In this document: one piece after another, positions 1 through 64,000 of the stretch
Layout of the letters: every line of letters begins with the position of its first letter
How positions within the stretch are numbered: the first letter of the stretch is position 1
IMG/VR virus record: IMGVR_UViG_3300006810_006497
Location: 1-64,000 of that record
Direction: 5' to 3' (one strand)
Length of the DNA stretch: 64,000 bases
Origin: a virus
Position numbers and translations under genes: made by a program
The notes under the pieces: generated by a model
The model's database searches: none
Seen by the model: only the letters and a program-made list of their open reading frames with translations
Told to the model about the DNA's origin: nothing

Positions 1-605
1 AAAGCATCGGCGTTATCGCCTACGCCATCCCCATCGCTATCGGCAGACTCCGAAGCATCGTTTGGAAAAGCGTCTGCGTTGTCCCCCACACCGTCCCCGT
101 CGCTATCCGTGGTTTCGCTGGCATCGTTTGGAAAAGCGTCGGCATTGTCCCCTACACCGTCCCCATCGCTATCGGCTGATTCCGACGCATCATTGGGGAA
201 GGCATCAGCGTTGTCCCCTACACCATCGCCGTCCGTATCGGTGGTTTCGGACGCATCGTTTGGAAAAGCGTCTGCGTTATCGCCCACACCGTCGCCGTCG
301 CTATCCGTGGTTTCGGACGCATCGTTAGGGAAGGCATCGGCGTTATCGCCCACGCCGTCGCCGTCGCTATCCGTGGTTTCGGATGGGTCTAAAGGGAAAG
401 CGTCCGAATCGTCGGGAACTCCGTCGCCGTCCGAATCGGGGGGAGGGGGGGGAGGGGGAGGATCACCGCCGCCGCCCCCTGGAATTGTTGGGTCGAAGGG
501 GTCTGGGTCTGACCCATCAGGAACCCCGTCGCCGTCAATATCTGGGTTAAACGGGTCTGGATCCGACTCATCTGGAAGGCCGTCGCCATCTGTATCTGGA
601 GGCAT
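1..605 (-). CDS. Thrombospondin type 3-like Ca-binding repeat protein, probable tail-tip or fibre component (runs off the left end)
   Basis: The protein begins MPPDTDGDGLPDESDPDPF, has a short GGGGGD-polyproline linker near residues 45-58, and then at least six near-identical 22-residue units of the type DSDGDGVGDNADAFPNDA. The DxDGDG loops are classic calcium-binding loops of thrombospondin type 3 repeats. Such repeats are typical of large surface proteins of Marine Group II archaea (family knowledge). No signal peptide is present, which fits a virion part rather than a secreted host-type protein. The ATG overlaps the TAA of the upstream lectin-like gene (TAATG), so the two are coupled and probably form the host-contact end of the tail. 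The C terminus lies outside the window. A structural spacer rather than an adhesin is the main alternative. Confidence 0.8.
   Translation of the reverse strand, partial: MPPDTDGDGLPDESDPDPFNPDIDGDGVPDGSDPDPFDPTIPGGGGGDPPPPPPPPDSDGDGVPDDSDAFPLDPSETTDSDGDGVGDNADAFPNDASETTDSDGDGVGDNADAFPNDASETTDTDGDGVGDNADAFPNDASESADSDGDGVGDNADAFPNDASETTDSDGDGVGDNADAFPNDASESADSDGDGVGDNADA
4..399 (-). repeat. 66-bp tandem repeats encoding 22-residue Ca-binding units
   Basis: Six units start at about 4, 70, 136, 202, 268 and 334, each 66 bp, differing mainly at third codon positions and at an ETT/ESA tail. The array continues past the left edge. The silent differences show the copies are not freshly duplicated, while protein identity is kept. 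Confidence 0.9.
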
Positions 606-2941
606 TAAATCACCGTGTATTTATCGAGAAAGTATCCTTGAACAGCAGTCCTTTCTGCATCAGTCATCGCTTTCTCATAAAGAAGGAACTCTGCCAGAAG
701 TGTGTTTTGAAGGGCATTGTTGGTTGATGTTCCCGTCTTCGTTAAAGGGTTGACAGTTGCCCCTGTGCCAAAGAGGGTCAAAAGGCTGTCTGCGAAGTTG
801 ATTGATCCTGTCAACTTTGCAACGAATGTCGTTCCAAGCGTTGTGCTGATATGTACGGTTGCGTTCGTTGATGCAGCGTCAAAAGTCGCAGAAACCAAAG
901 CAAAAGAATTGATTGGGTCAACCACGCCATTGGTTGAGGTGGTTCCATCATTGACCAATACGAACGAGTTTGTTGCATCGGTTGCACCGAAGAAAGTCTT
1001 GGGCGTCGAGTTGTTTTGTCCGATCAAGTTGGTTGTGTAAGACGCCGACAAAACAGGACTCATAAACCAAAATGCGGTAAAAGAATCCCCCGTGTGAGTC
1101 AACTGTCTTGATTCACCATCAGCGGTTCCAATGTTCATCAATGCGCCGTTTGCCGAAGTGATCCTCAACGCAGGTTTTGAGTTGAATGAGCCGCTGGCTG
1201 CGACATATTGCCATGTTCCAATCGTGTAAAACGAGAAGTCATTGCCGCTTTGATCGGGAACATGGGTAATGGTGTCGCCATCGGATACCCCTGTCAAACC
1301 ACCTGCGTTAAGCCAAACGAGAAGGTCGCTCTTTGGAGGGTCAGGGTCTGGGTTGATGCTCGTGGACGCAGGGGTTCCCGTGGTAATGCGACTTTGAATT
1401 GAGGTGAAATAGGCCACGTTGTTGTTTGCCGTGAGATCTCGAAAGCGTTGTCCCTGCGTGAATGTTGCTCGTGTGAAAGCATCTCTTTGTCGTGTTTTTT
1501 GACCCAATACGGCAGATGAAACCTCCGTATTTCCTGGGTCGATGGTCAAGTCAGCGTTGCCCAAAGTCAACCAAACAGGGGTTCCGTCAGCATGATCGAA
1601 AAGCAAACCTTGGCCCTTCGGATGATTCTCAACGGTTGCAGAGGTGGTGGCATCATTCTGCAAATGAACCGACTGGCACACAACTCTGTCGTTGGCGAAG
1701 TCGAGGGAGATGATTCGCACCCGCTCAATGGGGTTTGTCATCGGATCCAAATTGGATTCAACACCTGTCGCAACGGTGTTCCCGCTCGTGAGATCAACGA
1801 GGCGACCGCTGGCCGTCATGGTCATGCCAGTCATTGGGTGAGTCCCCGATTGGTTGATGACTGCATTCAATGATGATTGCTTAATTCGGTCGGATGCCAA
1901 GTAGTCCAACGATCCAGTCGTTGACCCGTAGGACGATGCGTTGACATTCAGCGTGGATGAATGCCACGTTTGTTTCTTGATGTCTTTCAACTCCAAACCT
2001 GTGATATACGCAGCCAAACGTTCGAGGGCCGTGTAAGTATCATCGTTGCCAGACGAATGTTCGGGCCTATCGTACACTTTGAAGTAGCCGTAGTCGTTGA
2101 TGTTTTGAAAGTCGTACCCAAGCATGACCAAAGGAACATCAAGGCGGTCGGTGTAGTCGGCGGAGTCCCTTCCTTGAGAGGCTGACATTTCATTTCGATT
2201 GTTGAAGAAACGAATGTTGGGAACCTCAATTTGGTCATTGAAGTCCCAAAGGCCAATGGTTTGATCTTGCACCATCAACGGCTCAACTACAGGCTCAACG
2301 ATGCCATTTGAGATCCGAACGCTCTCGATCAAGCCACGGTATTCCCCTCCTCGACCACCGATGAAAAGGTCGGATGAAACATTGTCGAGGATCCGTGATT
2401 TGACCAAGTTAAGTGAGGCAACGAGATTGCCATTGACATAGAGGTGCATCTCATCACCCGTGAATTGAGCGCATATCATCATCAAAGGTTGCGCTCCCTC
2501 CGACAGGTCGTCGGGCTTATGCTCGCCCCCCGCATATGTTCCTGAGTGAGATTCAGCCAAGACGTTGATGTTGAACGATGTCGCCACGGTAAAGACTCGT
2601 CCAATGCAATGAATGCTGAACTCGATTGGTGCTTCTTTGAAAGGGTCGCCAACCTTCAACTCGAAACAGTTGGGCTTTGAAACGACAGTCCCTCCATAAT
2701 TTGGGACAATGAATGCCTCTATGGTGAATGGCCCTGTGATGTTGTTCAATGGGTTGCTTTCCCTTGGATAGTGGATCCGACCGATCTTAGTCGCATGGCT
2801 CTTGGTGGTTGCCGTGGTTCCAGCATACGCTGGACGCAACAAATTGACCCCGCTCTCCTTGTATTGTCCTGTCGGAACAACGATGCCATCCGTGAAGCCG
2901 TTGAAACGGATAGCCTTGCTTCGGATGGTGTGAACGCCCAT
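605..2941 (-). CDS. Tail fibre or adhesin with two LamG/concanavalin A-like lectin domains
   Basis: This protein has 778 residues. Residues about 50-235 read as a LamG/ConA-like beta sandwich (GPFTIEAFIVPNYGG, then MHLYVNGNLVASLNL, then GLIESVRISNGIV). The C-terminal 220 residues are a second one (LLVWLNAGGLTGVSDGD, VPDQSGNDFSF, then the closing LLAEFLLYEKAMTDAER). These folds commonly bind glycans on phage fibres and surface proteins. I chose the ATG at 2941 because GTGATCCC sits directly before it; an in-frame TTG lies 15 bases upstream. The gene follows the tail-tip protein and precedes the Ca-repeat protein, the usual place of receptor-binding proteins. The glycan target cannot be predicted. 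Confidence 0.75.
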   Translation of the reverse strand: MGVHTIRSKAIRFNGFTDGIVVPTGQYKESGVNLLRPAYAGTTATTKSHATKIGRIHYPRESNPLNNITGPFTIEAFIVPNYGGTVVSKPNCFELKVGDPFKEAPIEFSIHCIGRVFTVATSFNINVLAESHSGTYAGGEHKPDDLSEGAQPLMMICAQFTGDEMHLYVNGNLVASLNLVKSRILDNVSSDLFIGGRGGEYRGLIESVRISNGIVEPVVEPLMVQDQTIGLWDFNDQIEVPNIRFFNNRNEMSASQGRDSADYTDRLDVPLVMLGYDFQNINDYGYFKVYDRPEHSSGNDDTYTALERLAAYITGLELKDIKKQTWHSSTLNVNASSYGSTTGSLDYLASDRIKQSSLNAVINQSGTHPMTGMTMTASGRLVDLTSGNTVATGVESNLDPMTNPIERVRIISLDFANDRVVCQSVHLQNDATTSATVENHPKGQGLLFDHADGTPVWLTLGNADLTIDPGNTEVSSAVLGQKTRQRDAFTRATFTQGQRFRDLTANNNVAYFTSIQSRITTGTPASTSINPDPDPPKSDLLVWLNAGGLTGVSDGDTITHVPDQSGNDFSFYTIGTWQYVAASGSFNSKPALRITSANGALMNIGTADGESRQLTHTGDSFTAFWFMSPVLSASYTTNLIGQNNSTPKTFFGATDATNSFVLVNDGTTSTNGVVDPINSFALVSATFDAASTNATVHISTTLGTTFVAKLTGSINFADSLLTLFGTGATVNPLTKTGTSTNNALQNTLLAEFLLYEKAMTDAERTAVQGYFLDKYTVI

Positions 2942-2945
2942 GGGA

Positions 2946-4196
2946 TCACAACCCAATGAGTTGTTCGACTGGGAGCATCGTCAACGAATATGTCCAAACA
3001 GAATCCCCTGCCTCATAGCCTGGGTCAAATGTGCTGACAATTGCAGGGATGGCAATTCCTTGGTTTGTGAAGGGGTTCGGTCGTGATTTCTTGTTGTTGA
3101 CGGTTTCATACGGATCGAAGACCTCCGTGTTAGACTCAGCAGATGCGTCAGTCCCTGGGCCAGCAGGGATCAAGAATTGACGCAACTCTCGACCACCAGA
3201 GGTGGACGAGGCGAGGGACTCATACGGAATGCGGATGCCAACGATGTATTTCTTCACGGCTTTCGACTCTCCAATGTTCAAGAACTGAGCAGAGTCAACC
3301 GATGCAATTGAACTTGGCAACTCAATCATTGAGCCTGTGAGGGTTTGAGGGCTGATGAGTCCACCGCCTACGCTTGGGTTTGTGATCATGTTCAGCAGGT
3401 CTTGCAACTTGTCCCCACGGGTCTGCTTGACATCATTGACTCCGCCCTGCATATCAGACACGAAGAATTGCTTCGTCCATGCAATTGACGAGGATGTGGT
3501 GGATTTCTCCACGATCACCGTTGAGTCCCCCGAACTGCCCGTGGCATCGTTTGAGATTTCAATCAATTCGTTGGTGTAGGTTCCCTCGCTTGCGTTTTGG
3601 GCGAAATACGAGATTGCGGCGGCTTGACCTGTCTTGGCCGACACCGTGCATTCGGTGGTGAAGTTGACGGTTGATCCGTCCACTTTGATGCTGGCTCCGT
3701 TCAGCGCAGATTGAATTGCGGTTGATAGGGTATTGGTGTTGGTGGTCGAGGAGATGTCGGCATAGATGATGCTCGTGGTGTCAACCACGTTAGTTGCGCT
3801 TCCATCCTTCAAATACAATTGGGTCTTTTCACCCAATCCAGCATCGATTTGCCCCTTGGTACGGAATGTGATGGTGGCCCCATCGACCTCTGCAATGATG
3901 TCGCTCCAGATCGAGGAGATGGCTCCGCAGAATGATGTAGCCCCCGCCGAACCAAACGAAAGGGAGAGGTCAAGGCTCATCTTTGATGACACACCAGGTA
4001 TAGGGGTTTCATCATCTGCGATGACACCATCAACGGTGATTGATACGCTTGGTTGATTGAGATCCAAGGCTGCACGGGTTGCGAGCAGAGGGATTGGATA
4101 TGGCCCCGTGATGGTTCGTTGCACCGAGATCCCAATGTTGGTGGCTTCCAACTCAACAACCCCTCCATCTCGACGGATTAACTGAATCTTTGGCAT
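2946..4196 (-). CDS. Probable tail tip or baseplate protein downstream of the tape measure
   Basis: This 416-residue beta-rich protein has no motif I recognise with certainty. The N terminus (MPKIQLIRRDGGVVELEATNI) and the closing segment (FDPGYEAGDSVWTYSLTMLP) resemble distal-tail proteins in character. The middle is Ser/Thr/Ala-rich, as in tail proteins with inserted immunoglobulin-like or lectin-like domains. The ATG overlaps the tape measure stop (TGATG). Directly after a tape measure gene one expects distal tail or tail-associated proteins, so the call rests mainly on order. Confidence 0.5.
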   Translation of the reverse strand: MPKIQLIRRDGGVVELEATNIGISVQRTITGPYPIPLLATRAALDLNQPSVSITVDGVIADDETPIPGVSSKMSLDLSLSFGSAGATSFCGAISSIWSDIIAEVDGATITFRTKGQIDAGLGEKTQLYLKDGSATNVVDTTSIIYADISSTTNTNTLSTAIQSALNGASIKVDGSTVNFTTECTVSAKTGQAAAISYFAQNASEGTYTNELIEISNDATGSSGDSTVIVEKSTTSSSIAWTKQFFVSDMQGGVNDVKQTRGDKLQDLLNMITNPSVGGGLISPQTLTGSMIELPSSIASVDSAQFLNIGESKAVKKYIVGIRIPYESLASSTSGGRELRQFLIPAGPGTDASAESNTEVFDPYETVNNKKSRPNPFTNQGIAIPAIVSTFDPGYEAGDSVWTYSLTMLPVEQLIGL

Positions 4197-5578
4197 CAAA
4201 TCACCCCTCTGGTGTAGCCGTTGCCCCTTGAACGGGTTCGCATAACCTTGCTCACTTCATCGCTCACGGCCTTGGCGATCTCCTTAGCGTTGCCGCCACC
4301 GCTGACGTTGATTGTGATGTTGGTTTGGCCTCCGCCGCCTCCAATGTCGCCTTTGATCGAAACAGGGATGGTTCGGCCATCAGGGAGAGGCACGACTGCC
4401 TCAGTCCCGTGCAGAGCAACTGGGTAGCCGCTTGTTGGCCCAGAGGCAACGCCACCATCGCTGAAACCGAGCATATCGGCAGCACCGCCCAAAAGACCTC
4501 CACCAATGTCCAATACCTTCGACGCCCCGTCGAGGATGAATGTGATAACTTCGAGAACAGGGTCAAGGAATGCCATGATGCTATCGCTTGCACCGCTGAA
4601 ATAAGTCGTAAGACTCGTGAGCATTGACACCGCCCCCTCCAAAATCAAGCCGAGAATCCCTGTGATGATGCGAACAATTGGGTTTAGGAAGTCAAACACA
4701 GCCTTGACGAAACGAACCAAAGGCGGGCCAATGACCCCCCAAATCCGAATGAAAAGGGCAATTGCTTGAGCAGCCAAGATCACAATAAGTCCCCAAATCG
4801 TAAAGAAGGTTTCAATCAATTTGACGAAGAACTCCATCAAGCCGCTGCTAAACAACCAGCCGATCACATAGTCAAAGGCAGACTGAATGCCGTTCAACAC
4901 ATCATCCATGGTGGCTCCTGTTGAAGTGATCGCATCCACGATGATGTTGTATCCAACAGCGAATGCCCCTAAGAACATCGCAACCGCACCCATAATTCGT
5001 TCAAGCATCCCTGCCTCATTCATCTTAGCAACGATTTTACCGATGCTTTCAATGACAATTGCAATCACGCTTAGGTACACGATAACAATGTTCCCTAATG
5101 CATCCAATATAGACTGCAAAGCGGGCATGACCACCGCAGAAATTGCCCCCCAATCGGTTGCTCCAACAACAGCCACCAACGCAGAAAAACCGTCCATTAG
5201 CGATGAAAGAATCCGTTTTGCCGCATCGATCACCCCACCCAATACCTCAAAATTAGCAGAACCCTCTCCCGCTTGAGTTGCGAGCAAATACATGGCTGCG
5301 CCTACCGCAGCAAAGACTCCCAAGATCAAGATCATGGCGGAGTTGATCATACGGAACGCTTTGAGCATAGCACCCAATGGCCCCATTGCGGTTTCGACAG
5401 CCTCTCCAGCCTCTTCGGTCTTCTCGGAGAATGTCCCCATCACCTCGCCAACGGTGTCAAAGTTGTTCTTGACGTTGACGAACAGATCCAAGAAGGGGCC
5501 AAACATCTTGTGCAGAGCCTTGTATTGAATGTTAAGGAGGTTGGCTGACTTGGTGTTTTTCTTGTTGAGCGTGTTCAT
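4196..5578 (-). CDS. Tail tape measure protein (short)
   Basis: This 460-residue protein has a long hydrophobic central region with repeated helical stretches. Its C terminus is typical of tape measure proteins: FSDGGVASGPTSGYPVALHG, TEAVVPLPDGRTIPV, then a TNITINVSGGG segment. In siphoviruses tape length sets tail length, so about 460 residues imply a short tail. It follows two small genes in the position of tail assembly chaperones. The first in-frame ATG leaves a 40-base gap in an otherwise overlapping operon. Coding-like codons without a stop continue upstream to an ATT that overlaps the previous stop, so a non-ATG start adding about 15 residues is possible. Confidence 0.85.
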   Translation of the reverse strand: MNTLNKKNTKSANLLNIQYKALHKMFGPFLDLFVNVKNNFDTVGEVMGTFSEKTEEAGEAVETAMGPLGAMLKAFRMINSAMILILGVFAAVGAAMYLLATQAGEGSANFEVLGGVIDAAKRILSSLMDGFSALVAVVGATDWGAISAVVMPALQSILDALGNIVIVYLSVIAIVIESIGKIVAKMNEAGMLERIMGAVAMFLGAFAVGYNIIVDAITSTGATMDDVLNGIQSAFDYVIGWLFSSGLMEFFVKLIETFFTIWGLIVILAAQAIALFIRIWGVIGPPLVRFVKAVFDFLNPIVRIITGILGLILEGAVSMLTSLTTYFSGASDSIMAFLDPVLEVITFILDGASKVLDIGGGLLGGAADMLGFSDGGVASGPTSGYPVALHGTEAVVPLPDGRTIPVSIKGDIGGGGGQTNITINVSGGGNAKEIAKAVSDEVSKVMRTRSRGNGYTRGVI

Positions 5579-5618
5579 CTTTGCAAGCGAGGAAACATAG
5601 TCGTCGAGTTGTCCGATT

Positions 5619-5984
5619 TCAATCCCCCCTCATCTGCTGATTATGCCTCTCAAAAAAGTCGCCCAGAGCGGCTCCATCGCTTGTTGTGCGTAGTGGTTGC
5701 CCCTTATTGCCTCTTCCGTGCTTCATTTGCCTTTCAGCCTGTTTCTTCATGCGCTCAAGCATCTCCGCCTTTTTGTCGCTGGCGGCACGGACAATCATGT
5801 AGTCGAGAAGAACCCTGTCGGGCGGCTGATCGTCCCAAAAGTGAGGGGGGCAATGAAAGTGAGTCCCAAGTGCGAATGTGATGGCTTGGTACGATAGGAT
5901 CGTCGTTTGCGTTATGTCCAGATCAGGACGTTCGCTTTCGTCGGCTTCTTCATCGAGGAACGCGACCAATTCCTCGTACCTCAC
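5619..5984 (-). CDS. Putative tail assembly chaperone (downstream partner)
   Basis: This 121-residue protein has an acidic N terminus (MRYEELVAFLDEEADESERP) and a basic C-terminal helix (KKAEMLERMKKQAERQMKHG). It starts at a GTG overlapping the preceding TGA (GTGA) and sits immediately before the tape measure gene. Two small genes in that position are the usual tail chaperone pair. Here they are separate overlapping genes, and I found no clear slippery frameshift site. The function is inferred from order and size. Confidence 0.5.
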   Translation of the reverse strand: MRYEELVAFLDEEADESERPDLDITQTTILSYQAITFALGTHFHCPPHFWDDQPPDRVLLDYMIVRAASDKKAEMLERMKKQAERQMKHGRGNKGQPLRTTSDGAALGDFFERHNQQMRGD

Positions 5985-6337
5985 TCCAAAGGGGAGATGC
6001 CACCTGCAAATTGCCCAATGATCTCATTGAGATCGGGGAGAACCGTTCGGATGACATTTCCCACATCGGGGTGGAGGTTGAGGAGATCCTTCTTTGAAAG
6101 TGCTGGCTCAGTTTCGACGACGCAGTTGGTCAGAACATAACGCCAATACCCGCCCAAATCAATATCAGGTGCAACAGAGCCATCATCAGTAGTCTTGAAA
6201 GAAACGAATCGGGACATGGCGTCCTGTTGCTCAACCCATGAGAGGGGCTTGACATGAACAATCAACTCCCCCATTGGGGTTTCGAGAACGTGTCGTGTTG
6301 GGGTGTTGCTGAGGATGAAAGCATCACGCTTCGGCAT
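5981..6337 (-). CDS. Putative tail assembly chaperone (upstream partner)
   Basis: This 118-residue protein reads MGELIVHVKPLSWVEQQDAM, then GYWRYVLTNCVV, then DLLNLHPDVGNVIRTVLPDLN. That pattern (a beta start, then a helix-rich region ending near I-G-Q) resembles tail assembly chaperones. It overlaps the SAP-domain gene by 14 bases and the next gene by 4. The call rests on position before the tape measure and on general resemblance. Confidence 0.5.
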   Translation of the reverse strand: MPKRDAFILSNTPTRHVLETPMGELIVHVKPLSWVEQQDAMSRFVSFKTTDDGSVAPDIDLGGYWRYVLTNCVVETEPALSKKDLLNLHPDVGNVIRTVLPDLNEIIGQFAGGISPLE

Positions 6338-6689
6338 CTTCGCTCACCTCTTCGCCCTCGGTTTCAACGACTTCGCCTTCTGCATCGCTCTTGAGAAGCC
6401 GAAGGATCAGGTCGCTCTTGTTGCCGTAGTTGGGCAGACCCCGCTGCTCCAAAAGCACACGGAGTTCGGTGTTGGTCATGCCGTCATATTCCGACGACTG
6501 TGAGGTGATGACTTCCTCAACGGCTTGTTGCAAAGGCTCGCCGTCTTCGCCCACATAGGTTGGGAGGTTGACGAACACCTTCACGTTATCAGCCGAGAGG
6601 CCAACGCTGTGTTCAACTTCTGTTCCCGTGATCGACCAGTCAACTGGCACACGTTGTCCGTTCACAATGACAAATCCAACAATTCTCAT
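6324..6689 (-). CDS. Small protein with C-terminal SAP domain
   Basis: This protein has 121 residues. Residues about 68-104 (MTNTELRVLLEQRGLPNYGN then KSDLILRLL) match a SAP helix-loop-helix, a fold often used for DNA binding. The N-terminal half is a small beta domain with a VNLPTYVGEDGEP segment and the C terminus is acidic. It lies between the tail tube and the tail chaperones. A second SAP-like protein lies at 12479. The SAP call is good, the role in the tail module is unknown. Confidence 0.6.
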   Translation of the reverse strand: MRIVGFVIVNGQRVPVDWSITGTEVEHSVGLSADNVKVFVNLPTYVGEDGEPLQQAVEEVITSQSSEYDGMTNTELRVLLEQRGLPNYGNKSDLILRLLKSDAEGEVVETEGEEVSEDAEA

Positions 6690-6728
6690 GGTTATCCCTA
6701 TCCGTTTTTTGGTCTTAAAGACTCACCA

Positions 6729-8909
6729 TCAAAGGGTGAAATATGGAGAGTTTTCCTCAACCTTCAAGTGGCGAACCAACAAATCGACCTCAACAACGAC
6801 TGCGCCTTTGTCATCAGGAACCTGGTGATCTGCCTTGACGATGGTGTAGTCCTCCAAGGTGATAGTAGCCGATTCACGAGTTGCGTTCGTACCTCGCTTC
6901 TTCAATCGCAACACGATGTCGTTGGTGTTGACATGGTGCTTTCGAGTGCGAACCTGTTCCCACAGCCTGTCGTCTTCAACGATAGCAGAGAAGCGGAAGG
7001 TGTAGGCTCGCTTCGATTCGGTGATCTCAAGAGGGGCTTGGGTGTTGCCAACCTGCACTTGATCGGAATCGGCTTGAACGCCTTCGTATCCTCGGATGTA
7101 GTGGCGGGCTTGGTTGCCGTTGGTGATTTGGAACTCGAACTGCGTACCGCGCAGCACAGGCGCACCAAACACCTCAATGGAGATGTCTTGGAAGAGGTAT
7201 GGCTTCTCGCCGTCCACGGCGATGCCAGATACCTTACGGTTGGCGGCGGTGTTTGCCGTGTCCTCAAACATACGGTGAGGCGACATCACGCCAGCCGTGT
7301 CCGTGTAGTGTCGAGTTGCCTCGTAGGACAGATCCATTTTCAACTCGCCTTCGGTGTTGGCGTTGATCGTAGCAGACTCAACCTTGCATCCGTTGTAAAG
7401 GCGAAGCAGTTGACCATCACCAGGAGAGGCGTCGGTTCGACGGAACGACTGCTCGATCATGAAGGTGGGTAGGCGAGTTGCGCCGAACATTGTGTGGGTG
7501 ATGCCGTTCTGCAACTCTTTTGAGGACGACACGATGTTGGGGCTTCCTCGCTTGCCATCGGAAAGGTAAGTCAGTCGCTCAACGCCACATGAATCGATTG
7601 CGTGTGCGAATTGGAATGGCTCCTCAACATAGAGGTATGCGCCGCTGATTCCAATGACTCGACGGATCTCGTGCTTAAACACGGTCGGCAAAGTTGCATC
7701 TGCGCCAGGGATTGAGAAGGTATCCTTGTCAACGATGGAGATGTATTCGCCCACGGTGAACAAAGCCGCATTGGTCGCCCCAATGTCCACCCGCATATCG
7801 CCAATCGAAACGGCGGCGACGATCTTAGGAAGCAAAGCAACAACGCCGCCCGCTCTCGCATCAGCGAGTGCGCCTGTGGTGATGTCCAAACAACCCGAAA
7901 GAACGGTCGTTGCCGCACCCGTGTACGAGCCATATTTGATGTCGTTGTCATTGGCGTTCTTTGCCACTTTGAAGATGCCTCCATCACCGAGCGTACCCGT
8001 GAGGTGAATGGTATCAAAGTTGGCTCCAAGGGTGATTGAGGTGTCCGTTGCATGGGTTGCTGAGGTCAATCCGATTAACACTTCGTCATCGACGAGGCCA
8101 GCAGCAATGCCAGTCATCGTTGTTCCAGAAATAGCGGTGATAGCGTCTTGATCAGCAGTAGCCAAGCCCACGCCTTGAGCAGCACATCCAACCAAAGCCC
8201 CTGCCGCATCTTTGAGATGCAGGGGCCGTGCTGTGCGGATGGTGTCAGCGGCAGATGCGCTCGACAACTCACCAGTTGTGGAGATGGAACTAACGCCACC
8301 AAGGGCGTATTTGAGCCATCGGAGTGAGTGAGCGTTGAGCGACATGGAACCGCCAGCGAGCGTTTCTTTACCGCTGGTGAGGAGGTTCACATCTCGACCC
8401 ATGCCAATGACGTGCTGTTGGCGAACGTCAATCTCAGGTTCAGGGAGGCTGAACGAATCGAGGAGTCCAAAGAATTGGTCTGTTCGGACTCGCTGCGAAG
8501 CGTCAGTCATGCCGCTATCAAAGGTTGGGCATTGAATGGGGTGGATCGTGAGGATGTCAGCGACTCCAGCATTCCCCGCGCTTGAAACCAAAGCAGGTTG
8601 AACCGTGATGGTGTTGCTGGTCGTGTCGTTGCCGATGATGTAGTAAGAGCGTCGAGATGATGCATAGTCATCGGAGCCAAAATCGGTTCCTCCGCTGATG
8701 GTTAGCACACAGCCCACCAATGCGTTATCAGGGAGCAAAAGGGTGGTTGACTGCCAAACAGCGGTGCTGCCGATTGTGATCAACGAGGTGTTGCCCGTGG
8801 ATGAGGTCAAGGCCCAACCAGTTGCATCACCCGTGCCGTCCAGCACCAGTCCCGTTTCTTTACCCCATGACACTTCTGCGATGTCGCCCTTGAATACCGT
8901 GTTCACCAT
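6729..8909 (-). CDS. Major tail tube protein, enlarged
   Basis: This protein has 726 residues. Its second half carries tail-tube features: PTFMIEQSFRRTDASPGDGQ, then LRLYNGCKVESATINANTEG, a YEATRHY strand, and a later FEFQITNGNQARHYIRGYEG segment, as in TTP-fold tubes. Ordinary tube proteins have 150-350 residues; here the first part adds beta-rich, Gly/Ser/Thr-rich sequence, probably domains decorating the outside of the tail. It lies between a terminator-like gene and the chaperones. I see no sheath or baseplate wedge genes, so the tail is probably of the siphovirus type. Confidence 0.7.
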   Translation of the reverse strand: MVNTVFKGDIAEVSWGKETGLVLDGTGDATGWALTSSTGNTSLITIGSTAVWQSTTLLLPDNALVGCVLTISGGTDFGSDDYASSRRSYYIIGNDTTSNTITVQPALVSSAGNAGVADILTIHPIQCPTFDSGMTDASQRVRTDQFFGLLDSFSLPEPEIDVRQQHVIGMGRDVNLLTSGKETLAGGSMSLNAHSLRWLKYALGGVSSISTTGELSSASAADTIRTARPLHLKDAAGALVGCAAQGVGLATADQDAITAISGTTMTGIAAGLVDDEVLIGLTSATHATDTSITLGANFDTIHLTGTLGDGGIFKVAKNANDNDIKYGSYTGAATTVLSGCLDITTGALADARAGGVVALLPKIVAAVSIGDMRVDIGATNAALFTVGEYISIVDKDTFSIPGADATLPTVFKHEIRRVIGISGAYLYVEEPFQFAHAIDSCGVERLTYLSDGKRGSPNIVSSSKELQNGITHTMFGATRLPTFMIEQSFRRTDASPGDGQLLRLYNGCKVESATINANTEGELKMDLSYEATRHYTDTAGVMSPHRMFEDTANTAANRKVSGIAVDGEKPYLFQDISIEVFGAPVLRGTQFEFQITNGNQARHYIRGYEGVQADSDQVQVGNTQAPLEITESKRAYTFRFSAIVEDDRLWEQVRTRKHHVNTNDIVLRLKKRGTNATRESATITLEDYTIVKADHQVPDDKGAVVVEVDLLVRHLKVEENSPYFTL

Positions 8910-8919
8910 TTATCTCGCC

Positions 8920-9357
8920 TCATGTGATTGTTTCCAGAACTTCGCTGAATGTGATGACTTCCGCTTGGAGTGTGTATCGGAAAAGCCCCTTGCTACGATC
9001 CGACAAGTCGGTTCTCGTCTTGAAGATTATCCTGTCAAAATCGTTCTCATTGCCCTTTCGGAACTTATGGATGATACGCCGAGCCTCATCTCGCAACTTG
9101 CTGAGTCGATCACGGCCTTTGGATGTGCGGATGTCGATGGTGAGGTTGACGTGAACATTCACGAAGTCAAAGAGCAACTCTGGCTGTGCTTCGTTGTGAG
9201 CCGTTTCAAAAATACGGATGACGTCTTGGTCTTGAAGACGGGTACGCTTTCCCTCTCCTCGATCAAGAACGGCGATGTCCTCAATCGATGGCTTAGGCGA
9301 TAGATTCCAGTTGGCGTTGAGAAGATCTCGAACGGCGAGGATTGCATCTTTTGCCAT
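8920..9357 (-). CDS. Probable tail terminator or tail completion protein
   Basis: This protein has 145 residues. The layout (N-terminal helix AILAVRDLLNANW, then strands with FVNVHVNLTIDIRTS, helix RDRLSKLRDEARRIIHKFRK, then FRYTLQAEVITFSEVLE) resembles tail terminator proteins that cap the tail tube. It precedes the tail tube gene in transcription order, the usual place. The ATG overlaps the upstream stop (TGATG). Confidence 0.6.
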   Translation of the reverse strand: MAKDAILAVRDLLNANWNLSPKPSIEDIAVLDRGEGKRTRLQDQDVIRIFETAHNEAQPELLFDFVNVHVNLTIDIRTSKGRDRLSKLRDEARRIIHKFRKGNENDFDRIIFKTRTDLSDRSKGLFRYTLQAEVITFSEVLETIT

Positions 9358-9635
9358 CAAATCAACCTCTTCATCTTCTGCACTTTCTCATTGATCTTCA
9401 ACGAAAAGTGGTTGTTGTTTAGTCGAGCGGCGACGATGGCCTTCATCTCCTCTTCGGTGTATTCGAGGCCCATCTCCTCATTGAGCATCTTCTCCTCTTC
9501 AAGCATTCTAGCTTCCAAATCCCTAACACCGCCATTGATGGCTTCGTCAGCCAACTTACCGATGTCCTCTGCGAGTTGAATCATCTTCTCATGATTCGCA
9601 ATGAGGGCGAGAAGAACAACGGCCACCTCAGCCAC
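9357..9635 (-). CDS. Small helical head-tail region protein
   Basis: This 92-residue protein starts at a GTG overlapping the connector stop; a second in-frame GTG lies 9 bases on. After a hydrophobic N-terminal stretch (VAVVLLALIANH) it is almost wholly charged helix (KLADEAINGGVRDLEARMLE then EEKMLNEEMGLEYTEEEMKA). This suggests a membrane or tail-lumen contact followed by a coiled coil. It sits where neck proteins are usual. I do not recognise the family. Confidence 0.5.
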   Translation of the reverse strand: MAEVAVVLLALIANHEKMIQLAEDIGKLADEAINGGVRDLEARMLEEEKMLNEEMGLEYTEEEMKAIVAARLNNNHFSLKINEKVQKMKRLI

Positions 9636-11214
9636 CCATCCCTGCAACAATGATGGACTCTTGGTACGGCACAAGCATCCGCTTGACCTCCTCCTCCATC
9701 TTTTGCATTTTGGCGTTGAGATCCACGTTTTGAGATCCTTCTGGGAATAGCACCGTGTAGTCATCGGTCATCATGATGTCAATTGCCACCATTTTGATGC
9801 AGACTTCTTTGATCGTCTTGTCGAGATAGCGTTCGCCATAGATGTAAGACACCTTCAACGAATGATTCTCGTAAAATGGGTATTGGTTGTTGAACATAAT
9901 TGCTCCGTTGTCTTCCATCGACCACCAGTCATATTGACGCTCCTCGTCATTCATGTCAATGTTCAAGCGTTGTTGCTTGACAACAACATCAGCGGCCAAT
10001 GCAGCGATTGCCCCCGTGGTCAACTCTTCAACAACCGTGAAGTCGTTCCCTGATCGAGAACATCGGGCAACATGGGTCGTCCCGCTCACGGTGTAATACA
10101 CCAAACCGTGAGTCTTTGTGAAGGCAGAAGCATCTGGGATGGTGAACCCGCCGAGGCCATCGACTGACGAGATGGTTGCTTGAACACCAGTCCCCAATGA
10201 AAAAGTGAACACATCTGGGTTGGTTGTAGCGATGGTGTTGGACTCTCCTTCCTCAGTTGAGCGCATCGATGAGATCACAATTTTGCCATCGCCCTCATCG
10301 CTGTTTGCCGCAGCGAGATATTCGTTGTTCACATAGAGTTGCTTGCCGTATTCCTCAAGTGTTCCGATAGCGATGGCAGTTCGAGAAGTGGCTGCGTCTT
10401 TGTTGATGAGGTTGGCAATGTTTTGAGCAATGGTCTTCGATCCAAAGTCCGACTGCCATTGTCCGTTGCCTGTGCCGCTTTGTAGCGTTGCGGTGTGAGA
10501 TGTACCGTTGCATAGGAAGATCTTCTCCGTGCCAGCCAATTGGGTTGAATCGCCAACCTTCATGCACGTTCGAGCGGCTCCCAACTCTCGATAATAGTCG
10601 CTTTGCCACACACCAAGGCGTAGGATTCGTTGAAGTGAGCGATGCCTCAAATAGACTGCACCGACATAATCGGTGTAGTAGCGGCGACGGTATGGCTTGA
10701 ATGTGGTGAAGTTTTGGTATTCGTCCACAACGATTCGAGGACGCCATGCCATGCGGCACACCTGGTCGATGTAGTCCTGCTTTTTACGGATGAGGTTCTC
10801 CACGTGTGATCGCGTGAGGCCACGCTCTTGACTGTTGGTCAATGCATGATTGATTTGGATCTGCGCGTTGGCAGCGGTCGTGAAGGACTCCGATGCCTCA
10901 GCAGTTGCTTTGACTGCGACGTTGCCACCACCAATGCTCTCCGTACCAGATACGGTGTAGGATTTGCCCATGGCGTCGGCATCATCGTACACGGTGATCT
11001 TGGTCGTGGTGTCGAACTTCCATCGGCGGTATTCGGCCCCGCTCACGGGGAAAAAGATCACGCCGTCCGTGATGAACGAGTCATCCGACAATGAGATCGG
11101 ATCAGGAAGGGGCAGTTGAAGAAACTCCGCAACCTCGTCAACGGAGCAATACACCAACTCATCGGGTTCCAGCGGCGAACTGGGGCGATGACCAGGGTTG
11201 AAGACTTGAGGCAT
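9628..11214 (-). CDS. Head-tail connector/adaptor protein with inserted beta domain
   Basis: This protein has 528 residues. The N terminus (LVYCSVDEVAEFLQLPLPDP) and C terminus (LDKTIKEVCIKMVAIDIMMT, DDYTVLFPEG, then a long closing helix) match the layout of head-completion/adaptor proteins of the gp6/gp15 type. Between them is a large beta-rich insertion (about residues 220-400) with the Gly/Thr-rich style of the other structural proteins here. It lies between capsid-side genes and the tail terminator, as expected for a connector. The insertion makes it about four times the usual length, perhaps decorating the neck. Confidence 0.55.
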   Translation of the reverse strand: MPQVFNPGHRPSSPLEPDELVYCSVDEVAEFLQLPLPDPISLSDDSFITDGVIFFPVSGAEYRRWKFDTTTKITVYDDADAMGKSYTVSGTESIGGGNVAVKATAEASESFTTAANAQIQINHALTNSQERGLTRSHVENLIRKKQDYIDQVCRMAWRPRIVVDEYQNFTTFKPYRRRYYTDYVGAVYLRHRSLQRILRLGVWQSDYYRELGAARTCMKVGDSTQLAGTEKIFLCNGTSHTATLQSGTGNGQWQSDFGSKTIAQNIANLINKDAATSRTAIAIGTLEEYGKQLYVNNEYLAAANSDEGDGKIVISSMRSTEEGESNTIATTNPDVFTFSLGTGVQATISSVDGLGGFTIPDASAFTKTHGLVYYTVSGTTHVARCSRSGNDFTVVEELTTGAIAALAADVVVKQQRLNIDMNDEERQYDWWSMEDNGAIMFNNQYPFYENHSLKVSYIYGERYLDKTIKEVCIKMVAIDIMMTDDYTVLFPEGSQNVDLNAKMQKMEEEVKRMLVPYQESIIVAGMGG

Positions 11215-11231
11215 TCATTCAACTCCGTATC

Positions 11232-11546
11232 TCAACTGTGGTGGCTCCCCATGTTGAAATACATTGTTGCGCCACAAACCGCACACTCTGGAGTCCAACA
11301 GAAATGGAGAAGCCCACATGAAGTGCATCGAGTCCCCGATCCAATGTTTTGAATGTCCCTCGATTGTTTCTTGTCAACTTTGACGAGGCGTGTTGCTGCG
11401 TTTGCCATGTTCTCACGGCTAAACGGAGATTGATCCTCAGCGATCTGACCTGCTGAGGTCATGACTTCAAGCATACGCTTGTTGCGCCGCTTGTGAATCT
11501 CCATCGATGTTTCGAGATCGATGTGGCCTGTTTGCATTCGAGCCAA
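11232..11546 (-). CDS. Small zinc-ribbon protein in the neck gene cluster
   Basis: This 104-residue protein has a basic helical N-terminal half and a C-terminal zinc ribbon with C-x2-C and C-x2-C pairs (CTSCGLLHFC, then CAVCGATMYF). It lies between a capsid-side protein and the connector. It is one of several virion-region proteins with zinc ribbons. No family is recognised. Confidence 0.5.
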   Translation of the reverse strand: MARMQTGHIDLETSMEIHKRRNKRMLEVMTSAGQIAEDQSPFSRENMANAATRLVKVDKKQSRDIQNIGSGTRCTSCGLLHFCWTPECAVCGATMYFNMGSHHS

Positions 11547-11560
11547 AGGGGTTCACCCCC

Positions 11561-11911
11561 TCATGCACGTGCGCCCGTGATCATGACTCGAAGAATGACA
11601 CCAGTTCCAAGACCGATGTCCCCAGAGAGGTCGAGTCCGACAGCAGGGGTGAGGGGGATGTTTGCACCGCCAGCATCGGCAGGGTCAGTTTGAACATACG
11701 CTTGGATCTTGTTCAAGGTTCGGTCGTATTCAAACACAAAGCCGCCTTGATTCTCAATGTGAACCATGTCGGGGTTTGCAACCCATTCGCTGGCATCGAA
11801 ATCAATGCCTGGTGCGGGCCACGAGGTTGCATCGGTCGCCACCTTCAACGAAACCGTCAAGCGGTTCCCTGACACATTCGTTCGTCCTTGTTGCTGCGTT
11901 TCAACGGCCAT
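11561..11911 (-). CDS. Small structural protein, possible capsid decoration
   Basis: This 116-residue beta-rich protein (LTVSLKVATDATSWPAPGID, FVFEYDRTLNKIQAYVQTDP, ending GTGVILRVMITGARA) is followed by two genes of similar style, each with VILRVMI- or IRVVII-type C-terminal strands. A GAGGAGATAAC ribosome site precedes the ATG. Gene order suggests a head protein; nothing more can be said. Confidence 0.45.
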   Translation of the reverse strand: MAVETQQQGRTNVSGNRLTVSLKVATDATSWPAPGIDFDASEWVANPDMVHIENQGGFVFEYDRTLNKIQAYVQTDPADAGGANIPLTPAVGLDLSGDIGLGTGVILRVMITGARA

Positions 11912-11948
11912 GTTATCTCCTCAGTCGGTTTTCCTATTTAAGATGATT

Positions 11949-12473
11949 TCACTCAGTTATGATCACAACACGGATTGTCCCCGTGGGTTCGAGAATGTTT
12001 GGTGCATCAACGAAACAGTTGATGCGGCATTGCCCAACCAACAGGCCGTTCCATGCGGCAGGTTCGTCAATCGAATGCAATTCGCTTGCAGCAGTTGACG
12101 GAGCCGAAACAGCGAAATGAAGTGAATGGGTTCCAGCGGTGCTACCTTTGTTTGCACCAGGCGTGGTTTCGAGATAGATCACTTGATCCGCTCCAGATCC
12201 AGCATAATTCAAACCACGAATCTCATCAAAGAAGGTGTATTCCGTGGATCCGTCATCCTCGATGTCCATGGAGATGGTGAACTTGCCAATGGCTCCAGAA
12301 CCAATTAAGTATGCTGATCGAGAGGCATCAATGATGACTTTGCTCACTTTACCATTGAAGAAGGCAGTCGTTGAGAACCCGTTTGCTCCGTTCAACGTGA
12401 AGACTCGACGATTGATACGTGTACGACTGAGATAATTCTCGCCATCGCTGATGTCCGAGAAGTTGTCAGTCAT
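11949..12473 (-). CDS. Structural protein, possible capsid or neck accessory
   Basis: This 174-residue beta-rich protein reads INRRVFTLNGANGFSTTAFF, FTISMDIEDDGSTEYTFFDE, HSLHFAVSAPS, ending ILEPTGTIRVVIITE. The C-terminal strand resembles that of the neighbour at 11561, suggesting related jelly-roll-like head proteins. No enzymatic motif is seen. Confidence 0.45.
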   Translation of the reverse strand: MTDNFSDISDGENYLSRTRINRRVFTLNGANGFSTTAFFNGKVSKVIIDASRSAYLIGSGAIGKFTISMDIEDDGSTEYTFFDEIRGLNYAGSGADQVIYLETTPGANKGSTAGTHSLHFAVSAPSTAASELHSIDEPAAWNGLLVGQCRINCFVDAPNILEPTGTIRVVIITE

Positions 12474-12478
12474 TCAAC

Positions 12479-12835
12479 TCACGCTCCGAGTTTAGCCAAA
12501 AGGTCAGCCTTTTTGTCGGAGTTGCTGGTTTCGATCCCACGCTCTTTGCAAAGAGCCATCAGTTTGGCACGAGTCAGCGAGGACAGATCCTCAGCGGGTT
12601 CCTCAGCCTTTGGAGCCTCGACCACTTCCTTCATGGCAGCGGTTTTCTTTTCCTCGGCATCACTCACGACAGTCCAAGCAGTTGAACCTGCGTCGATGGC
12701 GGAGAGGATTCGCTCCTCGACCCATGCCTCGGGAAGATCCGTTCGAGGCGAACCACGAGCGAAGCCCATGCGGATGCCGTTGACGTTGTATTCGATGTAC
12801 GGTTTGCCACCTGTGTAGGTGATGGTGTATCCCAT
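12479..12835 (-). CDS. Small protein with C-terminal SAP/Rho-N-like motif
   Basis: This protein has 118 residues when started at the ATG at 12835, which has GAGGTG 8 bases upstream. The N-terminal half is a small beta domain (MGYTITYTGGKPYIEYNVNG) and the C terminus (LTRAKLMALCKERGIETSNS then DKKADLLAKLGA) matches a SAP or Rho N-terminal helix-loop-helix. Its layout (beta domain, acidic linker, SAP) parallels the protein at 6324, so the two may be distant paralogues, one in the head group and one in the tail group. Confidence 0.55.
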   Translation of the reverse strand: MGYTITYTGGKPYIEYNVNGIRMGFARGSPRTDLPEAWVEERILSAIDAGSTAWTVVSDAEEKKTAAMKEVVEAPKAEEPAEDLSSLTRAKLMALCKERGIETSNSDKKADLLAKLGA

Positions 12836-12846
12836 CAGGGAACACC

Positions 12847-13215
12847 TCAACGGTACAAGAATGCAATTCGGAACTTGTCCTCTGCAACGACGCCAGAGTC
12901 GGCAGCGAACTTGATCTCAGTCGAGGTGTGGTCGCCCTGAGCCATGCGGCCAGCAGCGGTCGTAGCGTTGAATCCGTCAAGGACTGCAATGACTTCCGTG
13001 CCAGAGACGGCGTTGGTTGAGAGGGCCAAGTCGTAGGTGGTTGCGACGTTGGATGCCGTCAATTCGACCTCGACGATAGCCATGCTGATCGTGCCAGTTG
13101 CGGTGTTCGTACCCATGGGGGTCTGTTGCCAGTTAGTGTCATCGTTGCCCACACCAGCCCAAAGGGGTGCGTTCATGATCACAGTTCCATTCCCAGTAAT
13201 GTTTGCGTTTGCCAT
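12847..13215 (-). CDS. Small capsid-adjacent protein, possible head decoration protein
   Basis: This 122-residue protein lies directly after the capsid gene in transcription. It reads GNGTVIMNAPLWAGVGNDD, then ATGTISMAIVEVELTASNVA, then STEIKFAADSGVVAEDKFRI. Size and place fit a trimeric decoration protein, but I recognise no defining motif. Its ribosome site region (GGAGATGATGAAAC) is the same as that of the capsid gene. Confidence 0.45.
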   Translation of the reverse strand: MANANITGNGTVIMNAPLWAGVGNDDTNWQQTPMGTNTATGTISMAIVEVELTASNVATTYDLALSTNAVSGTEVIAVLDGFNATTAAGRMAQGDHTSTEIKFAADSGVVAEDKFRIAFLYR

Positions 13216-13244
13216 GTTTCATCATCTCCATGTTTTGTTTGTCC

Positions 13245-14393
13245 TCATGCACTCAGATCTCGGATCTTGCCGTGTGCGCCATAGAAGAGTTGCCACAGGT
13301 CGCCCATCGTGTGGAACAGACCGACTTGACCGAGGCGGTTGATCCCGAAGGGGTCGCCCGTTTCGATACCAGACTCGTGGTAAAGCGTTGGCTTGGCGGT
13401 GCAGAAGTAGGTGTAGTCCGTGTCGATGAAGTAAAGACGGGACAGGCCATCGTCTTCAACGTCCTTCGAGGGGATGATCGGGACGCCGTTGTAGGTGGCG
13501 ACGACGAAGCCAGCGTCCATACCTGGGACACCTTGAACGCCGTTGACACTTGGGGCGACACGCTTCATCTCGGTGAAACGCTGCTGAGGTTGGAGGAGTT
13601 GCTGGATCTTCTCAACGGTGTCGTAGCCCGTGAGGATGACCTTGGGCTGACCACCACGTTCCCAGACGCTGCGGAACATTCCATCGAGGATGTTCAAGGT
13701 GAGGGGGCGTTCTGCGCCACCCGTACCAGCATCGACGTTGGCGTCGTACCACTCACGAGCCGCGCCACCAGAGGAATCACGGGTGAGGCTGTATTGGTTG
13801 TGAACGGTGGCTGCGCTGATGTCAGCGAAAGCAGAGGTTTCGATGAAGGATGAAGAGGTTGCACGGTCGATGGACTCGAAGGAGTTGCCAGCAACGGTGT
13901 TGACATCTCGAAGGAGCATCTTGTTGATCGACTCAGCGTGGGACTTCGACATTTCCATCTTGATCACAGCACGAGCATCGCCAAGGCCATCGTCCTTGTC
14001 AGCAAGGAACATGGCGGTTTCGGAGAGGTCGAACTTGGAAGCCACAGTCTTGGGCTTGGTGCTGACCTCAGCGAAGGTTGGCTTGGTGGAGTCGGGGAGC
14101 GTCCCGTTCTCAGCAATACCCGATGCTTCATCGGGCTTGCCAACGACGACACGCCATCCACTCTTCTCCCAAGGCTTCTTGGGGAGGATCGAGAAGGCGT
14201 TGAACTCTTGGTTCAGTTGCGACCAAACCTTGCGGCCAAAGATGGCGTTGTAGGTTCCAGTCGTGGTGGACATGAGAGGCGAATCAGCCTTGAGCAGATC
14301 CGTGCCGCTGTAAGCCCAGGCGTTGCTTCCAGCACCTGCGCCGTAGTAAAGGCGTTCCATGTCTTCGATTGTTCGGATGTATCCTTGGGTCAT
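13245..14393 (-). CDS. HK97-fold major capsid protein
   Basis: This protein has 382 residues. Features of the fold are the extended-loop region (about 85-125, SGIAENGTLPDSTKPTFAEV followed by KTVASKFDLSETA), a spine helix (SKSHAESINKMLL), and A-domain and closing strands (PKVILTGYDTVEKIQQLL, GVPIIPSKDV, YFIDTDYTYFCTAKPTLYHE). There is no long N-terminal delta domain, so scaffolding is probably supplied by the preceding protease gene. Strong ribosome site AGGAGATGATGAAAC. Gene order protease then capsid is canonical. Confidence 0.88.
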   Translation of the reverse strand: MTQGYIRTIEDMERLYYGAGAGSNAWAYSGTDLLKADSPLMSTTTGTYNAIFGRKVWSQLNQEFNAFSILPKKPWEKSGWRVVVGKPDEASGIAENGTLPDSTKPTFAEVSTKPKTVASKFDLSETAMFLADKDDGLGDARAVIKMEMSKSHAESINKMLLRDVNTVAGNSFESIDRATSSSFIETSAFADISAATVHNQYSLTRDSSGGAAREWYDANVDAGTGGAERPLTLNILDGMFRSVWERGGQPKVILTGYDTVEKIQQLLQPQQRFTEMKRVAPSVNGVQGVPGMDAGFVVATYNGVPIIPSKDVEDDGLSRLYFIDTDYTYFCTAKPTLYHESGIETGDPFGINRLGQVGLFHTMGDLWQLFYGAHGKIRDLSA

Positions 14394-14415
14394 GTTTCAT
14401 CATCTCCTGTTTGTT

Positions 14416-15780
14416 TCAATCTCCACGCAAGGCTCGCATTGCCAATGCTTCTGCGGCTCGCCAACCATCGATGTCGCTGCCCATCTGGGCGAACTCGTCA
14501 TGGGTTGGTACACGGATGGAGGTGGTGGGTGCGGATGGCACGGGGGTGGCACTCTTCTGGAGGTCGGTGTTCTCAGACTTGAGCATGGCGATCTCCTCAC
14601 GGAGGGCGTTGATCTGGTGTCCGACATCGTTCTGCTTGCGGAGTTCCACAGCACGAGCGGTTTCGGATTCGTAGCGGTCTTGCCACTCCTTCTCGACGAG
14701 GCCCTTCACGGCTTCCTCATCACGCAGAGCAGCGTAGGTGCGGTAGCCCTTTTCGAGCATCTCAGGGGTGAGGGACTTGACCACGTTTTGGTTGCCAGAG
14801 GGAGCGTTCATGTTCATGTTGGGAACGCTTGGCCCTTTGATGACGTAGTTGTTGCCGCCAGGAGAGGGGAGGGTGGGGTAGGCTGGTTCGGTTGCATCTT
14901 CACCAGATCCAACTTCATCGCCTTGACCACGGTGGGAGAAGCCGCCGCTGCCCTGCTCAGGGAGGTAGGCTTTCTCCAAACCGAAGTGATCTCGAAGGGT
15001 GTTGAGATCCACGCCAGAGTCGTGGGCAAACTTTTCGAGGGTGTCGATGTAGGCGAGGGCGAGATCTTCCTCAGCCGACTTCTTGGTGCAGCCTTCGCAA
15101 TCCGAGGATTTGCAGACGCTACAACTCATGTTTTTGTAGGCTTTGTCCTCTTTGCCTTCGTTCAGTTCTTTGAGGACTTCGCTGAGTCCAGCCTTAATTT
15201 CATTCAGCACTTCCGTATTGCTCATGTTTTCATCTCCATCCATTTTGAGGATCGTGTATGCCGCCTCGGGATTGATTCCCTTCTTGCATAGCGTGATCTC
15301 ATGGAGTTCAAGGTCGGTGATCTCTCGATGCGTACCGAGTTCGGGCGTAGTCTTGGACACTCGAAATAGTGCCTGTCCACCAATGGAGAACGCCCGTAGG
15401 TCGCCATTGCGGATTTGCTTCTGCACTTCACGTGCTTTTTGAATGTCGTTGCGGATTTTGCAAACAACGAACAGTCCGTGATCATCAACTTCGGATTTCC
15501 AAAGGCGACCTTCGCTATCATTGTAGGAAGGAACAACTTCTCCGACTTGGATACCAGAGTGTGCCAACTGAACATTGCGGAATGCTTTGTTGCCCATGAA
15601 TTGGTCGAAAGCCTTCTTGAGGGCGTTGACAGGGATTCGATCACCCTGCTTGTCCACCATGTCAACAGATGCATAACCTGCCACATAGAGGTCGCCATTG
15701 GCGGCGGCAGACTTGAGAAGGAAATCCGAACCTTCCGCAGACCATCCTGCGGAGTTCAGTTCCATTGTCGTCGCCGTCAT
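14416..15780 (-). CDS. Prohead maturation protease (XkdF-like) fused to a scaffold-like region
   Basis: This protein has 454 residues. Residues about 28-185 match the XkdF/prohead serine protease family: LYVAGYASVDMVDKQGDRIP, a QLAHSG motif giving His74, and AFSIGG giving Ser132, followed by ITDLELHEITLCKKGINPEA. Residues 220-231 form a Cys4 cluster (C220, C223, C228, C231). The remainder is acidic, low-complexity and coiled coil (about 365-420), as expected for an internal scaffold. It is the first gene of the leftward head-tail unit, with a TATA-like element 22 bases upstream of the ATG. It is the natural candidate to cleave N-terminal tags of packaged proteins (see findings). Confidence 0.82.
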   Translation of the reverse strand: MTATTMELNSAGWSAEGSDFLLKSAAANGDLYVAGYASVDMVDKQGDRIPVNALKKAFDQFMGNKAFRNVQLAHSGIQVGEVVPSYNDSEGRLWKSEVDDHGLFVVCKIRNDIQKAREVQKQIRNGDLRAFSIGGQALFRVSKTTPELGTHREITDLELHEITLCKKGINPEAAYTILKMDGDENMSNTEVLNEIKAGLSEVLKELNEGKEDKAYKNMSCSVCKSSDCEGCTKKSAEEDLALAYIDTLEKFAHDSGVDLNTLRDHFGLEKAYLPEQGSGGFSHRGQGDEVGSGEDATEPAYPTLPSPGGNNYVIKGPSVPNMNMNAPSGNQNVVKSLTPEMLEKGYRTYAALRDEEAVKGLVEKEWQDRYESETARAVELRKQNDVGHQINALREEIAMLKSENTDLQKSATPVPSAPTTSIRVPTHDEFAQMGSDIDGWRAAEALAMRALRGD

Positions 15781-15802
15781 TATTCGGCAAATATCGAGTC
15801 AT

Positions 15803-15811
15803 CCTATATGA
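15803..15811 (-). promoter_or_regulatory. TATA-like promoter element for the head-tail unit
   Basis: On the minus strand this reads TCATATAGG, 22 bases before the protease ATG. The same nine bases lie 21 bases before the regulator gene at 36663. The spacing fits an archaeal TATA box with an almost leaderless transcript. Confidence 0.45.
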
Positions 15812-15816
15812 AGGCT

Positions 15817-15840
15817 ATCTCAACAAAAAAGTGAGATCTC
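15817..15840 (-). terminator. Probable T-tract terminator after the ligase-like gene
   Basis: Immediately after the stop, on the minus strand, there is a palindrome TGAGATCTCA and then CTTTTTTGTTGAGAT. The segment TTTTTTGTTGAGAT recurs exactly at 50354-50367. Archaeal termination needs little more than a T tract, so this probably separates the 36.7-15.8 kb unit from the head-tail unit. Confidence 0.45.
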
Positions 15841-18800
15841 AGTCTTCGTCATCGGCCTCGGAACGATCACTCGGCTCCACTTCTTGTTCTTCGAGCATCT
15901 CCTGTTGGGTTTTCATAGGGACTCGAAGAGTTGCTTTGCCGTTTTCAACATCTAAGGTTGATGATTCGCCCTCATCTTGGCTGTCCTTGACCTTCAAATG
16001 GTACACAGGATCTCCCTCTTGAGGTTCCTCTTCGGTTTTTGGATCGTAAAACGAAACCGCTGAATCATCCAACAACTCTGTTGGCCCAGTTGGTGCGGTG
16101 ATGTCGGCTTGCATACCCGCCCAGGCTCCGCCATCAGGGGAGATTCTGTTCATTCGAGGGAACATACGCTCCACAATGTCGTCATCGATTGCTTCGTTGA
16201 CCGTCCATTCTCCTTTGTCCGTTTGCTCAAGTCCGTATTCGCCAGCGTACATCTCAAGCATTTTCTTGTTGAGTCCTTTGACATTCTCAATCATGTTCTC
16301 TGTTGACTTGGCTTTGTTGTCATGGGTGATGTGGCTTCGAGCAGATCTCATGATGTCGGCCACACCATGGCCCTTTTCATCAACTCCTTCAATCGCTGGC
16401 GCACGAAGAACGGTTTTTTGCAAGATCTTCAATCTTCGTGGTCGTCGCTTTTTAGATGAATGAATTGGGTTGTGAGCATCACCCGATGTGAACGTCCCCC
16501 CGCTTGAAGCAGGTGCAGCCGCCGCCCCTTCCTTTAGCAAAGCAATCGCAACAGGCCCCCAAAGAGGAGCATCTCGATTAGCCTTTGCAAACAAAACCTC
16601 ATTGCCTTCAACTGCTTGAATGTTGAAACCGCCGTCGATGTATTCTCCTTTCAACACTACGGGTTCAAGAATGGAGGGATAAACCAACTTTACCTGATCT
16701 GGATAAGCGATGACCTCTGGCATGGGTGGATAAAACGCCTTAGCGATGTCCTCTTTGGCGTACCGAATCCACTTGGGGTGAACCTCCTTCTCCTTCATGA
16801 ATGTGGATTTGGAATCTCGAATAAGCAACTCGTTCTTATCCAAAGCGTTGACTGTTTTGAGCAATCCCTCTTGATCGGTGGACACACAATTGGTGGGCAT
16901 TGGGAAATGCACCTTTGGTGTTGAGTCGTAAAGAGTCCTCAATGCGTTGACGCGATCCTCCAACGGCTCCATGTGCATATCTGTTCCTTTGTGAACCAGC
17001 AGGTCAACAACATGAAGGACGCCATCGTCGAGGTATGCATCAAAGGTGAAATCTCCCGTAATCTCACGCAGATCCTTCCGAACATCGGACGGCAGTTTGC
17101 CGCCTTTGATGTGATTGCCCTTCTTTTCGACGAACATTCGCTCGCCACCTGGCATCTTTTGAACAACCCAATCTCCTGTGAATCCTCGCAACTTATCCAT
17201 CTCGTCGAGGCTATGGATGGTGTAGGCAGGGATGATCTTAGTCTTGAACACGCCAGTTGCTTCGTAGTCATCGGATTTGTGAATATCTCCTGTTGCTAAA
17301 GGCGATAGCCCTCGATGATCGAGCGAACTGATTGCTTGGATGTCGCGTTGTTTCGCACCAGCGGGCAGATCAACGAAGGTTGGCCCCAACGCACCTACAT
17401 GGTTTTCATGAGCCGTGCGTTGCATGATTTGGAATGGCTCCTCTGCCAAACCGAACACGATGCCTTCTTGCTTGGGGTCGTACTTCCAAGTGAGGTTTGC
17501 TGGCATTTCATGGCCCCAAAGGTGGGTGTTGCCCGTGTTGTAAATCGGAGGTGATGTTGCAAACGAGGTTGGATGGACTGGCCCCATGTTCTGAACATTC
17601 ATCCGAACATTCCCCATTTGGTCGTATGTTGGAGCCATTGCACGGTAGGTGTTGCCCATGTCCATTTTCTTCAATGCGTAGTCTGCGGCACTTGCAATTT
17701 GCTGGAGATTGCCACGAGCCAACATACCCATGTCGATGCTGGTTGGATCGGTGGGGCTTAGCACGTCTTGACCAAATTGCTTCATGACTCGAATAGCCAT
17801 GTTCTGCATTGCTTGACCCAAATGCATATCGTTGGCTGCGTAAAGAGCGTTGTGAGAATCCCAATAATCCTTAGTTGAGGAGGGGTGTTCCTCTCGAAAC
17901 ATACCGATTCGAGGTGCGCCCATATCCACTTGACTTGCCAAGGATCGACCCAAAGAGGATAGCATCATTTGGTCGCTTGGGACAATCATCCGCCCACCTT
18001 GGCCCTTAATCTCGCTTGGGTGGAGGAAGTGCAGATTTGAGGAATGGCTCCAATTGGAGCGTCGTTGCTCAAAGAAGTCGGAGTCGTTGAATGTTGCTTT
18101 GAGAGCATGACGGTCTGGATGCATCTCGGTGATTGGGTGGTTGACTGCATGAGGGAAGTGGCTTCCAGCATCATGCTCATATCGCATCAAAGACGATGCA
18201 TTGTCATCGATGAGCATTGAGGATAGCCATCCCTCGCCAAACCACTTAGGATATGATTGCTCAAAGATCTGCTTCAAAGAACCAATGTTTCGACCGACTC
18301 CACCCCACGGCATGAATTGATCCCACCAATGATGGTTAATCGATTCAGCCATGTTCCCGTCTTCAAAGACCCATGGGCTCATGATATGATAATCTGCATC
18401 GTTGCTCTTTCCGATCATACCCATGCCCATTTTGAGAGGACTGACTGGGCCGTGCCTGTCGCTTGGCCGCATCCACCAATGAAGAAGGGGGGTGAACCGC
18501 TCACGCCATGAGCGCAACGCTCGACCCCATGAGATACCAGCCTTTTCTTGGAGTTTGTTTTGATGGAATCGGAAGTCGGGCGAACCTGGTTCGGTTTGAT
18601 TCATTGACTTGAGGATGTCGATGAAGTTTTGACGTTGGTCTGTCGTGTTGTATTCCAGTCCAAACAGATAGGGAAGCAGTCCCAACTCTCTCTTCCATTC
18701 GCTCACTTTGCCCGCTTCGTAGTCCTCGTCCGATGCATGACGGTATCGGTTTCGATCACGCTTGAACAAATCGTACATCGATTCCTTTGGATCTCCATAG

Positions 18801-19261
18801 AAGCCTTTGTCATAGTTGAGGACGCGCTCCTTCTCTGCGAGTTGTTGTAGCATTGGCATACCGAAGGCAATGTGTTCAGCGTATGCAGGATCTCCGTGGA
18901 TTGCACCGTGGAGCAATGGGCAACTGTTGGACTTCATGCCAAATGGATGGTGTTCGCCATAGCGATTGTTGGCGGCAGCGGAGGGCCAATCCTTCAATGG
19001 ACTGTTGGTCATCTTGGCATGACCTGCGATGAAGTCTTGATACCCAGGGATCTTCATGCTCGATACGGGCATTGCTGATTCCAAGTCCGTCATGTTGAAC
19101 TCTGGGCGTTGCATCATTCCCATTCCGAGCATGGTCGCCAAGTCCTCTTTGAGGAGATCTCGATTAGCGATTGCTTTGAGATACGGGTCGAAATCGAAAT
19201 CGGATGCACGATGGACTGCGATGATCGCATCAGTCCGAAGGCGGTCAATCTCGCTCGTCAA
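15839..19261 (-). CDS. Large virion-region protein with ATP-dependent DNA ligase-like nucleotidyltransferase domain
   Basis: This protein has 1140 residues and starts at TTG with a perfect AAGGAGGTGA site. Residues 1-650 are of unrecognised type, rich in His, Met and Trp. Residues about 695-870 follow ligase motif order: WVVQKMPGGERMFVEKKG (motif I-like, K702), FDAYLDDGVLHVVDLLVHKG (motifs III and IIIa), PLEDRVNALRTLY, and ELLIRDSKSTFM then KEVHPKWIRY (motifs IV and V). The motif I Asp of KxDGxR is absent (KMPGGER), so activity is uncertain. A basic segment (SKKRRPRRLKILQKT) follows and the tail is acidic. No separate OB-fold is obvious. It lies between the coiled-coil proteins and the prohead protease, so a packaged role is plausible. 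Confidence 0.6.
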   Translation of the reverse strand: MTSEIDRLRTDAIIAVHRASDFDFDPYLKAIANRDLLKEDLATMLGMGMMQRPEFNMTDLESAMPVSSMKIPGYQDFIAGHAKMTNSPLKDWPSAAANNRYGEHHPFGMKSNSCPLLHGAIHGDPAYAEHIAFGMPMLQQLAEKERVLNYDKGFYGDPKESMYDLFKRDRNRYRHASDEDYEAGKVSEWKRELGLLPYLFGLEYNTTDQRQNFIDILKSMNQTEPGSPDFRFHQNKLQEKAGISWGRALRSWRERFTPLLHWWMRPSDRHGPVSPLKMGMGMIGKSNDADYHIMSPWVFEDGNMAESINHHWWDQFMPWGGVGRNIGSLKQIFEQSYPKWFGEGWLSSMLIDDNASSLMRYEHDAGSHFPHAVNHPITEMHPDRHALKATFNDSDFFEQRRSNWSHSSNLHFLHPSEIKGQGGRMIVPSDQMMLSSLGRSLASQVDMGAPRIGMFREEHPSSTKDYWDSHNALYAANDMHLGQAMQNMAIRVMKQFGQDVLSPTDPTSIDMGMLARGNLQQIASAADYALKKMDMGNTYRAMAPTYDQMGNVRMNVQNMGPVHPTSFATSPPIYNTGNTHLWGHEMPANLTWKYDPKQEGIVFGLAEEPFQIMQRTAHENHVGALGPTFVDLPAGAKQRDIQAISSLDHRGLSPLATGDIHKSDDYEATGVFKTKIIPAYTIHSLDEMDKLRGFTGDWVVQKMPGGERMFVEKKGNHIKGGKLPSDVRKDLREITGDFTFDAYLDDGVLHVVDLLVHKGTDMHMEPLEDRVNALRTLYDSTPKVHFPMPTNCVSTDQEGLLKTVNALDKNELLIRDSKSTFMKEKEVHPKWIRYAKEDIAKAFYPPMPEVIAYPDQVKLVYPSILEPVVLKGEYIDGGFNIQAVEGNEVLFAKANRDAPLWGPVAIALLKEGAAAAPASSGGTFTSGDAHNPIHSSKKRRPRRLKILQKTVLRAPAIEGVDEKGHGVADIMRSARSHITHDNKAKSTENMIENVKGLNKKMLEMYAGEYGLEQTDKGEWTVNEAIDDDIVERMFPRMNRISPDGGAWAGMQADITAPTGPTELLDDSAVSFYDPKTEEEPQEGDPVYHLKVKDSQDEGESSTLDVENGKATLRVPMKTQQEMLEEQEVEPSDRSEADDED

Positions 19262-19273
19262 TCTTTCACCTCC

Positions 19274-20242
19274 TTATTCGGAGGCCAAATGTTCCTTCAC
19301 CTGTTTGATGAGGGATTCGATTTCTCCGATGACGCCTTGGTTCACCTTAGAAGCACCCTTGGTGAGCGAAGCGAGTCGCTCCTCAATTGGAGCAAGGTTT
19401 GGCAGGTTGCCAGAGTTGCCGCCGTCAGTCAAGTGCATATGCAGAGAACTGCTATTGGCGGAATAGCCCTGCTGAGAATACGCAGGGATCTTGGCCTTCT
19501 CGCTGATCGTGGTTTTCTTGATGCCATCCGTGGTGTGAGGGATGCGTTGGTTTGTGGTGTAGCCACGTGCAACCACAGCGATGCCGCCGTCCACGTTTTG
19601 GAAAGTTGGAACGCTGTTTGAGGAATCGGGTTCCTGTTCGTATTTGACGACATCCGATTTGCCAAGATCAAGAATGTTGACGAGTTTATCCTTCTTTGCT
19701 TGCATACGGATCCCACAATTGCGGGCGGGCGTCATTCCATTTGTTGCGCCACAAGCACCATCGGGCATTGCGCCACATACATTGCAAGCCAAATGGTGGC
19801 CTCCTTCATAGTGTTCTTCGGGAGTTTCTTCTCGCAGATCATCCATTCGAGAATCAAATGCGATGGGGTTGAGTTTGCAATCAATTGCTTTGTGATCTGG
19901 GCCTTTCATGCCACAGTCTTCGTGTGGGTTTGCACCACAGGTTGGACAGTTGTCCGACGCATCGAACTTGATGACTGTTTCCTTCTTTGGCGTGGGCATT
20001 TTTGGAGGATCTTTTTGCCCTCGATCCGACTTGTAGCCCTTCTCAGCCTCAGTCTTCTTTTTCTTGCCGCCGACAACGCCACGTCCATGGAGGACATCGG
20101 CCATGGTGGTTTTGCCATCTCCGTTGAGATCAGGGAAGCCGCCCTTCTTTTTGCCTTTGACGGCCTTCAACAGATCCTTGACCTCAGTCAAGAGTTGCCC
20201 TTCTTGAGTTTCTGCAAGCGGGTCGTACCATTGTGCGCTCAT
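19274..20242 (-). CDS. Protein with dockerin/EF-hand-like Ca loop and two zinc-knuckle repeats
   Basis: This protein has 322 residues. Residues 38-53 (DLNGDGKTTMADVLHG) form an EF-hand/dockerin-type calcium loop. Two related Cys-rich motifs follow at about 100-130 and 153-180 (CPTCGANPHEDCG and CNVCGAMPDGACG, each with a later Cys), of the CPxCGAxPxxxC kind seen in phage proteins. The C terminus is a coiled coil. It lies between the ligase-like gene and a run of coiled-coil genes after the portal. A Ca loop also occurs in the 74-residue protein at 32866. Confidence 0.55.
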   Translation of the reverse strand: MSAQWYDPLAETQEGQLLTEVKDLLKAVKGKKKGGFPDLNGDGKTTMADVLHGRGVVGGKKKKTEAEKGYKSDRGQKDPPKMPTPKKETVIKFDASDNCPTCGANPHEDCGMKGPDHKAIDCKLNPIAFDSRMDDLREETPEEHYEGGHHLACNVCGAMPDGACGATNGMTPARNCGIRMQAKKDKLVNILDLGKSDVVKYEQEPDSSNSVPTFQNVDGGIAVVARGYTTNQRIPHTTDGIKKTTISEKAKIPAYSQQGYSANSSSLHMHLTDGGNSGNLPNLAPIEERLASLTKGASKVNQGVIGEIESLIKQVKEHLASE

Positions 20243-20571
20243 CCTTTCACCTGCCTTTCAGCCTCTTCCCATTCTCGAAGTTGTTGATCGCGAGATTTGA
20301 GGAACAAATCGCCGCTTCCCTCAAACGGGGTTGAGAACGAACTGTCGCCAACTGCTCGGTTCAATGGGTCGAATGTTTCGTCTGCATGAGGGGTTGAGAA
20401 CTTCTTCCAGCCGTGCTTTCGCATGATAGTTTCAGGATCATCAACTGCCTTACGCAGGTTTGAGTTTTCATGTTCGAGGGCCTCAATGCGTTGGCGCATT
20501 TGGCGAACCTCGCCAACCAACTCTTTGAGCAACTCAACTTGAGCCTGTTCATTAGAAACCTCTTCGGTCAT
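20239..20571 (-). CDS. Coiled-coil protein of the portal-protease interval
   Basis: This protein has 110 residues when started at the ATG in the TGATG overlap with the previous gene. Residues about 5-50 are a leucine-zipper-like coiled coil (QVELLKELVGEVRQMRQRIE then ALEHENSNLR). The rest is polar. It may act in scaffolding or as a linker in the head; no family is recognised. Confidence 0.5.
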   Translation of the reverse strand: MTEEVSNEQAQVELLKELVGEVRQMRQRIEALEHENSNLRKAVDDPETIMRKHGWKKFSTPHADETFDPLNRAVGDSSFSTPFEGSGDLFLKSRDQQLREWEEAERQVKG

Positions 20572-20993
20572 CACATACCCCCCATGTTTTGCATACCTGG
20601 TGGCATATTCATTGGAGGCTGTTCCATGGATGCAGCGGCCATTGGATCATTGCCCATGCCGACAGGAGCCATCGGTTGCATTTGCAAAACGCTGGCGTGT
20701 GCTTCCCGCAACATAGCCGCATCGCCTTGACACGAGAGGATTTTCTTACGCATATTCTCTGCGGCTTCTTGAAGACGAAGGGTTGGTTCAGCGGCCACAT
20801 TTGCTTGCCTCGATTGCGACATGAGGTGATTGAATTGAGCCACTTGATCTGCGAGAGCGGCAATGGCGGCGTCGATCTCTCCCAACAGCGTGTCGGCTGG
20901 TGCTTTCGACTGAGCGGTCATCGGCTGTTGCTTAAGGAACGTGTCGGAGATGTGAACCGTTTTTCGGTTCGTGTTGGCATCGCTCCAATACAA
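20571..20993 (-). CDS. Helical protein with Met/Pro-rich C terminus
   Basis: This 140-residue protein starts at TTG with GGTGATT upstream. A helical middle (LGEIDAAIAALADQVAQFNH) precedes a Met/Pro/Gly-rich tail ending PPMNMPPGMQNMGGM. Similar Met-rich tails occur in the protein at 33346. Probably a minor virion or assembly protein; its family is unknown. Confidence 0.45.
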   Translation of the reverse strand: MYWSDANTNRKTVHISDTFLKQQPMTAQSKAPADTLLGEIDAAIAALADQVAQFNHLMSQSRQANVAAEPTLRLQEAAENMRKKILSCQGDAAMLREAHASVLQMQPMAPVGMGNDPMAAASMEQPPMNMPPGMQNMGGM

Positions 20994-20994
20994 A

Positions 20995-21342
20995 TCAAAT
21001 CACCCGATGCGGTTGGAAATATCCAGAGTCCCGTCCATGACGACTCACGCCCAACGCAACGGCGTTCTCGGTTCCGTTGTAGTCCGAGGCTTGGTTGTCG
21101 AACTGTGAAATTGCGCCGAGGAAGCGGTCGGAGGGCTGGCTCTTTGCCATGGATTTGGTGAGCATATCGTGGGTGGCGAGATCCGACTTCAACATTGAAA
21201 GTGCGTTCTCTGCCTGTTCGAGGTGAGCGGCCAAGGAATCTCGATCACCTGTGGCGATTGCCTTCTCAATGGCTTCGACAGCGGCTTTTGCCCGTCGAGC
21301 CATAGGATCCATTTTTGCAATGATGTCAAATCCGTCTGTCAT
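20995..21342 (-). CDS. Helical protein following the portal gene
   Basis: This protein has 115 residues when started at the ATG at 21342, which has GGAGG upstream. It is mostly alpha-helical (ARRAKAAVEAIEKAIATGDR, HLEQAENALSMLKSDLATHD) with a basic, aromatic end. Three small helical genes in a row after the portal may together provide scaffold or portal-associated functions. No family is recognised. Confidence 0.45.
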   Translation of the reverse strand: MTDGFDIIAKMDPMARRAKAAVEAIEKAIATGDRDSLAAHLEQAENALSMLKSDLATHDMLTKSMAKSQPSDRFLGAISQFDNQASDYNGTENAVALGVSRHGRDSGYFQPHRVI

Positions 21343-21389
21343 GCTGCTCAAAACCTCCCATGTTATCCAACTTAAAGAGCATTTTCCTC

Positions 21390-23192
21390 TCAACTGTCCA
21401 ATCCTTTACGCTTCCCCATTTGGTTCAAACGCTCATCGGCCATCTTCTCGCCAACGGACTTGAGATCTCGTTTGTCCGTTTTCTTCTCAGCACCAGTCGG
21501 TGCGCCTTCGTTGCGCTTGACCATACCAGGGGACTGGCCTCCAGATTGGCGTGTGTTTTGACTGATGGTGCGAAGTGGCGGCAAATCTGTACCCATGGTT
21601 GATGCGAGAGCATCGTTGCCAACTGGGACTGAACCTCGACTGGAATCGAACTCTGTTCGCTTGAACATCATGGCTGGATCGTTGAGCAACTCATCCGTCT
21701 TTTGCACAGGCGGTGCTTGACCGCCTCCCTGCTGCCCCTGTTGTTGAGCAGCGGCTGCGGCTTGAGCGGCGGCAACCTCTTCTGGATTTGGCTCTTTGAA
21801 GTCAAAGTGGAGGATCTTATCATCAATGCCATCTCGAAGGCTTGCATCGTACCCTGCCTGTTTCATCTGCATCATGTTGCGGATTGCCATCTCATCACGG
21901 CGGAGTTGCATAATCTCGTCCTCCTCTTCATGTGGATTCAAGACCAACTCCCATTCATCAATGTCAAAAGCCTCAACGATTTGAGGGAACAGAACACGGT
22001 TGTAAATGGACTGTGCATAGGCAACGGAGCGGTTGCTCACCACGATCTGCATACCCTCGTTGTTGAGGCCACCACCCGACACGTCATTCATGAACACATT
22101 GGACACGCCAAAGAATGCGGCAATGCGCTGGCGAATGTCATCCTTGATTGGGATGTATTGCAACTCTTCAAGGGTATCCATCATCCGCACATATTCCAAC
22201 CCGCCACGGCCCGACTCTGTTTCAACACCAATCGTTGGGATGTAGTTTGGATCTCGTTCGAGATGTTCTTGGATGTTGCGAGCCGTCCTCTCAACCGTTT
22301 CCATGTTGGACGATTTGATGACCATCACGCCACGAGGCATACGCTTCTTCTGGTATGCTGAATAGACGTAGTTGTCCATAGCGATGAGCGTGTTGACTTG
22401 ACGCCACATTGTTGCTACGGGGCTTCGACCGTACAACTTGGATGGCGACCATTTGCTGATGTGAATGACTTCGCCTTCGGTATAGACCTGGCCTTTGCCA
22501 ACACCTGCGAGGTTCATGTAGTGGATGGGGACGACAGGCGTCCCCGTGATTGGACATCGCTTCTTTGGGTCATTCGTTCGGAAGGTACGATCAACGAGGC
22601 TGGTGTATTGACTGCCGCCTCGAACACCACGCTTGTCAGCCAAGATCCTCATGAAAATGGGGTCTGCACGGCTAATTTCCTTCACCCGATAGAACATGAC
22701 CTTCTTCGTTTCTGGGTCAACGAAATACTCCTTTGTCAAGATGAGGTAAGCGTCATCGACGATGTTGAGATCCATCTCAATCTCACGGAGAATCTCAATG
22801 AACTCTTGAAGCATACCGTTTCGAGAATGCAACATGGACTCTGCGTATTCAAGTTGCGACTTGTCGGCTTTCCGAACTTCGCCACCACACTTGGCGCACT
22901 CTTCCACCTCTTGATTGAACTTCTCATCGCATTGGCGGCACTTCACCACGAACTTTGGTTTGAAGCCGAACCCTTTACGGAAGGTTTCAACGGACAAATG
23001 GTTGAGGATGGATCGCAGAACTACACACTCGTATGATGCTGCATAGAGGGCGGGGATAGTGATACCCTGCAAAAGAGCAGGTTCTTGGATGCCAGATTGA
23101 AACAATGGCATCGTTGGCATCGGCGTTTGATGCCGTTCCATGTCAATACCGATGGCTGAGAACAGACGCTCCATCTTTTTCCTATCAGCCAT
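21390..23192 (-). CDS. Portal protein with internal zinc ribbon
   Basis: This protein has 600 residues. The portal core is visible from about residue 45 to 460: YECVVLRSILNHLSVE, the strand region with MFYRVKEISRADPIF, GEVIHISKWSPSKLYGRSP, and the stem/crown helices (ETVERTARNIQEHLERDPN, IPIKDDIRQRIAAFFGVSNV, NNEGMQIVVSNRSVAYAQSI). A Cys4 ribbon (C85, C88, C99, C102) is inserted near the N terminus. The C-terminal 130 residues are Gln/Ala/Pro-rich and disordered. It lies two genes from the large terminase. Confidence 0.85.
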   Translation of the reverse strand: MADRKKMERLFSAIGIDMERHQTPMPTMPLFQSGIQEPALLQGITIPALYAASYECVVLRSILNHLSVETFRKGFGFKPKFVVKCRQCDEKFNQEVEECAKCGGEVRKADKSQLEYAESMLHSRNGMLQEFIEILREIEMDLNIVDDAYLILTKEYFVDPETKKVMFYRVKEISRADPIFMRILADKRGVRGGSQYTSLVDRTFRTNDPKKRCPITGTPVVPIHYMNLAGVGKGQVYTEGEVIHISKWSPSKLYGRSPVATMWRQVNTLIAMDNYVYSAYQKKRMPRGVMVIKSSNMETVERTARNIQEHLERDPNYIPTIGVETESGRGGLEYVRMMDTLEELQYIPIKDDIRQRIAAFFGVSNVFMNDVSGGGLNNEGMQIVVSNRSVAYAQSIYNRVLFPQIVEAFDIDEWELVLNPHEEEDEIMQLRRDEMAIRNMMQMKQAGYDASLRDGIDDKILHFDFKEPNPEEVAAAQAAAAAQQQGQQGGGQAPPVQKTDELLNDPAMMFKRTEFDSSRGSVPVGNDALASTMGTDLPPLRTISQNTRQSGGQSPGMVKRNEGAPTGAEKKTDKRDLKSVGEKMADERLNQMGKRKGLDS

Positions 23193-24432
23193 TCACAACC
23201 GCCTCCTTCAAGGATTCAAGGTCGTCATCGGAGAGGCTCCATGACTTCAACAGAGAAACCTGCTTCGACGGTGATGCCAACTGATATTTCAAACATCGGA
23301 GAGCATCTTCATGGTTATCGATGGATTTTCTTAGGATCACGGCATCGGCTTTCCTCTCAATGATGTAAGGCAACCCCGCATCCAAAGCCTTGGCAACAGC
23401 ATCTTCTCCCTCGATCACCAATCCATCTCCTTCTGCCAACACGCCAGCGGTGTCCATCTCTTGATTGAGGGCATCGGCATAATGTTTGCAGATTGCAGAA
23501 TTGAAAGGAAGAATCAAACGTGGCTTGCCGCTTGAACTGATTTCGATTGAGCCACCGTTGTCAAACAGACCGCCAACCAAAGCACCAGCGTCTTTGATCA
23601 GCATATCCGTTCGAGATACATCGTAAAACATTGAACGGACATTGGATGCTTTGCCCTTACCAATGGCAGAGATCCCATAGAGGAACCCGTGTGATTTGAT
23701 GAGCATTGAGATCTCAGTCGTGCTGGCCTCCAAGCCGTATGACTGCAAAGACTGAGCGTTCAAAGCACCATTCTCCGTGAGAAGGTCTTGACAACGCTTT
23801 AGGATGCCATCTTCTCGTCGAGTCAAATGATGTTGCTTTGAGATGCGGTTTGACCAAATGCCATACGCTTCATCACGTTCCTCATCGGTCGATGCATCAT
23901 TCCATGATTTGACAAAGCGGCGAAACGGGATGTTCAAATTGTCGGGATTCTTTTGAAGCATTGAATAATCAAAGTCGGTGAACGGCAACTCGTCGATCAA
24001 CGCTGGCGACACGGAGGGATACGATTTGAGGAGGCAGATCCGTTCTTCCCTGATCAAGGGTCGAATCAGTTGAACCAATTCATCTCGACCGCTCTTTTCC
24101 AATAGGTCGCAGATTTCCGAACCCTCCATGCCGAAGTTGTCTTTGAACCAACTCTTTTTCATGCCTGGTAAAGGCGAGGGTTGCTGGTTCAATTCCGTCC
24201 CAGGTTGTTGTGTTGGAGCGGTGCTGTTGGCAGAATCCATGCCTTCAATCCCCGAGTCTTCACGAGGGCCACCCATGGAGTTTGTGGTTTCCTCCCTTTG
24301 TTGCTTGTCATTGAACTTTTTCTTCTCATTGAGCAGTCTTATTTCTTGGTCAATGATCTTATTCGGATCGACCTTTAGCAGCGCATCCATGAAGGATTCG
24401 ACGCCTTCAACTCCTTCGATCCGATTAAGCAT
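23185..24432 (-). CDS. Unknown protein with a degenerate LAGLIDADG-like segment between terminase and portal
   Basis: This protein has 415 residues when started at the ATG at 24432, preceded by GGGTGGGC and overlapping the terminase stop by 8 bases. Residues about 285-296 read LVGGLFDNGGSI, close in form to the LAGLIDADG motif, followed by a short beta segment (KPRLILPFNSAICKHYADAL) as in homing-endonuclease folds, and IERKADAVILRKS later. Only one motif copy is visible. Residues 50-90 are low-complexity. Alternatives are a domesticated LAGLIDADG protein or chance similarity. It could be a portal or terminase partner by place. Confidence 0.4.
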   Translation of the reverse strand: MLNRIEGVEGVESFMDALLKVDPNKIIDQEIRLLNEKKKFNDKQQREETTNSMGGPREDSGIEGMDSANSTAPTQQPGTELNQQPSPLPGMKKSWFKDNFGMEGSEICDLLEKSGRDELVQLIRPLIREERICLLKSYPSVSPALIDELPFTDFDYSMLQKNPDNLNIPFRRFVKSWNDASTDEERDEAYGIWSNRISKQHHLTRREDGILKRCQDLLTENGALNAQSLQSYGLEASTTEISMLIKSHGFLYGISAIGKGKASNVRSMFYDVSRTDMLIKDAGALVGGLFDNGGSIEISSSGKPRLILPFNSAICKHYADALNQEMDTAGVLAEGDGLVIEGEDAVAKALDAGLPYIIERKADAVILRKSIDNHEDALRCLKYQLASPSKQVSLLKSWSLSDDDLESLKEAVVNG

Positions 24433-25861
24433 CTGCCCACCCCAGTCGTGAAGACCACATCTCTGCGTCAAGAATCACGATGTTATCACGGTATTCCTTA
24501 GTGGCTTGAACCGATAAGGCGAGGGCCATCACCATGTCGTCATGACCCCCAAGACTTTCCATGCGACCGTTGTCGAGCATGGTGAACGTGGACAACTCCG
24601 TGAGCAATGTATTCATCAAACGCCGTGTCCCTCCTTCGTCCTTGTAGGGGATAATGAGGTGTCCCCGTTCAAAGTGTAGTTGGAGGGTATGAATTAAAGC
24701 CTCTTTCTTCATTCGGCTCATATTGAATGGTTTGATGGGCAGATCTCCAATCTCAGCGAGGACTTGATTGAATGCCATTGCAAAGTTGTTGGTTTCCAAT
24801 TCAATGATGACAGGATTGAATCGAGCGTTCAATTCAATGATCTTATCGATTTGAGCAGAGAAGTCCATGCCCTTTTCGTGATGGGTATGCACGATTCGTT
24901 TGTGTCGATTCTCATCCATGGCGATGACCATCATACAGGTGTAGTCGGCCTTTCGATTTGCAGAGATAGCGGGATCCCAACCGATGTAATAGTTGAGAGC
25001 CTCGTCTGGATCGGGATAATAGGACAAGGCCAGTTGCTCATCTTTGACCTGTTCGAGGACTTCTTCGGGGAACAGGCTGGCATCGCTGGCAATCGGTTTG
25101 CAGAGATATTCACGGGTGAACGCAATCGACGTCATGTCATTGCGCCGATTGTTGAGCGCATCCAATGACCACCGCTCAGGGAACAATGGCTCGCCTGTTT
25201 GTTCGTTGATCGCGGGATATTCACGCACGGCATACGACTTCAACTTCTTCAATTCGGCGTACAGATCTGTGAATGAGAACGGCGTTCCGACGATGCACAG
25301 TTGCGCCGTGTGGTGGAGAACTGGAAGGAGAGCGGTGTAAAACCATGATGAGATATGCTTGAGTTGGGTTTGGGCTTCGCTCGACAGGATGTCGTCAAGC
25401 ACCACGATGTTAGGGTGCGCCCCACGAACTGCTTTACCAACGGACATAGCGGAGATCGAGGATTTGTTGGTGAACTTGAACTTCTGCTTGGCCCATCCAC
25501 GCTTTGGTTTGAGATGGCGAAGTGCGGGGATGCTTTCGATCAACTCGTTCATTTTCGCCATGTGTTCAATTGACTGGTGTTGGCTGTGTGAGAAGAACAA
25601 CACCTCAGTCCCTGGGTTGTAAGCCATTTTCCATAGCAGGTACACACGATAAAACACGGACTTTCCGTGATCTCGGCTGGCAATAATGCAGGTTTTGCTG
25701 TTGCCTTCCGACAGGTCGAACCATTCCTTGTGGAACTTCGTGAGGATCCAAGGATTGCGCTCGTCGTATTTGCCGCAGACCTCTTCAAAGAAATACTTGA
25801 AATCTCGACGTCCCATCTCGAAATCAACGCTTGCCGTTAATTCCTCCATGCCCGACGACAT
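24425..25861 (-). CDS. terL: Terminase large subunit
   Basis: This protein has 478 residues. The ATPase has Walker A ASRDHGKS (61-68), Walker B NIVVLDD (151-157) and the coupling motif CIVGTPFS (about 189-196). The RNase H-like nuclease has its acidic residues in YIGWDPA (D296), VIIELETNN (E354/E356) and GGHDDMVMA (D441/D442). The ATG is at 25861. All catalytic motifs are present, so it should be active in packaging. Upstream is a tagged disordered protein (25876), downstream the LAGLIDADG-like gene and the portal. Confidence 0.92.
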   Translation of the reverse strand: MSSGMEELTASVDFEMGRRDFKYFFEEVCGKYDERNPWILTKFHKEWFDLSEGNSKTCIIASRDHGKSVFYRVYLLWKMAYNPGTEVLFFSHSQHQSIEHMAKMNELIESIPALRHLKPKRGWAKQKFKFTNKSSISAMSVGKAVRGAHPNIVVLDDILSSEAQTQLKHISSWFYTALLPVLHHTAQLCIVGTPFSFTDLYAELKKLKSYAVREYPAINEQTGEPLFPERWSLDALNNRRNDMTSIAFTREYLCKPIASDASLFPEEVLEQVKDEQLALSYYPDPDEALNYYIGWDPAISANRKADYTCMMVIAMDENRHKRIVHTHHEKGMDFSAQIDKIIELNARFNPVIIELETNNFAMAFNQVLAEIGDLPIKPFNMSRMKKEALIHTLQLHFERGHLIIPYKDEGGTRRLMNTLLTELSTFTMLDNGRMESLGGHDDMVMALALSVQATKEYRDNIVILDAEMWSSRLGWADA

Positions 25862-25875
25862 TCACACCAATCTCC

Positions 25876-27375
25876 TCAGTCCCTGTTGCCCAACAATCTC
25901 CGAGCGATGGCCTCGTTGTCGTTGCCCTCAGTTGCCTCAGTCAAAGGTGCGGAGATGTCTTTTCGAGAAGGGTCTTCACCCTGTTTCTTTTTTCGTGATT
26001 TGGATTGCGCCCTTCGTCGCTCTGCCCTCTCTGCTTTTGCAGCGGCTTTTCCGTCATAGCCTTCAAGGAGTTCCAGCACTTCTTCATGCAGATGATTTGC
26101 TGGATGGCTTTCATCCTCCAAATCACCCGTGGCTCCATAGAGCATTGACATGGCTTTTTGATTGCCGTCTTCTGCCATGTCCATGATTTCACGGACGGTA
26201 TCTGCTGAGGTCGATCCGTGGATCGTGGGGATTTTCTTGACATCCTTGGCCTTGGCATTTTGGGATGCCTTTGAGTTGTTGACAAGATCTTTCATCGACA
26301 TTTTACCTCCCGTTGGCTTTTCATCGCTTGGATTGACGTCTTGACCACCTTTGGTCTTTGGAGCCATTCGCTGTGGCTGCTCGGCTTCCCTCTCTTTCAA
26401 TTGTTGAATCTGCGCCTCTCGATCATCACTTGGTCGCGTTATTTGCGCCCTGCTATATTCGTCTGCCCCCTCGTCCCTCTCTGTTGGTGTTTGCTCTCGA
26501 ATTGCCTCATTGCTGAATCGGTCATACAAATCCGTATTTGGCCGCAATGAACTCATGTCGTTGCCCAAAGGCCGAGGTTGGTTGACCTTCTCTTGAACTT
26601 CGGGGGTCGGCTCAATCACCTCGGATGCTGGTGCGTCGATTGATGGAGGCTGAGGCTCCTCTGGCTGAGGCTCCTCATCATCCATGCTGTCATAAGCCTC
26701 TCGAAATATGGGGTCTTCTGGCTCTCCCTGCACCGCATTGGGTGGCCGTTCCTCAGTTTCTTTTGGTTGAAGCACGTGTCGAGGTGCGAGCGTTGCATAT
26801 TGGTCTTCATAGGTTGAAGTGAGATTGGCGTGGTCATCCTCTGTCAATCGGCCATCCGCCAAAGCAGCGTCAAAACGTGAACGTGCATCGTCCATGCCTT
26901 CTTTGGCTTGATTGAATTGCTGCCCAAGGGTTTCGACTGCCTCCATCCGCTCATCTTCCGATGCATCCATGTATCCTGATGCATTTGGATCTGCGTCTGG
27001 GTCGGTCATCCGAGTCCCAAGATCCCGATCGGGGGTTCGCTCAGTTGTCCCCTCAGCGGCTCGAACAGGAGAGTCAAAACCAAGTGTGCGAAATGCCTCA
27101 TCAGCCGCATCTCGATTTGATGGGCCTTGGAATGTTCGCCCATCTCCTCGCTGTGCGGCAGGGATCCGTCCAACTGCATTTGATCGACGCCTCACAGGTC
27201 GTCGTCGAGCAGGTGGCTCTGGCGTGGGCGGGGGCTGATTTTGAGATTGGAATGCTCTATACCGTCGCGCCATCTCAGGCATACGGGCGTACATCTCACG
27301 TCGCCGTTGCTCACGTCCTCGACGGAACGGTGATTTTTGGAGGTCGCTCCATGCTCGATCAAAGGAATCGCTCAT
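25876..27375 (-). CDS. Disordered protein with the F-xxx-W N-terminal tag, beside the terminase
   Basis: This protein has 499 residues. The start at 27375 is set by a perfect GGTGATCC ribosome site, giving MSDSFDRAWSDLQKSPFRRG. The first 14 residues carry the tag shared with the accessory block (F5, W9, K14). The remainder is Pro/Glu/Arg/Gln-rich and probably disordered, with basic clusters (RRREMYARMPEMARRYRAF, KAERAERRRAQSKSRKKKQG) suited to DNA contact. It may be an internal virion protein packed with DNA. It is the only tagged protein within the morphogenesis region. Confidence 0.6.
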   Translation of the reverse strand: MSDSFDRAWSDLQKSPFRRGREQRRREMYARMPEMARRYRAFQSQNQPPPTPEPPARRRPVRRRSNAVGRIPAAQRGDGRTFQGPSNRDAADEAFRTLGFDSPVRAAEGTTERTPDRDLGTRMTDPDADPNASGYMDASEDERMEAVETLGQQFNQAKEGMDDARSRFDAALADGRLTEDDHANLTSTYEDQYATLAPRHVLQPKETEERPPNAVQGEPEDPIFREAYDSMDDEEPQPEEPQPPSIDAPASEVIEPTPEVQEKVNQPRPLGNDMSSLRPNTDLYDRFSNEAIREQTPTERDEGADEYSRAQITRPSDDREAQIQQLKEREAEQPQRMAPKTKGGQDVNPSDEKPTGGKMSMKDLVNNSKASQNAKAKDVKKIPTIHGSTSADTVREIMDMAEDGNQKAMSMLYGATGDLEDESHPANHLHEEVLELLEGYDGKAAAKAERAERRRAQSKSRKKKQGEDPSRKDISAPLTEATEGNDNEAIARRLLGNRD

Positions 27376-27379
27376 TGGA

Positions 27380-28318
27380 TCACCATCGTCGAAGGTTGTC
27401 AGTTGTGTTGCGTTCTTGGATTGATTTGCGGATGGCAATCATCTCGCCCAAATCACGGTATGCCGACGATGGCGAATCAAACGAGGTCATGACTGGGGAC
27501 ATTCCCATTGCTCGCTGATTCATTCGCCCTTGGGCTTGATTGTATTGTTGAGTCTGCTGTGCAGATTGCTGGTTGGCCTTTCGTCGAGCCATACCGCCCG
27601 TGGCTCCAAATTGTGAGGTTAGGCCAAGGGTTCCAACGTCCATGATCTTCCCCATCAGGGAGCGATTCTTCATGTAGGTCTGTTGCTCGGCTCCCTTTCC
27701 GCCTTGCAGCGTTTGCATATCCTGTCCCGCTTGGAACTGTTGAGCCATCCCTTGGACTTGCGGATTCAATGTGTTTGTAGTCGTTGTTTTGACTTCCTGC
27801 GGAGATCCATCTGCATTCAAGGTCGTCGTGGTTTTCTCATCCACCGTATCGGGCATAGCGGGGTTTCCATTGGCTCCACCTGCGCCCGTGGGGTCAACGA
27901 CATTTGTTGCTGGAGTTTCTGTTCCCGTTGCAGGTGGTGCGGCAGGTGGTGCGGCAGGTGGTGCGGCAGGTGGTGCGGCATTAGGGTCTGGCCCCATTGC
28001 TTCCATCCTTGCTTGCCCTTCGGCCTCAACATTTGCCAATTCTGCATCATCCAATTTACCTTGCATTGTGATGTCTTTTTTGCCCGTTGATGTAGTTGAA
28101 AATTGAGATGCCGTAGTTGGCGTTCCCGCCGCCAAGTTTCTCTGATCTTTTGCTTGGCGAGCCTTTGCTGCTTTTCCAGCCCGAACTTGATTGTCATATT
28201 GACGGGCTTGATCCCTGTTCATCTTCATGCCGCCAAAGCGCGCACCCACACGACGAACAAAACCTTTCTCAATATCCTGTTGATGCAACCTCGCCCTCAA
28301 AATAAAATCGTCATTCAT
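27380..28318 (-). CDS. Low-complexity virion-type protein with PPAA repeats
   Basis: This 312-residue protein has a basic N terminus (FVRRVGARFGGMKMNRDQAR) and an Ala/Pro-rich middle with four PPAA units encoded by a perfect 12-bp tandem repeat. A Gln-rich region follows. Start ATG at 28318 with GGTGATG upstream. It belongs to a run of disordered, basic proteins between the terminase and the membrane cluster. Function unknown. Confidence 0.5.
   Translation of the reverse strand: MNDDFILRARLHQQDIEKGFVRRVGARFGGMKMNRDQARQYDNQVRAGKAAKARQAKDQRNLAAGTPTTASQFSTTSTGKKDITMQGKLDDAELANVEAEGQARMEAMGPDPNAAPPAAPPAAPPAAPPATGTETPATNVVDPTGAGGANGNPAMPDTVDEKTTTTLNADGSPQEVKTTTTNTLNPQVQGMAQQFQAGQDMQTLQGGKGAEQQTYMKNRSLMGKIMDVGTLGLTSQFGATGGMARRKANQQSAQQTQQYNQAQGRMNQRAMGMSPVMTSFDSPSSAYRDLGEMIAIRKSIQERNTTDNLRRW
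27930..27979 (-). repeat. 12-bp tandem repeat, four copies
   Basis: On the plus strand the unit is GCAGGTGGTGCG, repeated four times without change, then GCA. It codes for PPAA repeats. Perfect identity implies recent slippage. Confidence 0.85.
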
Positions 28319-30191
28319 CAAACATCACCTTGACTTTCTGCACTTCGCTATGCGCCATCCCAATGGATTTTGCCAGATTCTCCCAATTGCCTCGACTGTG
28401 AACAATTGTGATGATGTCGCTCGATGGCCGACGCATCTGCGTGGCAACGAGCGCAACATCGCTCACCGATCCAATGGAATGTTTTGCAACAGCACCGACC
28501 TCCTCCTTGGCGATCCGCATCTGCACGTCTTCGAGCATTTCCTTCAAGACTTCTTCATCGTCTTGATCGTCGGATTTGCTGAAATTAGGGAACAATGATT
28601 CGTAGTGGTATCCAAGCCTGTTCAACAAACGACTCATACGGGAACCCCTACCTGACAATACCGACGCAGGGTGAGGTTGGGCATAAGCGTTGGCCTGTGG
28701 AACTGGGGGTGGGGCGGGATTTAATGGAGCGGAGAATGCTCCAACCATGGCGGCATTTTGGGGCGGGGGTGGAGGAGTTGGATTCATTGGCGGCGGCGGA
28801 GTTAGAGGATCGGGAGATGCGACAGGTGCAGTTGTAGCGGGTGGCGTACCTGCTGGCGGGATGACCTGTTGCCCTCCCTGTGTTCGAGGCCCCATTCGTC
28901 CAGTTGATGGTGGTGCGGCTTCTTGAGGAGCCTGTTGTTCGGTGATGGGTGATTGAATTGCCCCTCCTGGTGGAATGACTGCGTTTGGATCAACCCAAGT
29001 GGGCGGCTTTCCATCCCGCATCTCCTGTGCGTGAATTGCTTGGAGAAGACGTTCCTTCTTTGTCGAACCAGGGTGATTGCCGCTGTGAGCATCTTGGAAT
29101 ACATTTTGAACGATCTCATCAGTCCACCCGTGTTTGTCCTTGAGGTTTTGAATGACCTTCTTATCCCTCGGCATGGGGTCATCGGCATTTTTGCCGTGAT
29201 AGTGTGAGTTGGACTCATAGCGACCGCTCCAAGCAGGGTTCTCACGCAGATCGGGATGGAGGAATTGGCTGTAATCGACCGTTGGATCAGAAGCCATCTC
29301 CGACGCTTGAGCCACTTCCATCGCAGCCATGTTGTCTTCGGAATACTTCCCATGCTCCAAGCCTTGGGTGTGCCGAAGGCCAGCGAACTTTTGGAACCGA
29401 GGCATTTGCTGCAACTGTTGCATTGCCAATGGAACCAACTGTTCCCTCGACAAACCAGGATTGTTGTTCTTGACGTCAATGATTGCCTGTCCCAACACGA
29501 ACTTGAGGTTCTCATCCTTGAATGAGATGGTGTCGGTATGGAGGATACCTGGGTTGATCGACTTCGATGGTGTTGGGGCTTTGACATTCGGATTGCGTTC
29601 TTTACGCTCCTCGTGCAACCCCTTCCAATACGGTCGAGCGTATGATTCGGGCTTTTGTGTTCGCTTGCTTTTGTATTGGGTGATGAGTTGCCCATATTGG
29701 TTGTGAGTCAAACCGTCTTGAGCATATCCCGCAATCCCTTGAGTCCACGCGTCTGCAACTTTGAATTGCCTTCGTTGTGATGGATCGGAGATGAATGCAT
29801 CGGGTATTGGCGTGAAACCATGACCCGATGCCTGTGCTTCTGCTTGATTGAGCAGATTCGTTCGACGAATCGCCTCATTGATGATTGGCGCACCTGCTTC
29901 CATTGCTTGAAGAAAAGCAAAACGCCATCGTTGCGGTTTGTTTGGGTCTGGGCCTTCGTTGATGATGTTCGTGATTGAGGGGTCAACCAGACCTCGCTCA
30001 ACGGCAATTTTGACCGCATCTGCCTCAACACCAGAGAACTCATCGTGGCTGAGGTCATGATGCGATTCACGAAGATTGGCGAAACCGTCCTCGACGTTAT
30101 CCGCACCAAGCATGGCGTTGATGAAGTCGTGGACATTGAAGACTCCGTGTCCCTTACGAATCACGAATTGATCGAGGTCAACCCACGGCAT
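28311..30191 (-). CDS. Large unknown virion-type protein with Pro-rich linker
   Basis: This protein has 626 residues when started at the ATG at 30191 (GGTGA upstream). Residues 1-400 look globular and helical, with repeated motifs such as EIVQNVFQDAHSGNHPGSTK. A Pro-rich linker (PPPPMNPTPPPPP) lies near 470-490. The C-terminal 90 residues include an acidic helix (QDDEEVLKEMLEDVQMRI) and a helix-turn-helix-like end (WENLAKSIGMAHSEVQKVKV). No family is recognised. Confidence 0.5.
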   Translation of the reverse strand: MPWVDLDQFVIRKGHGVFNVHDFINAMLGADNVEDGFANLRESHHDLSHDEFSGVEADAVKIAVERGLVDPSITNIINEGPDPNKPQRWRFAFLQAMEAGAPIINEAIRRTNLLNQAEAQASGHGFTPIPDAFISDPSQRRQFKVADAWTQGIAGYAQDGLTHNQYGQLITQYKSKRTQKPESYARPYWKGLHEERKERNPNVKAPTPSKSINPGILHTDTISFKDENLKFVLGQAIIDVKNNNPGLSREQLVPLAMQQLQQMPRFQKFAGLRHTQGLEHGKYSEDNMAAMEVAQASEMASDPTVDYSQFLHPDLRENPAWSGRYESNSHYHGKNADDPMPRDKKVIQNLKDKHGWTDEIVQNVFQDAHSGNHPGSTKKERLLQAIHAQEMRDGKPPTWVDPNAVIPPGGAIQSPITEQQAPQEAAPPSTGRMGPRTQGGQQVIPPAGTPPATTAPVASPDPLTPPPPMNPTPPPPPQNAAMVGAFSAPLNPAPPPVPQANAYAQPHPASVLSGRGSRMSRLLNRLGYHYESLFPNFSKSDDQDDEEVLKEMLEDVQMRIAKEEVGAVAKHSIGSVSDVALVATQMRRPSSDIITIVHSRGNWENLAKSIGMAHSEVQKVKVMFDE

Positions 30192-30196
30192 GATGC

Positions 30197-31705
30197 TCAC
30201 CGCTTACCTACAAGACCAATCTCAGTTGCTGCTTGCCTGTCGATAAATCGGAAAGGTGGCTCGCCCTTGATTTTGCTGGTCGTCATTCCTTCAGGGGAGG
30301 AAGACTCATCTCCGTTCACAGTCGAACCAACCTTGGCGGCATTATCCAACTCAGGGGTGGCCTTCGTCAACTTCTCAAGTCGTCGAAGCAGAGCCTCCAC
30401 CTTTCGCTTCATGTTCATGATCTCTGATCGGTTGAGGCTTCGGACTCCGCCGCTCTTTGACTTCGCCAGCAGAGGGTCATGCGCGCCCAATGGATCTCCA
30501 ACGGCATCTCGACTGAACTTTGGCATATTTGTCCCCATACGAGATACGGGGGGCAACTTGGTTCCCCCGCCCTTCGTGCCGCCAATGGTAGTCCCCAATT
30601 TGCCAATGCCACGGGTATCAGCGTGTTGAGTCAAGCCAGTTGGCAATGACCCCTGCATCCGTCGCATTCGCTCATATGCTTTCTTTCGTTCCCAAGCCAC
30701 AGGATCTCGAAGACGAAGTGGAATGCCCTCCGACCTGGTTGCTCCCACGTTCCTCAGCGCATGGCTGTGAACATTGGGGTGGAATGCTTGGTTTCGAGAT
30801 TCTCGATCAAGTTGCAGGGATACCGCTGCGCTTCGACGCTTAGTTGCTGATTTTGGTTGACGGCCACCACGGGCAGACTTCACGCCCTTCTTTCCACGCT
30901 TTTTCTTGCGCTTGTTCTTGGCTTTGCCCTTTCGCTCATCCTCGTCGCTCTCCTCGTCCTCGGTGTAGCGACGGCCCTTGTATTTCCTCCGAGCCTTCAA
31001 CAGGCTGTCAAAGGTGGCCTCAAATGGGTCGTCTTCGCTTTTCCATTCTTCAATGAACTCTTGAGGGAATGGTTGCATCTGTTGCATCCGATAAGCGTAT
31101 TCCTCTTGACCAGGCCTCATGGCAATGGTGGTTTCACCGCGCTCCTTGGCAGCACAGATGGTGCAGATCTTTGGGCCTCTGCGGTCTTCAATCTTCATGT
31201 CAAAGTTGATTTGCATTTTTCGACCGCACTTATCGCATCGAACATGATTGTCAAACACGCTCTTGCCCAACATGAAAGGGACGACGCTGTTCTGCGTACC
31301 GAACTTCACATTTGGCCCTTCACTACGAACAGACCCAACATTGGCTCCAGCAGAGATTCCAAGCCCCCCTCGATTCATGTCGATCATGCCCGACTCAAGC
31401 ATTTGTTGCTCCTGCTCCATGATAGGGCTTCGATTCAATGACTCATCGATTTTAGCGGGCTTAAGGCCAACATGAGGGATTTTCGCTTCCAACTCACGCA
31501 ATGCACGTTCTCGACGCAACCGTGGATCGCGCTGATCAACGCTTTCGCCATCTTCTGGCGTTTGGCGTGTGTGATGCGACAGGCCGTCAGCATCCTCGTT
31601 GGGGTTGATGTCGTGATCCAACATCTCACGCGGGTTGAATCCGCCTGTCATCTCCTGTGTTCGAGGAGTCCACAACAATGGTTCACGGGGATTGCTAACG
31701 ACCAT
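30197..31705 (-). CDS. Basic protein with zinc ribbon, possible DNA-associated virion protein
   Basis: This protein has 502 residues. A zinc ribbon lies at about 155-190 (RCDKCGRKMQINF, then KICTICAAKERGE). A strongly basic, Lys/Arg-rich stretch follows near 245-290 (KGKAKNKRKKKRGKKGVKSA) and the end is a coiled coil (MNMKRKVEALLRRLEKLTKA). This composition suits a nucleoid-like or internal head protein. Neighbouring genes overlap at both ends. Confidence 0.5.
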   Translation of the reverse strand: MVVSNPREPLLWTPRTQEMTGGFNPREMLDHDINPNEDADGLSHHTRQTPEDGESVDQRDPRLRRERALRELEAKIPHVGLKPAKIDESLNRSPIMEQEQQMLESGMIDMNRGGLGISAGANVGSVRSEGPNVKFGTQNSVVPFMLGKSVFDNHVRCDKCGRKMQINFDMKIEDRRGPKICTICAAKERGETTIAMRPGQEEYAYRMQQMQPFPQEFIEEWKSEDDPFEATFDSLLKARRKYKGRRYTEDEESDEDERKGKAKNKRKKKRGKKGVKSARGGRQPKSATKRRSAAVSLQLDRESRNQAFHPNVHSHALRNVGATRSEGIPLRLRDPVAWERKKAYERMRRMQGSLPTGLTQHADTRGIGKLGTTIGGTKGGGTKLPPVSRMGTNMPKFSRDAVGDPLGAHDPLLAKSKSGGVRSLNRSEIMNMKRKVEALLRRLEKLTKATPELDNAAKVGSTVNGDESSSPEGMTTSKIKGEPPFRFIDRQAATEIGLVGKR

Positions 31706-32135
31706 TCTTCAACCTCCTTCGGATGGATCGGTAAAACAAATCGATGTCGTTGCCCAAAGTCATGTACCATTGCGAAAGGGTTGGAGTCTTGGCATAGGAC
31801 TTGGACATGGGCAGCATGGCTTGCTTCAAACCGCTGAGGATTTGAGTTGCGTCCAACAACGAGATGACCTCGGCTTTTGGATTTGCACGAAGCACCTTTA
31901 GATCCTCAAAGAGCATTCTTGACGAGATCAAAGCACCGTACACTTCGGCAACCAAATCTTCAGGATTGCTGATTCCATGATCGAGAATGCTTTCATGCCA
32001 AATCTGTACGACTTCATCGACAGAGTTGCAATAAGCCACGGCATCTTCAATCGTTATCTCATCTTTTGGAATTGATGACCGCAACACCGCATCGTGATGC
32101 GTTCCTTTCAGCATGAGCCGATGGAGGGTCTTCAT
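31695..32135 (-). CDS. Helical protein of unknown function
   Basis: This protein has 146 residues when started at the ATG in the ATGA overlap at 32135, after AGGGGTGATGACTGG. It is all-alpha (DAVAYCNSVDEVVQIWHESI, NPEDLVAEVYGALISSRMLF). It directly follows the small-terminase candidate, and no family is recognised. Confidence 0.5.
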   Translation of the reverse strand: MKTLHRLMLKGTHHDAVLRSSIPKDEITIEDAVAYCNSVDEVVQIWHESILDHGISNPEDLVAEVYGALISSRMLFEDLKVLRANPKAEVISLLDATQILSGLKQAMLPMSKSYAKTPTLSQWYMTLGNDIDLFYRSIRRRLKNGR

Positions 32136-32842
32136 CCAGTCATCACCCCTGCTGAAATCAAACGTGCCTTGAGTTCTGCCCATTCGCTTGGCGACTTCTC
32201 AACGAAATACTGCTGCATGACAGTCAGCACGGACACCGACTGTTTATCGTCAATTGATTCCGCTTTCTCCATCCACTTGGCGAGTTCGAGGAGCGTATCA
32301 CGGATCTCACGATGGCCTTTGAGAACGGTTTCAACATCACGCATATTGACAACTTCTTCCTCATCGTCAAACTGATTCTCCACGTGGTCAATGACTCGGC
32401 CCATCAAACGATCAAGTCGGTTGAGGTTCTTCTCCACCCGTTGTAGGGATTCATGAACGCTTTTCATTGCGTTCGGCAAAGCCTCCAACTCAACCTGTCG
32501 CTGAATGATTGGCTTGGTGTGCATCTCCATGTGTTGCGAAATCAAACTGCTTGGCAGGTCGAGTTCGACTGCAAAGTCATCAATTCCTGCGTGTCCTTCG
32601 AGAATCGCCGCCTCAATCTGCGCTCGCTCTTGATGCGTACACAACGGGCATTCCTCGTTGCTGTTGTTGTAATACTCACCCGAATGTCGGCGCATATGCC
32701 GATGAGAGGATCCTTCGGGCCATTGATTCAAGCGGTCGATGTATTGAACATCATGGACGCCCTTACGGATCATTTCCTCCAGTTCATCCCGATCAGGATG
32801 CTGGCAGAACGGGCAGTTCTTCCGAGTCTGCCGACCTGCCAT
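32132..32842 (-). CDS. Tandem zinc-ribbon helix-turn-helix protein, candidate small terminase
   Basis: This protein has 236 residues. Two tandem units of about 55 residues begin CPFCQHPDRDELEEMIRKG and CPLCTHQERAQIEAAILEG. Each continues through a helix-turn-helix-like segment and ends in a His pair (HRHMRRHSG and SQHMEMHT), giving C2H2-type zinc sites. A long coiled coil follows (about 115-165) and a helical C terminus. DNA-binding N terminus plus oligomerising middle is the small-terminase layout, but a transcription factor is equally possible. Confidence 0.5.
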   Translation of the reverse strand: MAGRQTRKNCPFCQHPDRDELEEMIRKGVHDVQYIDRLNQWPEGSSHRHMRRHSGEYYNNSNEECPLCTHQERAQIEAAILEGHAGIDDFAVELDLPSSLISQHMEMHTKPIIQRQVELEALPNAMKSVHESLQRVEKNLNRLDRLMGRVIDHVENQFDDEEEVVNMRDVETVLKGHREIRDTLLELAKWMEKAESIDDKQSVSVLTVMQQYFVEKSPSEWAELKARLISAGVMTG

Positions 32843-32865
32843 GTCCTACTCCACGCCCGCTCGCC

Positions 32866-33090
32866 TTAATTGGATTTGTCATCGTTTTTGTGGGTATGAC
32901 ATCGATTGCCATATTCGGGTTTCCCTTGGTGTTGACACGGAGTCCCAGACTTTGTGATTGCACCACACCTTGACTTACGCTTTGACATCATCGCCTTGAT
33001 GTCTTGAAGGTCAAAGTCGCCATCCCCGTCTTGATCGAAGCGAGTCAAGAGGGGGCTGTACGGCAATGGATTGTATCTCGAATGCCCCAT
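32866..33090 (-). CDS. Small EF-hand-like and Cys-rich protein
   Basis: This protein has 74 residues when started at the ATG at 33090 (AAGGGAT upstream). Residues about 19-34 (DQDGDGDFDLQDIKAMM) form a calcium EF-hand-like loop. The C terminus (CGAITKSGTPCQHQG, then RCHTHK) matches a small zinc-binding motif, C-x3-TKxGxPC with a later CxxH, known from many short phage and bacterial proteins. Its role is unknown. Confidence 0.5.
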   Translation of the reverse strand: MGHSRYNPLPYSPLLTRFDQDGDGDFDLQDIKAMMSKRKSRCGAITKSGTPCQHQGKPEYGNRCHTHKNDDKSN

Positions 33091-33103
33091 ATCCCTTGGG
33101 GTA

Positions 33104-33349
33104 TCACCGAAAGGATGCAAACTGCCGAACGGCGATAGAGAGCGTGAACATCAATCCCAATGCCCCCATTAGCACTTGGAAAGATGACAAGGAAGAACCC
33201 TTCCAAACCAACATCACAAACAAAGCCAACATGAATGAAAGGATGTAAATCATCGTTGCACTCTCAACCAACATTTTGTTTGGGCTGAAAAACTCAACTG
33301 TGGTGTTATACAGGTTCACCTGTTCAGGGGTTTGTTTGTCTTCTCTCAT
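33104..33349 (-). CDS. Small protein with two transmembrane helices
   Basis: This 81-residue protein has helices at about 30-48 (SATMIYILSFMLALFVMLVW) and 56-76 (FQVLMGALGLMFTLSIAV), with the N terminus polar. Size and layout would suit a holin, but equally any small membrane protein. It belongs to a membrane cluster extending to 36448. Confidence 0.55.
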   Translation of the reverse strand: MREDKQTPEQVNLYNTTVEFFSPNKMLVESATMIYILSFMLALFVMLVWKGSSLSSFQVLMGALGLMFTLSIAVRQFASFR

Positions 33350-33990
33350 ATGACCGCCGCTCCCAATGCTCCAACCTTAGCGGCTGACTGTCCAAAGCCA
33401 CCCTGTTGCTGGACTTGATTGCCGAGCATTCCACCGAGGAGGCTACCAAAGAAACCTGGTTGTTGCTGCGGATTCATCATGCCACCGCCCATTTGATGGG
33501 CTTGAAGGAACATCATCCGTTGTTGCTCGTTCATCTGCAACGTCTGTTGTGCCATCGACTGCATTCGAGTCATCGTCAAACCAAGGTTCTCAGGGGACAG
33601 CGTGGTGATTTCGCTTGGCATTGAGGAAACATCCAACTTGAGAATACCAGTCGATTCGTCCAACTTGAATCCGACCTGCGAGAAGAAGTCCTTGATCGAG
33701 AGGCGAACAATCTCACCAATCAAGTCCATGACCAAGGCCATGTTTTGGGTGGTGATGAATTGAGCAACAGGATCATTGAGTTGAAGCAACTTTGCAGTTG
33801 CGGCGATTGGATCATTCGCCATCTGTTGCATCATGGGGTTCTGCATCATTCCCATGCCCATGGTCGGATCCATTCCTCCCATTCCCATTCCCATGCCCAT
33901 TCCCATGCCCATGCCCGCAGAACCTGCGTTCATAGTTGGCTGGCCGAACTGTTGCGTTGGCTGTGTGTCGTTCCTTGAAAACCATCCCAT
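33346..33990 (-). CDS. Gly/Met-rich protein of the membrane cluster
   Basis: This 214-residue protein has an N-terminal (GM)n run (about 25-40), a globular middle (PVAQFITTQNMALVMDLIGE, IKDFFSQVGFKLDESTGILK) and a Gln/Gly-rich end with FFGSLLGGMLGN and LGAAVI. No family is recognised. Confidence 0.5.
   Translation of the reverse strand: MGWFSRNDTQPTQQFGQPTMNAGSAGMGMGMGMGMGMGGMDPTMGMGMMQNPMMQQMANDPIAATAKLLQLNDPVAQFITTQNMALVMDLIGEIVRLSIKDFFSQVGFKLDESTGILKLDVSSMPSEITTLSPENLGLTMTRMQSMAQQTLQMNEQQRMMFLQAHQMGGGMMNPQQQPGFFGSLLGGMLGNQVQQQGGFGQSAAKVGALGAAVI
33871..33916 (-). repeat. Hexanucleotide run encoding Gly-Met repeats
   Basis: The plus strand has repeated CCCATT/CCCATG hexamers. The run is likely to vary in length by slippage. 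Confidence 0.6.
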
Positions 33991-33992
33991 GT

Positions 33993-35012
33993 TTATCCCT
34001 CGTTGGTCGCGTTAATTGCCGCTTGTTGCCCCGCTAATATAGCGTTGTTCATTTGACTCTGCATATTCATGCCCATTGCCATGGCATTCCTTTGAGCCAA
34101 CATCGTTTCCGATTGAATCGCTCGAAGATCGAATGTGATGGTGATGATGTCAACCACGCCTGTCGTTGGATTGGGCAACTGGTTCAATTGAACCCCTTTG
34201 CTGTGCTGAATGTCCTTATGGATCATCTCAAAGAACGGCTCGTATTTCAGCAGCGAATCAGGGGTGCTACGGTTCTGGGCCGTTGACCCTCGCATGAGCG
34301 ACTTCATACCTGGAACTTTCATAAACTTCGTACCTTTGCTCACGGGCTTAATCAAGAGTCCATCGTTTGCCATTTCATGTTCTTGGATGATGCTACGCAA
34401 CGTGTGGAAAATATGCAGATGTGCGGGGCAAAGGGTGCTATTCATCTCATCGCCGTGATCGCCATGGGTTCGAGCCAATGGCTTTCGAGCGTTGCCTGTT
34501 TCTTCATCAAACCAATAGATGTCAGCCAAAGACAAGCCAACTGACTCATCAACGATGTGAGCGTATGCATTGTCCCCTTCGAGGAAACGACGAATGTCAA
34601 CGCCACAACAAGCGCACTCATGAGCGGCGTTGTAGCGGTAAATCTTGAACAGTCCCAAGTTGTATGACGGGGGCTTCAATGCCTTACGGAGCATCTTGAT
34701 GTTCTGCTTTCGTGCTTTCTTAGGATTCTTTGGATTCGACTTGAGTTGGATCTCAACTGTTGGGATCAACTGCTCCTCTCCAATATCCCCTGTCGATCCT
34801 GCACTCGCCATCTCTGCACGTTGCTGAGTCTTCAACAACTCATATGACACGCCAGACTGCGTTGCGAGAACCTGCAACTGGTCATCGGTCATGCCTCGAA
34901 GGGTCATTCCGCCGCCCCACCCAGAGAAAGCGGCCATAGGGTTGAACGCCCGTGCATTCCACGCCATCAACCCTGCCAAGGTTGACAACATGATAAATGC
35001 TTTGAATCTCAC
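33993..35012 (-). CDS. Signal-peptide or anchored protein with HNH-like Cys/His site
   Basis: This 339-residue protein starts at a GTG overlapping the GTPase stop. Residues 1-22 (MRFKAFIMLSTLAGLMAWNA) read as a signal peptide or membrane anchor. Residues 133-198 show C133-x2-C136, then AHIV (H152), then N191 with C195-x2-H198 (MNSTLCPAHLHIFH). This order is that of an HNH/beta-beta-alpha-metal nuclease with zinc cysteines. The C-terminal 130 residues are of unknown type and end in a Met-rich helix. A pure zinc structural site is the alternative. Confidence 0.45.
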   Translation of the reverse strand: MRFKAFIMLSTLAGLMAWNARAFNPMAAFSGWGGGMTLRGMTDDQLQVLATQSGVSYELLKTQQRAEMASAGSTGDIGEEQLIPTVEIQLKSNPKNPKKARKQNIKMLRKALKPPSYNLGLFKIYRYNAAHECACCGVDIRRFLEGDNAYAHIVDESVGLSLADIYWFDEETGNARKPLARTHGDHGDEMNSTLCPAHLHIFHTLRSIIQEHEMANDGLLIKPVSKGTKFMKVPGMKSLMRGSTAQNRSTPDSLLKYEPFFEMIHKDIQHSKGVQLNQLPNPTTGVVDIITITFDLRAIQSETMLAQRNAMAMGMNMQSQMNNAILAGQQAAINATNEG

Positions 35013-35740
35013 AAAGACTGCAATAATTCAGTCAACGACTTCTCCACATTGATCCCGTGTTGCGATGAGATCGCTTTGATCTCCGCACGAATGCCCGCTC
35101 GACGGAGCCTTTTGAGGGACTCTCGAAACGGGGCCACGATGGGATGTTCCTTCTGCAAACCGTATTGCCACAGTTGTTCGGCTTGAGGATCCCACCAAAT
35201 GTCCATCTTGTTGATCATGAGGCAAAACAACCGAGGGGTGTACGATTTTGATGCCTTCCTCGCTTTTCGTGAGATCTTCTTGCTTACGTCCTTTTTGATG
35301 ATGTTGTCAACCAAATAGGTCAGCCCCGCCGCTGCATCGGCAGCAAACTGCGGCGAGGTCATTGCTCGATGATCGACCATGTAAATCACCAACTCTGCAT
35401 TTCGACCGAACATATCCTCCACCCACAGATTGCGGAACATATGGTCGCCAGCCAAATCGGTGGTAATCACGGGGGTTTTGTCCTTCTTGAAACGGATGCG
35501 CTTACGGGTGGCATTTGGTGCTTGATACCCTGTTGCGGTCGATGCTTTGGGGTGGGATGTGCGAAAATGCAGAGGGATGGCCTCAATGTCGCCAGGGACG
35601 GTGAGGTATTGATCGAGAGTCGTTTTTCCGACCAATGAGGGGCCATAGACCCCAACACGATACGGCTTTAGGACGCGATAAAGGGAATAAAGGGCTGATG
35701 TTGAAGCCATCAGCATATGGCCCGCAATGAGGGCCGACAT
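35009..35740 (-). CDS. Membrane-anchored Ras/Arf-like small GTPase
   Basis: This protein has 243 residues and starts after an AGGTGATC ribosome site. The N terminus (ALIAGHMLMASTSALYSLYR) is a likely membrane anchor. The G domain shows the P-loop GPSLVGKT (33-40), the switch II region TTDLAGDHM (DLAG at 95-98), the strand LVIYMVDHRA, and NKMD (177-180). The SAK-type G5 motif could be AISSQHG near the end. The order G1, G3, G4 with spacing near 60 and 80 fits TRAFAC small GTPases of the Arf/SRbeta/Ras kind. Viral small GTPases of this kind are unusual. It is in a run of membrane proteins (33104-36448). Confidence 0.75.
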   Translation of the reverse strand: MSALIAGHMLMASTSALYSLYRVLKPYRVGVYGPSLVGKTTLDQYLTVPGDIEAIPLHFRTSHPKASTATGYQAPNATRKRIRFKKDKTPVITTDLAGDHMFRNLWVEDMFGRNAELVIYMVDHRAMTSPQFAADAAAGLTYLVDNIIKKDVSKKISRKARKASKSYTPRLFCLMINKMDIWWDPQAEQLWQYGLQKEHPIVAPFRESLKRLRRAGIRAEIKAISSQHGINVEKSLTELLQSL

Positions 35741-35750
35741 CACCGATCAC

Positions 35751-35975
35751 CTACTCGAAAAGCCCACGGATGAAGTGCCACACATCGGATGGCGCAACCC
35801 CCAAAGCCTCCAGTCCAAACAGGATGCCGAAGGTCAGGGCTATGCCCCCAAAAAGTGCGACAACGGTTCGTACCCATCCAGCGACCCTCTCCATCTTACG
35901 CTCGTAGGCGTTTTCAGCCAAGATCTGGGACATCGCCTCGGTTTGGCGTTCTTGGGTAGTCGTGAAGGGCCACAT
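35751..35975 (-). CDS. Small single-pass membrane protein
   Basis: This protein has 74 residues when started at the ATG at 35975, which has GAGGG 8 bases upstream; a GTG at 35990 overlaps the upstream stop. One transmembrane helix lies at about 38-58 (TVVALFGGIALTFGILFGLE) after an amphipathic charged helix. Holin-like by size, but this is not demonstrated. It directly precedes the GTPase gene. Confidence 0.5.
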   Translation of the reverse strand: MWPFTTTQERQTEAMSQILAENAYERKMERVAGWVRTVVALFGGIALTFGILFGLEALGVAPSDVWHFIRGLFE

Positions 35976-35986
35976 GATGTTGTCCC

Positions 35987-36448
35987 TCACACTTCTTTAT
36001 CATCATTCTCTTCCCTTGGCTGTTGAGGGATCCCAAACTGTTGGTATCCCTGCGGCATCTGCGGCTGTTGCGATGATTGCTGACGCCAATAGTTCTGCTT
36101 GGATACTCGACGCTGATGCAGACGCTGTTGCCCTCGCATCCACTTGTCCACTTGGTTTTCCTTTGCAAACTCTGCTCGCATAGCGAGGGAATCTCGAATG
36201 CCGCCCACGTGGAAAAGAACCATGGCGGTGCAGAGGAAGCCGAAGGCGATCAGCCCGTATTGCAAACCCATCTCAGCAGGGCCAGCATCGGGGAGATACC
36301 ATCCCATGTGGGACACGGCAACAGATGTTCCAGTCAGCAACGACTGCCAAAGGAGCATGGCAATGAGGTTGACATCAATTCGGTTTGTGTCTTGCCCAAC
36401 ATATGGCGCAGGGTAAAACATCGGCGGTTCTTCATTTGGTTTGTTCAT
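35987..36448 (-). CDS. Protein with two transmembrane helices and basic/Gln-rich tail
   Basis: This protein has 153 residues. Helices lie near 26-46 (NLIAMLLWQSLLTGTSVAVS) and 60-82 (LQYGLIAFGFLCTAMVLFHV). The C-terminal tail is cytoplasmic in character, basic and then Gln/Pro-rich. It is the second gene of the 36.7 kb unit, overlapping the regulator gene. No family is recognised. Confidence 0.5.
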   Translation of the reverse strand: MNKPNEEPPMFYPAPYVGQDTNRIDVNLIAMLLWQSLLTGTSVAVSHMGWYLPDAGPAEMGLQYGLIAFGFLCTAMVLFHVGGIRDSLAMRAEFAKENQVDKWMRGQQRLHQRRVSKQNYWRQQSSQQPQMPQGYQQFGIPQQPREENDDKEV

Positions 36449-36663
36449 TCAATCCTCTCCGTTGGGTGGCAGTCTTCACAGTCTGCATCAGCGCATCGAT
36501 CTGGCAACAACTCTTCGCTGTGTCCAGTCTTTGCCTGTTTCTTCCATTGGAAATAGGTGTGGAGGACATGGTTCATGAACGAAGACTTCGATTCCCGCCC
36601 TCGTTCTGCTTCCATTCTCTTGAAGAGATCTTCTCTCATGACAACAGAAACGTGTCGCCCCAT
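36445..36663 (-). CDS. Ribbon-helix-helix DNA-binding regulator
   Basis: This 72-residue protein has an N-terminal ribbon and helices (RHVSVVMREDLFKRMEAERG, SKSSFMNHVLHTYFQW) that match the CopG/MetJ/Arc fold. A C-terminal C-x4-C-x2-C-H cluster (CADADCEDCH) could bind metal. It is first in a long leftward unit and faces a divergent gene across a 74-bp gap with TATA-like and palindromic sequence, so autoregulation is likely. Confidence 0.65.
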   Translation of the reverse strand: MGRHVSVVMREDLFKRMEAERGRESKSSFMNHVLHTYFQWKKQAKTGHSEELLPDRCADADCEDCHPTERIE

Positions 36664-36684
36664 GAAATCCTCTCATGCCTCACA

Positions 36685-36693
36685 CCTATATGA
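36685..36693 (-). promoter_or_regulatory. Divergent promoter element between the RHH gene and the plus-strand gene
   Basis: The minus strand reads TCATATAGG 21 bases before the regulator ATG, identical to the element at 15803. The core CTATATGAG is near-palindromic and may serve the plus-strand gene at 36738 too. That gene has AAGGAGG before its ATG. Confidence 0.45.
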
Positions 36694-36737
36694 GGATTGA
36701 TATGCCCAACAACTCCAAATAAGGAGGCTCTTGTCCC

Positions 36738-37265
36738 ATGTGCATGAGCAATACGCCAACGCTTCTCGTTGCCGTGCAAACCCTGCGTTCCTACAACCAA
36801 GCATTGGCGGGAATGAACAATGACCCCACGGCCATTGAGAATTGGATTCGACGCTACGCAGAAGCCGATTCTCGATCAAGCACATTCCCAAAGGATGCGG
36901 CCATCGGCCTCCTTTCCTATTTGGGAAACCCCGTCTTTGCATCGAGCAACATCACCGCCGATCAACAGGCGTGGTCGGCTGAGATGGCGAGCGCAGAACA
37001 GATCATGCAACAGGAAAACAACTGGATAGGGCGTCAAACCGTTCAAAACAACGCTACAACCTTTGCACGTTTGTTTGGTTCGGATCTCGAATGGATTCAA
37101 CTCTATGCTCAGTCGAAGTCAATGACCGCCAACAACGGCTGGACAAACGAATACCTCATCAACATGGTCATCGCTGATCTGCGCGTGTGCAACGGATCTG
37201 GTGGCGCAGGTGCAATTCCTCACACGGCGATGAACCCATCGTCAAGCAACAATCAGTTGCCCTGA
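36738..37265 (+). CDS. Lone plus-strand gene within the leftward arm, unknown function
   Basis: This 175-residue helical protein (VQTLRSYNQALAGMNNDPTA, WIGRQTVQNNATTFARLFGS, EYLINMVIADLRVCNG) has a good ribosome site (AAGGAGG) and its own possible promoter. Its end overlaps the end of the convergent methyltransferase gene by 13 bases. The composition is natural for a soluble protein. No family is recognised; an early regulator is possible by its divergent place. Confidence 0.5.
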   Translation: MCMSNTPTLLVAVQTLRSYNQALAGMNNDPTAIENWIRRYAEADSRSSTFPKDAAIGLLSYLGNPVFASSNITADQQAWSAEMASAEQIMQQENNWIGRQTVQNNATTFARLFGSDLEWIQLYAQSKSMTANNGWTNEYLINMVIADLRVCNGSGGAGAIPHTAMNPSSSNNQLP

Positions 37266-38431
37266 CGCATCTTCTCCCAAGCATTTTGGAAAGCATCTTG
37301 ATCGATGTTTGCCATTCCCATCAACTCGCTCTTTTTTCCTCGAACAGCACCTTTGCCGCCGCTGGTTTCCTTTCGTTGGAGTTCATGAATGTCAAAGCCC
37401 ATATCGCTAATTGGGTCAACGATTTCGGGAGCAAATGAATTGAACACAACTGTTGGGAAACCGTGGCTTGCCAATCCTTCAATCAAAGCCAATGTTCGTT
37501 CTTGATCATCCATCGTAAAGAAGTCCAATGCGCCTTCTTCACCCATGTAGGGCGGATCGAGAATAAACGCATCTTTTGCGGGGTTCAACTCAATGTCGGA
37601 TTCGAGTTGTTCGTGCAACGGCCTATCTCGATATTCCCACCCCTGCATGGCTTCCGACCATGGGTCAAGTTCCCATCGACCTTTGCCTCCAAGCAACTTT
37701 TGAGGTCGGAACGTGTTGCCTGTCCCTGGTTTAAGGCGGTCTTTTTGGCCCTGCATCAAATCAAAATAAGCCGACTCAAACGATGGTTCGATTGGTTTAT
37801 TCCCTGTGAATCGCAATGAACCAGCCCATCGGTTGAACAGATTTGGGGTCTTAGGAGAATATCGCAACAAACCGTTCATCGACATATGCTGCAACACGAG
37901 GAAGAGTTGGTCTTTTCTTTGCCGCTCACGCTGACTGATGACGCCTTCTCCCTCTTTTCGTCGCAACTCATTAAACTCTTGACGCAATTCGTAAAACTTT
38001 GGCCCCATGAAGAACGGATCTCCGCCCATCTCATCAACGAGGCTTTGAGGAACAGTTCCCAAATCCATCATCTCACCTGTGTTTGGATTTGGCATCATCA
38101 CACTATCGCCCGCTTCATAGGTGAAGGTTTCTGGCTCAAACGACAAAGAGTCTGGATCGTTGATCAAACGCTGATGAAACGATGCCAAGTCTGGGTTGAT
38201 GTCCATGAGCAGAGCCTCTTGAGGCCGCATCCCCAAAGAAAGTCCCGCTGCTCCGCCAAACGGCTCAATGACTCGACGGTCTGGCATGATTTGCTTCAAT
38301 GCTCGACCAATGGCTTGGTATTGAGGATTGGCTTTGTTGCCTTGGATTTTGATGGCTGGAGGCAGAGATCCTCCTGTTTGCAACGCTCTCAAAGCCTTTC
38401 GATATTGAGGGTGCATCTTACGGAGTTCCAC
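37253..38431 (-). CDS. D12-class adenine-N6 DNA methyltransferase (Dam-like)
   Basis: This protein has 392 residues. The SAM site is VIEPFGGAAGLSLG (54-67) with LLMDINPDL following; the catalytic motif IV is FILDPPYMGEEG (near residue 295). The C terminus has the Dam-like pattern GFPTVVFNSFAPEIVDPIS. The N terminus lacks the F-xxx-W tag. The gene is last in the accessory unit and converges on the plus-strand gene. Likely role: methylating viral or host DNA to avoid restriction. Target site is unknown. Confidence 0.75.
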   Translation of the reverse strand: MELRKMHPQYRKALRALQTGGSLPPAIKIQGNKANPQYQAIGRALKQIMPDRRVIEPFGGAAGLSLGMRPQEALLMDINPDLASFHQRLINDPDSLSFEPETFTYEAGDSVMMPNPNTGEMMDLGTVPQSLVDEMGGDPFFMGPKFYELRQEFNELRRKEGEGVISQRERQRKDQLFLVLQHMSMNGLLRYSPKTPNLFNRWAGSLRFTGNKPIEPSFESAYFDLMQGQKDRLKPGTGNTFRPQKLLGGKGRWELDPWSEAMQGWEYRDRPLHEQLESDIELNPAKDAFILDPPYMGEEGALDFFTMDDQERTLALIEGLASHGFPTVVFNSFAPEIVDPISDMGFDIHELQRKETSGGKGAVRGKKSELMGMANIDQDAFQNAWEKMRQGN

Positions 38432-39443
38432 TCAGCATCACCTCCCATGATCGGCGGATGATGTCCCCTGTCATGGCCGCATCCCACAACTCCAACCCCG
38501 CTGAGGTCGAATCATTTGGATCAAAATACATCCCGTGAGTTCCCGTGGCGATGCCTCTCGTTAATGCAGGGATGGAATAATCGTTGCCAGCGGTCAATGA
38601 AAGAGGCACAGGGATGCCCTCTTGACGGTAGCCACCTGGTTCGGTATATTCGACATAGAGTTGTCCTTCTCGATCAGGGGCAATGTCTGTCCACGAAAGA
38701 GGAATCTGCAAAAGCGGGTCAACAGACCCCGACACTCCATGAGATCGTGCGGGACGCCATGGTTGGCCGAAGTCCTGTCGTAGTGGCAACCGTTGTTTTG
38801 GCTTCCACTTTTCTTTTGGCCCCAACGTGTTGTCGAGGATGTCGTACACCTTGTATCCAAATCGAGGGGCTTCTCCACCTGCGAAGGACAACGCAGCATC
38901 ACCGAATGGGTTGCGGCCCATCTGCAAATCGCTATGCATACCGAGGATGTCCAACGGTGATTCACCTGCGTACAATCGAGCCAACTCAGCGGGGTCGAGA
39001 TTGCCAGCCGTCCAAAGGTGAGCGGTTCGGTTGGCATTTCCACGTGCATCGGTGTTCGGTTGCTTTCGACCAAGCCAAGCATCAGCCTGTTTGTTTTCGT
39101 TTAGACGGAAGAACGGGTCTTTGAGAGGGAGCATATTGGCAATGCCCATGATCTGCTGGCCTCCTCGAAGAACGCTCAAGACTCCCGTATCTGGTCGGAT
39201 TTGACCAGTTGATTGAATCATGCCTGGTGAAATGTGAGGTGAATTGATGTCGATGTTGCGAAATGCCTCAATGGTGTGCGGCCTACCTACGGAAAACCCA
39301 CCCCGCATCTCACGAAGATCTCCTCCCTGCGTTTCAACTGGATAAGCCGTCAGCCCATCCATCGAAACAGTCCCTAAATCGATACGATCACGCTTGTTCC
39401 TCTGTTGGAGGAGTTGTTGCCAAGTGTCATCGAATACGCCCAT
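38418..39443 (-). CDS. Tagged protein of unknown function
   Basis: This 341-residue protein has the N terminus MGVFDDTWQQLLQQRNKRDR, with the tag F4/W8. The body is beta-rich with RPHTIEAFRNIDINSPHISP, GYKVYDILDNTLGPKEKWKP, GQLYVEYTEPGGYRQEGIPV and GTHGMYFDPNDSTSAGLELW. The body has some ART-like character (a VLSVLRGGQQ segment and the late GMYFDPND), but I cannot place it. It overlaps the methyltransferase gene by 14 bases. Confidence 0.5.
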   Translation of the reverse strand: MGVFDDTWQQLLQQRNKRDRIDLGTVSMDGLTAYPVETQGGDLREMRGGFSVGRPHTIEAFRNIDINSPHISPGMIQSTGQIRPDTGVLSVLRGGQQIMGIANMLPLKDPFFRLNENKQADAWLGRKQPNTDARGNANRTAHLWTAGNLDPAELARLYAGESPLDILGMHSDLQMGRNPFGDAALSFAGGEAPRFGYKVYDILDNTLGPKEKWKPKQRLPLRQDFGQPWRPARSHGVSGSVDPLLQIPLSWTDIAPDREGQLYVEYTEPGGYRQEGIPVPLSLTAGNDYSIPALTRGIATGTHGMYFDPNDSTSAGLELWDAAMTGDIIRRSWEVMLSGTP

Positions 39444-39452
39444 TTGAACACC

Positions 39453-40424
39453 TCAATGTTTGACATATCCAACATTTCCTTGTCCCGTGTCCCAACACGA
39501 GGAGCATCTGTTGCCTTCGCATGAGTTGATTGGATTTGTTGGATCGGATGCAGGGCAATAGTCCTCATCCAATGCACTTTGCCTAAACTGTGGTCGAGAA
39601 ATAACAGAGGACGTCAAAAGTTGAGGGAATTGCTCAAGCATATCAATGTGCCTTTGGGGAAGTGGTTCAATGCCTCTTTGTTCATTTATCTCGTTATCAG
39701 TTGTTTGATCAATCATTGGAAGGGAAAGCCGCAATGCCATGTTGCCAGGTAGTCCTCCTCTCGCTTGAACAACCTTGTTCGTGAGATCCCATTCTCGCGT
39801 AGGTAGCCAAAACATCGTATCGGGCAACGATTCAGCAATTGCCATCAAATAAGCCAAGTGTTCGGGAGAATCCAAATCGCCCGAATCATGCCAACGGAAG
39901 AATGGAAGTTGGTCTTGTGTTCTTGGGATTTGATTGACCATTGCAGATGCCCATCGTTGGGGGTCGTTTTTCAACGCAGAAAAGTTCCTCAATAGATGGC
40001 GTTGGACATTGTTAAGCGGATAATGTCCTTTATCGTGAGCATAGCATCCTTCACAAACCGAACCTTTGACCCTACGCAATTTTCCACCCCTCATGCACAT
40101 ATGCGTAGGGAGAGAATATGTGGCATTGGGCATTTTCTTAGGTTCCGAAAACCCCCCTCCAAGTGCTTCTTGGATTTCGTCTTTGTTCGTCCAAATGTCT
40201 TTCGCTTTCCAAGGAGCAATATCTCTTGGCCCCATGTCGAGGTCTGCGTCAATACGCTTCCGCCTTAACGCTGCAAACTCTCCAAGTGGATCCTCTTGAA
40301 GGTATCGAAAAGCGGTTTGATCATTCTTAGGGAACGCTTCTCTGCCAATGAGGTCATCCAAATTGAAGTTGTTTGGATCGAGGGCTTTGACCAGCAAATC
40401 CCATGCCTTTGCAAACACGTTCAT
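39453..40424 (-). CDS. Tagged gp88-like protein with Cys clusters
   Basis: This protein has 323 residues. The tag is MNVFAKAWDLLVKALDP (F4, W8). The body follows the phage Gene_product_88 pattern: a Cys motif CMRGGKLRR then CEGCYAHDKGHYP, RHLLRNFSALKNDP, then FFRWHDSGDLDSPEHLAYLM and MFWLPTREWDLTNK. A second cluster near the end (CEGNRCSSCWDTG) adds cysteines. Cys content suggests an Fe-S or zinc site. The family's activity is not established to my knowledge. Confidence 0.6.
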   Translation of the reverse strand: MNVFAKAWDLLVKALDPNNFNLDDLIGREAFPKNDQTAFRYLQEDPLGEFAALRRKRIDADLDMGPRDIAPWKAKDIWTNKDEIQEALGGGFSEPKKMPNATYSLPTHMCMRGGKLRRVKGSVCEGCYAHDKGHYPLNNVQRHLLRNFSALKNDPQRWASAMVNQIPRTQDQLPFFRWHDSGDLDSPEHLAYLMAIAESLPDTMFWLPTREWDLTNKVVQARGGLPGNMALRLSLPMIDQTTDNEINEQRGIEPLPQRHIDMLEQFPQLLTSSVISRPQFRQSALDEDYCPASDPTNPINSCEGNRCSSCWDTGQGNVGYVKH

Positions 40425-40429
40425 CGCGA

Positions 40430-40756
40430 TCAGTCCTTCCTTACCTTTTGGTGCAAGCGTCGAAGGGTTTCCGATTGAAGCGAATCGGTATCGCTGCCCT
40501 TTGGCCGTTCCGTTTTCTTCTTTTCATCACGGGGGACGCCTCGAACACGGTTCAGCAGGTTGCGAATCGACGAGTTGGTTGGCCCTCCTGTTTCAGGATC
40601 CTTAGTGGGTTTTGACTGTATCACGTTATCAACGGCAGCGTCGATGTCCTCCTCCATCTCAGGAGAAGGCTTGTAGGGCCAGCCCATCCGCCGATGGTAT
40701 TCATCACGGGAAGACTTCATCATTTGCCACGTCTTCTCAAACGAGGCATCCGCCAT
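40430..40756 (-). CDS. Small tagged helical protein
   Basis: This protein has 108 residues. The tag is MADASFEKTWQMMKSSRDEY (F6, W10, K14). The rest is charged and helical or disordered (EMEEDIDAAVDNVIQSKPTK) with a basic end (ETLRRLHQKVRKD). With no clear catalytic domain, it may be a small internal protein like those in T4 heads. Sits between the gp88-like and ART-like genes. Confidence 0.5.
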   Translation of the reverse strand: MADASFEKTWQMMKSSRDEYHRRMGWPYKPSPEMEEDIDAAVDNVIQSKPTKDPETGGPTNSSIRNLLNRVRGVPRDEKKKTERPKGSDTDSLQSETLRRLHQKVRKD

Positions 40757-40804
40757 GCGGATCGGTAAAGAGTCGTTTGTTTTGAAAGTGTCGTTATGAA
40801 TGCC

Positions 40805-41317
40805 CTATATGTCCATCAAAATGTTCTCAAGCATTCGACGCCAATCGTAATCGGTTTGATTTGTTCGAGCAGGGAACCTTTGAGCCACTTCAATGTCTTG
40901 CGGGGGTATTGTGTGCGGAGTCCTCATTTGGGTGAAGTCCTCTTGACCGTAATCGGGGATGTAATCACCTTGGACGCGTAGCAGAACTGGTTGTTTCATC
41001 CCAACACCGTATCCCGCCAATTCATGCAAATCATGTGGCAATGCCCATGACCACTTCCCCTCAAACAGACGATTTGGATTATCATCTCCAAAAAGACGTG
41101 ATGCGTGTTGTTTCATTTGATCGAGGAACGCTGTTTCATCGTAGTCATCAAATTGTTCTTCTTGGAGCATCATCGCTTCAGGGAGGTTTTGATGTGGCAG
41201 ATCTCCCGTTGGCTTCAAGCCATCTCTCATGATTGAGTCAAGGTTCTCCGATTCGGTGATGTGATATGGCATTTTCAACAACTCCCAAGTCGTTTCAAAG
41301 GCCCCCAAAGCAATCAC
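40805..41317 (-). CDS. Tagged ADP-ribosyltransferase-like protein
   Basis: This protein has 170 residues from the GTG at 41317; a TTG at 41308 would put the tag at the very N terminus (GAFETTWELLKMP). The body begins YHITESENLDSIMRDGLKPT, the opening of many ART-fold proteins (aromatic-H, then I-x-x-G-L). Later strands include PVLLRV and TPHTIPPQDIEVAQRF. The domain order (tag then ART) is the same as at 46761. Its substrate is unknown. RNA phosphotransferase-like activity in the same fold is an alternative. Confidence 0.55.
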   Translation of the reverse strand: MIALGAFETTWELLKMPYHITESENLDSIMRDGLKPTGDLPHQNLPEAMMLQEEQFDDYDETAFLDQMKQHASRLFGDDNPNRLFEGKWSWALPHDLHELAGYGVGMKQPVLLRVQGDYIPDYGQEDFTQMRTPHTIPPQDIEVAQRFPARTNQTDYDWRRMLENILMDI

Positions 41318-41586
41318 CTAAAATCATTCAAGGTTCTTTGAGCGTTGCCAAGTCTTGGCAGGGGGATGTTGAATGCATCGCCGCCAATGGCTGCACCAAC
41401 TGCGGGGACGAGAACATTTCCAAGTGCCGTATCAATCACCTTCTGTCGCTTTCCTGTCGTGTAGGTGTTGTGGCTCATTCCCTTTATGGGGGTGAGGTCA
41501 TAGGTTGGATCGAAGGTTTGAGCCATAAGGAACTCTTCATCGGAAAACGGTCGAAGGTACATCACCGTTGGTCGATTGTGAGTCAT
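41314..41586 (-). CDS. Small untagged protein in the accessory block
   Basis: This protein has 90 residues when started at the ATG in the ATGA overlap at 41586. It has a possible membrane-active segment (NVLVPAVGAAIGGDAFNI) after a polar N terminus. It sits between the C5 methyltransferase and an ART-like gene and might assist either. No family is recognised. Confidence 0.45.
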   Translation of the reverse strand: MTHNRPTVMYLRPFSDEEFLMAQTFDPTYDLTPIKGMSHNTYTTGKRQKVIDTALGNVLVPAVGAAIGGDAFNIPLPRLGNAQRTLNDFR

Positions 41587-42659
41587 CCCTGAAACATGGC
41601 GGTTTGCAGGGTACGAATGAGAAAATGAACGAGGCTGTTTGTTGCGAGGGCCTTGGCATCGTCCCATGTTGAGCCGCCTCGACCAGGGACGGTTGCACCA
41701 CTCAACGAGATTTGGGGGCCAGCCCCCAATTCTCGAACTGCACTTTCAGTCAAGTTGCCTCGACTGAGCAACTCATCAAGCCAATATCGGACATCTCCTT
41801 GGTTTTCTTCCCATTCTCTCTCTAAATGAGGCATGAAGTCAAGAATTGAACGGCTTGGCAAGCGTCCAGCAATTGGATTCCTTCTTGTTCGGTCATAATG
41901 CGTTGGTCGCTTCTGCCAACCCTCGCCAATGATCATGCGGTTTCGAGTTGATGGTGCGCCGTAGTCAATTGCATTCATTCGTGGATTTTGCTTAACCGTA
42001 CCCATCTCGCCTTTTCCTCGCAACATTGCAATAACCCGATTCCCAAAATCTCGATCAAGGGCGGTTTCGCCCTCGAAAAGAAGGTGTTGATTATTAAGGA
42101 GATCAGGTATCACCTCTTTGGCTTGCTCAACGTGCCAAGAATTGAGGTCAATGTCTGGGTGCTTTTGCATTTGTTGAGCGGTGTAAAATGCATTCAACAC
42201 AGGGGGTATCCCTCCTAACGCACGTTCTGCCCGTTCTTCTGCTGTCAACCCCCCCGTTCCAGCGGATGTCAACAGTTGACACGGGGGAGATGCGCCAAAG
42301 TGTCCACGGCGACCCCCCAAAGCATCTGCATAGACCTCCACTTGATCGTCGGGGTGGGCTTGGCCTTGTTCGGTTCCAAGCCATGCGGTCATGGTCTTTT
42401 CTTCGTAGGGTCTTCGGACGGCGTTGACTGCATCCCATGCATCCACCCCCATAGCCGTAGGGATGCCCATCCGTCGCATTCCAGAAGATGTTCCGCCAAC
42501 CCCCGCTTGTTCATGAATACCTGCGATGTCATCTCGCATCGGCAATTGAGGATACATGATGTCATGAAGACGTTTCATTTCCTCTTTATCTTCTGGAGTC
42601 ATGGCCTTCCACAGCATATCGGAGAAGGCAAACTCGAATAAAGGCTCACTCAATTCCAC
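41583..42659 (-). CDS. Cytosine-C5 DNA methyltransferase
   Basis: This protein has 358 residues from GTG 42659, or 356 from TTG 42653. The SAM region is GVGGTSSGMRRMGIPTAMGV (53-72, with DAW following), replacing the usual FxGxGG motif. The catalytic loop is ASPPCQLLTSAG with Cys127. The target-end motif AIDYGAPSTRNRMII corresponds to the conserved YGxPQxRxR. The N terminus (LFEFAFSDMLWKAMTP) resembles the tag but has Leu where Trp is expected, so I do not count it. It lies next to HMG-CoA lyase. Probable role in evading restriction or host gene control. Confidence 0.75.
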   Translation of the reverse strand: MELSEPLFEFAFSDMLWKAMTPEDKEEMKRLHDIMYPQLPMRDDIAGIHEQAGVGGTSSGMRRMGIPTAMGVDAWDAVNAVRRPYEEKTMTAWLGTEQGQAHPDDQVEVYADALGGRRGHFGASPPCQLLTSAGTGGLTAEERAERALGGIPPVLNAFYTAQQMQKHPDIDLNSWHVEQAKEVIPDLLNNQHLLFEGETALDRDFGNRVIAMLRGKGEMGTVKQNPRMNAIDYGAPSTRNRMIIGEGWQKRPTHYDRTRRNPIAGRLPSRSILDFMPHLEREWEENQGDVRYWLDELLSRGNLTESAVRELGAGPQISLSGATVPGRGGSTWDDAKALATNSLVHFLIRTLQTAMFQG

Positions 42660-43519
42660 ACCGCCTTAAATCGATTCTTGGTTTCGTTGTATTTATTCTT
42701 GGCTGCAACTTTCAACGTAGGATTCTTGATTTTGTGTGCAAGTCTTCGAGCCGCTTTGAGGTCGGAGGACTTGACACCACAGTCAATACCCTCTTTCTCG
42801 CACCACTTGACGAGATCCTCGGTGGCAAGGTTTGCTCCAGACCCCTCAACGAAGGGGCAACCGCCAAGACCACCGATGCTGGAATCAAACTCTCGAACTC
42901 CCTTAAGATAACCAGTTGACACGTTGTTCATCAAGTGTTTGCCATGATGGAGGTGCAATGCCAGATCGTGGGTGAAATCGTTTGCCGTATCGATTCCCGC
43001 AGCGATGTCAAACGGAGTCGCCGTGCCTTTCGTGTCGCATAGCACGATTTTCGTACCAAAGCGGAGTCCATGCTGGACGGCCACGGCGAGATCCTCTTGA
43101 CTGGCATCAAACGCCTCCGACAGGTACACTCGAACAGACTCTCGTGGCACACCTTGGAGGCACTTCTCATAATTCTCAAGGATCCGCTCCAACTTCAAAC
43201 CGTAGTTGGCGATGTTGAAGGACTCAATTGGTGAGAAGAAAATGTTGAACAAACTCATGCCGCAACTGACGGCACGATCAAGTCCACGTTGATTTGGCAC
43301 GAGGACGGACAGTCCCCGCTTATCGTCAAAGGTTTCGCACACTTCTTCGGCGTCGGCCATGTTGGGAACGGCCTTGGGATGAACAAAGGATGCGATTTCG
43401 ATGTGATCGAGGCCAGCATCCCTCAACAACTGGATGAGATGGATTTTGTCATCGGTGGACGGGACGTGCGGCAGATTTTGAAGTCCATCGCGAGGGCCGA
43501 CTTCAAAGATCCGAATCAT
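42650..43519 (-). CDS. Hydroxymethylglutaryl-CoA lyase (HMGL-like, DRE-TIM family)
   Basis: This 289-residue protein is slightly shorter than cellular enzymes. It has the family start FEVGPRDGLQN (R10, D11), then HIEIASFVHPKAVPNMAD (E41), the HxH metal ligands in ALHLHHG (H189, H191), and the active-site loop GGLGGCPFVEGSGANLATED (C221), which is diagnostic of HMG-CoA lyase. The reaction splits 3-hydroxy-3-methylglutaryl-CoA into acetyl-CoA and acetoacetate in leucine breakdown. All recognised catalytic residues are present. There is no N-terminal tag, so it is probably made in the infected cell. A related lyase with another acyl-CoA is possible. Confidence 0.82.
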   Translation of the reverse strand: MIRIFEVGPRDGLQNLPHVPSTDDKIHLIQLLRDAGLDHIEIASFVHPKAVPNMADAEEVCETFDDKRGLSVLVPNQRGLDRAVSCGMSLFNIFFSPIESFNIANYGLKLERILENYEKCLQGVPRESVRVYLSEAFDASQEDLAVAVQHGLRFGTKIVLCDTKGTATPFDIAAGIDTANDFTHDLALHLHHGKHLMNNVSTGYLKGVREFDSSIGGLGGCPFVEGSGANLATEDLVKWCEKEGIDCGVKSSDLKAARRLAHKIKNPTLKVAAKNKYNETKNRFKAVWN

Positions 43520-43522
43520 GCC

Positions 43523-44296
43523 TTAATCCTCCATTCCTTGATGAGGCCCCAACAATCCAGCCCTTCTCATCAAAATGACTGCTGTTTCGCGTTCAATTGG
43601 GTGTTTGAGGCTCCTGTACCATGGTGCTGTTGCACCCTCCTCTATGGCCTCTTCGAGTTCTCGTTGCATTTGATCGCGCCATGCCGTCCCAAGGTGCGGC
43701 ATCATCTCTGCTGTCAACACATCTCGATGAGGCAACTCTCCTTTCAAACGCTTAATGGCATCACGCATATGGGCAACTTGTTCTTCGGGGAAATAAGTGT
43801 CAGCACTTGTTTCGATGGTTGAGGGGCCATAATCGATTGGCTCATCCTCTCCATAATCGGCTATCATACGTTCCAACGCCGCGTTAATTTTTGCCTCGAC
43901 CTCTTCGTCGGACAATTGCTCTTGTGGCTCCTGCATCTCATCGAAAATGAAACTGTCTTTGTTTCCTCCTTGATCCGACATGACGTAAAAATCCTGATCA
44001 GGTACGTTTCGTGTGCGCCAAATTGCTGGACGGGTTTGTCTTAAGGGGACTCGATTTCGATCCATATCGATTAGATGCCCTCCAGGGACTCCTCCTTCAA
44101 TGTCAGTAGGGAGATCTCCAACAGCAGAACCAAACAGGGCGTAGGCCAAAGCGGTATCAAAATCAGCAGTTGCATACCTCACATTGTCGTCCTTATCTCC
44201 GCCCGAATAAATGACATCATAGGGGATCACCTCCCCATGCTCGTTGTAAATGGGGGCTTTGGTGATCGAATCCCAAGCGGCCTCAAACAAACTCAT
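43523..44296 (-). CDS. Tagged ART-like protein of the YSGGD type (paralogue of 47366)
   Basis: This protein has 257 residues. The tag is MSLFEAAWDSITKAP (F4, W8). The next segment YDVIYSGGDKDDNVRYATAD, then FDTALAYALFGSAVGDLP, is shared with the protein at 47366 and resembles ART folds (strand, loop with Arg, then an xDxxxAxxYA helix). The rest is acidic helix (EEVEAKINAALERMIADYGE) and basic C terminus. It has conserved YSGGD and YALxGSA blocks. ART activity is inferred from fold resemblance only. Confidence 0.45.
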   Translation of the reverse strand: MSLFEAAWDSITKAPIYNEHGEVIPYDVIYSGGDKDDNVRYATADFDTALAYALFGSAVGDLPTDIEGGVPGGHLIDMDRNRVPLRQTRPAIWRTRNVPDQDFYVMSDQGGNKDSFIFDEMQEPQEQLSDEEVEAKINAALERMIADYGEDEPIDYGPSTIETSADTYFPEEQVAHMRDAIKRLKGELPHRDVLTAEMMPHLGTAWRDQMQRELEEAIEEGATAPWYRSLKHPIERETAVILMRRAGLLGPHQGMED

Positions 44297-51727: not shown

Positions 51728-52376
51728 TGACAACATTTTTCCCAAAAATTGTCCGTGGAGCGTATGGCGTCTGCCGCCCGCTGGCGGCAAAAAAAAAAAC
51801 GTGTCCAGACATACCCCGCCGCAAAAACGCCCAGTCGCAGACTGGGCGGGGGGCTGGCGGTCGGTCGAGGCGGTCGGTGTGGCGCACCCAGTCGGCCCGT
51901 GGCACGATCAAACCGTGGTGCTGCGCCCCTGTGGGGATGACTGGGCGGGTGGCACACCCGCCCCGCCGCACCCAGTCTGCGTGGTCGGTCGAGGGGGCGT
52001 TCTGTGGCGTTGCAGGGCGTGTGGCGATGGCTCACCCAGTCTGTGGCTACATCACCACAAACGGGGCGGTTCTGCGCCCCTCCAGCGTCCTCGACTGGGT
52101 TCATCCCCACATCGGCCCCACCCAGTCCCAACGAGGGCCTCACAGGGCGTTTCCGTGGCTACATCGGCACACCCAGTCCCCCGCCACCGCCACCCACCCA
52201 CCGTGGACACCAAAAATCGACGCCCTGCGCCCCTATCTGGACACCAAATGCACAGATTTGTCCGAGATCGTGGGGCCTCGACAACGCACACCGACCCTGC
52301 CCGCAGGGTGGCCGCAGCACCCTGTTTTTGGTGTGGATATGCGGTGCTTGAGGGTGGGAGATCGAGGGCGAAATTA
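51728..52376. promoter_or_regulatory. GC-rich repeat region, possible origin or divergent control region
   Basis: No gene is supported here. The few long open frames are Pro/Arg/His-rich, as expected from GC-rich non-coding DNA. The region has an 11-A tract (51789-51799) after a hairpin (51773-51788), a perfect inverted repeat GCCCAGTC-GCA-GACTGGGC (51829-51847), and further GACTGGG/CCCAGTC copies up to 52178. It separates the diverging arms. Confidence 0.5.
51829..52178. repeat. CCCAGTC iterons in both orientations
   Basis: CCCAGTC, mostly within CACCCAGTC, occurs at 51830, 51887, 51971, 52035, 52121 and 52172. GACTGGG occurs at 51840, 51939 and 52093. Spacing varies from 3 to about 85 bases. 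Other shared phrases are GTGGCTACATC (two copies) and CTGCGCCCCT (three copies). Confidence 0.75.
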
Positions 52377-52535
52377 GACACGATAGACACTTTGGACATG
52401 GTGGTAAGGGAATGGACAGAAAGAACACGACAGAGAGAGAACATTTTCACCACCACTTCACCACCATTCTCCCCCTATCGTCCCTGTCCTTTGTCCTCCT
52501 TTTCTTTCGATCATGTCGAAAGTGTCCATCGTGTC
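52377..52535. repeat. Long imperfect inverted repeat upstream of the rightward arm
   Basis: The arms at 52377-52400 and 52512-52535 are 24 bases each with two mismatches. The core, in the right arm, is AAAGTGTCCATCGTGTC. A third, related copy, GTTTGTGTCTATCCTGTC, is at 52606-52623. The 111-bp centre is pyrimidine-rich with CACCAC runs. Likely protein-binding sites for rightward control or replication. Confidence 0.7.
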
Positions 52536-52618
52536 TTTCATTATGCAAAATCCTGGGCGCAGTCATGCGTTTTCGTTCCTCGACATTGGTGTCCCAAACC
52601 GTGTCGTTTGTGTCTATC

Positions 52619-52657
52619 CTGTCCGACGCCTTTAGAAAGGCACACCCCTTCGGACAG
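52619..52657. promoter_or_regulatory. Nested hairpin just before the rightward genes
   Basis: CTGTCCGA (52619-52626) pairs with TCGGACAG (52650-52657), enclosing GCCTTT-AG-AAAGGC (52628-52641). It overlaps the third GTGTC-type repeat. It could be an operator or RNA leader structure. Confidence 0.4.
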
Positions 52658-52710
52658 GGGGAGGGGGGCGCACACTACCCCCGTTGAAACCCAATATGGA
52701 GATGAGCAAA

Positions 52711-53256
52711 ATGCAGAACCGAAGCACATACCGAAGCAGCGATTTGACGAGCGTCAAGGCCGTCATTGAAACCCACTTGAAAGGCAAGACGAAGGACACG
52801 AAGATCATCCTCCGCCTCTCGTTGAACGAGGGCGGTTTGACTGTCCCCTCGAAGAAGCAACTGTTGGCCCCCCTGCCGATGGCCTCCAAGAAGCAACTGT
52901 TCGACGCCCTTGAAGCGATTGACGAAGAAGCCACGCTGGACAGCACCGACCTCTCTGGAGGCGGCTTTGAAGCCCTCAGCAACGGCCAGAAGGGATACCT
53001 CCGCCGTCAAGTCGGCAAAATGGCGACCCACGAGCCTCGATACCGTGTCCATTGGAGGGACTTGGGCGAGTTGTACGGCTCCCGCCGATACGCCCTCTCT
53101 GTCATGGTGCTGCCAGCCCGCATCACCACGGAATGGAAGCGATGGTGTCGCCACATGGATGCCGCTTGGAAGGCCCACAACGCTGCTGTGAGAGAGAAGC
53201 ACAAGGCACACATGGCTGACCTTGCCCACGACGACACCGTAGGGGGTGCTGAATGA
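52711..53256 (+). CDS. First gene of the rightward arm, unknown
   Basis: This protein has 181 residues from the ATG at 52711, which has GGAG 9 bases upstream; other in-frame starts are 52684 (TTG), 52696 and 52702. It is basic, helical, and rich in Lys/Arg (KAVIETHLKGKTKDTKIILR, NGQKGYLRRQVGKMATHEPR, WCRHMDAAWKAHNAAVREKH). It could bind DNA. As the first gene after the repeat region it is a candidate regulator or origin-binding protein. No family is recognised. Confidence 0.55.
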   Translation: MQNRSTYRSSDLTSVKAVIETHLKGKTKDTKIILRLSLNEGGLTVPSKKQLLAPLPMASKKQLFDALEAIDEEATLDSTDLSGGGFEALSNGQKGYLRRQVGKMATHEPRYRVHWRDLGELYGSRRYALSVMVLPARITTEWKRWCRHMDAAWKAHNAAVREKHKAHMADLAHDDTVGGAE

Positions 53257-53663
53257 TGTCAGCCCCTGTTGGTTCGATCTCCTTCATCTGCAATGCCTGT
53301 TTCAAGGGCTGGAGCCACGCCCACAGCACCATCCACGCTGGCGGCGTGTTCTCCGTTGACGCCACCCAGTTCTGGGGCCTCTTCAACAACCGCATCACCA
53401 ACGCCATGTTCGAGGACGATGACAACGCTGTGTTCAACGCCATGGGCCTCGGCAGCCCGATCTGCCGATACCATTGGATGAACGATGTCAAGACGGCTCT
53501 CGAAGCCCATCGCCGCAGCCCCACCATGCCCTTTGAGGAGCGCATGAAGAAGAAGGGAATCACGTTTTTCCACGCCTTCTGGATGCACCAGTTGAAGGCC
53601 GACGCTGGCTTCATGGCTGATGCTCCCTTCACCATCGCAGAGGTTGAGGAGGTGGCTCAATGA
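53253..53663 (+). CDS. Small unknown protein of the early-type operon
   Basis: This 136-residue protein starts SAPVGSISFICNACFKGWSH, with a C-x2-C pair and nearby His that could make part of a metal site. It ends IAEVEEVAQ, a C terminus dictated by the embedded GAGGAGGTG ribosome site of the next gene. No family is recognised. Confidence 0.5.
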   Translation: MMSAPVGSISFICNACFKGWSHAHSTIHAGGVFSVDATQFWGLFNNRITNAMFEDDDNAVFNAMGLGSPICRYHWMNDVKTALEAHRRSPTMPFEERMKKKGITFFHAFWMHQLKADAGFMADAPFTIAEVEEVAQ

Positions 53664-53980
53664 GCGACGATTTCTCCCCCATCCTCCTCGACCGCCGCAT
53701 CACCAAGCGGGACATCTCCGACATGGCCCTCCTGTTCAGTCAGTTGGCCGATTCTGTTCGGTTCGATGACCGCCTTCAAGCGGCCACCTTCACCATGATG
53801 CGGGATGTCGTTTCGACGCTGGCCGATCACGCTCCCCGCCACCTGCCGACCCCAGATTGGCACGACGATGAGATGTGCTGTGGGTTCCTGTGGGGCCAAT
53901 TCGCTGATGTGTCCACCCTCGTCAACTGCTGCCCGCTGTGCGGTAAATCCGTTGTGAAGCCAGAGGGGTGGTCTGCATGA
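53660..53980 (+). CDS. Zinc-ribbon protein, paralogue of the next gene
   Basis: This protein has 106 residues. The last 40 (DWHDDEMCCGFLWGQFADVS then CCPLCGKSV) form a Cys-rich ribbon with a CC-x(n)-CPxC layout. The next gene has the same ending (WHDEELCCGIIWAQVERFSN then CPCCGDRL). The two are tandem duplicates with diverged N termini. Function unknown. Confidence 0.5.
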   Translation: MSDDFSPILLDRRITKRDISDMALLFSQLADSVRFDDRLQAATFTMMRDVVSTLADHAPRHLPTPDWHDDEMCCGFLWGQFADVSTLVNCCPLCGKSVVKPEGWSA

Positions 53981-54267
53981 GCGACGACGCCTCTTGGAAC
54001 GCCACCGTTCGCCTTGGTGCATGGAGCGGCAGGGTCGCTCTCCCCAAGGCCCTCTTCCCCACCGCAGAGGGTGCTGTCAACACCGTCCTCCGTGCTGGCC
54101 TCGCTGCCGTCGAGGACGCCAACCCTCGCCCTGCCCCCCTGTGGCACGATGAGGAGTTGTGCTGCGGCATCATCTGGGCGCAGGTTGAACGCTTCTCCAA
54201 CATCGTCAAGCATTGTCCGTGTTGTGGCGACCGCCTCTCCTACATCCCCAAGGAGGCGTTGGAATGA
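53977..54267 (+). CDS. Zinc-ribbon protein, paralogue of the preceding gene
   Basis: This protein has 96 residues from the ATG in the ATGA overlap (53977). The body ends in the same CC-x(n)-CPCCG ribbon as the previous gene. It is translated just before the helicase and overlaps its start. Confidence 0.5.
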   Translation: MSDDASWNATVRLGAWSGRVALPKALFPTAEGAVNTVLRAGLAAVEDANPRPAPLWHDEELCCGIIWAQVERFSNIVKHCPCCGDRLSYIPKEALE

Positions 54268-57200
54268 GCGGCCTCGATCTCTGGCCTTGGAACGGCTCGA
54301 CCGTTCGCACCACCCCCGTCGCTGAACCCCGCTTCGTGGTGTTCACCCGCTGCAACTCCGATGTCAAGTGCATTGGCATCCACAGCACCCGTGATGACAT
54401 GATCTCACACATCGCTTCGCTGGAGGGGGATGTCGTGCCGTTCGGATTCACGTCCTCATCGGCCCTCAGCCTGTCCACCTTTGAGCATGGGACTGACCGC
54501 TTCTTCCCTGCCGCCAGCGGAGGAGAGTCAGCCTCGTGGGGCATCATCCCTGCCTCCGACTTCATCGATCAAGTGGCTGGATGCGACGACCCTTCGTTGC
54601 CGTATCCTCAAGCCCTCCTCAACTTCATCATCCCTCCCGTTGACCGCAACGGGAACCCGTGGAGCCGCCAGCAACGAGCCGCCAACGAGGAGAAGGCGTG
54701 GAAGGTCATCACAGGGACTGCTCGCATCGCTGTCGGTGCTGTGGCAGGTTCTGGTAAGTCCTCGCTGGTCAAGGGCATGGTCGAGGCCGTCGCTCGCTGG
54801 AACCCCACCATTGAGGTGTCCATCACGGCGTTCAACACCCACATCGCCAAGGATGCCATGGCCGACCTCAAGCACCTCGCCAAGGTGTATGGCCTCCGTG
54901 CCAAGATTCTCGGCGGCTCGAACACCGTCAACGCTGGTGGACACGCCATGAACCGTGCCAAGGCAGCGGCAGAGGGCTTCACCGTGCCGAAGGACGCCAA
55001 CCTCAGCGGCAAGGATGACCCTTACCGCATCCTCCCTCGCATGGTCTTCTCTGGGGCCTTGGGCGACCCTGCCTACGGCATCGACGCTCGCACCCTCGTC
55101 ATCGCTGCTGGTGCGCTGAATGTCAAGACCACCTCCCACGCCTTCAACGATCTCACCCGTGGCCTCCAGTCCGTCTGCACCATGCTGATGAACGAGGGCT
55201 TCGTTCCTCGCTCCATGGCGACCCCTGTGGTCGATGGGTATGTCGTCCCCTCAGTCGAGGACGAGGGCATGAACAACGACGAGATTCAAGAGGTCGTGGG
55301 CATCCTCCAGCGGGTCGGAAAGGACCAGGGATTGGATGACAATCCAGTCGTGTCCATCGGCCTCCCTGTCGTTGCTCGACTCGCCATCACCGTCCTCGCT
55401 CTGCGGGTGCAGACGGCCTTCATCCGTGCCAAGCACCGCCCGTCCTGTGGCGAGGCCGACTGGATGAACGCCATCGTCCCTGCGAAGTCCTCCAACAACC
55501 GCTGGCTGGACGCTGGAACCATCAAGGCCCTCAACAACCACAGGGACGCCTCGAAGATCACAGCGCAACGCTACGCCATCCTCTCCACCGCCAACGTCCT
55601 CTTCCCTCCAGCGGGGAAGACCACCAAGAGCGTCGGCTCCAAGTCCTTCGCCACCAACGCCACCACCAAGGCCGTTGTGAAGATGGTCGGTGATGACATC
55701 GCCTTGACCTTCGAGAACGATGGGCAGAAGGCCAAGTTGGATGGGGTCTGGATTGGCCGTCAATTCGGCAAGGCTGGAACCTACAAGGTGGACGGCATGA
55801 AGGTCGGCTCCATGGCTCCATTCAGCGGTGCGAAGGGATACCGTGTCGTCAAGCCCAAGCACCTCGACACCGTTCTCAGCGTCCTCGCTGAGGTGTTCAA
55901 GGAGGGCGAGGTGGACGTTCGTTTGGACGGCGTTGACCTGCCGTCCGACGACGACCTCGCTGAGGTTGAGTCGCAGGGCGTTTGGTATTGGTCGATGCCC
56001 GACCAGATTTACCTGCCCCACGCCCTCGATCTCCAGTTGCCTGAGCATGAGAAGGCCCGCTGCATGATGATCGATGAGGTTCAAGACCTCAGCGTCCTCA
56101 AGGCCAACCTCGTGTGGAAACTCTGCACCGATGACGCCCACATCACCATCGTTGGGGACACCTCCCAAGCGATTTACCTGTTCGCTGGAGCGTCCTCGAC
56201 GGCCTTCCACGACAACGCTGAGGCCATCGGTGCGAAGTGGTTCCCCCAGTCCGTCTGCTGGCGTGGGACGGCCATGGTCGCCGCCTCTGCCCGTGTTGCC
56301 TGTGCTGATGCCCTCGCCATGGTGAAGCGTCGTTATCCCAACGAGGACTACACGACCTGCAACTACCACAACCACTTCTCCCCTGCCCACCCTGCCGTGG
56401 CCGATCAATTCGCCCACCTCAACTGGTCAACGGGAGCGTTGCCGATGGTCATCAACGGTGAGTCCGTGGTGGGCTTCGTCGAGAACGCCCGCACCCTCCT
56501 TGGCGAGGACACCACCTTCGGCCTCCTGTGCCGCCTCAAGCGTCCTCTGCCCGACTACATCAAGCGACTCCTCAAGGCTGGCATTCCTGTGTCCACGCCC
56601 TCTGGGAAGGACGGCCTCGTGAACCAAGCGTTCAAGGCCACCGCAGAGGCTCCACGGACGGACTCCAAAATCACCGAGGACGGCTGGCCTGTCAAGGCCC
56701 TGTCCCGCCTTGGATTGGGCTGGAAGGACGCTCCCCTTCGCAACTTCTCGCTCCGCATCGCCATCCAAGTGATTGAGGAGTTGAAGAAGCACACCATGCT
56801 CAAGTGGACGGACTTCCACGGCGGCGATGCCAAGCAACTCGCCACCTGCCCCAACTTCGAGGAGGCCATGGCAGCCATCGATCTCATTGAGGCGTTCACC
56901 ACGCTGTTCTTTGAGCGTGTTTCCAAGGACGACATCCGTGCCACCCCCAAGGACATCAGCATCGCCAAGGGCCTCCGTGATTGGGTCGAGAACACCCTCT
57001 TCGCTGAGAAGGGCGGCTCTGCCGTTCACATCTCCACCATCCACCGCTACAAGGGCGACGAGGCCGATGTGATGTTCCTCATTGACCGCATCGTCAACCC
57101 CTCCCCTGATTCCGACAAGCCGTTCGTGTCGTGCTTCATGTCGGAGCGTTCGATGGAGGCTTCGTTCGAGTCTGCGATTGGCGAGGTCAACAACACCTAC

Positions 57201-57665
57201 GTCGCTTGGACTCGTGCCAAGAAGTGGAATGTCATCGTTGACGAGTCGGTTGATTTCTATGCCGACCTCAAGGCCACGATGACCAAGGCCATTGAGGGCG
57301 ACTACGAGGCCGTTCTGGAGGCTCCACGCTCTGCTGAGGCTCCGACCCCCGTCGAGGACGCTGAGGACGCCTCCAGCGGCCTTGAGCGATGTTGTGATGA
57401 GGACTGCAACCACGGAACCGACACCGCAGGTGCTGTCATCCTCGATCTTGACGACACCCGCACCTGCGCTGGCTGTGGAGGCCACCTCTGCCGTGTCCGT
57501 GATGACCAAGGCAGCGTCTGCGTCATCCGCTCCTGTGGGACGCCCACAGGCCATTCCTTCGTGGACGCTCTGGAGAACCCTCCAGCCGACCCCACCGCCG
57601 ACTACGATGAGATTCTCTGCACCGCTTGCTCCGACGCAGCCCGTGCTGAGGAGGTGAACCAATGA
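54264..57665 (+). CDS. UvrD/Rep-family superfamily 1 helicase with zinc-binding C terminus
   Basis: This protein has 1133 residues, started at the ATG in the ATGA overlap at 54264. Motifs are Walker A GAVAGSGKSSLVKG (about 158-171), motif II MIDEVQDL (near 602), motif III GDTSQAIYLFAG (near 631), motif V ISTIHRYKGDEADVMFL (near 925) and motif VI YVAWTRAK (near 979). It is larger than UvrD (about 720) through N-terminal and central insertions. C-terminal Cys/His clusters (ERCCDEDCNHG, CAGCGGHLC, CTACSDAAR) form zinc sites. It should unwind 3'-5' and act in replication or recombination. It is the only recognised replication enzyme in the window. Confidence 0.88.
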   Translation: MSGLDLWPWNGSTVRTTPVAEPRFVVFTRCNSDVKCIGIHSTRDDMISHIASLEGDVVPFGFTSSSALSLSTFEHGTDRFFPAASGGESASWGIIPASDFIDQVAGCDDPSLPYPQALLNFIIPPVDRNGNPWSRQQRAANEEKAWKVITGTARIAVGAVAGSGKSSLVKGMVEAVARWNPTIEVSITAFNTHIAKDAMADLKHLAKVYGLRAKILGGSNTVNAGGHAMNRAKAAAEGFTVPKDANLSGKDDPYRILPRMVFSGALGDPAYGIDARTLVIAAGALNVKTTSHAFNDLTRGLQSVCTMLMNEGFVPRSMATPVVDGYVVPSVEDEGMNNDEIQEVVGILQRVGKDQGLDDNPVVSIGLPVVARLAITVLALRVQTAFIRAKHRPSCGEADWMNAIVPAKSSNNRWLDAGTIKALNNHRDASKITAQRYAILSTANVLFPPAGKTTKSVGSKSFATNATTKAVVKMVGDDIALTFENDGQKAKLDGVWIGRQFGKAGTYKVDGMKVGSMAPFSGAKGYRVVKPKHLDTVLSVLAEVFKEGEVDVRLDGVDLPSDDDLAEVESQGVWYWSMPDQIYLPHALDLQLPEHEKARCMMIDEVQDLSVLKANLVWKLCTDDAHITIVGDTSQAIYLFAGASSTAFHDNAEAIGAKWFPQSVCWRGTAMVAASARVACADALAMVKRRYPNEDYTTCNYHNHFSPAHPAVADQFAHLNWSTGALPMVINGESVVGFVENARTLLGEDTTFGLLCRLKRPLPDYIKRLLKAGIPVSTPSGKDGLVNQAFKATAEAPRTDSKITEDGWPVKALSRLGLGWKDAPLRNFSLRIAIQVIEELKKHTMLKWTDFHGGDAKQLATCPNFEEAMAAIDLIEAFTTLFFERVSKDDIRATPKDISIAKGLRDWVENTLFAEKGGSAVHISTIHRYKGDEADVMFLIDRIVNPSPDSDKPFVSCFMSERSMEASFESAIGEVNNTYVAWTRAKKWNVIVDESVDFYADLKATMTKAIEGDYEAVLEAPRSAEAPTPVEDAEDASSGLERCCDEDCNHGTDTAGAVILDLDDTRTCAGCGGHLCRVRDDQGSVCVIRSCGTPTGHSFVDALENPPADPTADYDEILCTACSDAARAEEVNQ

Positions 57666-58114
57666 ACACGATTACGATTGAAGTTGAAGGCTTGATGAAC
57701 GACGATGACAGGATGGAGGAGTTTCTCCAATACCGCCCCAAGGGGGGCCAATGGCCCGAAGGGTTCCTGTACCGAGAATACTCCATCGAGGACGGCCACT
57801 ACGCATGGGCTTCGGCTCGTGTCGTTGAGATCACCATCCCCTTGACCCGTCAAGCGAACGTCCCCTCCGATGTTCTGCCGTTCGACGAGTTGATGTATCA
57901 GCGAGGGCAGCAACAGGCCACTTGGACGAAGAGAGGCGCACCACCATGGCCTCAGTTGATCGATGCCATCAACGAGGCTCTTGATGACGATGACGCCTGT
58001 GAAGGGCAGGGCATGGAGGTGGGCGCAGCCCCGCTTTGGTACGCGACCTCGAACAGTTGGCCTCGGCTCCTTTGGGACGCTCGCCTCATCCCTGTTGAGG
58101 AGGTGGCTGAATGA
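57662..58114 (+). CDS. Small acidic protein, unknown
   Basis: This 150-residue protein has a beta-rich N terminus (NTITIEVEGLMNDDDRMEEF), then QYRPKGGQWPEGFLYREYS, and an acidic segment. The C terminus ends PVEEVAE under the GAGGAGGTG site. No motif or family is recognised. Confidence 0.5.
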   Translation: MNTITIEVEGLMNDDDRMEEFLQYRPKGGQWPEGFLYREYSIEDGHYAWASARVVEITIPLTRQANVPSDVLPFDELMYQRGQQQATWTKRGAPPWPQLIDAINEALDDDDACEGQGMEVGAAPLWYATSNSWPRLLWDARLIPVEEVAE

Positions 58115-58650
58115 TTACCAACGGCGACGGCATGAAACCCCTGTGGAGGCGGAAGATGCGAGGCAGCGACTCCACCTACGCCGACTTCCTCGACGGGCGT
58201 GGCATCGTCATGTGGAACCCTCTCCACACCAGGTCCGACGAGGACGGCTGGCTCCGTTGCCAAGGGGACGGCCCCAACTCCGTTGGCTGGCCCGCCTACA
58301 ACAACGAGCAGGACATCGGCAACGGCGTCCTCATCCACTACTACTGCGGCGGCGAAACGAACATCCGCCTCTCCCCCACCCAGACGGCCAAGTGGAACGA
58401 ACACCATGGCTACACGCCTCCCCTGTCGGAGGAGGAGCAACGGGAGCAGGAGTTGGCGGCGTTGACCCCACAGGAGCGGAAGATCGAGGAGTTGTCCGAT
58501 CTCATCCACAAGGAGGGCAAGCGACTCGCTTTGCTCAAGATTGAGGAGGAGCGGCTCGCCAAAGCCCACGACTGGCAACAGCGACAGGTTCGAGCGAGCG
58601 TTGAGATGATTCAGCGGCTCCACGCTGCCCTTGAGGAGGTGAAGGAATGA
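58111..58650 (+). CDS. Protein with C-terminal coiled coil, unknown
   Basis: This protein has 179 residues. The N-terminal half is small-domain-like (RKMRGSDSTYADFLDGRGIV, WLRCQGDGPNSVGWPAYNNE) and the second half is a long coiled coil (EEEQREQELAALTPQERKIE through RASVEMIQRLHAALEEVKE). It may be an oligomeric DNA-associated protein. Confidence 0.5.
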   Translation: MITNGDGMKPLWRRKMRGSDSTYADFLDGRGIVMWNPLHTRSDEDGWLRCQGDGPNSVGWPAYNNEQDIGNGVLIHYYCGGETNIRLSPTQTAKWNEHHGYTPPLSEEEQREQELAALTPQERKIEELSDLIHKEGKRLALLKIEEERLAKAHDWQQRQVRASVEMIQRLHAALEEVKE

Positions 58651-59096
58651 GCAACTACGTTGAGATCACCAAGGCTGAGTTTGACGCCTTCATGGACGCT
58701 CTGGGCTTTGAGCAGGTCGAACCCAACCACCGATGCCACGAGGCCGTGTACGACGCCCCCTACGGCGACGGAGGATGCTTCGTGCGGGTCTATTCCACCA
58801 TCGCCACCGATGATGTCGGTCGAGGCGCAGGGAAGGACGCCATCCGTGTCGTTGCCGTCAGCCCTGGAGGGGATGTTTTCCTCAAGCCGAACAAGCGCGT
58901 CCACCGCACCAAGAATTGGAGGAGGAACACGCTCGACCGCATCGACAGGATTCACGAGTTGAACCCCACCTTCGAGGAGCGACCCTGCACCTGTGGCGGG
59001 ACGCTGAGGACACGTGCAGGAAAGCACGGTGCTTTCCTTGGCTGCTCCAACTATCCCAAGTGCCGCAACACCGCCCAACCGACGAGGGGTGATTGA
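58647..59096 (+). CDS. Protein with topoisomerase-type zinc ribbon
   Basis: This protein has 149 residues. The C-terminal 35 residues (CTCGGTLRTRAGKHGAFLGC then SNYPKCRNTAQ) match the C4 zinc ribbon of type IA topoisomerases, which binds single-stranded DNA. The N-terminal 110 residues do not resemble topoisomerase. Probably a single-stranded DNA-associated accessory factor. The helicase lies three genes upstream in the same unit. Confidence 0.65.
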   Translation: MSNYVEITKAEFDAFMDALGFEQVEPNHRCHEAVYDAPYGDGGCFVRVYSTIATDDVGRGAGKDAIRVVAVSPGGDVFLKPNKRVHRTKNWRRNTLDRIDRIHELNPTFEERPCTCGGTLRTRAGKHGAFLGCSNYPKCRNTAQPTRGD

Positions 59097-59176
59097 TCGT
59101 GCTTTCAGCGGGCAGCAGGAGAGTGAGTCTTCAAATACACCATATGGTGTGGGCGGGAAGCACGGGAGTTGATGAG
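59097..59176 (+). promoter_or_regulatory. Intergenic palindrome, possible internal promoter or operator
   Basis: ACACCATATGGTGT (59137-59150) is a perfect 14-bp palindrome with CATATG at its centre. It lies in one of the few untranslated gaps in this arm, so it may be an operator with an internal promoter for the genes downstream. Confidence 0.4.
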
Positions 59177-59260
59177 ATGACAACCAAACAGGAAGAAACG
59201 ATGCACGAGGAGCGACCATGGGGCGAGAGTGGGGACGAGGATTCCCACCTGCCATTTTGA
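59177..59260 (+). CDS. 27-residue acidic mini-protein (possible leader)
   Basis: MTTKQEETMHEERPWGESGD begins a 27-residue protein ending HLPF. GGAGTTGATGAG precedes the ATG. The stop TGA sits within the ribosome site TGAGGTGATT of the next gene, which suggests coupling. Too short to prove as coding. Confidence 0.35.
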   Translation: MTTKQEETMHEERPWGESGDEDSHLPF

Positions 59261-59270
59261 GGTGATTGAC

Positions 59271-59678
59271 ATGAGCGACGAACAACCGATTGACCACACG
59301 ATCATCTGCATCCCCAACGAACATTGGGAGGTGCTTGAAACGACCCTCAGCATGGATGCAGAATCCAAGCATTTTGAACCAGCCATTAGGGAGGACATCA
59401 ACGAGGCTCTGGAGGAGTTGGAGCAATCCTTCCTCCCTTCACGCATCGTTGAGATGCTGCCCAAGAGCATCCTCGACGGCGACACACGCTTCCCCGACTA
59501 CAACGGGGCATCCACCCTTGACGAGGTTCTCAACGCCCTCTTTGGGGACATTGATGACCTCCTCAATTCGATTGAGTGGGTGGAGAGCGACAGGAACGGC
59601 CTCGCCACGCTTCACATTGACAAGGAGATGGCTGAGGACTTCGCTGACAAATACGGCTTCAAGGGGGACTCTCAATGA
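59271..59678 (+). CDS. Acidic helical protein, unknown
   Basis: This 135-residue protein starts at ATG 59271, fixed by a GAGGTGATT ribosome site. It is strongly acidic (EDINEALEELEQSFLPSRIV, NALFGDIDDLLNSIEWVESD). Acidity and size suggest a DNA-mimic or binding partner, but this is speculation. No family is recognised. Confidence 0.5.
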   Translation: MSDEQPIDHTIICIPNEHWEVLETTLSMDAESKHFEPAIREDINEALEELEQSFLPSRIVEMLPKSILDGDTRFPDYNGASTLDEVLNALFGDIDDLLNSIEWVESDRNGLATLHIDKEMAEDFADKYGFKGDSQ

Positions 59679-60475
59679 CTGACCTCATCACCACCAACAA
59701 CGACCTCGTGAAGCGCAACTTCGAGTTGACGCTCGCTGAGGCATCCGATGACGATCTCACCAACGCCCATGAGAATGTGGCGATGGTTCTCTCGATGGTC
59801 AAGGCGGAGCAACTCCGCCGTGTCCGTGTTCTCTGGGAGGCTCACAACGCTGAGATGAACGAGAAACACGCCGCCAACCTTGAGCGGTATCGCTGGTTCA
59901 AGTCCACGTTCTCCAAACCTCACGAGGGGCAGACCCTCGAACGCCAGCACAAGGACGAGTGGGCTGCGCTCTGCGTAGCCCTCCGTGCTGAACACCTTGG
60001 CCCCTACAAGGTGTACGACCTCAAGAGCGATGACCTGCGGCAGAAGCCCAAGCACACGCTCTTGACCTACGATGGGTTCTGGAAAGACCCCTCCTTGGTT
60101 CATTCCGCTTTTCGCCCTCACCAGCCGCAACGCTGCTCACAGATCGAGGATGCCCGCTGCCTCACGGAGGACTGCGGTGGCTCCTACGCTCCCAAGGATT
60201 GGGTTCGGCACACTTACCATCAACCATCGGAACAGGAGATGCCAGGTGCGCCTGTGTACCCTGCGTTCGATGTGTACCATTGTTTCTGCTGCGGCGACCA
60301 ATTCAACGTCCGTGGCGGTCTTGAACACAATGTTGGCGGTGTTGACTGCATGGGTCAGCCTCTGTACGCCAACATGACCACGGACGAGGTGGTGGCGCAA
60401 TACGCTCGCACCCACCCCAACGAGTTTTCCCCTGATGAGTTGGAGCGATGGCTCCCCGCTGAGGAGGGATGGTGA
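59675..60475 (+). CDS. Protein with Cys/His-rich C-terminal part, unknown
   Basis: This protein has 266 residues. The N-terminal half is helical (LTLAEASDDDLTNAHENVAM, MVKAEQLRRVRVLWEAHNAE). The second half has CSQIEDARCLTEDCGGSYAP and YHCFCCGDQFNVRGG, likely zinc sites. No family is recognised. Confidence 0.5.
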   Translation: MTDLITTNNDLVKRNFELTLAEASDDDLTNAHENVAMVLSMVKAEQLRRVRVLWEAHNAEMNEKHAANLERYRWFKSTFSKPHEGQTLERQHKDEWAALCVALRAEHLGPYKVYDLKSDDLRQKPKHTLLTYDGFWKDPSLVHSAFRPHQPQRCSQIEDARCLTEDCGGSYAPKDWVRHTYHQPSEQEMPGAPVYPAFDVYHCFCCGDQFNVRGGLEHNVGGVDCMGQPLYANMTTDEVVAQYARTHPNEFSPDELERWLPAEEGW

Positions 60476-60479
60476 GAAC

Positions 60480-61142
60480 ATGAAGAAATACTACTTGTTA
60501 GACATGATGAAGCACGACGAATTGAACGATCAACAGCGTGAGGACTGGGCCGAAAATGTTTGGCTGAACCCCATGAAAGGGTTCCTTGGGAATTGGCGCA
60601 TCCGTGCATTCAACGACGACCTTGAGAAGTGGGCTTGGATTCCCTCGATCATCGCAGGGCCAGAGGAGCATCACCTTCTTTGGCACAACGACGACACGGG
60701 GCCAGCCGCAACGCCCTTCCGAACCATCCTCTCTGCTGACTCTCGTGAAGAGGCTTTGAAGGAGTTTGAGCATTTCATGTACGAGATGCCTCTCGTCCTT
60801 CTCTCGATGCACGGTGGCATCCCTCAAGACTTCACGGCCTACAAAGGCCATGTGGCCGTCTGGGTGGAGTGGAATGGCAACCACGGCCTTGACGCTGAGT
60901 CCTTCCGCCAGTCCTACATCGCAGACGGGAAGGACGAATACCGATTCGACTACCTTCATGCTGCTGAGGGTCAATCCATCCGCATCCGCCCATCGACCGA
61001 CGAGGCTTACCAAGAACAGAGGAGGGGCGGCTTTGAACCGACCTGGTGTCCCAACTGCCTCCACCACGGCCTTGGCAACACCGCCGATGGAGATCACATC
61101 TCCTGTTCGGAGTGCGGCTATGTCGAGGAGGTGAAGGAATGA
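60480..61142 (+). CDS. Protein with C-terminal zinc ribbon, unknown
   Basis: This protein has 220 residues from the ATG at 60480 (GGTGAGAAC upstream). The N-terminal part looks like a globular alpha/beta domain (WAENVWLNPMKGFLGNWRIR, EEHHLLWHNDDTGPAATPFR). The C terminus ends in a ribbon (CPNCLHHGLGNTADGDHISC then SECGYVEEVKE). No family is recognised. Confidence 0.5.
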   Translation: MKKYYLLDMMKHDELNDQQREDWAENVWLNPMKGFLGNWRIRAFNDDLEKWAWIPSIIAGPEEHHLLWHNDDTGPAATPFRTILSADSREEALKEFEHFMYEMPLVLLSMHGGIPQDFTAYKGHVAVWVEWNGNHGLDAESFRQSYIADGKDEYRFDYLHAAEGQSIRIRPSTDEAYQEQRRGGFEPTWCPNCLHHGLGNTADGDHISCSECGYVEEVKE

Positions 61143-62005
61143 GCGTCCCCACCCTGCGTGAAGAATTGATGGTGTCGTACCTCGAAGGCCACGACCCCGA
61201 CGTGGACGACCTTCACGAGATTGTCGCCCTCAGCGACGACGAGATCGACGCTCTGTACCGCATCTTCAACGCCGTGTCCACCCACGATGGCTGCGTCGAT
61301 TCCGACGACGCCGTGAGGCTCTCTCTGGGCCTGTTCAAGGGGTGCAACAACTCTCAGCCGCTGCGAGCGGTTGACCCGTTGACCACGGTGTCCGACGCCC
61401 CCATCCCCATGACTGACCGCTGCGTCATCTGCCAATGCGACATGGAAGGCAACGGCCACCAGTCCCAGTTGACCAAGGGCGGGAAGACGCTCCAGCATTC
61501 CTACTGCATGGACTGTTGGGATGACATCAGCCAGATCGTTCGAGGAGCGGAATCCGACGAGGAGGAGAAGGAGAAGATGTTCTTTGAAGCCCCGTGTTTC
61601 AATCCTCGACTCCATCAGTCCCAAGATGAGGAGGAAGATGACGACCACACCATCACCTGCACAGGATGCGGTGGCGAGCGCATCATCAACGACGAGGTTA
61701 TCCTCTCTGCGACCCCTGAGAACGGCCTGTGTGCTGAGGAGTTGGACGAGTGTCCCTCCACCACAGACCTGCTCCAAGAGGCTCTTGGGGAGTCCCTCCA
61801 GCCCAATGCCATCGAAGCATTTGGCGACCGCCGCCGCTTCAACGGAAGGCCGAAGGGCATCATTGAGGAGGAGCCTCGTGCAGAGTGCCGCTCGTCCTGT
61901 TGTGGTACGCTTGGCGCACGGATGCGTGAAGGCTCGTGCCGTGGCTGTCGAGGACTCTCTGCCGCTGGCATTCGTGAAGTGCGTGAGATGAACGGTTGGG
62001 AATGA
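61139..62005 (+). CDS. Acidic protein with several zinc-binding motifs
   Basis: This 288-residue protein starts at the ATG in the ATGA overlap. Cys/His pairs lie at CVICQCDMEGNGH then YCMDCWDD (about 102-135), CTGCGGERI (near 181), and CRSSCCGTLGARMREGSCRG then CRG (about 250-272). It has an acidic N-terminal region. Possibly a transcription-related adaptor, but no family is recognised. Confidence 0.5.
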   Translation: MSVPTLREELMVSYLEGHDPDVDDLHEIVALSDDEIDALYRIFNAVSTHDGCVDSDDAVRLSLGLFKGCNNSQPLRAVDPLTTVSDAPIPMTDRCVICQCDMEGNGHQSQLTKGGKTLQHSYCMDCWDDISQIVRGAESDEEEKEKMFFEAPCFNPRLHQSQDEEEDDDHTITCTGCGGERIINDEVILSATPENGLCAEELDECPSTTDLLQEALGESLQPNAIEAFGDRRRFNGRPKGIIEEEPRAECRSSCCGTLGARMREGSCRGCRGLSAAGIREVREMNGWE

Positions 62006-62535
62006 GCATGAACGGATTCTTGGTTGGAGCCGATGCTCAGGGGCGACCCTGCCCCTACGAGTCAGCGCGTCAAACCGACGATCAACGAATCAACAAGATG
62101 TTCCTCGAAACCTGTCAAGTCCTCAACACGGCTTTGATTCTCAACGACGCTCCAGAGGAGGTGCTTCTCCGCACCAAGACGGGCAAACCGTACAGGTTGG
62201 CTCATCCTCACCACCCGCTCTGCAAATGGGCAGCAGAGAGCCAAGGCAACTGGCTCTGGCTGTTTCAAATGGGAACGGAATACGCACGTGAGATTCGACG
62301 CCGATATGGGAAATCGAGTGCGTGTGAGAAGACGCTTCGAGATGTCCCTCAACACGCTCATCAATACATCCCTGCGGGAGGATTGACTCCCTGGGTGCTG
62401 TGTATGCCAGAGGAGTTTCAAGATCATACCGACCCCGTTGGTTCGTACCGTCGATTTTACATGACGAAGCCGAACGTCCGTTGGGTACGGACTGCCCCGC
62501 CCTCGTGGTGGGTTGATCGAGGTGAAGAAGCATGA
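62002..62535 (+). CDS. Unknown protein with DUF-like conserved layout
   Basis: This 177-residue protein starts at the ATG in the ATGA overlap at 62002. It has HPHHPLCKWAAESQGNWLWL, FQMGTEYAREIRRRYGKSSA and TDPVGSYRRFYMTKPNVRWV. The pattern of H-P-x-C-x-W and a late YRxFY resembles small phage-encoded proteins of unassigned function that act on nucleotides or bases. No family is named with confidence. Confidence 0.45.
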   Translation: MSMNGFLVGADAQGRPCPYESARQTDDQRINKMFLETCQVLNTALILNDAPEEVLLRTKTGKPYRLAHPHHPLCKWAAESQGNWLWLFQMGTEYAREIRRRYGKSSACEKTLRDVPQHAHQYIPAGGLTPWVLCMPEEFQDHTDPVGSYRRFYMTKPNVRWVRTAPPSWWVDRGEEA

Positions 62536-63083
62536 GAGCAAAACACATTCAATGGAACGAGATTCAACTTGAAGGCTGTGGGGTCTGCGGCTCAGTCGCG
62601 ATTGTCCCTTGGTCGGACAACATCTATCACCAATGCACCGCCTGTGGCTCAATGCTTTACAAGAAGAAGAACGTGAAGCGGAGTTTCGTGGAGAACGATG
62701 ATGGCTCAGTCCGTAGGGAAACCGACGAGGAGATGCGGGAGAGGACGCATCATTGGAACGATCATTGTACGGATACCGCAGACGGCAACGTGATTCTCAT
62801 CAAGCGGGATAAAAATGAACATCAGCGGCTACTGAACCTTGGTGGCCCAGAAAATCAACAGGCGAGGTTGCTTGAGCAAGTCCTCGATTCATGGGGCTTT
62901 GAGTCGCTGGAGGAGATGACTAACGAGTTGGCTCGATTGAAGCGCGTTGAGGCGTCGTTTTTCCTTATCCCATCCTTAGTTAAGGATGATATGAAAGCGT
63001 ATCAAGAGGGGCTTCCCCTCGTGAATCTCGCTGACTATTGGTTCAGCGGTGAGCGTGAATTGTTTAGGAGTCGAGGAGAATGA
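62532..63083 (+). CDS. Lar-like zinc-ribbon protein
   Basis: This 183-residue protein has an N-terminal Cys4 ribbon (CGVCGSVAIVPWSDNIYHQC then TACGSML; cysteines 16, 19, 35 and 38), of the restriction-alleviation Lar-like type. The rest is helical and acidic (GFESLEEMTNELARLKRVEA). Lar-like ribbons occur in many phage early genes, so identity is not proof of function. Confidence 0.5.
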   Translation: MRAKHIQWNEIQLEGCGVCGSVAIVPWSDNIYHQCTACGSMLYKKKNVKRSFVENDDGSVRRETDEEMRERTHHWNDHCTDTADGNVILIKRDKNEHQRLLNLGGPENQQARLLEQVLDSWGFESLEEMTNELARLKRVEASFFLIPSLVKDDMKAYQEGLPLVNLADYWFSGERELFRSRGE

Positions 63084-63211
63084 GCGTGAGGCCCAACGAC
63101 TACTGGAAATGCCGCTCCTGTGGCGGCAGAGGCTACTGCACAACCTACCTGGTGTGCGAGATGTGCGGCTATCGAGAGCCACAGGATGTGAAGAGGGAGG
63201 AATCCAAATGA
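63080..63211 (+). CDS. 43-residue zinc-ribbon protein
   Basis: MSVRPNDYWKCRSCGGRGYC begins a 43-residue protein with CRSCGG and later CEMCGYRE pairs, a minimal ribbon. ATG and TGA overlap the neighbours (ATGA on both sides), which supports translation. Ribosome site TCGAGGAGA. Confidence 0.5.
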   Translation: MSVRPNDYWKCRSCGGRGYCTTYLVCEMCGYREPQDVKREESK

Positions 63212-63522
63212 GTCAAGACGAGCCGTTGATCGTGGAATACGGTACGAAGGTCAAGTGGACTGAGGAGGATGTTGGCCGTAAGGTCATCCTCCGTAAGCCA
63301 TGGGGGACTGAAATCCCCACAGAGATTGTCCGTCTTCGGTACGCCATCCCTTACATGAGGCGAATCGATGAGGATACGGTTGAGCGCGGCGAATGGGGCT
63401 GCGGGGAATATGTGATTGGGCCTCTCGAAGAGTTGGGCCAAGCGTTCGCTCAGGCTGAACACGCATTCCCCAAGGTTCAGGTCATGCTCGATCTTCAAAA
63501 GAAAATGGAGGAGTTTGAATGA
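63208..63522 (+). CDS. Small unknown protein
   Basis: This protein has 104 residues. The start in the ATGA overlap at 63208 has GGGAGGAA upstream. It has a small beta domain (LIVEYGTKVKWTEEDVGRKV) and a helical end (QVMLDLQKKMEEFE). No family is recognised. Confidence 0.5.
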   Translation: MSQDEPLIVEYGTKVKWTEEDVGRKVILRKPWGTEIPTEIVRLRYAIPYMRRIDEDTVERGEWGCGEYVIGPLEELGQAFAQAEHAFPKVQVMLDLQKKMEEFE

Positions 63523-64000
63523 ACAAAATAATCGTGGAATACAACCCAAATGAGATGCCTGTGTCGCCCAAGGAGATTTTCATCTCCTGTTCATCATGTG
63601 GAGGAGAGCAGTTTCATTTCACCCTGTCCCGCCATGGCTACACGCTTGAGTGCTGCTCTGTTGACGAGGAGGGAATGTGTGGTAAGGAGATTCACATCTC
63701 GATGCCCCGCTCTATCCATCCTGGTCAATGCCCTGTTTGCCTCCATGAGGCTCACGAGGGGAGGAGAGGAAAGGCTCACCCCGTCCATGATAGCGACGAG
63801 AGGAAATACCATGCCGTCATCACCGACCTCAACGAGGGAGGAGATCACGAGCGCAGCAACCACGGCTTGACCTATTGCGAAGCGATGAAGTTTATCAGCG
63901 ACTGGTTCGGTGAGAACATCCCTCGAATCAAGCGGCTCAACTACGTGCCTCAATACGAAGTGGCATCCGATACTCACCCGTTCACAGGAAAGGCGTTTTA
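63519..64000 (+). CDS. Protein with zinc-binding N terminus, runs off the right end
   Basis: MNKIIVEYNPNEMPVSPKEI begins it. Cys pairs lie at CSSCGGEQF (24-27), LECCSVDEEGMCGKEI and CPVCLHEAHEG, so one or two zinc sites are probable. The start overlaps the preceding stop (ATGA). At least 160 residues are visible before the window ends. Its family is unknown. Confidence 0.5.
   Translation, partial: MNKIIVEYNPNEMPVSPKEIFISCSSCGGEQFHFTLSRHGYTLECCSVDEEGMCGKEIHISMPRSIHPGQCPVCLHEAHEGRRGKAHPVHDSDERKYHAVITDLNEGGDHERSNHGLTYCEAMKFISDWFGENIPRIKRLNYVPQYEVASDTHPFTGKAF

What the first reader, a model, noticed from the sequence alone, without database searches (positions are those of the whole stretch)
42650..43519. 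A virus-encoded HMG-CoA lyase
The VGPRDGLQN start, HxH ligands and GGCPFVEGSGANLATED loop point to an intact HMG-CoA lyase. I know of no common viral example. It could release acetyl-CoA and acetoacetate from host leucine catabolism or drain HMG-CoA from mevalonate and archaeal lipid synthesis. The latter would alter isoprenoid supply. It is untagged, so it is probably made during infection.
Basis: partly seen in the sequence, partly recalled or inferred. Interest (0 to 1): 0.85.

Follow-up and report, generated by a model that had tools for sequence, protein, structure and literature searches.

The report
HMG-CoA lyase in marine archaeal virus
A tailed virus of marine archaea carries an apparently intact gene for HMG-CoA lyase, an enzyme that splits a central metabolite into acetyl-CoA and acetoacetate; viruses of this kind were already known to carry it, but the gene belongs to a larger, virus-only family than the reports I found describe.

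Summary
The ORF at 42650-43519 (-) is real: 289 aa, start supported by homologues, dN/dS about 0.07. Sequence and predicted fold are those of HMG-CoA lyase (HMGL), not homocitrate or isopropylmalate synthase; the best 14 PDB fold matches are all HMGLs. Residues aligned to human R41, D42, E72, R165, D204, H233, H235, C266 and N275 are invariant in 84 viral homologues (two are truncated before R41/D42). The virus is an archaeal tailed virus with a group II chaperonin and Druskaviridae-like capsid and portal. It is not the first viral case: the ICTV Aoguangviridae profile and Xu et al. 2023 already list HMGL in magroviruses. Added here: at least 151 IMG/VR loci encode relatives; sampled viral proteins form one 100/100-supported clade apart from all cellular HMGLs sampled (best cellular identity 39%); the gene occurs in PolB-bearing magrovirus-like records and in this window's PolB-less lineage, in 7 of 8 records of at least 90 kb found by their capsid gene, without leucine-catabolic carboxylase or HMG-CoA reductase genes. 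Most likely it cleaves host HMG-CoA to acetyl-CoA and acetoacetate. Whether that feeds on leucine or drains mevalonate is unresolved, and a remodelled loop after HxH leaves a shifted substrate possible.

The parts
42650..43519 (-). HMG-CoA lyase-like protein, 289 aa (DRE-TIM metallolyase, single TIM-barrel domain)
   Evidence: PF00682 1.6e-24; NF004283 194.9 bits, below the 246 cut-off; 1ydo 9e-41; AlphaFold2 pLDDT 94.2, best PDB fold hits are human and bacterial HMGL, TM 0.86
43487..43492 (-). codons for R10-D11 (human R41-D42; D42 is a metal ligand)
   Evidence: aligned with human and B. subtilis HMGL; 82 of 82 viral proteins that reach these columns
42947..42955 (-). codons for H189-L190-H191 (human H233, H235; metal ligands / catalytic His)
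   Evidence: 84 of 84 viral, 77 of 77 cellular rows
42857..42859 (-). codon for C221 (human C266, catalytic Cys of the glycine-rich loop)
   Evidence: 84 of 84 viral, 77 of 77 cellular rows (cellular rows were chosen to hold a GGxP loop); role of the cysteine from knowledge of the family
42935..42946 (-). codons 192-195, remodelled segment after HxH (HGKH instead of the cellular [DN]-T-x-G), shorter than in cells
   Evidence: cellular column 237 is T in 73 of 77 rows, G/K/R/N in the viral rows
43523..44296 (-). upstream neighbour, tagged (MSLFEAAWDSITKA), ends 3 bases before the HMGL start; unknown function
41583..42659 (-). downstream neighbour overlapping the HMGL end by 10 bases; DNA cytosine methyltransferase-like (SPPCQ; weak phrog_363 match)

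Best explanation
The gene encodes a metal-dependent HMG-CoA lyase of the DRE-TIM metallolyase superfamily, kept as an auxiliary metabolic gene in a lineage of tailed viruses of marine archaea (probably Poseidoniales / Marine Group II). It is made in the infected cell from an operon of accessory genes and cleaves HMG-CoA to acetyl-CoA and acetoacetate: divalent metal held by D11, H189, H191 and N230 (human D42, H233, H235, N275), R10 (R41) polarising the thioester carbonyl, C221 (C266) in the mobile loop. One enzyme suffices, because archaea make HMG-CoA for isoprenoids and may also make it from leucine, so the virus needs no companion gene. Net effect: acetyl-CoA released for infection, with loss of mevalonate precursor as consequence or purpose. 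Shown here: gene, purifying selection, predicted fold, active-site residues, monophyletic viral family. Inferred: substrate, expression, role.
For: HMGL is the best match by profile, sequence (1ydo 9.1e-41 against 6.2e-6 for homocitrate synthase) and fold (TM 0.81-0.86 for HMGLs, at most 0.77 for synthases). Columns of human R41, D42, E72, N138, R165, D204, H233, H235, C266 and N275 are invariant in the viral rows, while many cellular homologues vary at E72 and R165. dN/dS about 0.07. 7 of 8 records of at least 90 kb found by their capsid gene carry it. The closest cellular relative lies in an operon with carboxyltransferase, enoyl-CoA hydratase and biotin carboxylase genes, i.e. leucine degradation (read by eye).
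Against: Score is under the curated NF004283 cut-off (194.9 against 246). The segment after HxH, conserved in cells, is changed in the viral proteins, and 23 of 84 viral rows have N at human E279, so specificity may differ. No activity data. Host HMGL and leucine-pathway content could not be examined.
Confidence: 0.68

Rival explanations
1. The enzyme completes leucine degradation: it pulls host leucine carbon to acetyl-CoA and acetoacetate for energy during infection (the published reading of Xu et al. 2023). This is a version of the best explanation that names the source of HMG-CoA.
For: A close cellular relative sits in a leucine-type operon; Poseidoniales are described as proteolytic with many amino-acid degradation genes (PMC6461757); published assignment (PMC10160649).
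Against: No carboxyltransferase-family gene (PF01039) in 18 HMGL-bearing virus records; whether the host has the upstream leucine steps was not testable here.
Confidence: 0.38
2. The enzyme drains HMG-CoA from the mevalonate pathway, lowering archaeal isoprenoid lipid synthesis and redirecting carbon to the virus (the other source of HMG-CoA).
For: The gene occurs in viruses of archaea, whose lipids need mevalonate (established knowledge); it acts without detected partner genes; it is retained by 7 of 8 long records.
Against: Nothing in the genome context points to lipids specifically; no HMG-CoA reductase is encoded.
Confidence: 0.25
3. A neofunctionalised HMGL: same metal and cysteine chemistry, but another 3-hydroxy-3-alkyl-acyl-CoA (such as citramalyl-CoA) or a non-CoA substrate.
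For: Long stem to the viral clade (0.94 in the quick tree), remodelled segment after HxH and altered glycine loop in most viral members, score below the curated cut-off.
Against: R165, E72 and N138 columns match human HMGCL and are invariant in viruses; fold nearest to true HMGLs.
Confidence: 0.2
4. The gene was acquired recently from the Marine Group II host.
For: Usual route for auxiliary metabolic genes.
Against: All 80 loci confirmed in the genome-contig scan (one genome per species, archaea included) are bacterial by title, and the best identity is 39%. Viral proteins form one clade with 100/100 support. But the scan sees only genomes sharing two short motifs, so a divergent Poseidoniales HMGL could be missed.
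Confidence: 0.1
5. Not an HMGL but a homocitrate/isopropylmalate synthase or DmpG-type aldolase.
For: Same superfamily; PF00682 covers all.
Against: GGCP cysteine loop present, no LeuA-type C-terminal domains, all scores far lower.
Confidence: 0.02

Closest known systems
HMG-CoA lyase of Aoguangviridae / magroviruses (Poseidoniales virus YSH_150918, ICTV profile PMC10768690; magrovirus AMG list, PMC10160649)
   Same: Same annotated enzyme, in marine tailed archaeal viruses; PolB-bearing IMG/VR records that carry it (magrovirus-like) have homologues in the same viral clade as the window protein
   Different: The window record and its close relatives, including records of 90-97 kb, have no PolB, so the lineage is not a typical magrovirus; YSH_150918 itself was not held and not compared
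Human mitochondrial HMGCL (2cw6, 3mp3, 3mp5) and B. subtilis HMG-CoA lyase (1ydo)
   Same: Fold (TM 0.86) and all aligned catalytic residues
   Different: About 35% identity in the fold alignment; segment after HxH and glycine loop altered; C-terminus differs
Klosneuvirus KNV1 HMGL-like protein (A0A1V0SKU2)
   Same: Virus-encoded HMGL fold, TM 0.84
   Different: Giant virus of eukaryotes, 27% identity; not tested in the tree

Membership tests
HMG-CoA lyase (NF004283 / EC 4.1.3.4) | Curated profile score at or above 246 bits | tested here: not met
   194.9 bits, E=1.7e-57; still the best of all profiles by far
HMG-CoA lyase (NF004283 / EC 4.1.3.4) | Metal ligands D42, H233, H235, N275 (human numbering) | tested here: met
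   D11, H189, H191, N230; invariant in viral rows that reach them
HMG-CoA lyase (NF004283 / EC 4.1.3.4) | Catalytic Cys266 in the GLGGCP glycine loop | tested here: met
   C221, 84 of 84 viral rows
HMG-CoA lyase (NF004283 / EC 4.1.3.4) | Fold nearest to solved HMGLs rather than other DRE-TIM enzymes | tested here: met
   Best 14 PDB hits are HMGL chains
HMG-CoA lyase (NF004283 / EC 4.1.3.4) | [DN]-T-x-G segment after HxH (conserved in cells; not known to me to define the activity) | tested here: not met
   HxH is followed by H-G-K-H in the window; the viral rows deviate
HMG-CoA lyase (NF004283 / EC 4.1.3.4) | Activity on (S)-HMG-CoA | not testable with these tools
   needs an assay
PF00682 HMGL-like | Score above gathering cut-off | tested here: met
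   87.2 against 29 bits
Homocitrate / isopropylmalate synthase | Profile above cut-off and extra C-terminal domains | tested here: not met
   38.7 bits against 484.75, others lower; 289 aa, barrel plus C-terminal helices only
Magrovirales (the virus) | Virus-encoded family B DNA polymerase | tested here: not met
   No PF00136 in G000 or its close relatives of 54-97 kb; the window record (67,917 bases) may be incomplete

The most novel reading that the evidence does not exclude
A virus-specific HMGL clade, nearly fixed in several lineages of marine archaeal tailed viruses, acts as an enzymatic counterpart of a statin: it destroys HMG-CoA to stop archaeal isoprenoid lipid synthesis in the infected cell, with a substrate loop tuned for that purpose.
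Probability: 0.15. Interest if true: 0.75.

Novelty: new member of a known kind. Interest (0 to 1): 0.36.

Why it matters
Marine Group II archaea are among the most abundant plankton. A metabolic gene that many lineages of their viruses keep under strong selection suggests that acetyl-CoA or isoprenoid flux is a real control point in infection of archaea. The enzyme is small, single-domain and should be easy to assay, so the question is directly testable.

Tried and rejected
Phage-collection hits (Acinetobacter 'phage' MD-2021a, a fecal 'Bacteriophage sp.') look like bacterial DNA: the first lies next to a CoA-transferase and a catalase and is all but identical to the solved A. baumannii HMGL 6nds. 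ICTV exemplars ON649702 and PP497040 are not held, and three key papers are not in the library. A conserved pathway partner of HMGL was sought by clustering neighbours in 84 loci: the recurring neighbours I could recognise are virion, packaging, tagged or unassigned genes, not metabolic ones. Homocitrate-synthase identity rejected. Four cellular rows that were extracted badly or too gappy (L193, L051, L061, L093) were dropped or repaired before the final tree.

Full report
OBSERVATION. The ORF at 42650-43519 on the minus strand is 289 aa with an ATG start. A GGAGG lies 8 bases before the ATG, and the ATG follows the preceding stop by 3 bases; the next gene overlaps its end by 10 bases, so it reads as part of an operon. 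Homologues with 74-88% identity keep the same start and length, and pairwise dN/dS is about 0.065-0.08 where dS is not saturated.

IDENTITY. Pfam gives only PF00682. Among NCBIfam profiles the HMG-CoA lyase model NF004283 is far ahead (1.7e-57; next 6.3e-10), but the score, 194.9 bits, is under its cut-off of 246. In the PDB the best sequence matches are HMGLs, 9e-41 for 1ydo, against 6e-6 for homocitrate synthase. An AlphaFold2 model built on 51 homologues has mean pLDDT 94.2, and the first 14 fold matches in the PDB are all HMGLs, TM 0.81-0.86 by query length; synthases and aldolases of the same superfamily follow at 0.63-0.77. In an alignment of 84 viral and 77 cellular rows, the columns of human E72, N138, R165, D204, H233, H235, C266 and N275 are invariant in the viral rows, and R41 and D42 in the 82 that reach that far; many cellular homologues differ at E72 or R165. 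Residue roles are from general knowledge of human HMGCL. Two regions differ from cells: the segment after HxH, and the GASGN part of the glycine loop in most viral rows. 23 of 84 viral rows have N at E279.

THE VIRUS. The record is an IMG/VR virus of 67,917 bases. Its capsid and portal proteins are about 30-33% identical to those of Haloarcula tailed viruses. Just outside the window, at 64247-65680, it encodes a group II chaperonin nearest to archaeal thermosomes. Nishimura et al. 2017 describe thermosome-bearing tailed viruses of Marine Group II (PMC5332604). PolB, part of the replication module in the ICTV profiles of magroviruses, is absent here and in close relatives of 54-97 kb but present in six of the more distant HMGL-bearing records. 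A Poseidoniales host is therefore likely but inferred.

THE FAMILY. At least 151 IMG/VR loci encode relatives; the best 80 are 41-88% identical. The scan of one genome per bacterial and archaeal species returned 80 relatives, all bacterial by title, best 39%; it sees only genomes sharing short motifs with the viral proteins. In a tree of 45 viral and 40 cellular sequences, the viral ones form one clade with 100/100 support; the nearest cellular sequences by path are bacterial and mitochondrial HMGLs, not the haloarchaeal ones sampled. The best cellular relative is in an operon with carboxyltransferase, enoyl-CoA hydratase and biotin carboxylase genes, as expected for leucine degradation. Of the records of at least 90 kb sampled by their capsid gene, 7 of 8 carry HMGL. 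The gene sits in different places: next to terminase and portal in 15 of 84 loci, inside a large-protein (probably tail) block in 9, in accessory regions in most others. No virus record tested (18) had PF01039 or HMG-CoA reductase.

WHAT IS KNOWN. [quoted passage not shown] 2023 list HMGCL 'involving in leucine degradation' in magroviruses (PMC10160649). So viral HMGL in marine archaeal viruses is not new. What I did not find in the held library is the monophyly and depth of the viral clade, its near-fixation in the capsid-defined lineage, or its presence in the PolB-less lineage; papers not held may say so.

MECHANISM. The most probable reaction is cleavage of HMG-CoA to acetyl-CoA and acetoacetate. 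The source of HMG-CoA, leucine or the mevalonate pathway, cannot be settled from sequence; the lack of partner genes is compatible with both. A changed substrate is possible because of the remodelled loop.

VERDICT.

Noticed in passing
window 38418-51699 (-): Most consecutive genes begin with a peptide like M..F..AWD(S/L)(I/L).K (e.g. 43523-44296, 44293-45702, 47366-48109, 48106-48918, 50594-51271). A strict form occurs in 21 of 1688 ORFs of 84 related loci against 0.58 expected from shuffles. It may be a capsid-targeting or virion-packaging signal.
   Followed up: partly
L010-L020, between terminase (cluster 10) and portal (cluster 11): HMGL sits in the packaging module next to a protein (cluster 13) that looks by eye like a homing endonuclease, which would suggest how the gene moves between viral genomes.
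   Followed up: no
window 39453-40424 (-): Tagged protein with a PF17338 GP88 domain; function in an archaeal virus unclear.
   Followed up: no
window 33993-35743 (-): A GTPase-like protein (weak MMR_HSR1) and its neighbour are conserved in 40 and 44 of 84 HMGL-bearing loci, candidate lineage hallmarks.
   Followed up: no
window 37253-38431, 48915-50132 and 41583-42659 (-): Three DNA methyltransferase-like genes (two D12 adenine type, one cytosine-like with SPPCQ) within 13 kb.
   Followed up: no
G000 64247-65680 (+), outside the window: Virus-encoded group II chaperonin (thermosome type).
   Followed up: partly
window 52000-62000: GC rises from about 50% to 58-62% around the point where gene direction changes to the plus strand.
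   Followed up: no
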